Of a stretch of 34,941 nt of DNA, positions 1 to 34,941 are shown piece after piece (the stretch's first letter is position 1; each line of letters begins with the position of its first letter). The notes under the pieces were generated by a model. The model was not told the origin of the DNA. It did not search any database and was given only the letters and a program-made list of their open reading frames with translations. The translations under genes and the position numbers were made by a program. The DNA comes from Opitutaceae bacterium. GTDB lineage: Bacteria; Verrucomicrobiota; Verrucomicrobiia; Opitutales; Opitutaceae. The stretch lies in NCBI GenBank assembly GCA_025360455.1, contig JANYCF010000401.1:1-34941 (forward strand), written 5' to 3'.

Positions 1-2190
1 GGCCTGCGCCTGGTCATCACGTGACTGCGCGGCGAAGGTCAGCCCCTTGAGGACGATGCAATAGGTCGACGCCGCATCCTCGTTTTTAGGATCGTCGGCG
101 CCAGCCGCGACCAGATACGCGGCCGACTCCGCAAAGGCCAGTCCAGCCGAGGCCTCGTCCCGTGCTCCATGGTGAGCCCAGCCCAGAGACATCAGCAGCA
201 TGGCAAATCTTACTTTATCCTTGGTACTCCGCTGGGGATCGGCCATCAGCGGCCGCCCAATGGCAATGGCCTCCTGCATGGCACGAAGTGCCTCGGCGGG
301 CAACGACTGGTTGTCATAGATACCCGCCTGTATCGCCAACGCATACATCAACCCGGCGGCGGTCTCGAAGGTATGGTCACCCGCAGCGACCCGGCGGCGA
401 AGAATGGTCAAGGCCTCCGCCGTCGGCGCGACGGCCTCATCCGTGCGATTTTGCCAGTTAAGCACCGTCCCCAGCAAGCCCAGCGCCAGCGCGCGGTTGC
501 CTTCCGTCGGCTCGGTCACGAGCTCGGCGGGAAGGTGCTGGTAGTAGTCGACCGTGCGGCGGGTTAGTTGCTCGAAGAGGTTGAGCTGCCCGGCGTCAAA
601 AAGTTTGATCGAAAACTCATTGAGCAGGTAGTTCAACAAGCCTTCGGCCTCAAGGCGGGCGGTATCGGCAAGGACCCGGGTTCGCTGGGCTTCCACCTCC
701 GAGTGGAGCGCGGCAGTCTCGGCGGTGCGAGCACGCCGGGAATTGACGATGCCCCAAGCAGCAGCCGCCACCGCGACCACCGCGAGCAGAGCAGCGCCGG
801 CCGCCACGATGCGGGCGCGTAGGAGCGAGCGCCGCGTCGCCACCTCGGCGAGCTGCACGCGGGCCAGCTCGGCTTCGGTTTCCAATCGGCGGCGTTCAGC
901 GGCCTCGGCCGCCTCGCGTTCGCGGCGGGCATCGCGACTGGCACGCACCACCGCGCAGAGCACATCGTGCGTCAGCTCGATGCGGCGCACGTCGAGCCGT
1001 TCCTCAATCCGCAACAGCCGGCGGGACACGAGCACATCGATTGCCGCGGGATCGGCGGCGGCGGCGGCGAGACTTTTGCGCGCGCGTTCGAGCGCGACGT
1101 TCTCGCGGTAGCCCGAGTCGGTAAGGAGATCGTTTTCCACCCAATGGCGCACCGCCGGCGACTGGTCGGCCATCGTGCGCTCGTAGAATTCCGTGAGAAT
1201 TGTCTCCCGCGAACCCGCCAGCAGAGCGGCATCGATCTGCTCGGCATGGGCCGCACGGCGACGGTAATTCAACTCGCGACAGACGAGACTAAGCAACGAC
1301 GGCTCAACTTCCGCCTGCGCCGGATCGCTCCGGCCGGAGACGAATGCCACGATCGCATTCGCCACGTCGTCGGGCACCAGACCGGGCGAAGGTTTCACCA
1401 CAGCCTCGAGCGCCTGCGCGCCGGAGAGTCGGGTCAGGCGCATGCGATTTTGCATGAGCGTTGGCATCGCAGCCTTCAAACTTTCCAGATGAGGCAGATA
1501 ATCTTCGCGCAACGTGATCAGCACGCGGTAATCGCTCCGAGCGAAATCGAACGCTTCGGCGTTTACGGTGCCGGCATCGACGCGAGCCTCGAAGGAGGCC
1601 GGAGCGCGATTTTCCACGAGGTCGGCGAGATCGGCGATGAAGGTCAGGGCGCGCGCCCGAGTCGCGTCGTCCGCCGCGCCGAGAGTAAACAATTCCTCGA
1701 ACTGGTCGAAGACCAGCACGGGGATGAGCTTCTGACCGGAGCCACCTGTGAGCACATCGTCGCGGTGATGAAAATATTCCCGGAGCGATTCGCCGGCCGC
1801 GGCGCTGCCCGGGTGCGACCACTTGCCCATCATCGTCGTTTCGGCTAACACCGCGGGTTTGATCTGTTCGGCGAGCGGCGGCGCCTCGGGTCCGTGATCG
1901 AGCCGCAGGTAGATCGGCACAAAGCCAGTCGTGCGCAGCCGCGGAAAAACACCGGCCTGGAGCAGCGACGATTTGCCGAGGCCGGACTGGCCGAAGAGAA
2001 TCGTGAGCGTCTTGCGTTCGAGCCGGCGGACCAATTCGCGCGCCTCTTCGTCGCGACCGTGGAAGTACGCGCGATTTTCCTCGGTGTAGGAAACCAGGCC
2101 GAGCCAGGGATTGGCCGCGTTGGAGCGACTGCGACAACGTGGTCCGTCGCGCGATTCGTCCCCGACCACGTTTTCGGGCTGCGCCCTCAA
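1..2190 (-). CDS. STAND-family ATPase with membrane segment and TPR-like C-terminus (3' end outside window)
   Basis: The frame is open from about 2190 to the window start (730 codons seen), so the C-terminus is missing. Residues 41-56 match the entry to nSTAND1 domains (NPWLGLVSYTEE, then YFHGRDEE). A P-loop GQSGLGKSS follows at about 67-75 and a Walker B strand VLVFDQFEELF at 158-168. A charged helix leads to one hydrophobic segment at about 460-482, then helical repeats resembling TPRs (520 to the end). STAND ATPases are signal-sensing switches that oligomerise after ligand binding. Here the ATPase would be cytoplasmic and membrane-anchored. It lies downstream of TIR and SIR2-like genes on the same strand, which suggests a shared immune-type pathway. 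The start is uncertain: an in-frame TAG at 2197-2199 limits the N-terminus, and only TTG (2190) or GTG (2169) precede the domain, neither with a good ribosome site. Family call firm, function inferred. Confidence 0.85.
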   Translation of the reverse strand, partial: MRAQPENVVGDESRDGPRCRSRSNAANPWLGLVSYTEENRAYFHGRDEEARELVRRLERKTLTILFGQSGLGKSSLLQAGVFPRLRTTGFVPIYLRLDHGPEAPPLAEQIKPAVLAETTMMGKWSHPGSAAAGESLREYFHHRDDVLTGGSGQKLIPVLVFDQFEELFTLGAADDATRARALTFIADLADLVENRAPASFEARVDAGTVNAEAFDFARSDYRVLITLREDYLPHLESLKAAMPTLMQNRMRLTRLSGAQALEAVVKPSPGLVPDDVANAIVAFVSGRSDPAQAEVEPSLLSLVCRELNYRRRAAHAEQIDAALLAGSRETILTEFYERTMADQSPAVRHWVENDLLTDSGYRENVALERARKSLAAAAADPAAIDVLVSRRLLRIEERLDVRRIELTHDVLCAVVRASRDARREREAAEAAERRRLETEAELARVQLAEVATRRSLLRARIVAAGAALLAVVAVAAAAWGIVNSRRARTAETAALHSEVEAQRTRVLADTARLEAEGLLNYLLNEFSIKLFDAGQLNLFEQLTRRTVDYYQHLPAELVTEPTEGNRALALGLLGTVLNWQNRTDEAVAPTAEALTILRRRVAAGDHTFETAAGLMYALAIQAGIYDNQSLPAEALRAMQEAIAIGRPLMADPQRSTKDKVRFAMLLMSLGWAHHGARDEASAGLAFAESAAYLVAAGADDPKNEDAASTYCIVLKGLTFAAQSRDDQAQA

Positions 2191-2206
2191 ACGCGGCTAC
2201 ACGGTC

Positions 2207-2257
2207 GGTAGGGCGTGACCGCGACGAGTGCAGCAGCCTCGGCGGCTGGGCGCGCCG
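2207..2257. repeat. Dispersed GC-rich intergenic repeat, copy 1
   Basis: About 50 bases starting GGTAGGGCGTGACCGCGACG and ending CTGGGCGCGCCG. A related copy with an inverted partial copy sits at 22048-22137. This one fills the gap between the TIR gene and the STAND ATPase gene and ends just upstream of the ATPase start, so it may have altered the leader of that gene. Repeat relation seen directly by eye; mobility is inference. Confidence 0.7.
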
Positions 2258-2369
2258 TAAAAATGATTGCGGGCACCTCCGCACCTGACCACCTGCGAGC
2301 AGGCTCCTGCAAAAAAATGCGCCTTGTTCGGTCATTGAGCGTTAAAAGTTAAACGTCGAGGGTTGGCAC

Positions 2370-2834
2370 TCACCGGTTACGCCCGGCAAACAGTTCCTGC
2401 AGGCGCCGGGTGAATTCCGGCGTGGGTTCGCCTCCGAGAAGTCGCGCAAAATGCATCGCCTTGAATTTCTCCGGGGCGCTGGCCTCGGCCTCGGTCGTGT
2501 TCTCAATACAGATGGGCAGGAGAAAAACTGCGCCGTCCGCCATACTGCGCGTGCGATCCACGGCGTAGCTCCACTCCCGGCGGAAATAGGCCTCATGCCG
2601 CCGCTGCGTATTGCTGGATATGACCGGCAGAAAAAAGGAGCCGCGGGCGATGTTGCCGCGAATCTTGCGGTCGTAGTCGTCGCCGCTCTCCAGGCGCTCC
2701 ATATCAAACCAGGTGGTGATGCCGGCGGCATCGAGCCCGGCCTTGAGTTTTTGCACGGCAAGCAGATCCTCGCGGGCGTAGCTGATGAAGACGGCGTTCT
2801 CCGGCATCTCGCGGGCGGGCGGAAGGAATCGCAT
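2370..2834 (-). CDS. Stand-alone TIR-domain protein
   Basis: A 154-residue protein that is almost entirely one TIR domain. The first strand motif ENAVFISYARED is at residues 12-23, WFDMERLESGDDY at 42-54, and the segment YFRREWSYAVD at 83-93. E87 there is at the usual place of the catalytic glutamate of NAD-cleaving bacterial TIR domains. Such domains hydrolyse NAD or make cyclic ADP-ribose-type signals. No membrane segment or extra sensor domain is present, so activation must come from a partner. The start ATG at 2834 lies 9 bases after the stop of the SIR2-like gene, indicating co-transcription. A second ATG at residue 10 would also keep the whole domain. The STAND ATPase follows after a repeat-filled gap of about 180 bases. 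Domain call is confident; enzymatic activity is inferred from family. Confidence 0.9.
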   Translation of the reverse strand: MRFLPPAREMPENAVFISYAREDLLAVQKLKAGLDAAGITTWFDMERLESGDDYDRKIRGNIARGSFFLPVISSNTQRRHEAYFRREWSYAVDRTRSMADGAVFLLPICIENTTEAEASAPEKFKAMHFARLLGGEPTPEFTRRLQELFAGRNR

Positions 2835-2843
2835 CGGCGGCGT

Positions 2844-3773
2844 CTAACCCCCGGCGAAGGGGGCGGCGGTCGCGCGCCGTGCCGTCCAGCGGCGGTGCAA
2901 CTCGGCGACAAATTCCTCCGCGCCGGAAAACATCCGCGTGCGCATGCTGACCTGTTGCAAAAAGGACACCAAGCGCACGTCGCCCAGGCTGTGGCTGTCG
3001 GCGAGGATCTCGCCCACGTCGCGCGGATCGGACAGGCGCCGGCGCTTGGTCATGCGCAGGAAAAGCCGGGCCAGCCAATTGGAGAAATCGCTGCCAATGA
3101 CGAGCAGGTGACTGTGTTCGAGGGCGTGGAAAAGTTTCTCCGGCGTCAGGTGTTCGCTCTGCAACGCGCAGATGAACTCCAACATGTCCTCGTCGGAGAT
3201 GACGTAGGGAGGAGAAGCCGAGAGACGACCGAGGAGATGGTAGACGACGGGACGCGGGAGATCGTCGCGCTCGACCGGCAGATCAGCCACACGGTTCGGG
3301 GCGTAGGCGATGACCTCGGTGTTCGCCGCGCCGCCGAAGCGAACCTGATTGATCGCCTGCTCCATGAGCGGATCGAAAGTCATCGAGACGTAGAGATTGA
3401 AATCCGTGATCTCCGCAAGTTGCCGCAGCGGCAGTGGCGGAGCGAAAGTCGACTCCCGCATGATCGTGCGCAGCCGCGTGTAGGCCTCCTCGCGCCGACC
3501 ATGATTGCTCAGGTAGCTGCAAAGGACATCGTTCAGAGTGGGCGGTTGGGGCAGCGACTTAAGATCGACGTTGAGCCGAGCAGCGAGTTTTTCGGCGAGC
3601 CATTCCTGGAGCAGCCGCGGACCGGTCTCGGTCTCGACCTTCAGCAATTCCGGCCCGATGATTGGGATGACGCGCTTTTCCTCGATGTAGTTGAGCAAGT
3701 CCTCCCAGACATCATCGCTGAAGGGAACAGCCGAGACCGACGGGGTGGCAGAGCGGGCAGATTCGGCATTCAT
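2844..3773 (-). CDS. SIR2-like domain protein
   Basis: A 309-residue protein matching the divergent SIR2-like families of bacterial defence loci. The nucleotide-binding entry VIPIIGPELL is at residues 36-45, VSMTFDPLMEQAI at 129-141 (position of the usual TTNYD motif), VYHLLGRL at 177-184 (position of HxHG) and LLVIGSDFSNWLARLF at 223-238. H179 is kept, but the asparagine normally needed for NADase activity appears to be threonine (T132 in MTFD). It may therefore be a weak enzyme, or a binding or regulatory subunit. It is the first gene of a minus-strand run with TIR and STAND genes and diverges from a SLOG-membrane gene. ATG at 3773; no clear ribosome-binding site. Family membership is fairly sure; role is inferred from context. 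Confidence 0.8.
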   Translation of the reverse strand: MNAESARSATPSVSAVPFSDDVWEDLLNYIEEKRVIPIIGPELLKVETETGPRLLQEWLAEKLAARLNVDLKSLPQPPTLNDVLCSYLSNHGRREEAYTRLRTIMRESTFAPPLPLRQLAEITDFNLYVSMTFDPLMEQAINQVRFGGAANTEVIAYAPNRVADLPVERDDLPRPVVYHLLGRLSASPPYVISDEDMLEFICALQSEHLTPEKLFHALEHSHLLVIGSDFSNWLARLFLRMTKRRRLSDPRDVGEILADSHSLGDVRLVSFLQQVSMRTRMFSGAEEFVAELHRRWTARRATAAPFAGG

Positions 3774-4000
3774 AGGCGTGAGGAGGGTGACAAAAAGAAA
3801 AACTCAAAATCGTAGCGGATGGCGTTCAGTAGCATCCTAAAACGGCTGCGCAGAAGCCTGAACGCAAACATTGCCTTGAAAGACACTACCAAGCGTGGGG
3901 GTGGATACCGGCATGAGTCGTCGAAGTTCATGCAGTGTAAGCTTAGGCCTTGCCAGCCAAAACCCCCACTGGCATCCGTTTGAATCGTCGCTCCGACCGA
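3774..4000. promoter_or_regulatory. Divergent intergenic region of the putative defence island
   Basis: This 227-base gap separates two divergent starts (SIR2-like, minus; SLOG-membrane, plus), so promoters for both sides must lie here or close by. I see no convincing -35/-10 pair or clear operator palindrome. It is less GC-rich than the flanking genes near 3780-3880. Confidence 0.4.
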
Positions 4001-5497
4001 ATGTCCTCTCCTGCCGCCCCCCACTCCAGTCAACTGCCCTTGTTTCACGTCGTTGGGTTTTCTGGTCACCGGCATCTGGGCAATCCGGCTGGCGTGGCGG
4101 CGGCAATCCGCACCGCACTCGAATCGTTGCGCAAAGAAGCTCCTGGCGAATGGATCGGATTGTCCTCGGTCGCCATCGGCAGCGACCAGATGTTTGTCGA
4201 CCAAGTGCTAGGACTGGGGATGTCGTGGCACGTCATTCTGCCCCTGCCCAAAGCGGAATTTCAAAAGGATTTCAACGCGGACGAATGGGCGGACGTCGAA
4301 CAGATGATTACCCAAGCCGAACATATGCGCGTGATCTCGGAAAACGGTGCGCGGGAAGACGCCTATCTCGATTGCGGCATGGAGACGGTCAACGGTGCGG
4401 ACCTGTTGCTGGCCGTGTGGGATGGCGCGCAAGCTCGTGGCAAAGGCGGCACCGGCGACGTGGTGGACTACGCCAAATCGCTGGGGAAACCGGTACTGGT
4501 CATCGACGCCAACACGCTGGAAGTCCGCCGCGAGAATTTCGATAAGCTCAAACGTGATGATCGCAGCCTTACCCAGCTCAACAAACTACCCGCCGCTTCC
4601 GCCGGCTGGGGCGACAATCCCTTCAATGCACCCGCCAATATTTTTGCCTTCCAGCAAAAGTGCGACTTCGCGGCCAGCCACGGCGCCCCGCAATTTCGGC
4701 GGCTGATCATTGGCACCGTGATCTTGCATGTCCTCGCCACGCTGATCGCAGCCGGAGCGCTCTCGTTTGACCTGCACTTCGCTATCATCCCCTGGTTGAA
4801 ACTACTCTGCCTCATGGGAGCCCTCGGGGTCGCGTTGCTGTTGAAACACCAACACCACTCGCTGCACAACTGGGTGCATTGCCGACTCGCGGCGGAGTTC
4901 TGCCGATCGGCGCTCGCCACCTGGGGCCTGCCCCGCGGCACGCCACTTTTCGAGGAGTGCGATGTGGCCAGCGCGCGCGGCCTGAACCGCACCTTGCATA
5001 TTTTGCACAGCCGCTCCGCCACAGCGCAGCCGGTGCCCATGGAAGAATTCAAAAGAATCTACATCGAGAAACGCATCGACGACCAGCTGAAGTATTACCG
5101 GCGCCAGGAAGCCCGCGCCCTGCCGCTCTTCGCTCGGCTCAAACTGGGATTTTGGATCGCCACGATTCTCGCCCTCGGTTGCACGCTCGCCTACGCCGTG
5201 TGCCACACGGCGCACTTGGAAGTGCCGCCGGGGATAACCACCGCCGTGTTTTATTTCCTGCCCATTTCATTGCCGGTGATTGCAGCGTCGTTCATCTCGC
5301 TGATTTCGATCAACGATCTGCAAAGGCGCGTCGCGCGCTATCGGGAAATGCAGCTCATGCTGGAAGACAGCCGCAAGCATGCGCTCTTTTGCCAGACGTG
5401 GAACAGCCTCGAACGAATCGTCATGAAAACCGAGCGCGCCCTCCGCCAGGAAATGCTCGAGTGGCACTCGATCACGAGCTTTGCCGAGTCGCATTGA
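4001..5497 (+). CDS. SLOG-domain protein fused to a four-helix (2 x 2TM) membrane module, SLATT-like
   Basis: A 498-residue protein. The N-terminal SLOG/DprA-like Rossmann domain shows VVGFSGHRHL at 17-26, SVAIGSDQMFVDQ at 56-68, GADLLLAVWDG at 132-142, ARGKGGTGDVV at 145-155 and GKPVLVID at 162-169. SLOG domains bind nucleotide-like ligands. It is followed by two pairs of hydrophobic helices (about 235-257, 262-282; 383-403, 412-436). A conserved-looking soluble segment lies between the pairs, and a C-terminal helix (TERALRQEMLEWHS) resembles the tail of SLATT/DUF4231 proteins. In such conflict systems the membrane part is thought to form a pore or damage the membrane after ligand sensing. 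I chose ATG 4001 because an upstream TTG at 3950 adds only a non-domain tail. It is divergent from the SIR2-TIR-STAND genes. Domains confident; pore role inferred. Confidence 0.85.
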   Translation: MSSPAAPHSSQLPLFHVVGFSGHRHLGNPAGVAAAIRTALESLRKEAPGEWIGLSSVAIGSDQMFVDQVLGLGMSWHVILPLPKAEFQKDFNADEWADVEQMITQAEHMRVISENGAREDAYLDCGMETVNGADLLLAVWDGAQARGKGGTGDVVDYAKSLGKPVLVIDANTLEVRRENFDKLKRDDRSLTQLNKLPAASAGWGDNPFNAPANIFAFQQKCDFAASHGAPQFRRLIIGTVILHVLATLIAAGALSFDLHFAIIPWLKLLCLMGALGVALLLKHQHHSLHNWVHCRLAAEFCRSALATWGLPRGTPLFEECDVASARGLNRTLHILHSRSATAQPVPMEEFKRIYIEKRIDDQLKYYRRQEARALPLFARLKLGFWIATILALGCTLAYAVCHTAHLEVPPGITTAVFYFLPISLPVIAASFISLISINDLQRRVARYREMQLMLEDSRKHALFCQTWNSLERIVMKTERALRQEMLEWHSITSFAESH

Positions 5498-5637
5498 GGC
5501 AAGGCGGGGCAAGTGGGATGAACCGGAATACACAAAACATCCGCAAAGAATCAGCGCACAGACATCCACGATGAACGGGTCCGGGCATTGAGGTAATGGG
5601 AGGTGAAGCACCCCGCCCACAACTGAAACATTTCGCC

Positions 5638-6879
5638 TCAATGCCGGCGCTCAAACGTCGCGCCGGTCTTATCCTGAAAACTTAGCACGCGAGTGCTTTC
5701 ATTGTAGCCGGTGAATATAATTCCCAGCTGTTGATTCACTACATCGCCGGGCACATAAGAAGTTTTGTCGATAAACACTCGGGGTGAATCGCCACCCTTC
5801 ACTCCGCGGATTTTCATATTCGCCACCCAGGCTTTGAAAACCAAACTCGGTTGCGGTGGAGGCGACTTAACGGCAACGGGGGCTGGTTCCGGGACGGCGG
5901 CGGGCTGCTCCACGAGCACGGCGCCACTGACCGTATCAGTCGCGGCTGCCGTCGCCAGAGCAGAGGGAGTTGTTTTTACGGCAGGCTGGGCTGCGGTTGC
6001 GCCGGGATCAGCCGCAATGGCTTCATTGAGCGGGGCCTGTTGCGCTTGCTGTAATTTTTCGGCCGCGACTAAGAGTTTACTCTTTTCAGGAGTTGAAGCA
6101 GCGGTAGCCGGCGGCGTTTTGACTTGGGTTGAAGTCTTGGCGAAGAACTTAAAATAAGCGAAACCTGCCGCCGCCAGCAGCACAATAAACAATGCTCCGA
6201 TCAACAGCAGCTTCTTTAAGAATCCTTCCGCCGCCGGCACTTCGGGTGGTTCAGATGCGATCGAAGCACCAAGTCCGGGCAACGGAGGAAACTTGGCCGT
6301 GGGCGAAGGAAAAGGAAAAGTGGAGGCTTTGCGTATCGCGGTGATTTCAGCGGGTTCCTCATAAGTTCCACTGGGGGGGCCGACGGGAGCCAGACCGGGA
6401 GGTGGCGAAGCATCCAAGACCGCCGGCCATGTTTCTGGCGAGGGCGGTGCATCGTTCAGTACAGGAAATTTCTTTTTGGTCGTATCAGTGGGGAACGGTG
6501 GCGTCGCACCCGTGGCAACGGGGGATTTTTCCCCTTCGGCTGGATTACCGACCTTCGACCGTGCAACCAAAACCGGTTTGGCCGGGGGCGGGGCAAACGT
6601 TCGCGGATCGAAAGATTGCGGAGCCGCCGGCTCTTTTGGCGCCAGCGGTGAAGTCGTATTTGAAAGACCAATCGGTGGCGTAGTCCCACCTGTCTTGAGT
6701 GCCAATTTCGCCCGCGGGGCGGCTGGCTTAACCTCAGTTGGCGTCGCCGCAGGTAACGACACGGCAACCTCGGGCACCGCCTCTTCAGCGGGTGGATTGA
6801 CTGAAGCGGGAGTGATCGCCGGCGGCGCTCCAGCCAACTTAGGCCTGAGACGAATCTTCGGGGTATTCTCATCACTCAT
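5638..6879 (-). CDS. Proline/alanine-rich single-pass membrane protein, Verrucomicrobia-type
   Basis: A 413-residue protein. The first 220 residues are proline-rich and disordered, with basic patches such as KIRLRPKLA at 8-16. One transmembrane helix (LLLIGALFIVLLAAAGFAYF, 224-243) follows, then a second low-complexity stretch. A compact domain occupies 346-413 (FKAWVANMKIRGVKGGD, then VFIDKTSYVPGD, ending FQDKTGATFERR). By memory the last domain recurs at the C-terminus of hypothetical proteins in Verrucomicrobiota, often after a similar linker and helix. No enzyme motif is visible; the domain looks like a small beta-rich, probably extracytoplasmic, module. Monocistronic on the minus strand; ATG 6879. 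Function unknown. Confidence 0.8.
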   Translation of the reverse strand: MSDENTPKIRLRPKLAGAPPAITPASVNPPAEEAVPEVAVSLPAATPTEVKPAAPRAKLALKTGGTTPPIGLSNTTSPLAPKEPAAPQSFDPRTFAPPPAKPVLVARSKVGNPAEGEKSPVATGATPPFPTDTTKKKFPVLNDAPPSPETWPAVLDASPPPGLAPVGPPSGTYEEPAEITAIRKASTFPFPSPTAKFPPLPGLGASIASEPPEVPAAEGFLKKLLLIGALFIVLLAAAGFAYFKFFAKTSTQVKTPPATAASTPEKSKLLVAAEKLQQAQQAPLNEAIAADPGATAAQPAVKTTPSALATAAATDTVSGAVLVEQPAAVPEPAPVAVKSPPPQPSLVFKAWVANMKIRGVKGGDSPRVFIDKTSYVPGDVVNQQLGIIFTGYNESTRVLSFQDKTGATFERRH

Positions 6880-7141
6880 GGCTATTTCATAGCAGTTTTC
6901 AGCAGAGGCGGAAACAAAAAGTTACCCAAACGAATCGATTTCAGCTTTTTCCCGCAGTCCCAAACCATCCCACCTGTTTGGTTCCCGCTCAAATCATCCG
7001 GCAGATGCCAGTAAATCGAAAATTTAATTTTGCTCCACTTGCCAGTCGAAGGCCTTGAGCTGAACTGTTCATGAAATATTTTCCGGATCGCACCCCCTCC
7101 GGCTGGACATGTCTTTGAATTGGAATAACGTCATCTTTTCC

Positions 7142-7399
7142 ATGAAAACTTTAAGAATCGCCCTGCTCGGATTAACTCTCGCATTTCTGGCCGGTTGCAA
7201 CACCCAGGACCGGCAATACGTTGCTTTTAACAAGCTCAAATCCGGCATGTCCGAAACCGAGTTAAAAAACATTCTCGGCGCACCGACCGAAGTTTCATCC
7301 GATACCGATTTCGTGATTTGGACGTACGAAGCTGGCAAAGTATTTTTTCGGGACGGCAAGGTGTACTCTTGGAGTTTGGCTGAGCCCAAGCCCCTCTAA
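7142..7399 (+). CDS. Small lipoprotein, BamE/SmpA-like fold
   Basis: An 85-residue protein with a lipoprotein signal: basic start MKTLR, hydrophobic core, lipobox LAGC with the acylated cysteine at 19. The mature part has the pattern FNKLKSGMSETELKNILGAP, typical of BamE/SmpA-like small outer-membrane lipoproteins, then two short strands (DFVIWTYEAGK, VFFRDGKVYSW). An in-frame ATG at 7109 adds 11 residues that would spoil the signal peptide, so 7142 is preferred. Convergent with the next gene; a hairpin lies between them. Membership in the fold is likely; involvement in outer-membrane protein assembly cannot be claimed. Confidence 0.75.
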   Translation: MKTLRIALLGLTLAFLAGCNTQDRQYVAFNKLKSGMSETELKNILGAPTEVSSDTDFVIWTYEAGKVFFRDGKVYSWSLAEPKPL

Positions 7400-7408
7400 A
7401 GATTATCG

Positions 7409-7438
7409 CCCGGCGCTGCTTTCAGCTTCTGCGCCGGG
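7409..7438. terminator. GC-rich hairpin between convergent genes
   Basis: Perfect 8-base arms CCCGGCGC (7409-7416) and GCGCCGGG (7431-7438) around a 14-base loop, located between the stops of two convergent genes. No T-run follows on either strand, so a bidirectional terminator role is plausible but not shown. Confidence 0.4.
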
Positions 7439-7447
7439 TCGACTGGC

Positions 7448-8677
7448 TCAGACCAACACCGGCGCAGCCTTCTTCGCCTGGAAACCAAGCGCTTCCTTCA
7501 ACCAACTCCAGGCGCGCCGCAGACCAACGTCACACGTGCCGGAAATATGATAAGTGCGGGCGAAAAGTTCCTCGTGGCCGAGATACCGCGGTGGCAACAA
7601 CAGCAACGTGGAGTTTTTATCGGCCTTCGCATCATGTCCGAGTACTTCTGAATAGAAAATTCCGCGTCCAACCACCAATCCGTCTCGCGGTACGGCGACC
7701 TGTCGTTCGGGCAATACCATCCATGGCCGGAATTTCAAAACGAGTCCTCCTTCCGCCGCTTGGTGCAACCGGCCATAAGTACGCACCGGGACGCCTTCAA
7801 TCACGCTCCCGGTGAAAACCTTGTTGCCGTCCGCCAACAGCTGAAAGCGTTTGCGCCGTACCGTAAAATAATCCCAGCAAAACACTGAACCGAAAATCGT
7901 AAGCCGGAACGACCATCCCGCGACAAAATACGCGAACACGATAATAACCACCGAAAGCGTCGCGCCCACCACCGGATCAATAAACGCCGTCGCCGTCACG
8001 AGACCCAGCAAAGCCGTCCGTCCCGCCTTGAGCGCCGCATCGATCGCCCCCCACGGACTGAGCAAGATCAGCACCGTAATCGCATGACTCGCCACCCACA
8101 CGATGGCAAAAACCACCACCGTCAGCGGCACCATCACGATGTTCAGCAGCCAGCTCAGATCAAACGAAGCGACCGGTAACATCGCCAGACCCGTGGCATG
8201 AATTTCTACGCCGTCCATCCCCGAAGACTGCATGATTATCTTCGAACCGAGGGCGACCAGCGAAGGCACCACCGCCCCTGCCGCCACGAGCCCGCTCGCT
8301 TTGTTTTCAAAAGTTTCCAAAATATCCAGCGGCTTTTTCCAACCCGGGGGCAGCGTCGCGCCCAACGAATCTTTCGCCGCGACCGCTCCCACCGCCAAGA
8401 GACCTATCATCCAAAAACAGGGATTCGCAAACCAGGGCAGCGCGGCCTTCTCCTCGGGGGTGCTCGCCTTCACCCATTGATAAGCGCCCATGGCACTCAC
8501 GCCCAGCAGTGGTGAAATGGCGATGCCCGTCACTTGCGTGGCGAGCACCGCTAGCTCGAGCCCGGGCGTCTTGCCCTTCTTGGCTTCAGCGCTCGGCGCC
8601 GATGTCGCCGCGAGCAACGGCAGACTAAGCAACGGCAGACACATCAGCAACGCCACGAGGGGAGTAAAACGTTTCAT
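7448..8677 (-). CDS. Exported multi-pass membrane protein of unknown function
   Basis: A 409-residue protein. The start ATG at 8677 has a GGTGG sequence 5 bases upstream and opens a clear signal peptide (MKRFTPLVALLMCLPLLSLP, cleavage near LAATSA). Hydrophobic helices follow at about 43-66, 88-102, 128-146, 176-205 and 221-256. The last 150 residues are soluble (FRLTIFGSVFCWDYFTVRRKRF onward), with a beta-rich stretch around PWMVLPERQVAVPRDGLVVG. I do not recognise the family and see no enzyme motif. It stands alone, converging on the small lipoprotein gene. An upstream start at 8719 would add 14 residues before the signal peptide. Confidence 0.7.
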   Translation of the reverse strand: MKRFTPLVALLMCLPLLSLPLLAATSAPSAEAKKGKTPGLELAVLATQVTGIAISPLLGVSAMGAYQWVKASTPEEKAALPWFANPCFWMIGLLAVGAVAAKDSLGATLPPGWKKPLDILETFENKASGLVAAGAVVPSLVALGSKIIMQSSGMDGVEIHATGLAMLPVASFDLSWLLNIVMVPLTVVVFAIVWVASHAITVLILLSPWGAIDAALKAGRTALLGLVTATAFIDPVVGATLSVVIIVFAYFVAGWSFRLTIFGSVFCWDYFTVRRKRFQLLADGNKVFTGSVIEGVPVRTYGRLHQAAEGGLVLKFRPWMVLPERQVAVPRDGLVVGRGIFYSEVLGHDAKADKNSTLLLLPPRYLGHEELFARTYHISGTCDVGLRRAWSWLKEALGFQAKKAAPVLV

Positions 8678-8990
8678 GCCGCCACCATACTGAAATGAGC
8701 TTCTTTGGAAAGTCTGCAAATCAGGTTAAGCCATAAAAGCCCAGAGGGCCCACACCGGCCAACCTTGAAAATAATTATTTCCGCGTGACCTGTTTGCCCT
8801 AGGCCTAGTCGCACCCCAAAACGGAAACCAAATTCTATCCTGAAACTTCGTTGCCCCACCCAACTTCGATCACTCCTTGTCTCGAAAATAGCCAAAACGG
8901 CGAATGAGCACCCGAGTCAATTTGCTCAGGCGGGGCAGCCTTCCCTCACTTTACGTTGGCATCCTTGTCCCCGCCTGCTCTGCTCCCACC
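8678..8990. other. Intergenic region before the RNA methyltransferase gene
   Basis: A gap of 313 bases between two divergent genes. It includes an AT-rich patch near 8765-8785 that could carry a promoter. An alternative ATG at 8904 for the plus-strand gene lies inside it. No repeat or RNA gene is recognised. Confidence 0.4.
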
Positions 8991-9785
8991 ATGCCATTAA
9001 CCAAGGCCGACTTTTCCCGCCTCCGCTCCTTGCAGGATAAAAAACCCCGCGAATTCCTCGGCCTATTCGTCGTGGAGGGCGAGAAAGTCATCAGCGAACT
9101 GCTCGCCGTGAATTTCCCCTTCTCGGAAATCTACGCCACTGCTGATTGGAGTGGTAAACCACGTCCCGACGAGCCGCGTTCAGCAAAAGCAGGTTTACCC
9201 ACCGTTCAGCTGATCACCCCTGCCGAGATGGCCCGGATCAGCCACTACCCGACTCCCTCCTGCGTCCTCGCCGTCGGCCCAATCGAGCGCCCCGCGCTCG
9301 CACCCGGCGCACTCAACCACGGCCTCACCCTCGCGCTCGACGGCATTCAGGATCCCGGCAATGTCGGCACTCTGCTTCGCATCGCCGACTGGTTTGCCTT
9401 CGAGCGCGTGCTCCTCTCCCCCGATTGCGCGGATCTGTTTTCCCAGAAAGTCATCAACGCCAGCATGGGCTCCTTCGCCCGCGTGCAAGCGTTCACGGCT
9501 CCACTCGCCGACGCCCTCGCCACCACGACCGCACCCATTCTCGGCTGCGATCTGCAAGGCGAAGATGTCCACACGCTCAAACCCCTCCGCGACGCCGTCG
9601 TCGTGCTCGGCAGTGAAGGCCGCGGGCTCTCCTCCGCCGTGAAGCAACTGGTCACGGATTACGTGACCATCCCATGCTACGGCGACAAGTGCGGACGCCT
9701 TGGCGGCGGCGCCGAATCCCTCAACGCCGCCGTCGCCGCCGCCATCGTCTGCGACAACCTCCGGCGAGTGACAGGGAGAAAGTAG
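8991..9785 (+). CDS. TrmH/SpoU-family RNA 2'-O-methyltransferase
   Basis: A 264-residue SPOUT-class enzyme that would use S-adenosylmethionine to methylate a ribose 2'-hydroxyl in rRNA or tRNA. All three SpoU motifs are visible: LDGIQDPGNVGTLLRIAD (117-134), VVLGSEGRGLS (204-214) and LGGGAESLNAAVAAAI (237-252). The N-terminal substrate-binding part begins with the usual RLRSLQDKKPRE and FVVEGEKVI. The upstream ATG at 8904 would add 29 residues not found in the family, so 8991 is used. In motif 3 the usual IPM is replaced by TIPCYGDKCG, and IPC-to-LGGG spacing is a little long. The RNA target cannot be read from sequence. It stands alone on the plus strand. Confidence 0.9.
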   Translation: MPLTKADFSRLRSLQDKKPREFLGLFVVEGEKVISELLAVNFPFSEIYATADWSGKPRPDEPRSAKAGLPTVQLITPAEMARISHYPTPSCVLAVGPIERPALAPGALNHGLTLALDGIQDPGNVGTLLRIADWFAFERVLLSPDCADLFSQKVINASMGSFARVQAFTAPLADALATTTAPILGCDLQGEDVHTLKPLRDAVVVLGSEGRGLSSAVKQLVTDYVTIPCYGDKCGRLGGGAESLNAAVAAAIVCDNLRRVTGRK

Positions 9786-9942
9786 TTTAATAGACTACAA
9801 ATTCAGCCCCGACAGAAACTGTAAATTGATTGAAGGAGTTTCAGCCGTCGCGGTGTTATTCTACCGAACACTTCATCACAAAAGCTGCAAATTTTTCCGG
9901 CAACTGTACAACACCCTCCCGGATCAATCACTTTTATCCCGT

Positions 9943-10389
9943 ATGAAATCATCTCTCAAAAAGCTAAGCTATCTCGCCCTTCTCTTATTGGCCACTATCA
10001 GCCTGACAGGGGCCGCCGAAGTCCGCATTGAGCGATTCAAGGAGGGCGATTGGGAAGATGACATCGGTTACCGCCAAGCGGTCCGCGTCGGACAGCTCCT
10101 TTATATTTCCGGCGCCGCCGCGAGTGGCACCATGCCCGAGGCGGTGCGCGGCATTTACGACAGCCTCGAGAAAACCCTGAAGGCCCATGGGTTGACCTTC
10201 AAAAACGTTGTCAAAGAAAACGCCTACACGACCAACCTCGACGCCCTCAAAGCCAATCAAGCGCTCCGTCGGAGTTATTACGGAAAAGATTTTCCCGCCG
10301 CTACCTGGGTGCAGGTCGCCCGCCTGTATGACGCCGAACATGTGCTCGAAGTGGAACTCATCGCGGTGTTCCCGGAGGAAAAAAATTAA
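9943..10389 (+). CDS. Exported RidA/YjgF-like protein
   Basis: A 148-residue protein with a signal peptide (MKSSLKKLSYLALLLLATIS, cleavage near LTGAAE) followed by one RidA/YjgF/YER057c domain. Seen motifs are YRQAVRVGQLLYISGAAA, IYDSLEKTLKAHGLTFKNVV, NAYTTNLDAL and a strand VLEVELIAVF. Cytosolic RidA deaminates reactive enamine/imine intermediates. In this protein the export signal would put it in the periplasm, so the role is probably different. The arginine of the canonical RidA active site is not evident near the end (QVARLYDAEHVLEVE). An upstream in-frame start at 9826 adds a tail incompatible with export. The next gene is 133 bases downstream, beyond a strong hairpin. Confidence 0.85.
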   Translation: MKSSLKKLSYLALLLLATISLTGAAEVRIERFKEGDWEDDIGYRQAVRVGQLLYISGAAASGTMPEAVRGIYDSLEKTLKAHGLTFKNVVKENAYTTNLDALKANQALRRSYYGKDFPAATWVQVARLYDAEHVLEVELIAVFPEEKN

Positions 10390-10435
10390 GCACTACGATA
10401 ACCAAATGCCCCGGAAAAGCTCCTGTTTTCTGTCC

Positions 10436-10473
10436 ATTGAGGCATTCACTGTAGGAGCAGTGAATGCCTCAAT
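10436..10473. terminator. Perfect 16-bp hairpin
   Basis: Arms ATTGAGGCATTCACTG (10436-10451) and its exact reverse complement (10458-10473) around a six-base loop. It lies between the RidA-like gene and the hydrolase gene. The 3' side is AAAATTAAG rather than a T-run, so it may be a terminator of unusual form, a processing site or a small palindromic repeat. Confidence 0.5.
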
Positions 10474-10522
10474 AAAATTAAGATCGCATCATAAAGCCGC
10501 TCCGACAACAGACAAACTGTCC

Positions 10523-11407
10523 ATGAATCTCAACAAATCACACCTCTCCCTTGTCGTACTTGTAAACCTGTTCGTCGCCACTTTCGCAATGGCCAACGAA
10601 CCGACTGCTACAATTTTTAACTGCGATCACTCCGCACCGCTGAACGTGAAAGAAATCGGCTGCGAGACCCGTCGCGCGGCCTTGATCCGTGACCTCACCT
10701 TCACGCCCACCGACCAGCCGGTGAAGGCCTACCTCGTCTCTCCAGCCTCCGGCACCGGACCGTACGCTGCCATCCTCTACGTCCATTGGCTCGGCGAACC
10801 AGCCACGACCAACCGCACCGAATTTCTCGACGAAGCCGTGACCCTCGCCGGACGTGGCGTGGTTTCGTTGCTCATCGACACGATGTGGGCCGAACCCCAG
10901 TGGTATAAAAATCGAATTCCCGAAGAAGATCACGCCCACGCCATCAAACAGGTCATCGAAATTCGCCGCGCGATGGATTTATTGGTCAACCAACCTAATC
11001 TTGACCTGAAGCGCGTCGCCTTCGTCGGCCACGATTTCGGCGCCATGTACGGCATGATCGCCAGCGCCAACGATCGCCGCGCGAAAACTTATGTCTTCAT
11101 GGCCGGCACTCCACACTTCATCGATTGGTTTCTCTTCGCCAACCAGCCCAAAGACCTTGCCGCCTATCGCGCGCAACTCGCCCCGCTCGATCCGGTGAAC
11201 TTCGTCAGCCACCTCGCGCCCGCCTCCGTATTCTTCCAATTCGCCAACCAGGACCAGTATGTCAGCGCCACCCAAGCCGCAGAATTCTACGCGGCTGCCG
11301 GCCCACGCAAACAAATGGCTACCTACAAAGCCGGCCACGATTTGCACACCGCCGAAGTCGCCGCCGATCGGGTCGCGTGGCTCAGCCGTGAGCTGGAATT
11401 AAAATAA
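10523..11407 (+). CDS. Exported alpha/beta hydrolase with an aspartate nucleophile
   Basis: A 294-residue protein with a signal peptide (residues 1-24, cut near FAMANE) and an alpha/beta-hydrolase fold related to the dienelactone-hydrolase group. The nucleophile elbow is VAFVGHDFGAMYG (166-178): the usual serine or cysteine is D171, as in haloalkane dehalogenases and epoxide hydrolases. Candidate partners are D244 (ANQDQYVS) and H272 or H275 (AGHDLHTAE). An oxyanion-type strand AILYVHWLG occurs at 83-91. The substrate is unknown. The frame stays open further upstream over the RidA-like gene, but ATG 10523 gives the export signal. Fold is confident, chemistry inferred. Confidence 0.85.
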   Translation: MNLNKSHLSLVVLVNLFVATFAMANEPTATIFNCDHSAPLNVKEIGCETRRAALIRDLTFTPTDQPVKAYLVSPASGTGPYAAILYVHWLGEPATTNRTEFLDEAVTLAGRGVVSLLIDTMWAEPQWYKNRIPEEDHAHAIKQVIEIRRAMDLLVNQPNLDLKRVAFVGHDFGAMYGMIASANDRRAKTYVFMAGTPHFIDWFLFANQPKDLAAYRAQLAPLDPVNFVSHLAPASVFFQFANQDQYVSATQAAEFYAAAGPRKQMATYKAGHDLHTAEVAADRVAWLSRELELK

Positions 11408-11429
11408 CTTCCACCGTACGCACCGGCCC

Positions 11430-12455
11430 TCAGTCGTACTTCACACCCACCGCAGCCAGCCAGGCATCCATGATCGTGGCGTTGCCCAGCATATCGGCCC
11501 AAGTCACGAGCGGCACTTCGCGAGCACCCCGCGCGAGAGCTTCGGCAATGGCATCAGCTTCGTACGCGTAGAGGCCCACCCCGGGACTGGTAATCACGAT
11601 TTTCTCCGGTGTACTCGCGCCAGAACGATGAACAAAAATTTCCTCCGCCTTGCCCTCCAGCCCCGGCGTGAACGGATTGGGCACGTCGATCCAGCCCTTC
11701 GTCCCATAAATCTGCGCGGAATTGTCATTCAACACCAGTGAGCCGCAGGAAAGTTCAGCCGATAGCCCACCCGGATATTGGGCCACCGCTGTAGCAAAAT
11801 CATCGGTCCCCACGGCCGGATGGATATGCCCGGTGCCCTGAAACTCCAGCGGATCGGCAAACGCCTTGCCCAAGGTCGCGCCAGCAATGTGCCGCGAAAA
11901 CGACACCGGATAACAACCGAGATCCAAAATCGACCCACCGCCCAATTCCTTTTTAAACATCCGGTGTTCCGGATCGAAATGGCACAGCACATTGAACGAC
12001 GCCCGGATAAGACGCAGTTCGCCGATAATTCCACTGCGTACCAACTCCACGATTTTCAAAGTCTGCGGATGGAAACGATACATGTACGCTTCCATGAGCA
12101 GCACGTTGTGCTTTCTGGCGGCATCGATGATCAGCTGGGTATCGGTGCGGTTCAGGGTGAGTGGTTTTTCGCAGAGAATATGTTTGCCCGCCTGCGCCGC
12201 TTTGATGGCCCATTCCTTGTGCAACGGATGCGGCGTACCGATGTAGACCGCCTGCACCTCGGGATCGGCGAGCAACGCTTCATAGCTCCCGTGCGCGCGG
12301 GCCCCGCCGAAATCCTGCGCAAATTTCTCCGCATCCGCCAGCTGGCGTGCGCCCACCGCGACGAGCCGTCCGGTTTTTGACTGCAGCAGATCGGTGACAA
12401 ATTTCCGCGCGATCCAGCCCGTCGTGATGATACCCCAATTAAGTTTCGTGGTCAT
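11430..12455 (-). CDS. Gfo/Idh/MocA-family NAD(P)-dependent oxidoreductase
   Basis: A 341-residue protein with an N-terminal Rossmann fold (WGIITTGWIARKFV, 7-20), a second-strand region LVAVGARQLADAEKFA and the family hallmark CEKPLT at 95-100. In the C-terminal substrate domain, GGGSILDLGCYPVSF (172-186) carries the usual D and Y positions. Members oxidise or reduce sugars, inositol or related polyols using NAD(P). No sugar transport or catabolic neighbour is present, so the substrate is unknown. It converges on the hydrolase gene with a 22-base gap. ATG 12455. Highly typical length and composition. Confidence 0.9.
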   Translation of the reverse strand: MTTKLNWGIITTGWIARKFVTDLLQSKTGRLVAVGARQLADAEKFAQDFGGARAHGSYEALLADPEVQAVYIGTPHPLHKEWAIKAAQAGKHILCEKPLTLNRTDTQLIIDAARKHNVLLMEAYMYRFHPQTLKIVELVRSGIIGELRLIRASFNVLCHFDPEHRMFKKELGGGSILDLGCYPVSFSRHIAGATLGKAFADPLEFQGTGHIHPAVGTDDFATAVAQYPGGLSAELSCGSLVLNDNSAQIYGTKGWIDVPNPFTPGLEGKAEEIFVHRSGASTPEKIVITSPGVGLYAYEADAIAEALARGAREVPLVTWADMLGNATIMDAWLAAVGVKYD

Positions 12456-12574
12456 GTCTAAGGAAGGAGACGCTCCGTCCAGCCCTCGTCAACCTTCACC
12501 GAATGCTTATCTATGCATACAAAACTATAAACACATCAACCCTTACCGGCCTGCTCGGGCAGCTGATTTTAAAT

Positions 12575-13477
12575 TCAGCCCACCGGTTCGATGTGTACGA
12601 TCACGTCGCTAATCGAATGGGCAGCGGAAGCGACCAACGCATCCTTCACCGCATGCGCAATGGTGTGCCCCTCTCGCACCGTAAGCGTGCCCTCGACGCG
12701 CACTTGGATATCCACGAGATGGCTGAGCCCGCTTTTTCGCACGCGTACTTTGTGCAGCTCGATCACCCCGGGCACCGCGAGAGCAATCCCGCGAATTTCA
12801 TTTTCTAATTTCTCCGGCGCCGCCGCATCCATCACGTCGCCCAGCGCCTTGGTGAACATGCCAAACCCATTGAAAGCAATAATCACGCACGCGAACAATG
12901 CGGCCCAATCATCGGCGGTCTCCCAGCCTTTGCCGCCCCATAAGGCGATGCTGATACCGACAAACGCCGCCGCCGAAGTCATCGCATCCGACCAATGATG
13001 CATCGCCTCGATACCCAGCGCCGTACTCCCCACCTCTTCGCCGGCCACGCCCATTCGGCGGGAGAACCAAGTCTTGGCGACGATCACCCCGGCCAGCACC
13101 AACAGTGTCCACCACTCCGGACCTTGGTGCGGAGTGCGAATTTCATGCACCGCCGATGAAGCCACCCAGCCCGCCATGGCAAAAACAAACAACGCCACGA
13201 TAAGCCCGGCGAGCGGTTCCGCCTTGCCGTGACCATACGGATGATTGGCATCGGGTGGTCGGGCCGCCACGCGAAAACCTGCCCACACGAGAGTGGACGA
13301 AAGAATATCGAGCATCGACTCCGCGGCGTCCGCAATCAGCGCATAGGTATGACCAAAGATACCGCCGGCCAATTTCACGGCCGCCAAAATCGCATTCAGC
13401 AAAATTCCGCGGAGCACCAGTCGGGCGCTATCATTCGCGCGTCGTGCGGTGCGGGCATGAGTGTCGGGTGGAGTCAC
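12575..13477 (-). CDS. CDF-family divalent cation efflux transporter
   Basis: A 300-residue inner-membrane transporter with six predicted helices and a C-terminal cytoplasmic metal-binding domain (about 220-300). The metal site is seen as ADAAESMLD (49-57) in helix 2 and HHWSDA (160-165) in helix 5, plus the loop HPYGHGKAE (79-87). CDF proteins exchange Zn, Fe, Co or Mn for protons; the DxxxS/HxxxD form does not fix the metal. The start is GTG at 13477, preceded by AAGG seven bases upstream. A longer frame from 13648 would run through a dispersed palindrome and encodes an arginine-rich tail, so it is rejected. No metal-responsive regulator is adjacent. Confidence 0.88.
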   Translation of the reverse strand: MTPPDTHARTARRANDSARLVLRGILLNAILAAVKLAGGIFGHTYALIADAAESMLDILSSTLVWAGFRVAARPPDANHPYGHGKAEPLAGLIVALFVFAMAGWVASSAVHEIRTPHQGPEWWTLLVLAGVIVAKTWFSRRMGVAGEEVGSTALGIEAMHHWSDAMTSAAAFVGISIALWGGKGWETADDWAALFACVIIAFNGFGMFTKALGDVMDAAAPEKLENEIRGIALAVPGVIELHKVRVRKSGLSHLVDIQVRVEGTLTVREGHTIAHAVKDALVASAAHSISDVIVHIEPVG

Positions 13478-13799
13478 TGCACTACCTTGGCGACAACCGG
13501 CACCAGCACAAGCCTGTCTCACGATCGAAAACTTTTCTGTTTCTTCGCCATTGCCAGAGGGTCGATGCTTGTCGGAAAGCGGACAATTGAAACGGTAGGC
13601 CAGCGTGCTTGCACGCGCCCGACACGACCGCGAGGCGCGTGCAAGCACGCTGGCCTACGAAATAATACCAAAACTCCTCTGCCTTTTAACAATCGGAAAA
13701 CATGAGGAACCACATTCTACTACCGTTTCCACCCACGCAGCTGCACTCCGTAAAGTCAGTTGACCCGGCAGCCCGCTGTTCTAACTTCCCCTCACTCCC
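13478..13799. other. Divergent intergenic region containing a palindromic repeat
   Basis: A gap of 322 bases between the CDF transporter (minus) and the ACT protein (plus). Its main feature is the 64-base palindrome at 13595-13658. The remainder shows no gene; promoters for both flanking genes must lie here. Confidence 0.5.
13595..13658. repeat. 23-bp perfect inverted repeat (REP-like palindrome)
   Basis: Arms at 13595-13617 (starts GTAGGCCAGCGTGCTTGCAC) and 13636-13658 are exact reverse complements around an 18-base centre. This is the form of a dispersed REP/MITE-like element rather than a terminator, since no T-run follows and it lies in a divergent gap. Confidence 0.75.
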
Positions 13800-14255
13800 A
13801 TGGCAGACACCACCACCCCTGTCGCGACCGACCCCGTCAGACAATTCTCCGTCTTCATTGAGAGCCGCGTCGGCCGCCTCTTTGATCTTGTCGCTCTGCT
13901 CACCGCCCACGATGTGCACATCATGGCGCTCACGACCATCGATGCCTCGGACACCGCGATCGACCGGATGATCGTCGATGATCCGGACCGTGCCCGCGAA
14001 CTGTTGGCCGCAAATAATTTCGCCTACACGGAATGCGACGTTCTCGCCGTCGAATTCGGCGATGGCACCCAGTTGAAGCATATTCTCGGCGCACTCCTCG
14101 CCGTCGAGGTGAACATCCACTACACGTATGCGTTCATCCTCCGGCCCGAGGGCAAATCGGCGATCGCGATCCATTGCGAGGATAACGAAGTGGCCGCGCA
14201 ATCCGTCAACAGCCGCGGTTTCAAAGTGCTCACCCAACGCGATATTTCGCGCTGA
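13800..14255 (+). CDS. ACT-domain regulatory protein
   Basis: A 151-residue cytosolic protein with two ACT-like halves: FSVFIESRVGRLFDLVALLT with a following VHIMALTTIDASD, and a second unit from LAVEFGDGTQLKHILGALLA to FILRPEGKSAIAIH. ACT domains bind amino acids or similar small ligands and control enzymes of their metabolism. This stand-alone form resembles acetolactate-synthase small-subunit-type or general ACT sensors, but no partner enzyme is nearby. ATG at 13800 follows a CCCCTCACTCCC leader without a ribosome-binding site. Domain call confident, role unknown. Confidence 0.85.
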   Translation: MADTTTPVATDPVRQFSVFIESRVGRLFDLVALLTAHDVHIMALTTIDASDTAIDRMIVDDPDRARELLAANNFAYTECDVLAVEFGDGTQLKHILGALLAVEVNIHYTYAFILRPEGKSAIAIHCEDNEVAAQSVNSRGFKVLTQRDISR

Positions 14256-14276
14256 AACCTGACGGCAGCCAATAAG

Positions 14277-14294
14277 GCGGGCGAAAGCGCCCGC
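14277..14294. terminator. Short GC hairpin after the ACT gene
   Basis: GCGGGCG (14277-14283), loop AAAG, CGCCCGC (14288-14294), 22 bases after the ACT gene stop. The sequence TCTCCTGTTC follows, which is only weakly T-rich. Possible terminator. Confidence 0.4.
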
Positions 14295-14437
14295 TCTCCT
14301 GTTCGCCACGCGGTCAGCCAAGGAAACGCAGCCCGTCGCGCTTGCGATCTGCCCGTCAAAAAGCGCCCGCCGGCCAAAAGCGCTTTGCCAATGGAGCCTA
14401 TGCCCGACCAACATAGCCCTGACGTACGCGTTTCCCC

Positions 14438-16087
14438 ATGAATACTAAAACCCGCCTAGCCCTGTTGTTTGGGCTGCTCTTGCTCGCCTTTGGGGCGACA
14501 GTCTTGAGTTTGCGCGTATGGTATGCCCGTGAGGCCGATCGGATGTTGGTCAATCTGCAACACGAACGCCGGGCGTTGCTCGAACAAGTCCTGCAGCTCA
14601 CCTCCCAATCATTGCGAAACTTCGCCACTGATTATTCCAACTGGGACGAGATGCTGGCCTTTGTACACAGTGGAGATCCGGCCTGGGCGACCATCAATAT
14701 CGACGCCAGTCTGCAAACTTTCAATGTCCAGGCCGCTTGGGTGCTGCGCACCGACGGCTCGCTCGTTTACGGCGCCACCCGCCAGCTCAGTGAGGTGCAC
14801 CCCACTCCGCCGTTTCCTCTCGAGCCCGTTCTGGCAAAAATGCGCGTGGAGAAATTCGCGCACTTCTTCGTCGCAGTCCCGGCCGGGCTACTCGAAATCC
14901 GCACCGCCCCGATCCAGCCTTCCTCCGATGTCCGCCGCGACTCCGAGGCCCAAGGCTGGCTCCTCATCGGCCAACTCTGGAACTCCGCGTATCTGAAAAC
15001 ACTCACGAGCGTGCTCGATAGTGAACTCAGTTTGCTCGCTCCCGATGGCGCACCTGATCCATCCTCCAGCAAACCCGGCATCCACCTCCGACAAAATCTC
15101 ACCGGCTGGGATGGGCACATCGTCCAAGTGATGCAGCTCGATTACCACCCGGAATCCTTACTCGCCCCCCTCGAAAACGACCAATTGGAAATGGTTCTTT
15201 TCTGCTGTTTCGGTTGTGCAGCCATTATTTTCATCTTCGCCGGTGTCTCCCGCTGGGTGATCAAGCCGCTGCGCCAACTCGAACTCAGCATGGCGACTCA
15301 ATCCTCCGTACCCCTCGCAGGATTAAGCAAACAAACCGATGAGTTCGGCCGGCTTGCGCAACTCGTTACCTCCTCCTTCAACCGTCGCGCCACCCTCGAA
15401 CTCACGGTCGATTATCACAAAAAAACTGAAATTGCCCTGCGGCAGAGTGAAGAGCAAGTCCGCCTCTCCGCCGCATTACGTGCCCGGCTTGCCCGTGATC
15501 TACACGATCACGTTATCCAATCCATTTACGCCACGGGGCTCGGACTGGAAAGCATCCGGCGTACGCTGTCCACCGACCCCCTCGTCGCCGAGCAACATCT
15601 CGAAGCCGTCCGGCAAACGCTCAATCAACTTATCCGGGAAATCCGCAGTTTCATCACCGGGCTGGAGCCGGAAGCCACCCAGCCCACCCCCAATTTCGCG
15701 CAGGCTTTGCAAACCCTCGCCACTACGCTGCAATCGCTCCACCCCATCCACATCGAGCTAAACCTCGATCCCCAAGTCGCCGTCCGACTCAGCCCGCAGG
15801 AAGAAGTCCACGCGCTGCAAATTGTGCGGGAGGGCGTGAGCAACGCCCTGCGTCACGGCAACGCCACCCAGATTGATCTTCGGCTTTTGGATGTGGCCGG
15901 AGTGAGTCTGCTCCAAATCGAAGACAATGGCTGCGGCTTTGATCTCGCCACGGTAACGGGTCGTGGTAGCGGCCTGAGCAATCTCACCGCCCGTGCCCAA
16001 GAAATGGGCGCCACCCTCCGCATCGATTCTGCTCCCGGTGATGGCACTCGCCTCAATCTCCGATTCCATCAAGCTCCCCTCACATGA
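14438..16087 (+). CDS. Membrane sensor histidine kinase (CHASE4, HisKA_3 / NarX-type)
   Basis: A 549-residue sensor. Helices at about 7-27 and 249-275 frame an extracytoplasmic CHASE4-like domain whose signature DYSNWDEMLAFV is at 65-76. A HAMP-like linker follows (VIKPLRQLELSM, 274-285), then an H-box of the HisKA_3 class, LARDLHDHVIQSIYATGL (351-368), with H356 as phosphorylation site. The ATPase domain has an N-box EGVSNALRHG (465-474), G1 DNGCGFD (496-502) and G2 GRGSGLSNL (508-516). It should phosphorylate the NarL-type regulator that overlaps its stop by four bases (ATGA, 16084-16087). The signal is unknown. ATG 14438. Confidence 0.92.
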   Translation: MNTKTRLALLFGLLLLAFGATVLSLRVWYAREADRMLVNLQHERRALLEQVLQLTSQSLRNFATDYSNWDEMLAFVHSGDPAWATINIDASLQTFNVQAAWVLRTDGSLVYGATRQLSEVHPTPPFPLEPVLAKMRVEKFAHFFVAVPAGLLEIRTAPIQPSSDVRRDSEAQGWLLIGQLWNSAYLKTLTSVLDSELSLLAPDGAPDPSSSKPGIHLRQNLTGWDGHIVQVMQLDYHPESLLAPLENDQLEMVLFCCFGCAAIIFIFAGVSRWVIKPLRQLELSMATQSSVPLAGLSKQTDEFGRLAQLVTSSFNRRATLELTVDYHKKTEIALRQSEEQVRLSAALRARLARDLHDHVIQSIYATGLGLESIRRTLSTDPLVAEQHLEAVRQTLNQLIREIRSFITGLEPEATQPTPNFAQALQTLATTLQSLHPIHIELNLDPQVAVRLSPQEEVHALQIVREGVSNALRHGNATQIDLRLLDVAGVSLLQIEDNGCGFDLATVTGRGSGLSNLTARAQEMGATLRIDSAPGDGTRLNLRFHQAPLT

Positions 16088-16758
16088 CTCTGGAAGCCCC
16101 CCCCCCCATCAGCCTGTTGCTCGTCGACGATAGTGAACTCGTCCGTCGCGGCCTGAAAGCTTTGCTCGGGAATCCCGAATATACCGCTCGCCTGAAAGTC
16201 GTCGGCGAAGCCGTCTCCGTGGCTTCCGCGATTGCCGAAACCGTCCGGCTTCGGCCGGATCTTGTTGTGTTGGATCTTCGTCTACCGGACGGCTCCGGCT
16301 TGGTGGCTTGCCGACAAATTCTCGAAAACTTTCCCAGCACCCGCGTTCTCATCCTGACCTCGATCATCGATGACAATCTGGTGCAGGAAGCCCTGAAGAG
16401 CGGCGCGCATGGCTACCTCTTGAAAGAAATCGATTCGCGTGGCCTGTACCAGGCGATCATCGATGTCTCCGCCGGTAAATTCATTCTCGATCCTGCGGTG
16501 ACCACGCACGTCCTGAATCTCGTGCGCAAAGGAGGAGAGAAAAAAGAGAACCAAAAAATCGACCTGCTCTCGCCGCAAGAACGCCGCGTCCTCGCTTTCG
16601 TCTCGGAAGGAAAAACCAACAAGGAAATCGCCGAGCTGATGGCGTTGAGCGATAAGACCGTGAAGAATTATCTCAGCAATATCTTCGAAAAGCTCCACCT
16701 CAGCCGCCGGACCCAAGCCGCCACCTTCTACAGCGTGACCCATCAGACGATGGGTTAA
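16084..16758 (+). CDS. NarL/LuxR-type response regulator with an N-terminal poly-C tract
   Basis: A 224-residue regulator. The receiver domain has acidic residues D15-D16 (LLLVDDSELVRRG), phospho-acceptor D64 in DLVVLDLRLPDGSG, T/S at LILTSI and a lysine in YLLKEID. A LuxR-type helix-turn-helix ends the protein (LSPQERRVLAF, then GKTNKEIAELMALSDKTVKN). It is translationally coupled to the kinase by an ATGA overlap. Codons 5-8 contain a run of 11 cytosines (16097-16107), which would frameshift the gene if its length changed. Targets are unknown; the nearby pseudopilin operon is convergent, only 11 bases away, so is not an obvious target by position. Confidence 0.93.
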   Translation: MTLEAPPPISLLLVDDSELVRRGLKALLGNPEYTARLKVVGEAVSVASAIAETVRLRPDLVVLDLRLPDGSGLVACRQILENFPSTRVLILTSIIDDNLVQEALKSGAHGYLLKEIDSRGLYQAIIDVSAGKFILDPAVTTHVLNLVRKGGEKKENQKIDLLSPQERRVLAFVSEGKTNKEIAELMALSDKTVKNYLSNIFEKLHLSRRTQAATFYSVTHQTMG

Positions 16759-16769
16759 GCGGGCTGACT

Positions 16770-18410
16770 TTAGAAATTCAGTTTTGAAGCATAAACTTGA
16801 CGTTCCGCCGCCGTCTGCATTTCCGTCCACAAGGCGAGCCCCCAAGCTCGAGGATTCGCAGAAGCACCCAAGCCTTCGTCGTAGTGGAAGCTCATATGGC
16901 CGTTACTGGTCACTGTGCCGACAATGAATGAACCGCACAAATCCTGTGCATTATTACCACCGCCATTCCCCCGCAATTCAGCATTCGGTGCAAATAAACT
17001 GCCGCAGAAAAATCCATTGCCGCTCAAGGTGCAGGTTCCCGCAGTTGTGGTATACACCTCCAGTGCTCCGGCCCAAGCAGCAGTGTTCACCGAACCGTTA
17101 CCTGGACTCATCGTACCATCCATGTAGATTTTTGCCATGCCGACCTGGGCTCCCGATACGCCAATCTGTAATCCGTCAATCATGTTAGTTGCGGTGCCCA
17201 CGATCACGACCTTCGCACCCGCTGTGATGGTGGTGGTGCCGATCGTAGCCCCGTTCGTGTAATAATAATAATAACCGTCGGCTCTGGGCCCACCAGCGAG
17301 GTCAGCCGCACGTGGCAACACCGCTGGAACCGTCGCGCCCAAATTCACTCCGGCCGTGGCACCGGCATTGGTCGGATAAACCGGCATCGTGAAATTGTAA
17401 GTCAGATTCCCAATAGTCTGGCCGGTAATCGTGCCCCCACTGACCGTCACGCCCGAGCCGAGCATCACATTACCATAAACGACGCCTTGCGCCCCAAGAT
17501 CGATTTGCGGTCCGTAAAGACTGCCCACCGTTATATTCGTCCGAGCCGTACCGGCATTGTAGGCGGAAAAAGGCGGAACACCCGGAACCGCACTCGAGAG
17601 ATAACTGTCAGCGATAGGATGCCCATTCCAAGTAATCCCGTTTTTTGCGATCAGGCCTTTGGGCAAAGCACCATTTTTACTGAGGATGATTTTCACGATT
17701 TTCTCGATCGTAGGACCCTCTACCGGAGTGATGGTGGCTTTCGCTACGATGACAGGTACGACCTCGGTGCCATCATAGCCAGCCACCCAGACCTTGACCG
17801 TGCCTGAAGCATTCTGGTCCAAATTAGGAAATGTGAGGGTCCGTGTGGCGGCGAAGCGCGCTTTGGCCAGCGCTCCGGTACCCGTGCCACCACCGATCGT
17901 GATCGTCGGCGCCGAAGTATAACCCGTTCCTGGATTGGTAATATTAATCCCCGAAACACTGGTGACCGGTAAATTATTATTATCGTAGGCGGTGGTAATA
18001 ATCGGCGTACCTGTTGCTGTTACCCCCGTTCCGCCCGGACCGCTGAAGGTCACCGTAGGCGGAGTCAAGGCAGAGTAGCCCGATCCAATGCTGGCCATGT
18101 AGGCGTCCCCCACCACGTTATTCCGCGTCCACCCATTCCATGCCGCATTGACGGCGGTCGAGCCAGTCGAATTACCCAATTGATTAAAACTCCACACCGC
18201 CTCTTCCGTTCCCGCCTCCGCGAGATTATTGGCCGCGTTGGCAAAAAAAGTCCGATGTGCCAGTTTTAGGGAACCCGCTGAAATCTGGATGTAGCTCATC
18301 AGCGAAATAGCGATGATAATGCCAAAAATCAGCGCCGTCATCAATACACTGCCTCGGCTCGACCGCAGACGGGCTTCAGCGCCGGAATATACCGTAGAAT
18401 GAATTTTCAT
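16770..18410 (-). CDS. PilX-like pilus-assembly-associated protein
   Basis: A 546-residue protein with an N-terminal prepilin-like anchor: SRGSVLMTALIFGIIIAISL at 18-37, lacking the usual F/E motif, as in PilX-type proteins. After it comes an alpha spine (LKLAHRTFFANAANNLAEAG). Two glycine-rich GxGY repeats follow (SGYSALTPPTVTFSG; GTGYTSAPTITIGG), then a long beta-rich C-terminus with CTLSGNGFFCGSLFAPNAEL and DLCGSFIVGTV. The end resembles the bacterial domain found on surface-exposed pilus minor components. It is the last gene of an operon with two pseudopilins, 9 bases after the second. Probably extracellular or periplasmic. Exact role unknown. Confidence 0.75.
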   Translation of the reverse strand: MKIHSTVYSGAEARLRSSRGSVLMTALIFGIIIAISLMSYIQISAGSLKLAHRTFFANAANNLAEAGTEEAVWSFNQLGNSTGSTAVNAAWNGWTRNNVVGDAYMASIGSGYSALTPPTVTFSGPGGTGVTATGTPIITTAYDNNNLPVTSVSGINITNPGTGYTSAPTITIGGGTGTGALAKARFAATRTLTFPNLDQNASGTVKVWVAGYDGTEVVPVIVAKATITPVEGPTIEKIVKIILSKNGALPKGLIAKNGITWNGHPIADSYLSSAVPGVPPFSAYNAGTARTNITVGSLYGPQIDLGAQGVVYGNVMLGSGVTVSGGTITGQTIGNLTYNFTMPVYPTNAGATAGVNLGATVPAVLPRAADLAGGPRADGYYYYYTNGATIGTTTITAGAKVVIVGTATNMIDGLQIGVSGAQVGMAKIYMDGTMSPGNGSVNTAAWAGALEVYTTTAGTCTLSGNGFFCGSLFAPNAELRGNGGGNNAQDLCGSFIVGTVTSNGHMSFHYDEGLGASANPRAWGLALWTEMQTAAERQVYASKLNF

Positions 18411-18419
18411 GAGGATGTT

Positions 18420-19025
18420 TTAAATATTACGTAAAGTGAAAGCAGAAGAGCGGATAACTTGCGTGGCCGCAGCGACCCCCACGGTTGAACGGCTGATACT
18501 AATGGATATTTGGATATGCTTAACTCCGACATCACTGACTGTACTCGCCGGAATAAAGCCGCTCGTGCCACCTACGCTATTATACCGCATGAAAGTTAAA
18601 TTGTTTATGTTATTGACCAAAATCTTTCGCCCGGTGGTCGCTGCCGGATTATTACCCGGTACTACTATTAGCTGTTTGTTCGTCGCAACGCTCGTGTCGT
18701 AAACATAGGTCACCTGCCGCTGGGTGCTCAGAGTGCTGTCCGGAATTGTCATGGTGAAGGACGTGATCGCGCCATTCGTGAAGTTTGACGTGAAACTATT
18801 GGCCATTCGGGAATCAATCCCGAGTTGTTCGAAGGCCAAGCGCGTCTCAGTTTCCATGACAGAATAATTGCTGGTTCTCACCCCGCTCTTGATGAGAAAC
18901 AAAGCAGTTGCCAGCACTCCGGCTAAGATTAGCGACCCGATTGAAGCCGCGATCATCACCTCAACGAGGGTAAATCCCCTCTGCCGTTTTGAGCTCCGCA
19001 AAGCATTATTAAATGAATAAGTCAT
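18420..19025 (-). CDS. Pseudopilin, PilW-like
   Basis: A 201-residue protein with a type IV prepilin leader: basic QRG before the cut, then FTLVEVMIAASIGSLILAGV, with E at +5 of the mature chain. The leader is MTYSFNNALRSSKRQRG. A long alpha spine and small beta domain follow, ending in VIRSSAFTLRNI. The start ATG 19025 lies inside the end of the preceding pseudopilin gene (17-base overlap), showing translational coupling. Its place as middle gene between a PilV-type and a PilX-type gene supports a minor-pilin role. Confidence 0.85.
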   Translation of the reverse strand: MTYSFNNALRSSKRQRGFTLVEVMIAASIGSLILAGVLATALFLIKSGVRTSNYSVMETETRLAFEQLGIDSRMANSFTSNFTNGAITSFTMTIPDSTLSTQRQVTYVYDTSVATNKQLIVVPGNNPAATTGRKILVNNINNLTFMRYNSVGGTSGFIPASTVSDVGVKHIQISISISRSTVGVAAATQVIRSSAFTLRNI

Positions 19026-19488
19026 ATAGTCCATTTTGCCCGTAATAGGTGACGTAGGTTTGGGACAAATTGCGGCCATCCATGGTCGTCCAGCTTATCT
19101 TCAACGTGACTTGTATCATTCCCGTAGCATGGCCGGGCGCGTTGGCGGCAGTCCGCAGCATAGTCATCCGACTGCCGATATCTGAGCCATTATAAAAACT
19201 ACTGTCCAACGCGACCGGCGTCGGTGTCGTTGGATAGGAACTCACCCCCGTAGTGCCGCTGCCGGCCCCGCCGGTCCCATCACCCCACGTAGTCAGGCGC
19301 ATTTTCTCCAGTTCACTCTGCATGATCTGAGCGGAGTAGCTGATCGCCCTGGCTGAATCTAATACGACAAAACCTCGGGCCATAACCGAGAGTGACGAGC
19401 CCAGTACCAGTGCCATGATGGAAGCAGCCACCGATACTTCCACAATAGTGAAGCCGGCTTTGAATTTGTTGCGTAGTCCCTTTTTCAT
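19009..19488 (-). CDS. Pseudopilin, PilV-like
   Basis: A 159-residue prepilin-like protein, first gene of a three-gene minus-strand operon. The leader MKKGLRNKFKAG is followed by FTIVEVSVAASIMALVLGSS, with E at +5. Residues 60-100 are variable and rich in G, T and P. The C-terminus, TLKISWTTMDGRNLSQTYVT, resembles PilV-type minor pilins. ATG 19488 is preferred over the frame extending to 19530, which adds a nonsense tail. Minor pilins prime or decorate type IV pili or type II secretion pseudopili. No prepilin peptidase or secretin gene is in the window. Confidence 0.85.
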   Translation of the reverse strand: MKKGLRNKFKAGFTIVEVSVAASIMALVLGSSLSVMARGFVVLDSARAISYSAQIMQSELEKMRLTTWGDGTGGAGSGTTGVSSYPTTPTPVALDSSFYNGSDIGSRMTMLRTAANAPGHATGMIQVTLKISWTTMDGRNLSQTYVTYYGQNGLYDLFI

Positions 19489-19785
19489 GCGCTTATCATA
19501 GCAAGATTTCGCAACCACGGTTAGAGGCACATCGCACCTTTTTCGGCCCTGATCCCACAGGGCCGAATGGACCTAGCCAAAATTATTTTCCCCCAGTCAA
19601 ACCGTCTCAATGCCACTGGCTGCTGGGTGATTCACCCGAGAACGAGGCCTATATTCACAATATTTTTCCGTTAAGTTTTTTCGCAACGTGCCGACTCCGA
19701 AAAAATATCACTGCGCGATATTCCACACCACCCGAAATAGTCGTCGAATTTCCATCCTTCCCACTTGCGGCGCGCTGCGCCGTGC
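19489..19785. other. Intergenic region upstream of the pseudopilin operon
   Basis: A gap of 297 bases. A hairpin with 8-base arms CGGCCCTG/CAGGGCCG (19544-19565) lies 56 bases before the first pseudopilin start and could be a leader hairpin or operator. It is not a terminator for either strand: minus-strand reading is followed by A-rich sequence. The rest, fairly AT-rich near 19655-19720, has no visible gene. Confidence 0.4.
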
Positions 19786-20364
19786 TCACCCCTTCTTCAG
19801 CGCCGCCTGCTTTTCTCCTTCGAGCAGATAGATGCCAGTCAAGTAGCCGTTGTCGTATAGCTCACCCACTTTCAGTTTTCCCTCAAAGCTGATCGGCACA
19901 TCCATCAACGGTGACACGCCCTTCCCTGTCATCTTCACGACTACCCACTCGTTGAGTTTGGGCATAATCCCGTAGCAACACATCATCGGATCTTTCACCA
20001 AAAGAAATTCCGTCACGAGTCCCTGATCCATTTTCACCGGCAACATAAAACCGGTCACCATCACTTTTGTGGCATCGAGTGCTCTGATCTTATCGGGAAT
20101 CTGATTCGCGGCACTCGGCGGCGTGGCCCTCGGAGTCGCAGCCGTCGCGGGGGTTAATTCGACCGGCGTGTAGGCAAACGCAGCCAGCTGATCAAAACCC
20201 ACCACGTGAAAACCTTCGTCATTGATCACCGGTTTCGCCACGGGTGCGGCTGCGGGTTCGGACTTCGCAGAGCTTTCCGCCAAGAGCGACGATGTGGCCA
20301 CACCAAATCCCAGCAGGCAGTAACAGGCTGAAAGAGTGCAGAGACTGGAACGAGAGCGATTCAC
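19786..20364 (-). CDS. Exported DUF3299 protein
   Basis: A 192-residue protein with a signal peptide (MNRSRSSLCTLSACYCLLGF, cleavage near LLAESS), a low-complexity proline/alanine linker and a C-terminal DUF3299 domain. Its core is VMVTGFMLPVKMDQGLVTEF and PMMCCYGIMPKLNEWVVVKM. The tandem cysteines CCYG (129-132 or so) are characteristic. The function is unknown; the domain is commonly placed next to ABC-type export operons. Here it is downstream of, and on the same strand as, two FtsX-type permeases, separated by a 443-base repeat-rich gap. It might handle an exported substrate or metal on the periplasmic side (inference). Confidence 0.85.
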   Translation of the reverse strand: MNRSRSSLCTLSACYCLLGFGVATSSLLAESSAKSEPAAAPVAKPVINDEGFHVVGFDQLAAFAYTPVELTPATAATPRATPPSAANQIPDKIRALDATKVMVTGFMLPVKMDQGLVTEFLLVKDPMMCCYGIMPKLNEWVVVKMTGKGVSPLMDVPISFEGKLKVGELYDNGYLTGIYLLEGEKQAALKKG

Positions 20365-20807
20365 GAAAGCAAAGTTGTCCCATCAGCTAATCCCGCCTTC
20401 CGGGTCTGTCAAAAGTTTTGCCGGAAGAAACGAAGCGCCGGCCTCCCCTCTCAATTAATTTCAAGGTAGGGCCGGCCCTTGTGGCCGTGCCGCAGAGGGT
20501 GCGATCCGGCTACAGCTAATGAAATCCAAGGTGATTAAAACTAGATTACGCAATACCTGAGAGACACGGATTCCACCGATTAATACGGATGAAGCAGATA
20601 GCATCAAACGAACCGTTGATGGCATTTCACCCAGGAGGTGAAGGGACGTTTTTTCGTAACTGTATTCATTCCGTGATAATCCATGAAATCCGTGTCTCCA
20701 ACTGCGTTTTCTAGGTTTAAACTGAGATGCTCCCCGCAGCGCCGGCCTCCCCTCTTTAATCTGCCGGCTGGAAGCCTGCGCTACTCAGACACCCCGAAGC
20801 CCCCCTT
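20365..20807. other. Repeat-rich intergenic region
   Basis: No gene is visible in 443 bases. The gap holds three repeat types. (1) An 18-base direct repeat AGCGCCGGCCTCCCCTCT at 20434-20451 and 20738-20755. (2) A GGTAGGGCCGGCCCTTGTGG unit from 20465, reminiscent of other repeats here. (3) An imperfect inverted pair at 20561-20593 and 20665-20698. Such stacking shows repeated insertion of small non-coding elements between the ABC operon and the DUF3299 gene. Confidence 0.7.
20561..20698. repeat. Imperfect long inverted repeat
   Basis: The left arm begins GAGACACGGATTCCACCGAT and the right arm, read on the opposite strand, begins GAGACACGGATTTCATGGAT. The arms are 33-34 bases with several mismatches around a 71-base centre. 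Looks like a degenerated palindromic element. Confidence 0.65.
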
Positions 20808-22007
20808 CTACAATTCCCGCAAGGCGGCGGCGATCGGCAGCCGCGCCGCGCGAATCGCCGGCAGCAAACCGCCGATCAAGCCGATCAGCGTCGCCCAAAT
20901 TATGCCCCGGATGAGCAGCTGAGGCGTGACGGCAAAGGCAAAGGCGACCTGACTGAAACTCTGCCAATTCATCGTGGCGGCATGGAAATTATTAAACCCC
21001 AGATAGGCCAGACCACCGCCCAACACGCCGCCGACCAGTGCCAGCAACAAGGACTCAAGCATCAGAGAAACGACGACGGCGCCACTGCCGAAGCCCAACG
21101 CGCGCAGGGTGGCGATCTCCCGCGTGCGGGCCGCCACCGCACTGTACATCGTGTTGAGCGCGCCGAACACCGCCCCGATGGCCATCAGGAACGCAATCGT
21201 GCCACCCAGCTTCGTGATCAAGCGCGTGAGCGTCTCCGATTGCGCGGTATAATAGTCCGCCTGACGCAGCACCTTGACACTCAGTTGCGGATTTGTCGTC
21301 AGCGCGTCCTTGAATTCATCAAACGCTCCGGCTGATTTCAGCCGCACCGAAACCGACTGGTACGACTCGCCGCGATTGTACGCGGCCTGGAGGACTTTCG
21401 CATCGGTCCAGACCTCGGATTCCGCCACACCGCCGTTGGCCGAAAAAATCCCCACCACCGGCCAGGTTTCGCGACCGACTTTAAGCGAGGAGCCGACTTC
21501 CAATCCACCAAATTCCCGGGCGGCGCCGCTGCCGACAATGATCTCGTTCTTGCCCCACTCAAACATCCGGCCGGAGATGATCTGCATTTTTTCCCGCACC
21601 TGCACCGCCGCGCCTTCCACCCCGCGCAGCGGCACATTCGCATCGGTCCCGGTCGAACGCTTGGGCAGACTGATGATGACAAATAGTTCCGCCGAGGCCA
21701 ACGGACCCTGGGCGTTACGCGCCACGCCGGGGGCATCGGCGATGAGGCGGGTCTCGCTGCGGCCAAGGCCGCTGACCATTTCGCCATCGGCCCCGCTGCG
21801 CAGGACAATGGCAGCATCGGGCGAGCCCGAGGCGGTCATCGCCTGCCGGAAGCCCGCCGCGATGGAGAGCACGCCCACCAGCACCGCGACGACTCCTGCG
21901 ATGCCGATGACGGTGGCACCCACCGCACCGCGCCGTTGCGGGATGCTCATCACCCCGAATTTGGTGATGGCTGCAATTTGCGAAAACCAGTTGAACAGTC
22001 CGGTCAT
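20808..22007 (-). CDS. ABC transporter permease (MacB/FtsX type)
   Basis: A 399-residue permease: one N-terminal helix (VIGIAGVVAVLVGVLSIA), a periplasmic MacB-like core domain of about 220 residues, then three helices (about 280-300, 325-355, 365-385). The last segment GLIGGLLPAIRAARLPIAAA is the FtsX-type ending. It lacks an ATPase domain and would pair with the ATPase encoded at 23450-24157. ATG 22007 has GGGA nine bases upstream; a longer frame to 22274 crosses a repeat and is rejected. Second permease of the operon, so the transporter is probably a heterodimer, as in LolCDE-type systems. Confidence 0.9.
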   Translation of the reverse strand: MTGLFNWFSQIAAITKFGVMSIPQRRGAVGATVIGIAGVVAVLVGVLSIAAGFRQAMTASGSPDAAIVLRSGADGEMVSGLGRSETRLIADAPGVARNAQGPLASAELFVIISLPKRSTGTDANVPLRGVEGAAVQVREKMQIISGRMFEWGKNEIIVGSGAAREFGGLEVGSSLKVGRETWPVVGIFSANGGVAESEVWTDAKVLQAAYNRGESYQSVSVRLKSAGAFDEFKDALTTNPQLSVKVLRQADYYTAQSETLTRLITKLGGTIAFLMAIGAVFGALNTMYSAVAARTREIATLRALGFGSGAVVVSLMLESLLLALVGGVLGGGLAYLGFNNFHAATMNWQSFSQVAFAFAVTPQLLIRGIIWATLIGLIGGLLPAIRAARLPIAAALREL

Positions 22008-22047
22008 ATCAATTTCCCGTGTTGTTTGGCCTTGGCGCGGAAGCGCA

Positions 22048-22137
22048 GGTAGGGACGGACCGCGACGAGTGCGTGAGCCTCGGCGACTGGGCCGTCCGCG
22101 ATTGTTCAAACGGCGCGCCCAGCGGTCGCGCCCTACC
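22048..22137. repeat. Dispersed GC-rich repeat, copy 2, with inverted partial copy
   Basis: The left half starts GGTAGGGACGGACCGCGACG and matches the copy at 2207-2257. The right half (about 22111-22137), read on the other strand, starts GGTAGGGCGCGACCGCTGGG and is a shortened copy, making a palindrome-like element. It lies between the two permease genes. Confidence 0.7.
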
Positions 22138-22188
22138 CACGACATGGCGTTCGATCGTCCAAATATTCTGAAGCAAAGGTCGCATATA

Positions 22189-23343
22189 TTACATTCTCCT
22201 GAGGGCATCGGCGACCCGCAGACGGGTGGCCTGTAGGGCGGGGAAGATTCCAGTGAGCACTCCCAGCGCCACACTGAGGCAAATTCCCAAAATCACGTCA
22301 GGCATTGGCAGACTAAAAAGGGGCAGCATTCCGCCGGTAGGATCGCCGTGACTGGCGACAAGCAATGCCAGTCCAAGGCCAATGCCACCACCTAATATTG
22401 TCAGCAGACAGGACTCAGCCAGCACCAGAAAAATCACCTGCCCATTGGTGAAACCGATCGCCTTGAGCACGCCGAGTTCACCGATGCGCTCGCGCACGGC
22501 TTGCGACATCGTGCTGCCGGTCACGAGCAGAATGGTGAAAAATACCGCGCCGAGAATCGCGCCGACGATCAGCGCAATATTGCCGATCTGATTCGCGAAG
22601 CCCTGGGCGAAGGCGCCTTCGGGCTCGGTTTTGGTTTCCGCGGACGAATTCTCGAATTCCTGATCCACCAGCCGGGCCACACTCGCGGTCTGTGCCGGGT
22701 CCTTCACCCGGATCGTGAACCAGCCAACCTGGCCTTGCGGGGCCCGGCCCATCGCCTTTCTGGCCTCATCAAAATAATCGTAACGAAAAAACATCGAGGT
22801 CGTGTCCGTCCCTTTTTTCTGGCCGTCGAAAATCCCTACGAGGTCGAACTCCCACGTCCGGTTGCCCCAGATGGGCGACATGATCGGCACTTTGTCACCC
22901 ACCTGCCAATGAAACCGGTTGGCGGTGTTCCGTCCGACGATCGCCCCGGTGCGAGTGGCCTGCCACGCTTTCATCTGTTCCGGGGCCAGCACAAACTCCG
23001 GGTGCATTGCCATGAAATCCTCGGGCACCACCGGATTCTGCATGAAAAAATTCTTCGGGTCCTGATAGACCCCGCCAAACCAAGTTTGATGAATCACCGC
23101 CGTGATGCCGGGAATCTTTTCCATCCGGGCTTTGTAACTTTCCGGCAGCAACTGGATGAGAGACACCTTGTGACGCACAACCAGCCGGTCCGCCCCCGCC
23201 AACGCCACGCCGCCGACCAAAGCCTGCTTGATCGCGCACAACATACCGAACAGCACGAACGCCACCAAAATCGACAGGATGGTCAAGGCCGTCCGCAACT
23301 TGCGGCGCATCAGATTACCCCAGATGAGATGGAAGAATTTCAT
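22189..23343 (-). CDS. ABC transporter permease (MacB/FtsX type)
   Basis: A 384-residue permease with the same plan as its neighbour: MRRKLRTALTILSILVAF (12-29) forming helix 1, a periplasmic MacB-like domain (about 45-260), then three helices, with MSQAVRERIGELGVLKAIGF before helix 3 and a final ILGICLSVALGVLTGIFPAL. It is 106 bases after the ATPase gene, a gap filled by an 85-base palindromic repeat. With the second permease it would form the membrane part of a mechanotransmission-type exporter or lipoprotein/lipid handling system. Substrate unknown. Confidence 0.9.
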   Translation of the reverse strand: MKFFHLIWGNLMRRKLRTALTILSILVAFVLFGMLCAIKQALVGGVALAGADRLVVRHKVSLIQLLPESYKARMEKIPGITAVIHQTWFGGVYQDPKNFFMQNPVVPEDFMAMHPEFVLAPEQMKAWQATRTGAIVGRNTANRFHWQVGDKVPIMSPIWGNRTWEFDLVGIFDGQKKGTDTTSMFFRYDYFDEARKAMGRAPQGQVGWFTIRVKDPAQTASVARLVDQEFENSSAETKTEPEGAFAQGFANQIGNIALIVGAILGAVFFTILLVTGSTMSQAVRERIGELGVLKAIGFTNGQVIFLVLAESCLLTILGGGIGLGLALLVASHGDPTGGMLPLFSLPMPDVILGICLSVALGVLTGIFPALQATRLRVADALRRM

Positions 23344-23352
23344 GGGCTAGAT

Positions 23353-23437
23353 TGTCATTGTAGGGAGGCAACGCCTACCGCGGCAATCCAGTCAGCGTGG
23401 GCTGGATCGCCACGTCGCTGCGCTCCTCGCGATGACA
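23353..23437. repeat. 85-bp palindromic dispersed element
   Basis: It begins TGTCATTGTAGGGAGGCAAC and its opposite strand begins TGTCATCGCGAGGAGCGCAG; both arms continue as imperfect inverted repeats to GGCAATCCAG/GGCGATCCAG. This pattern (terminal TGTCAT, GAGGAGCGCAGCGACG) is one I recognise from small palindromic repeats dispersed in several bacterial phyla. It sits between the ATPase and permease genes of one operon. Confidence 0.8.
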
Positions 23438-23449
23438 GGAATGGGCTTT

Positions 23450-24157
23450 TCATTTCATCGCCTCGGTCGTGAGCTGACCCTTGGTCAGATGAACGGTCCG
23501 GGATGCCCGTGCCGACGCATGCGGATCGTGCGTCACCATAATGATCGTCTTGCCCTGCTCGCGGTTCAGCGCCTGAAGTAAATTCAGGATTTCGTCGCCC
23601 GCTTTCCGGTCGAGATCGCCTGTCGGTTCGTCGCACAACAACAACGTCGGATCAGTAACGATGCCACGCGCGATGCCCACCCGCTGCTGTTCACCACCCG
23701 ACATCGTGCGGGGATAATGCTTCGCGCGATGAGACAACCCGACCATCGCGAGCGCCGTCGCGACGTGTTTCTGTCGCTCCGCCTTGGAGAGGGAGGTGAG
23801 CAGCAACGGCAGCTCCACATTGCGCTCGGCCGTCAGAACGGGCATCAGGTTATAGAGCTGAAAAACAAAACCGACGTGCCGCGCCCGCCAGGCCGCCAGC
23901 TGGTGGTCGGAAAGCGTGTCGATTCGTTCACCCGCAATTTGCACAGTGCCCTTGGTGGGACGGTCGAGACCGCCGATCAGATTCAGCAACGTGCTCTTGC
24001 CCGAACCGGACGGCCCCATCAGCGCGAGGAACTCTCCGGCTGGCACCTGCAGGCTCAGGTTCGAAAGCACATGAATGTCCTCCGAGCCGCGCCGAAACAT
24101 TTTTTCCACTGCATCCACGCGCACCAGTGCGCCGTTGTTCGAGGGTAGATCGCTCAT
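23450..24157 (-). CDS. ABC transporter ATP-binding protein (MacB/LolD type)
   Basis: A 235-residue ATPase with all motifs: Walker [12 protein letters not shown] (47-57), Q-loop [13 protein letters not shown] (98-110), signature [14 protein letters not shown] (152-165), Walker [13 protein letters not shown] (172-183) and H-loop MVTHD. The LYNLMPVLT stretch after the Q-loop is typical of the MacB/LolD branch. The start ATG overlaps the stop of the membrane-fusion protein gene by four bases (ATGA). It would energise the two downstream permeases. Confidence 0.95.
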
Positions 24158-25371
24158 AAATTTCTTTCGGTTACGGTTGCCCCATCGGTTAAACCAGCGG
24201 AGGGGTCCAAGGCAACCTTTTCTCCGGCCGCCACCCCGGCGCTCAACGTCACTTCGCCATCGAGCGCACTGGCGACGGTGACGGCCCGGCGTTCAGCCCG
24301 GCCATTCTGAACCACAAAAACACAATCACGTCCGTCCAGATTCAGTACCGCACTTTTCGGCAGCAACACGTGCCGGCGAAGATTGGCGGACGCCGGAGTC
24401 CCGGTGTCACGGAAGGCCACCTTTACCGCCATCTCGGGCAGAATGCGGGGATCGAGTTTGTCGAAGCCCACGCGCACGCGGACCGTGGATTTCTGGCGAT
24501 CAGCCGTGGGAATGATCGCGATCACTTTGCCCGGGATTTTCCACTCGGCATACGCATCCAGCGTCGCATCGACCGGCTGACCGGGCGTCACGCGGTTGAT
24601 GTAGCTCTCGTTGACATCGATTTCAATTTCCAGCGATTCCATGTCGACGATCGTGCAAATGCCCGTGCGCGTGAAACCGCCGGAGGACATCGGGGAAATC
24701 ATTTCGCCCGGTTGAGCGTTCTTCGAGGTAACGATACCGGCAAACGGAGCGCGAATGACCGTGTCGTTCAGCTGCTGTTGCCAAATGGCGACGGTGCGCT
24801 CCGCCACCGTGATATCCGACTGTTGCTGGGCCAGCCGCGCCCGGAGCGCCAAGACCGCTGCCTCTGCATGATCAAAATCCGATTGAGTGGCGACGTTACC
24901 CTTGATCAGCGAACCTTGGCGTTGCCACTCCTGCTCCGCCTCCTTCAGCCGCACGCGATTTTCCTCGAGCGCCGTCTTGGTGGATTCCGCCTGCGCTCGC
25001 GCCAGATGCAGGCTGGCCTGCACGTTCGTATCGTCGAGTCGCGCCAAAATCTGCTCAGTCTCCACCTTGACGCCCTCCTCGATCAGCACCTCGGTCACCT
25101 TGCCCGTCACCTTCGACGAAACCGTCGCGGCGCGGCGAGCGGTGACATAGCCGGAGGCGTTCAACACCGTACGCTCAGCGCCCGTAGCCACCTCTCTCGC
25201 AACCACCGTGCGCACCTCAATCGTAGCGGGGCGTTTCAACCACCAGAACACAATTGCACCGATGAACAAAATGATGACCGCCAAAGTTATCCATCCGGAT
25301 GAACGTGACGCGGGCGAATTTTCCTTTCGCTCAATCTTCAAATCATCCAACCGGGGTGAAGGCATGCTCAT
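24154..25371 (-). CDS. HlyD/MacA-type membrane-fusion protein
   Basis: A 405-residue periplasmic adaptor anchored by one helix (WITLAVIILFIGAIVFWWL, 27-45). A biotinyl-lipoyl-like half (ASGYVTARRAATVSSKVTGK) is followed by a long coiled-coil hairpin (about 120-210) and a second half (VIRAPFAGIVTSKNAQPGEM). Beta-barrel and membrane-proximal domains end the chain. It links an inner-membrane ABC exporter to the periplasm. First gene of the operon. ATG 25371 or the in-frame ATG at 25365 is preferred; the frame remains open upstream to 25773 but that part looks non-coding. Confidence 0.9.
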   Translation of the reverse strand: MSMPSPRLDDLKIERKENSPASRSSGWITLAVIILFIGAIVFWWLKRPATIEVRTVVAREVATGAERTVLNASGYVTARRAATVSSKVTGKVTEVLIEEGVKVETEQILARLDDTNVQASLHLARAQAESTKTALEENRVRLKEAEQEWQRQGSLIKGNVATQSDFDHAEAAVLALRARLAQQQSDITVAERTVAIWQQQLNDTVIRAPFAGIVTSKNAQPGEMISPMSSGGFTRTGICTIVDMESLEIEIDVNESYINRVTPGQPVDATLDAYAEWKIPGKVIAIIPTADRQKSTVRVRVGFDKLDPRILPEMAVKVAFRDTGTPASANLRRHVLLPKSAVLNLDGRDCVFVVQNGRAERRAVTVASALDGEVTLSAGVAAGEKVALDPSAGLTDGATVTERNL

Positions 25372-25781
25372 ACGGGTAATCATCCAATTAACCCGCAATT
25401 TTTCCGGGTCAATCGCGATACGGCCCAAAGGCCGGGCGCATCGCAGTTTTTGGTACTGGAGCATGTTTCCCTCGTAAGTTGCGTTACCGGGCGAATGCGA
25501 CATCGGCCACTTGCCTCGCAACGTGGCGCGACCAGCGCGCCACCAACCCAGATTCGAGGACTGCCCAAAAACCGGGATGATGGTCACGCAATGGGGAATT
25601 TCGTCATCACTGATGAGGAAATCAGCGGTTGTTACGCTATCCCCAAAGCAAACGGCACAGCGGAAAATCACCGAATCGCAACAATTGCGCACAAACCGCG
25701 GTTGACCGGACGGTGAGAGCATCGCAGAAACCTTACGCGCGGGCCTGCGTGACCACTCGATTTTCCACCCCACTACCCCGC
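25372..25781. other. Divergent intergenic region between the export operon and the cas operon
   Basis: A gap of 410 bases. It should contain the cas promoter and the export-operon promoter, though no strong -35/-10 pair is seen. A hairpin with perfect 8-base arms, GTGGCGCG (25523-25530) and CGCGCCAC (25536-25543), is the only clear structure; a smaller palindrome CATCACTGATG lies near 25605. No CRISPR repeat copy is visible. Confidence 0.45.
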
Positions 25782-28061
25782 ATGCCCTACTACGCGCACA
25801 CGGCCGTTCACCCCGACGGCACCCGCGATCAGAATGAATCGCACTGGCAACCGCTAGCCGTGCATTTGCGCAACGTCGCCGATCTCGCCGCCCAATTCGC
25901 CGCGCCCTTCGGTGCCAGCGAAGAAGCCCGCCTCGCCGGATTGCTGCATGATCTGGGGAAATACTCCGCTCGCTTTCAACAACGCCTCCGCGACCCCAAT
26001 ATTCACGGAATCAATCACTGGTCGATGGGCACTCTTGCGGCCGCGAATCGGAAGCAAATCTCCGCAGCCTTTGCAATTGAAGGCCATCACACAGGGATGC
26101 CCGCATTCGCTGAAAACGATATCGAAACGACCCTCGAAGCGCTCAAGCCACGCATTGCAAATCTTCAAATCCCGCTATCCGCTGAAAAACTAAACGGTTT
26201 TCCTGAAACCCTCGACGAACTCACCGTGCGCCTAATCGCTGACGGCATTCATCCGCCCGACCTCACCTTGACGAAATCCTCAGCCAAAGATTTCACGACC
26301 GCTCTTCGCACGCGGATGATTTTCTCTTCACTCGTCGATTCCGACTTTCTCGACACGGAACAACACTTCGACGCGGTTCAGGCCGCCCGCCGTACTCCTG
26401 TCTTGCTTCAGCCCGAGACCGCCTTGCCCCACTTACTCAGCGCGTTGGCCAAGAAATCCTCAGTCGGATTCGTCAACGAGCTACGTCGCCAACTTCTTCA
26501 CGACGCACTTGCCGCCGCCGAACACCTACCCGGACTTTTCACGCTCACCGCGCCCACCGGTAGCGGCAAAACTCTGGCCTCTCTTGCCTTCGCTCTTCGC
26601 CACATCGCGCACCACAACCGTACCCTCGCGCCCAACGATCCGAACCGTCTCCGCCGCATCATTGTCGTCATTCCCTTCACCAGCATCATCGAGCAAACCG
26701 CGCGCATCTACCGCGAGCTCTTCGAGCCCCATTTCGGCTCCGACTACATTCTCGAACATCACAGCGCGGTCGTTCCCCGCGAACGCCCCGCCGACAAGAA
26801 CCAAGACGCCGAGGACGAGCGCCTCCGCCGCGCCCGTCTCGCCCAAGAAAATTGGGATGCGCCCATCGTTGTCACGACCAACGTGCAGTTCTTCGAGAGC
26901 CTCTTCGGCCATCGCCCTTCGCAGTGCCGCAAGCTTCACAATATTTCCCGCTCCGTCGTGCTTTTCGACGAAGTGCAAACCTTGCCCGCACGACTCGTCC
27001 CTTCGCTCCTCTCATCCGTTACGGGATTGGTGCGCGATTACGGTATTACCGCCGTCTTTGGCACCGCTACCCAGCCCGCTTTCGCTGCCGCTGCCGCCGC
27101 GATTCCCGGTGGCTGGCAACCAGTGGAAATCTCCTCACAACCCAAGATCATGGCCGACGGCTTGCGTCGCACACGCATCGTCCTCCGGCCCGTTGATCAG
27201 CAGCCGACTTGGCCTGAGCTCGCGACCGAGATTTCCCAACACCGCCAAGTGCTCTGCGTCGTGAATCTCAAACGGCACGCCCACGAACTGTTTTCCGCAC
27301 TGCCAGCCGAAAATCGTTTCCACCTTTCCTCGGCCATGTGCCCCGCGCATCGCCAAGTGCAGCTTGCGGAAATCCGCCGCCGTCTCGACCGCACCCACGA
27401 CGAACCATGCCGCCTCATTTCCACCCAGCTCATCGAAGCGGGTGTCGATGTCGACTTCCCCCGCGTCTATCGTGCCGCCGGCCCGCTCGATTCCATCATC
27501 CAAACCGCCGGTCGCTGCAACCGCGAGGGCCTCAATGCCGAGCCCGGCGAGGTCACCATCTTCCGCCCCCTCGACCACCGCCTGCCGCCCGGTGCCTACA
27601 AGCAAGCGGCAATAATCACCGAAGCATTCCTCACCGAGAACCCCGGCATCGACCTTCACGATCCCGCAACCTACGCCTCTTATTTCGCCCGGCTATACGG
27701 CACGCTTGGCCCCACTTCCGCCCAAGACGATCCCGCCTACGCCGCATCCGCCGCGCTCCACTTCCCGCTCGCGCACCGCGAATGCCCACTCATCGGCGAT
27801 GAGACCCGCTCCGTCGTCGTACGTTGGGGCGACGGCGAACGTCTCGTCACCCAGCTGCGCCACGAAAAGCATCTCTCCCGCGACGATTGGCGACTCATCC
27901 AACGCTTCTCAGTGAACTTCTACCTCTCCGAATTTTCCCTAGCCCTTGCCCGGGGCATCATCGTGCAACCACTCCCCGACACCGAATTTTATTTCTGGAA
28001 CGGTCATTACGACGAATACCTCGGCGTCTCCGAACCCGCCCTCAACCAATATGCTCCATGA
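25782..28061 (+). CDS. cas3: Type I-C CRISPR helicase-nuclease Cas3
   Basis: A 759-residue protein that would degrade DNA bound by Cascade. The N-terminal HD nuclease has LLHDLGKYSARFQQ (54-67), with H56-D57, plus NHWSMG (78-83) and EGHHTG (100-105). The SF2 helicase has Walker A LTAPTGSGKT (255-264), DEVQ box VLFDEVQTLP (393-402), FGTATQPAF (426-434), TQLIEAGVDVDFP (548-560) and QTAGRCNREG (574-583). First gene of the cas operon; its stop overlaps the cas5c start (ATGA, 28058-28061). ATG 25782 is chosen because the frame upstream to 25629 is not HD-domain sequence. Confidence 0.96.
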   Translation: MPYYAHTAVHPDGTRDQNESHWQPLAVHLRNVADLAAQFAAPFGASEEARLAGLLHDLGKYSARFQQRLRDPNIHGINHWSMGTLAAANRKQISAAFAIEGHHTGMPAFAENDIETTLEALKPRIANLQIPLSAEKLNGFPETLDELTVRLIADGIHPPDLTLTKSSAKDFTTALRTRMIFSSLVDSDFLDTEQHFDAVQAARRTPVLLQPETALPHLLSALAKKSSVGFVNELRRQLLHDALAAAEHLPGLFTLTAPTGSGKTLASLAFALRHIAHHNRTLAPNDPNRLRRIIVVIPFTSIIEQTARIYRELFEPHFGSDYILEHHSAVVPRERPADKNQDAEDERLRRARLAQENWDAPIVVTTNVQFFESLFGHRPSQCRKLHNISRSVVLFDEVQTLPARLVPSLLSSVTGLVRDYGITAVFGTATQPAFAAAAAAIPGGWQPVEISSQPKIMADGLRRTRIVLRPVDQQPTWPELATEISQHRQVLCVVNLKRHAHELFSALPAENRFHLSSAMCPAHRQVQLAEIRRRLDRTHDEPCRLISTQLIEAGVDVDFPRVYRAAGPLDSIIQTAGRCNREGLNAEPGEVTIFRPLDHRLPPGAYKQAAIITEAFLTENPGIDLHDPATYASYFARLYGTLGPTSAQDDPAYAASAALHFPLAHRECPLIGDETRSVVVRWGDGERLVTQLRHEKHLSRDDWRLIQRFSVNFYLSEFSLALARGIIVQPLPDTEFYFWNGHYDEYLGVSEPALNQYAP

Positions 28062-28780
28062 ATAACAACCCTATCTATCTCCGCGCCTGGGGCGACCTCG
28101 CCTGCTTCACCCGTCCCGAGATGAAAGTCGAACGCGTCAGCTATCCCGTCATCACCCCCAGCGCCGCCCGGGGCCTGCTTGAAGCCATCCTCTACAAGCC
28201 GCAGTTCCGCTGGTGCATTCATCGCATCGCCGTGCGCCGCCCCATCCAATTCCTCGCCTTCCGCCGCAACGAGGTGAAGTCGAAAGTCTCGCGCAACCCC
28301 GAACCAATTTTCGCCGACGAAGATCGCACCCAGCGTAATACCCTCGCCCTGCGCCAAGTCGAATACGTGATTGAGGCCAGTCTTGTGCTCACCCCGCTGG
28401 CTGGCCGTCCTCGCCTCAGCCAGTACGGTGCTGACGAACCCACTGGCGACGACAATCTCGGCAAATATTACGGCATGGCCCGCCGCCGCATGGAGCAAGG
28501 CCAGTGTTTTCATCAACCCAGCTTCGGCTGCCGCGAATTCCCTGCCCACTTCGAACTCGCCACCGCCTCAGCCATGCAAGTCACCCCCGGCCTGAACGCC
28601 GACGCCGATCTCGGTCTCATGCTCTACGACGTGTTCGATTTGGATATCGGTGACGCATGGCAAGCCGGCAAGATCGAGGCCCGCCCGCAAATTACGTTCT
28701 TCCGCGCCACGCTCAAAAACGGCATCGTGGAAGTCCCCGCTTGGTCCGAAGTCCGCAAGCAACTCGGAGGTGCAGCATGA
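28058..28780 (+). CDS. cas5c: Type I-C Cas5c, crRNA-processing endoribonuclease
   Basis: A 240-residue protein. In type I-C there is no Cas6, and Cas5c cuts the pre-crRNA and caps the 5' handle. The RAMP entry YLRAWGDLACFTRPEMKVER is present at 7-26, followed by SYPVITPSAARGLLEAIL, the family-typical helix. The end has the expected ARPQITFFRATLKNGIVEVP. The usual catalytic set (Tyr, Lys, His) is most likely Y28 or Y46, K23 and nearby histidines; this cannot be assigned with certainty. Coupled by four-base overlaps to cas3 and cas8c. Confidence 0.95.
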   Translation: MNNNPIYLRAWGDLACFTRPEMKVERVSYPVITPSAARGLLEAILYKPQFRWCIHRIAVRRPIQFLAFRRNEVKSKVSRNPEPIFADEDRTQRNTLALRQVEYVIEASLVLTPLAGRPRLSQYGADEPTGDDNLGKYYGMARRRMEQGQCFHQPSFGCREFPAHFELATASAMQVTPGLNADADLGLMLYDVFDLDIGDAWQAGKIEARPQITFFRATLKNGIVEVPAWSEVRKQLGGAA

Positions 28781-30555
28781 TGCTCCAAGCTCTACTCCAT
28801 TATGCCGAACGCAAAATGGTCGAAGATCAGTCGTTTTCCGATCCAGACTTTGAGCCCGTGGATTTACATTGGCTCATCCAAATCGACGAAGCCGGAAAAC
28901 TTTCGGGCGATCCGCTTTCCCTCATAACGATCGAGGGAAAAAAGAAGAAGGTGAAGAAATCCCGTCGGCCTGCGACTTCGGTGAATGAGCTTTCTGTTCG
29001 ATCTCTCGAAAAAGCCAAAAGCTATTTCCTCTGCGACTCGCTCGAACGAGTAATCCTGTTGTTTGACGAAGGAATCGAGTCCGTCGATCCTCTCGCGCAC
29101 GCCCGGCAGCGATATTTCAAAAGTTTGCTCACCGAAGCTTCCAACGATGCGCCTAACGTAACTTCAGCCATGCTAGCATTCCTCAATAGCCAGGAAGAAC
29201 TCGCACACTGCCGTGAAAAGCTCAACGAAGCTCGCGCCGACTCCGGACATAACTGCACCTTCCAAGTAGCAGGTGGCAATGTGCTGGACGATCAGCGCTT
29301 GATCCAATTCTGGCGAAAGCGCCGCTCCGCCAGCCAAAGCTCGAAGGGCGAGAAGCAGATTTGCTTGGTCACCGGCATCCTATCCGAAACCATTTCCACG
29401 ACTGAGAAAATCAAGGGAGTCGGCGCACAGGACACGAATCTCATTTCAGCCAATGAGAAGGCGTTTCAGTCCTACGGCCTTGATCAAAGCAAGAACTCGC
29501 CGATCAGTGCCCGCGCCGAACAACTGACTCGGGCCGCCTTAAATGAACTGATAAAAAAGGCATTTCGCACCGGAGATAAATCCCCAATCTACCACCTCAG
29601 CTGGACGAAGGAGCCAGCCCCCACGGATCTCTTCGCACTGCTCACCTCTGCCGACGACGCTGAGGTCAAAAACTTCCAGACTGCTCCAAAAAACGGAATG
29701 GCCCCCGCCAAAATTGAAGCAAATGCCTACTACGCTATGAGCCTGTCAGGTAATGGAGGACGCATTATCATCCGCGATTGGCTCGAATCCACGGTCCAAG
29801 ACATCGAAACGAACATACACGGCTGGTTTGAGGATCTGGAAATCATCGAGACCGACGGTGCCAATACAAAATATGCCTTCAAGGTTTGGTCTCTGCTTGC
29901 CGCCCTTGTTCCAAAGAAAGACGGAAAGCCTGATTTCGATAAACTTCCCCCTCAGGTCGCCACCCAGTTCCTCTACGCCGCCCTGCGCGGCACAGCCCTG
30001 CCTCAGACCGCGCTAACAGCAGCCATTCGCCGTCAACAAATCGAAAACAAACAGCCCGGCGACCATGCCGATCCACGACTTAATCCCGCACGCATGGCGC
30101 TCATCCGTGCGGGCCTCAACCGCTCTCTTTCAACCATCACCCCAAAAATAATTATGACTGCATCACTCGATTCTGATTCCTCCGACGCCGCCTACTTGTG
30201 CGGCCGTCTCTTCGCCGTGTTCGACCGCCTGCAATATCTCGCTCTAGGCGGGGTGAATGCCGGTGTGGTCGAACGCTTCTACGCCAGCGCCAGTGTCACC
30301 CCTGCGCTCGTCATGGGTCGTCTGTTCCGCAACGCCCAATTCCATCTCGCGAAAGCCGGTGGCGGCATCGCCGAGAATGCGCGCAAGGACTTCGAGGAAA
30401 TTTCCTCCGCTCTCGGCAAGACCTTCCCCGCCTCGCTCGACTTAGAAGCCCAAGGCCGCTTCGCCCTCGGCTACTACCACCAAAAAGCTGATTACCGCCG
30501 CCGCACTGCCGAGCGCAAAGAAGCCAAAGAAGCTGCCGAAGCCACCACCACTTAA
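28777..30555 (+). CDS. cas8c: Type I-C large Cascade subunit Cas8c
   Basis: A 592-residue protein of the Cas8c/Csd1 family, the large subunit that recognises the PAM and recruits Cas3. Typical stretches are VDLHWLIQIDEAGKL (28-42), CLVTGILSETISTTEKIKGV and YYAMSLSGNGGRIIIRDW. The ATG at 28777 is preceded by GGAGG seven bases before, the best ribosome-binding site of the operon, and overlaps the cas5c stop. The lysine/serine-rich segment KKKKVKKSRRPATS (94-107) is unusual. The 3' third probably also encodes Cas11c (see separate entry). Confidence 0.95.
   Translation: MMLQALLHYAERKMVEDQSFSDPDFEPVDLHWLIQIDEAGKLSGDPLSLITIEGKKKKVKKSRRPATSVNELSVRSLEKAKSYFLCDSLERVILLFDEGIESVDPLAHARQRYFKSLLTEASNDAPNVTSAMLAFLNSQEELAHCREKLNEARADSGHNCTFQVAGGNVLDDQRLIQFWRKRRSASQSSKGEKQICLVTGILSETISTTEKIKGVGAQDTNLISANEKAFQSYGLDQSKNSPISARAEQLTRAALNELIKKAFRTGDKSPIYHLSWTKEPAPTDLFALLTSADDAEVKNFQTAPKNGMAPAKIEANAYYAMSLSGNGGRIIIRDWLESTVQDIETNIHGWFEDLEIIETDGANTKYAFKVWSLLAALVPKKDGKPDFDKLPPQVATQFLYAALRGTALPQTALTAAIRRQQIENKQPGDHADPRLNPARMALIRAGLNRSLSTITPKIIMTASLDSDSSDAAYLCGRLFAVFDRLQYLALGGVNAGVVERFYASASVTPALVMGRLFRNAQFHLAKAGGGIAENARKDFEEISSALGKTFPASLDLEAQGRFALGYYHQKADYRRRTAERKEAKEAAEATTT
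30154..30555 (+). CDS. Probable internally initiated small subunit Cas11c
   Basis: In type I-C systems the small subunit is known to be made by internal translation of the cas8c 3' end. Here an in-frame ATG at 30154 would give 133 residues (MTASLDSDSSDAAYLCGRLF and on), near the size of known Cas11c, with a helical composition. A second in-frame ATG at 30094 would give 153 residues. Neither has a clear ribosome-binding site, so the exact start is uncertain. Confidence 0.4.
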   Translation: MTASLDSDSSDAAYLCGRLFAVFDRLQYLALGGVNAGVVERFYASASVTPALVMGRLFRNAQFHLAKAGGGIAENARKDFEEISSALGKTFPASLDLEAQGRFALGYYHQKADYRRRTAERKEAKEAAEATTT

Positions 30556-30565
30556 TCTTTCGATC

Positions 30566-30625
30566 TCTCAACCGTCCGTCTCTCAAATCTCCGTTTCTCA
30601 AATTCTCTAATTTCTAATCACAACT
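30566..30625. repeat. Low-complexity TCTCAAAT-rich spacer before cas7c
   Basis: Several TCTCAA, CTCAAAT and TTTCTAAT units in the 81-base gap between cas8c and cas7c. Looks like a degenerate relative of the AT-rich repeats found around cas4, cas1 and cas2. Confidence 0.45.
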
Positions 30626-30636
30626 CCAATCCTCCC

Positions 30637-31506
30637 ATGTCCCTACCCATCCAATCCCGCTACGACTTCGTTTATCTCTTCGACTGCAAAGACGGCAACC
30701 CCAACGGCGACCCTGATGCCGCCAACTCCCCCCGAGTTGACCCGCAGGATATGCACGGCCTCGTCTCCGACGTCTGCCTAAAACGCAAAGTCCGCAACTT
30801 CGTTCAAATCGCCAAGCCCGGAGCCGACGGCTACGATATTTTTATCCAGCAAAGCGCCGTTCTTAACGACCGCATTCAAAAAGCCCACGATGACCTTGGC
30901 CATAAAATCGATGGCAAGAAAGGCACGACCCGCGAGCAAGTCAGCTCTGCCCGCACCAAAATGTGCTCCCGTTATTACGATGTCCGCACCTTTGGGGCAG
31001 TCATGTCCACCGGTGTAAACGCCGGCCAAGTACGTGGCCCCGTACAGGTGAGCTTTAGTCGCTCTATCGACCCCGTGCTTCCGCTCGATGTCAGTATCAC
31101 CCGCATGGCTGTAGCCGAGGCGAAGGACGCCGAATCACCCAACCAAACGATGGGCCGCAAAAACCTGATCCCCTATGGCCTCTATCGCTGCCACGGTTTC
31201 ATCAGCGCCCATCTCGCCACAGACACCATTTTCACCGAAACCGATCTTGAGCTTTTCTGGCAGGCGCTCTCCCAAATGTTCGATCACGACCGCTCCGCAG
31301 CTCGTGGGACAATGGCACCGCAAAAGCTCATCGTCTTCAAGCACACCTCCGCTCTCGGCAACGCCCCGGCGCACAAGCTTTTCGAGCGTGTTACTGTCGC
31401 TTTGAAACCTACCGTGAAATCAGCCGCCCGGCAATTCTCCGATTACGACGTTACCATAAACGAGCAAAACCTCCCTGTCGGTATAACCATTCAGTCTCTC
31501 CTGTGA
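30637..31506 (+). CDS. cas7c: Type I-C Cascade backbone subunit Cas7c
   Basis: A 289-residue Cas7c/Csd2 protein; several copies coat the crRNA. The family N-terminus YDFVYLFDCKDGNPNGDPDA (9-28) and PRVDPQDMHGLVSDVCLKRK are clear. RYYDVRTFGAVMSTG and RGPVQVSFSRSIDPVLPLDV complete the RNA-binding RAMP fold. Stop overlaps the GTG start of cas4 by four bases. ATG 30637 has no ribosome-binding site, as is usual in this window. Confidence 0.96.
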   Translation: MSLPIQSRYDFVYLFDCKDGNPNGDPDAANSPRVDPQDMHGLVSDVCLKRKVRNFVQIAKPGADGYDIFIQQSAVLNDRIQKAHDDLGHKIDGKKGTTREQVSSARTKMCSRYYDVRTFGAVMSTGVNAGQVRGPVQVSFSRSIDPVLPLDVSITRMAVAEAKDAESPNQTMGRKNLIPYGLYRCHGFISAHLATDTIFTETDLELFWQALSQMFDHDRSAARGTMAPQKLIVFKHTSALGNAPAHKLFERVTVALKPTVKSAARQFSDYDVTINEQNLPVGITIQSLL

Positions 31507-32204
31507 GTCCTACGGCATCAGTGCCGTCTCCCTTCTCTGCGGCCGGGAGCAATCCCCTGCCGCTCTCTGCCCTGAACGACTTCCTCTTCTGCCCGCGGCG
31601 GGCGGGGTTGAAGTTCATCGAGGGCCTGCGCGGGGAGAACGAGCACACAGTCATCGGCGATCTCGCCCACGAAAACGTGGACTTCCCCGGCTACGAGCAA
31701 CGCGCAGGCTGGACGCTGCTGCGTGCCCTGCCGCTTTTCTCCGACAAACTCGGACTCTCCGGCAAGGCGGACCTCATCGAGGTGCACCTCGATGAATCTC
31801 AAATGGCAAATTTGAAATCTGAGATTCGACCGGTCGTGCGGGAAGCACGGCCCGTGGAGTACAAGAAAGGCCCGAAGCGCCGCTTCGACAACGACGAGGT
31901 GCAGCTCTGCGCGCAGGCGCTTTGTCTGGAGGAAATGTTCGGCATCACCGTGCCAGCCGGTGCGATCTTCTACGCCCAGTCCGAGCGCCGCGCCGAGGTC
32001 ATTTTTGACGAGGCCCTCCGCCAGCTGACGCTGTCCGCCATTTCAAATCTCAAATCTCTCATCTCAAATGCCGCCATCCCAGCCGCAGAGCTAAAACCCC
32101 AGTGCGAAGGCTGCTCACTCCACGAAGTCTGCCTGCCCGAACTCGCCCGCTCCGCCAGCGCTTGGCGCGCGGCGGAAACCCGCCTCTTCACCCCGGTGGA
32201 CTGA
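31503..32204 (+). CDS. cas4: Cas4 exonuclease for spacer acquisition, carrying repeat-derived insertions
   Basis: A 233-residue Cas4 that trims pre-spacers at the PAM side. The [4Fe-4S] cysteines are C30 (FLFCPRR), C201, C204 and C210 (CEGCSLHEVC). Nuclease residues are in LSGKADLIEV (85-94), PVEYKKG (117-123) and DEVQLCAQALCLEEMFG. GTG 31503 is the start, overlapping the cas7c stop. Two segments, residues 98-109 and 179-190, are encoded by copies of the AT-rich repeat that otherwise lies between genes (31794-31827 and 32038-32070). Both fall in regions that vary among Cas4 proteins as I know them, so function may be kept. Confidence 0.95.
   Translation: MSPTASVPSPFSAAGSNPLPLSALNDFLFCPRRAGLKFIEGLRGENEHTVIGDLAHENVDFPGYEQRAGWTLLRALPLFSDKLGLSGKADLIEVHLDESQMANLKSEIRPVVREARPVEYKKGPKRRFDNDEVQLCAQALCLEEMFGITVPAGAIFYAQSERRAEVIFDEALRQLTLSAISNLKSLISNAAIPAAELKPQCEGCSLHEVCLPELARSASAWRAAETRLFTPVD
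31794..31827. repeat. AT-rich repeat inside cas4 (a)
   Basis: GAATCTCA at one end and TGAGATTC at the other, with AAATTTGAAATCT between: a palindrome-like copy of the cas-operon repeat, translated in frame as residues 98-109 of Cas4. Confidence 0.7.
32038..32070. repeat. AT-rich repeat inside cas4 (b)
   Basis: Contains TTTCAAATCTCAAATCTCTC, a tandem-like variant of the repeat, translated in frame as residues 179-190 of Cas4. Confidence 0.6.
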
Positions 32205-32268
32205 CGTCCCTCCCTCCTTTGGAATCACAATCCACGCCCGCTTCCCGAAAAACCACTCCACCAACCTC

Positions 32269-32300
32269 AATCTCAAATCTGCAATTTCAGATTTCATATC
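32269..32300. repeat. AT-rich repeat (c), left flank of the four-helix-bundle gene
   Basis: Starts AATCTCAAATCTGCAATTTC and matches the copy at 32855-32886 in 30 of 32 positions. It stands 22 bases before the ATG of the four-helix-bundle gene. Confidence 0.8.
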
Positions 32301-32322
32301 CCCCACCCCAGCCCCCTACCCC

Positions 32323-32856
32323 ATGCCCACCTATCAACGCTTCGAAGATCTCCCCGTCTGGAATGCCGCCGCCCAACTCTACGACCAAGTCGATGACTTC
32401 ATCGACCGCGCTCCGCCCCGCCTGCGCCATTCCTTCCGTGACCAGCTCGAGCGTGCGACGCTTTCCGTCTCCAACAACATCGCCGAAGGCTTCGAGCGCG
32501 GGACGACGAACGAGCTGCTGATGTTCCTCTACATCGCCCGCAGCTCCGCCGGCGAAGTCCGCTCCATGCTGACTGTCGGCTCCCGCCGGCCCTACCTCGC
32601 AAAATTCAAAACTGAGATTTCAGATCTCATAAAGCTCGCCGAGTCCTGCTCGCGCCAATTGCGCGGTTGGGCCGACTCCCTGCAAAACTCCGACATCACC
32701 GGCCCACGACACCTGAACGACAAGTCGCGGACCACCTATCAGAAAGGCAAGGCCCGCGAGTCCGGCGCAGCTGATTTCCAAAAGCTGGTCGCCCAGCACC
32801 TCGCGCCCGATCATCCGCTGCATCCCAGTCGCCGGCCACAGGGCCGAGGCCGTTAA
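32323..32856 (+). CDS. Four-helix-bundle protein (23S rRNA IVP / bAvd family) inserted in the cas operon
   Basis: A 177-residue protein. Residues 1-120 are the S23/IVP-type four-helix bundle: YQRFEDLPVWNAAAQLYDQV (4-23), LERATLSVSNNIAEGFERGT (42-61), FLYIARSSAGEVRSML (68-83) and a final helix to about 120. Family members lie in rRNA intervening sequences or, as Avd, in diversity-generating retroelements; they bind nucleic acid. The usual length is about 115-125, so residues 121-177 are an extra basic tail (DKSRTTYQKGKARE, RRPQGRGR). Residues 94-103 are encoded by a copy of the local AT-rich repeat. The gene splits cas4 from cas1, has repeats on both sides, and is not a known Cas protein. No reverse transcriptase is nearby. 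Confidence 0.85.
   Translation: MPTYQRFEDLPVWNAAAQLYDQVDDFIDRAPPRLRHSFRDQLERATLSVSNNIAEGFERGTTNELLMFLYIARSSAGEVRSMLTVGSRRPYLAKFKTEISDLIKLAESCSRQLRGWADSLQNSDITGPRHLNDKSRTTYQKGKARESGAADFQKLVAQHLAPDHPLHPSRRPQGRGR
32602..32630. repeat. AT-rich repeat inside the four-helix-bundle gene (d)
   Basis: AAATTCAAAACTGAGATTTC then AGATCTCAT: a diverged copy of the cas-operon repeat, read in frame in the last helix. The match is partial. Confidence 0.45.
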
Positions 32857-32886
32857 TCTCAAATCTACAATTTCAGATTTCAAATC
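32855..32886. repeat. AT-rich repeat (e), right flank of the four-helix-bundle gene
   Basis: Starts AATCTCAAATCTACAATTTC; near-identical to 32269-32300 in the same orientation, so the gene lies between direct repeats. It overlaps the stop codon of that gene (32854-32856). Confidence 0.8.
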
Positions 32887-32911
32887 GGCGCGAAGCCAAA
32901 ATCGACCGCCG

Positions 32912-32935
32912 TTCTCAAATCTGAAATAGCGAATT
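32912..32935. repeat. AT-rich repeat (f), before cas1
   Basis: TTCTCAAATCTGAAATAGCG and onward, a half copy of the repeat 18 bases before cas1. Confidence 0.6.
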
Positions 32936-32953
32936 ATAATTCCGCTCCGCGCC

Positions 32954-33988
32954 ATGACCCAAGTCATCCAAAACACCCTCTACCTGCTAACCCCTGGTCT
33001 CTACATCCACCGCGACCACCTCTCGCTGCGCATCGAGCAGGACAAGCAGCTCAAACTCTCCCTGCCCATCCACAACCTGGAGTCTGTGCTCATCTTCGGC
33101 CCTACCGCGATGAGCCCTCCGGCCATGCAACTCTGTTGGGAAAACAACGTGGCCATCGCTTTCCTCTCCGAGCACGGCCGCTTCCTCGCCCGGGTCGAAG
33201 GCATCCCGCAAGGCTCCGTGCTGCTCCGTCGCGCGCAGCATCAGGTCACCGGCGACCCCACTCGTGCCCTCCCTCTCATCAAAAACGTCGTAGCGGGCAA
33301 ACTTCAAAACACCCGCTGGCTGCTCAACCGCACCGCGCGTGAAAGCACCGACGAAACCGAAAAAACCACTCTCACCCACGCCGCCGAACGCCTCGCCTAC
33401 GGCCTGCGCGAATTGCCCACCGCTCCCGACGCGGACACCGCCCGCGGCATTGAAGGCCACGCCGCCGCCATCTCCTTCGAAGTTTTTCCGTTGCACTTCA
33501 AATCAGCCATTCGCGCGCAGTTTCCCATGGATGGGCGCAACCGCCGCCCACCGCGAGATGCCCTCAACTGCCTGCTCTCGTTCCTCTATGCGCTGGTCCG
33601 GCACGATTGCGTGGCGGCACTTACCGCCGTGGGCCTCGATCCGTTCGTGGGGTTCCTGCATGTTGACCGTTCGGGACGGGAATCGCTCGCGCTCGACCTG
33701 ATGGAGGAATTCCGTCCGTTCGCGGAACGGCTCGCCATCACGCTGCTCAATCGCGGCGAACTTAAATCCACCCACTTCCTCGAACGGGAAGGCGGCGCCT
33801 GGGAACTGACCGAGACCGGACGCAAAGCACTCGTCGCTGCCTGGCAGCAGCGTAAGCTGGAGGAAACCCTGCACGCGCAATTCAAAACCAAAGTACGTTA
33901 CGGACAGCTGCCGTTTCTTCAGGCCCGTATCCTCGCCCGCACCTTCCGCGGCGATCTGCCCGCCTACCTGCCCCACCTGTTCACTTGA
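32954..33988 (+). CDS. cas1: CRISPR integrase Cas1 (type I-C)
   Basis: A 344-residue integrase that inserts spacers together with Cas2. The N-terminal beta domain (YLLTPGLYIHRDHLSLRIEQ) leads to the alpha-helical catalytic part. Metal-binding residues are E167 in ARGIEGHAA, H236 in VGFLHVDRSG and D248 or the following glutamates in LALDLMEEFRP. Length and motifs fit type I-C Cas1. It follows the four-helix-bundle gene by 97 bases, which are mostly repeat. ATG 32954. Confidence 0.96.
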   Translation: MTQVIQNTLYLLTPGLYIHRDHLSLRIEQDKQLKLSLPIHNLESVLIFGPTAMSPPAMQLCWENNVAIAFLSEHGRFLARVEGIPQGSVLLRRAQHQVTGDPTRALPLIKNVVAGKLQNTRWLLNRTARESTDETEKTTLTHAAERLAYGLRELPTAPDADTARGIEGHAAAISFEVFPLHFKSAIRAQFPMDGRNRRPPRDALNCLLSFLYALVRHDCVAALTAVGLDPFVGFLHVDRSGRESLALDLMEEFRPFAERLAITLLNRGELKSTHFLEREGGAWELTETGRKALVAAWQQRKLEETLHAQFKTKVRYGQLPFLQARILARTFRGDLPAYLPHLFT

Positions 33989-34006
33989 CCGGGCGTTGCG
34001 CTCGGT

Positions 34007-34040
34007 ATCTCAAATTTCAGATCTGTAATTTCAAATTATC
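34007..34040. repeat. AT-rich repeat (g), after cas1
   Basis: ATCTCAAATTTCAGATCTGT followed by AATTTCAAATTATC, 18 bases after the cas1 stop. Confidence 0.65.
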
Positions 34041-34049
34041 AAGCCCCCC

Positions 34050-34073
34050 ATGATCGTCCTCGTCACCAGTATG
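34050..34073 (+). pseudogene. Possible remnant of a cas2 start
   Basis: ATGATCGTCCTCGTCACC encodes MIVLVT, very like the start of Cas2 proteins (MLILVTYD in the intact gene 69 bases downstream). The frame then runs into repeat sequence and stops at 34101-34103. It is likely a duplicated or displaced cas2 5' end separated from the present gene by a repeat copy. Short, so chance cannot be ruled out. Confidence 0.4.
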
Positions 34074-34075
34074 CA

Positions 34076-34108
34076 CTCTCAAATTTCAAATCCTCAAATC
34101 TGAAATCC
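34076..34108. repeat. AT-rich repeat (h), before cas2
   Basis: CTCTCAAATTTCAAATCCTC followed by AAATCTGAAATCC, ending 10 bases before the cas2 ATG. Confidence 0.65.
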
Positions 34109-34118
34109 TTCCCACCCC

Positions 34119-34415
34119 ATGCTCATTCTCGTTACCTACGATGTCTCCACCGTGAACGCCAAACCCGGCGCACGCCGGTTGCGCCGCGTGGCCAAGGTGT
34201 GCGAGTCCTACGGCATCCGCGTGCAGAAATCCGTGTTCGAATGCCAGGTCGGCTCAACCGAATGGGTACAGCTCCGCGCCAAACTGCTCGATGAGATCAA
34301 GCTCGACGAAGACTCGCTGCGTTTCTACTTCATTGACCAGACCGACCGGATGCGCATCGAACACCATGGCGCAGACAAACCCCTCGATCTGGAAACCGAT
34401 GCTCTGATCGTGTGA
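34119..34415 (+). CDS. cas2: CRISPR integration factor Cas2
   Basis: A 98-residue ferredoxin-like protein. The first strand MLILVTYDVSTV carries the conserved aspartate D8, and RRLRRVAKVCESYGIRVQKS and VFECQVGSTEW follow as in type I-C Cas2. It pairs with Cas1 as the structural core of the integrase. It is the last gene before the leader and array. ATG 34119 follows a CCCACCCC leader with no ribosome-binding site. Confidence 0.96.
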   Translation: MLILVTYDVSTVNAKPGARRLRRVAKVCESYGIRVQKSVFECQVGSTEWVQLRAKLLDEIKLDEDSLRFYFIDQTDRMRIEHHGADKPLDLETDALIV

Positions 34416-34612
34416 GCGGAAGGTGACGGCGCAGTCGGCGAAACTCCTGCCTTGGCCACCACCGCACCCTTTCGCAATAGCTACAACCTGCTCGGTGTTG
34501 GCCAAAAGCGAAATACTCTGAAGCCAGCACCTCGGCAAAATTTGGTTCTTTGACATCCTTCGCAAAAGACATGATCTAACCAGTTCCCGCATCGGACCCT
34601 GTCCAATGCGGG
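34416..34612 (+). promoter_or_regulatory. CRISPR leader
   Basis: The 197 bases between cas2 and the first repeat are the leader, judged from cas2 proximity and from the repeats reading towards GATTGAAAC. Its last 27 bases (34586-34612) contain a palindrome: CCCGCAT, GGAC, then GTCC, ATGCGGG, with only one unpaired base on each side of the inner stem. It abuts the first repeat. No coding frame is recognised. Confidence 0.7.
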
Positions 34613-34794
34613 ATCGCCCCGCTCTCACGAGCGGGGCGCGGATTGAAACGCGAATGGGTCGTCCGGTTCTGGAACGGTCAGTAGCATCGCCCCGCTCTCA
34701 CGAGCGGGGCGCAGATTGAAACAGTGTGGCGATTCTGGCGGATTTCCAGCTCGTGGCATCGCCCCGCTCTCACGAGCGGGGCGCGGATTGAAAC
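34613..34794 (+). CRISPR. Short type I-C-like CRISPR array, three repeats and two spacers
   Basis: Repeats of 37 bases at 34613-34649, 34686-34722 and 34758-34794. Each starts ATCGCCCCGCTCTCACGAGC and ends GATTGAAAC. A perfect stem is formed by CGCCCCGCTC and GAGCGGGGCG. The middle repeat has GCAGATTG in place of GCGGATTG. Spacers are 36 (34650-34685) and 35 bases (34723-34757). The tail GATTGAAAC and inner palindrome match the type I-C form, though the length is above the usual 32. The first few bases might belong to the spacer or repeat by convention. Confidence 0.95.
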
Positions 34795-34877
34795 ATCGCT
34801 ACCCGCGTGCCGAACGATTACACGCAAACTTCGGGCCGTCGTGCGTAGCCTTGGCGAAGCAGGATCACCCGCACCCC

Positions 34878-34941
34878 TCACTTCTTCGGCAAATAGTCTT
34901 TGAGGTCGGGCAGCGGCTTGACGCGGTGGCCGCTACGGAGG
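34878..34941 (-). CDS. 3' end of an opposing gene (partial)
   Basis: Read on the minus strand, the end is LRSGHRVKPLPDLKDYLPKK followed by TGA (34878-34880). It ends 83 bases after the last CRISPR repeat. Only about 20 residues are seen, so no family is assigned. It faces the cas operon, closing the locus. Confidence 0.55.
   Translation of the reverse strand, partial: LRSGHRVKPLPDLKDYLPKK

What the first reader, a model, noticed from the sequence alone, without database searches (positions are those of the whole stretch)
1..5497. SIR2-like + TIR + STAND ATPase facing a SLOG-membrane effector: candidate Thoeris-like modular immune system
Four adjacent genes hold the parts of NAD-based signalling immunity on separate proteins: TIR (E87 kept), SIR2-like, STAND sensor/switch with membrane anchor, and a divergent SLOG domain fused to four membrane helices. 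In Thoeris a TIR makes a nucleotide signal bound by a SIR2-SLOG effector. Here SLOG is attached to a membrane module instead, which suggests TIR signal, then SLOG sensing, then membrane disruption, with STAND as trigger. I do not recall this exact set as a characterised system, but I cannot search.
Basis: partly seen in the sequence, partly recalled or inferred. Interest (0 to 1): 0.85.

Follow-up and report, generated by a model that had tools for sequence, protein, structure and literature searches.

The report
TIR-to-SLOG membrane defence module
Next to a TIR immune gene, an NLR-like sensor and a likely inactive sirtuin domain, this bacterium carries a membrane protein with a nucleotide-binding head; the same pairing recurs across two bacterial phyla, which suggests a Thoeris-like alarm system that ends in membrane damage.

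Summary
SIR2-like and TIR are one fused protein in 50 of 50 readable relatives; here an in-frame TAG splits them. A nSTAND1 gene follows in 48 of 51 loci; in the other 3 the contig ends first. By alignment the SIR2-like domain has lost both sirtuin catalytic residues (Asn to Thr in 59 of 59; His to Leu or Phe in 59 of 59), so it is probably not an NADase. The TIR catalytic Glu is invariant. The facing gene is SLOG plus two SLATT domains (four membrane segments), a predicted pore former.

The decisive evidence is comparative. In 150 genomes of the window's family this TIR family and SLOG-SLATT occur together (47 both, 7 TIR only, 4 SLOG only, 92 neither), usually as near neighbours, with or without SIR2-TIR. 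In an independent gammaproteobacterial set lacking the near SIR2-TIR, 17 of 25 SLOG-SLATT genes have a TIR gene within 2.4 kb; 35 control regions (697 kb) have none.

Best reading: a Thoeris-like system with one SLOG-SLATT receiver and one or several interchangeable TIR sensors; SIR2-TIR/nSTAND1 is one such module. It is a new variant of a known kind. Signal chemistry and pore formation are inferred.

The parts
1..2190 (-). nSTAND1 NTPase with a hydrophobic helix and the start of a C-terminal sensor region; 3' end cut by the contig end
   Evidence: PF20703 5.8e-33; full-length relative in L003 has 1071 aa, with a sub-threshold TPR_12 match (E 0.0026) in its C-terminal part; 48 of 51 loci have it 3' of SIR2-TIR
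2370..2834 (-). TIR domain: C-terminal half of the SIR2-TIR protein, here behind an in-frame stop; catalytic-type Glu at residue 87
   Evidence: PF13676 8.6e-18; Glu kept in 134 of 134 related TIR domains of 90 bits or more; SPARTA and SARM1 TIR relatives by sequence and fold
2844..2846 (-). in-frame TAG in the SIR2-TIR linker; the 50 relatives that reach the TIR have no stop here
   Evidence: Another interrupted copy, G351, has its TAG elsewhere, inside the SIR2 domain
2844..3773 (-). SIR2-like domain with TTTFD-type motif (SMTFD in the window) in place of T-x-N-(Y/W/F)-D, and HLLG in place of the HG motif
   Evidence: PF13289 8.7e-8; Thr at the Asn place in 59 of 59, Leu (57) or Phe (2) before the Gly, and an invariant His two residues earlier; 7 of 7 other SIR2_2 proteins of relatives keep Asn; fold matches ThsA, DSR2, KomC, Avs5
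3774..4000 (.). intergenic stretch between the divergent genes; no sigma-70-type consensus promoter found
4001..5497 (+). SLOG + SLATT_3 + SLATT_1 protein: predicted nucleotide receiver with a four-segment membrane module
   Evidence: Pfam; AlphaFold2 mean pLDDT 85.4; SLOG fold YpsA Z 19.0, ThsA SLOG Z 9.0; alignments A2, A3

Best explanation
A Thoeris-like antiviral module. The nSTAND1-TPR protein senses an invader and brings SIR2-TIR together; the TIR domain then turns NAD+ into an ADP-ribose-type signal; the SLOG head of the facing protein binds that signal; its SLATT membrane segments then assemble into a pore or otherwise disrupt the membrane, which stops the infection. In related genomes the same receiver stands beside other TIR-TPR sensors, single or in arrays, so one receiver can listen to several sensors. 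Shown: domains, fusion, gene pairing, conserved residues and predicted folds. Inferred: the trigger, the signal and membrane disruption. The SIR2-like domain is probably structural or ligand-binding, not the killer.
For: SLOG-SLATT and this TIR family occur together in 150 genomes of the window's family: 47 both, 7 TIR only, 4 SLOG only, 92 neither; Fisher p 1.5e-26, not corrected for relatedness. Of 46 mapped loci, 30 have a close SLOG-SLATT (480 bits or more); 21 of these 30 have a TIR gene within 3 kb (13 of the 21 at 59-251 bp), and the genomes of the other 9 carry the TIR elsewhere. Independent set: 25 SLOG-SLATT loci (400 bits or more) in the family of Lysobacter L025 whose genomes lack the near SIR2-TIR; 17 have a TIR gene within 2.4 kb, against 0 hits in 35 control regions of 696,535 bp. 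The genomes of the 8 unpaired ones all carry a TIR_2 gene elsewhere, against 2 of 8 genomes without SLOG-SLATT. Five gammaproteobacterial partner TIR-TPR proteins tested match Pfam ThsB_TIR above its cut-off (L166, L167, L169, L170, L168:2927). TIR Glu invariant, 134 of 134 and 29 of 29 domains of 90 bits or more. PMC11204291 (passages read): Thoeris is one ThsA with one or several ThsB, and TM-macro ThsA is thought to act on membranes. SLATT proteins are called predicted pore formers and one is required for DRT10 defence (PMC12632851, passages).
Against: No biochemistry or phage assay. 9 of 30 close SLOG-SLATT genes in the window's family and 8 of 25 in the L025 family have no TIR neighbour in the fetched stretch; most of those 8 lie in one syntenic place and may count as one event. 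Of the 16 lower-scoring loci (distant copies and contig-edge fragments) 13 have no TIR of the searched types nearby. 7 of 54 TIR-carrying genomes have no SLOG match. G409, in the L025 family, has a distant SIR2-TIR match (155 and 60 bits) and no A2 match. In many Gammaproteobacteria SIR2-TIR/nSTAND1 and SLOG-SLATT lie on different contigs. The TIR models were seeded from neighbours of SLOG-SLATT, so other TIR families could be missed in the controls; the Pfam TIR_2 search of 16 genomes (0-4 hits each) suggests a low background all the same. The window's own SIR2-TIR is interrupted and its STAND incomplete.
Confidence: 0.6

Rival explanations
1. SIR2-TIR with nSTAND1 is a self-contained NLR-like NADase: STAND activates the TIR, which depletes NAD+ and kills directly; SLOG-SLATT is a separate defence gene that shares the island.
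For: SIR2-TIR and nSTAND1 are far more tightly linked to each other (48 of 51 loci) than to SLOG-SLATT (in the fetched stretch of 12 of 51 loci). TIR proteins that deplete NAD+ themselves are known (PMC12847820, passage). G409 has a distant SIR2-TIR without SLOG-SLATT.
Against: All 18 genomes with near SIR2-TIR among 150 of the window's family have an A2 match (3 of them only weak SLOG matches), and so do 7 of 7 with near SIR2-TIR in the L025 family, against 33 of 132 and 25 of 142 of the others (33 counted at E 0.001, 25 at 400 bits). Where adjacent, the place recurs (facing, or downstream of nSTAND1).
Confidence: 0.22
2. SLOG-SLATT is a receiver or channel with a physiological role (stress or signalling, not antiviral), and the TIR-TPR arrays are sensors of cell state.
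For: Mostly one SLOG-SLATT match per genome; several loci of the window's family share flanking genes, some without TIR neighbours; no match in 50,697 phage records and no match covering 80% of the protein in 72,556 plasmid records.
Against: Patchy distribution within genera, high identity of SIR2-like across phyla (71-75%) and fast divergence of the STAND protein (49-56% over long matches against 78-88% for SIR2-like within Opitutae) look like defence genes moving between lineages.
Confidence: 0.13
3. Chance neighbours in a defence island; no functional tie.
For: The window contig also carries a CRISPR-Cas operon.
Against: Pairing recurs in different clades with different TIR families and against a zero-hit control.
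Confidence: 0.03

Closest known systems
Thoeris type I (ThsB TIR + ThsA SIR2-SLOG)
   Same: TIR partner, SLOG receiver, gene adjacency, one receiver with one or several TIR genes; the SIR2-like fold is among the closest to ThsA
   Different: SLOG is fused to tandem SLATT membrane domains instead of SIR2; SIR2-like is fused to TIR and lacks, by alignment, the Asn and His that matter in ThsA (N112, H152; PMC7272460, passages)
Thoeris type II (TIR + TM-macro ThsA)
   Same: TIR signal and a membrane-bound receiver protein as output (PMC11204291, passages)
   Different: receiver head is SLOG, not macro; membrane part is SLATT x2
SLATT-containing systems (TIR + SLATT in Firmicutes phages; GAP1-N1 systems; DRT9/DRT10)
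   Same: SLATT as predicted pore-forming effector, in some cases next to TIR (PMC9503650, PMC7159879, PMC12632851, PMC12483538; passages)
   Different: in those passages no SLOG head fused to SLATT, no SIR2-TIR/nSTAND1 and no TIR-TPR array is described
Avs5 (SIR2-STAND) and TIR-STAND-TPR proteins
   Same: SIR2 or TIR coupled to a STAND NTPase (Avs5 by fold); a TIR-STAND-TPR protein is described as a validated single-gene system in PMC9122126 (passage)
   Different: effector-type domains and STAND are on two proteins, and SIR2 and TIR sit together on one

Membership tests
Thoeris (any type) | TIR gene with catalytic Glu next to the receiver gene | tested here: met
   Glu in 134 of 134 and 29 of 29 domains; a TIR gene within 3 kb in 21 of 30 and within 2.4 kb in 17 of 25 loci
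Thoeris (any type) | one receiver with one or several TIR genes | tested here: met
   7 tirA genes in the 19.9-kb stretch around one SLOG-SLATT gene (L134); the window itself has one
Thoeris type I | SIR2-SLOG receiver (ThsA) on one protein | tested here: not met
   SLOG is fused to SLATT; SIR2-like is fused to TIR
Thoeris type I | SIR2 catalytic Asn and His | tested here: not met
   by alignment only: Asn place is Thr in 59 of 59; residue before the Gly of the HG motif is Leu (57) or Phe (2); an invariant His lies two residues earlier. Not checked residue by residue on a ThsA structure
Thoeris type II | TM-macro receiver | tested here: not met
   Pfam finds SLATT_3 and SLATT_1 and no macro domain in the receiver
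Thoeris (any type) | NAD-derived signal made by TIR and bound by the receiver | not testable with these tools
   needs biochemistry
SLATT family | Pfam SLATT domains above cut-off | tested here: met
   PF18181 29.0 (cut-off 26.3), PF18184 26.5 (26.3); NCBIfam SLATT models below their cut-offs
SLOG superfamily | SLOG fold | tested here: met
   YpsA Z 19.0, DprA Z 14.9, ThsA SLOG Z 9.0 on the predicted model
STAND NTPases | nSTAND1 domain above cut-off | tested here: met
   115.5 bits, cut-off 27.1
PADLOC systems | matches to models for SIR2-like, SLOG-SLATT and nSTAND1 parts | tested here: not met
   none for P0002, P0003, P0004, the full nSTAND1 protein of L003, or the SLOG-SLATT proteins of L026 and L038

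The most novel reading that the evidence does not exclude
A shared-receiver immune network: one ligand-gated SLOG-SLATT channel, built on a plan like that of SLOG-headed TRPM channels (analogy; TRPM chains appear in the fold list at middling Z, the ADP-ribose link is recalled), integrates signals from many interchangeable TIR sensors, including an NLR-type SIR2-TIR/nSTAND1 module with a pseudo-sirtuin domain. At some loci the SLOG output is swapped for a TPR-S plus cyclase-like protein, so that a TIR signal would be converted into a second messenger. This would be a further Thoeris type with plug-in outputs.
Probability: 0.3. Interest if true: 0.85.

Novelty: new variant of a known kind. Interest (0 to 1): 0.62.

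Why it matters
It would add a SLOG-gated membrane output to TIR signalling, show that one receiver can serve many TIR sensors (TIR-TPR, ThsB-like TIR-TPR, SIR2-TIR with nSTAND1), and give a direct way to test what tandem SLATT domains do. Named isolates with the genes exist (for example Lysobacter profundi CHu50b-3-2 and Rhodanobacter sp. B05), so the model can be tested now.

Tried and rejected
Rejected: four separate proteins (SIR2 and TIR are fused in relatives); SIR2-like as NADase effector (catalytic residues lost by alignment); a plain chance neighbourhood. Corrected on checking: I first took the invariant His of the SIR2-like domain for the catalytic one; the HG motif of other SIR2_2 proteins aligns two residues later, where this family has Leu or Phe.

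Tried without result: PDB sequence searches for the SIR2-like and SLOG-SLATT parts gave no significant relative; consensus promoters in the intergenic stretch; phage records; plasmid records (one distant SIR2-TIR, 29%, in a 2.56-Mb Paraburkholderia caribensis replicon; 25 records for the receiver, none covering 80%, the 15 listed matching only the SLOG head). The original SLATT/SLOG paper (Burroughs 2015, recalled) is not held, so it may already list SLOG-SLATT beside TIR. Paper searches showed no description of this module in their listings; only listings and the passages named were seen, no whole paper. The cyclase-like reading of the alternative receiver rests on its sequence and one weak match (3mr7, E 0.0034); Pfam gave only TPR-S and MAP3K_TRAF_bd for these proteins. 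More distant relatives of that protein (L152, L159, L160, L161) have no TIR of the searched types in their stretches (models, listing). Absence of other folds from the structure lists is not used as evidence. In one search the family list also held three members of this SIR2-TIR family (L239, L241, L243), left out of the 7 of 7; L240 and L245 are one protein, counted once.
Full report
What is in the window. The window is the contig C352 of a draft genome (405 contigs). Minus strand: SIR2-like (2844-3773), TIR (2370-2834), nSTAND1 protein (from 2190 to the contig end). Plus strand: SLOG + SLATT_3 + SLATT_1 (4001-5497). Pfam confirms TIR_2, SIR2_2, nSTAND1 and both SLATT domains above their cut-offs. 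The SLOG head shows there only as a sub-threshold YpsA match, but the AlphaFold2 model (mean pLDDT 85.4) matches B. subtilis YpsA with Z 19.0 and the ThsA SLOG domain with Z 9.0. Hydrophobic windows fall into four groups, which fits two SLATT pairs.

SIR2-like and TIR are one protein. One scan of genome contigs gave 51 loci with the SIR2-like protein: Opitutae (about 78-88% identity), Gammaproteobacteria and Burkholderiales (71-75%) and one Rokubacterial MAG (49%). In 50 of 51 the TIR follows in frame with no stop in the linker; L050 ends before it, and L044 has one stop elsewhere in the SIR2-TIR stretch. The window has an in-frame TAG (2844-2846) in the linker. One other interrupted copy, in G351, has its TAG inside the SIR2 domain, not in the linker. 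Selection on both halves of the window gene is strongly purifying. A distant, still fused copy with a following nSTAND1 gene lies in Paraburkholderia caribensis (29%). nSTAND1 follows in 48 of 51 loci, in five of them (L005, L007, L009, L010, L011) after a gap of about 0.5 kb, which holds a small gene in the three that I looked at (L005, L009, L010); in L004, L050 and L052 the contig ends first.

Active sites. Over 59 distinct SIR2-TIR reading frames the TIR Glu is kept in the 56 that reach it. The place of the SIR2 Asn is Thr in 59 of 59. The residue before the Gly of the HG motif is Leu in 57 and Phe in 2; an invariant His lies two residues earlier. Seven other SIR2_2 proteins of relatives all keep Asn at that place and His before the Gly. 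In ThsA, N112A and H152A abolish NAD+ cleavage (PMC7272460, passages). The SIR2-like domain has the fold of ThsA, SPARSA, DSR2, KomC and Avs5 (single-domain matches with Z about 14.6-16.6; model mean pLDDT 75.3), so a binding or assembly role is likelier than NADase activity. A residue-by-residue match to a ThsA structure was not computed.

The receiver gene travels with TIR genes. SLOG-SLATT lies in the fetched stretch beside SIR2-TIR in 12 of 51 loci: facing, on the 5' side (L002, L008, L013, L015, L017, L038, L043), in L002, L008 and L013 with a TIR-TPR gene between, or downstream of nSTAND1 (L026, L036, L040, L046, L049); many loci are short. Over 53 handles of SIR2-TIR genomes (51 distinct genomes: G190 repeats G066 and G186 repeats G080), 48 have an A2 match: 38 of at least 100 bits and 10 weak; 5 have none. 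In 150 genomes of the window's family: 47 with both TIR and SLOG, 7 TIR only, 4 SLOG only, 92 neither. Profile A1 also matches stand-alone TIR-TPR genes through its TIR half, and A2 also finds the SLOG part of other proteins. In 149 genomes of the family of Lysobacter L025, all 7 with near SIR2-TIR have SLOG-SLATT of at least 400 bits, against 25 of the other 142; G409, one of these 142, has a distant SIR2-TIR match (155 and 60 bits) and no A2 match. These tests ignore common ancestry. Within genera presence and absence often go together (genus g1: 5 with both, 2 with neither among those listed), but there are discordant members (for example G353 in g5 and G321 in g90 with TIR only, G237 in g88 with SLOG only).

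The pairing is wider than SIR2-TIR. Maps of fetched neighbourhoods show SLOG-SLATT mostly head to head with TIR-TPR genes, often arrays. Of 46 mapped loci 30 have at least 480 bits; 21 of these have a TIR within 3 kb, 13 of them at 59-251 bp; the genomes of the 9 others (G341, G285, G328, G287, G326, G250, G283, G324, G035) have TIR matches elsewhere. The 16 lower-scoring loci, distant copies and contig-edge fragments, are different: 13 have no such TIR in their stretch, the others have one at 104 bp, 1.6 kb and 5.9 kb. In Gammaproteobacteria the partner is often another TIR-TPR family that matches Pfam ThsB_TIR.

An independent set was then fetched: the 25 SLOG-SLATT loci (400 bits or more) of the L025 family whose genomes lack near SIR2-TIR. 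17 of 25 have a TIR gene within 2.4 kb, usually the next gene. 35 control stretches at fixed positions (27 from genomes of that set, 8 from the window's family; 696,535 bp) have none. The TIR models were seeded from earlier SLOG-SLATT neighbours, which favours them in the test set. The 8 unpaired ones lie mostly in one syntenic place, and all 8 genomes hold a TIR_2 gene elsewhere, against 2 of 8 SLOG-less genomes; TIR_2 genes are rare in those 16 genomes (0-4 each).

Variable output. In L006, L011 (genome G080), G154 and G305 the facing place is held by a protein with TPR-S, a SLOG-like stretch and a cyclase-like end (weak cyclase match). This suggests that the SLOG receiver can be coupled to different outputs. 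More distant relatives of that protein (L152, L159-L161) have no TIR beside them.

How it most likely works. By analogy with Thoeris (one ThsA, one or several ThsB; PMC11204291, passages) the TIR is the signal maker and SLOG the receiver. [quoted passage not shown] TIR + SLATT gene neighbourhoods were noted in Firmicutes phages (PMC9503650, passages), and SLATT genes beside nucleotide-related effectors in GAP1-N1 systems (PMC7159879, passages). So the chain sensor, TIR signal, SLOG binding, membrane disruption is the best-supported reading. The nSTAND1 protein is one of several sensor types.

Novelty. PADLOC has no model for SIR2-TIR as a whole, SLOG-SLATT or this nSTAND1 protein at the thresholds used. 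Published Thoeris outputs that I saw named are SIR2-SLOG, TM-macro and caspase-like (PMC12847820, passages). A SLOG-SLATT output would be a new variant. The founding SLATT/SLOG paper could not be read, so the bare association may already be listed there.

Noticed in passing
window 25629-34795: CRISPR-Cas operon with Cas3 (25629-28061), Csd1/Cas8c (28657-30555) and Cas1 (32954-33988), followed by CRISPR-type repeats at 34608-34795 (spacing 72-73 nt); looks like type I-C (the type is recalled).
   Followed up: partly
L168:11510-18815: Four very similar TIR-TPR genes in a row, about 600 aa each, beside a SLOG-SLATT gene and two ThsB-like TIR-TPR genes.
   Followed up: partly
L006:2-1882, L077:10310-12181, L157:14305-16188, L158:8374-10257: TPR-S + SLOG-like + cyclase-like protein in the place of SLOG-SLATT, facing TIR genes or SIR2-TIR.
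   Followed up: partly
L234:5888-7330: A TPR-S/MAP3K_TRAF_bd gene upstream of the distant SIR2-TIR of Paraburkholderia caribensis.
   Followed up: no
L005:9417-9788, L009:2317-2715, L010:9443-9841: A small gene between SIR2-TIR and nSTAND1, Pfam 23S_rRNA_IVP in L005 and alike by eye in the two others.
   Followed up: no
L117:11160-11756 and similar genes in L003, L008, L013, L081, L138, L140: A PRiA4_ORF3 gene near or beside SLOG-SLATT in several loci of the window's family (in L003 beside a TIR-TPR gene), likely shared synteny; Pfam was run on the L117 copy only.
   Followed up: no
L082:5365-9405: A DUF4062-nSTAND1 gene (nSTAND1 300 bits) next to a distant SLOG-SLATT gene, with no TIR of the searched types in the stretch.
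   Followed up: no
L247:1-1008 (G351): A second interrupted SIR2-TIR gene, with its TAG inside the SIR2 domain.
   Followed up: partly
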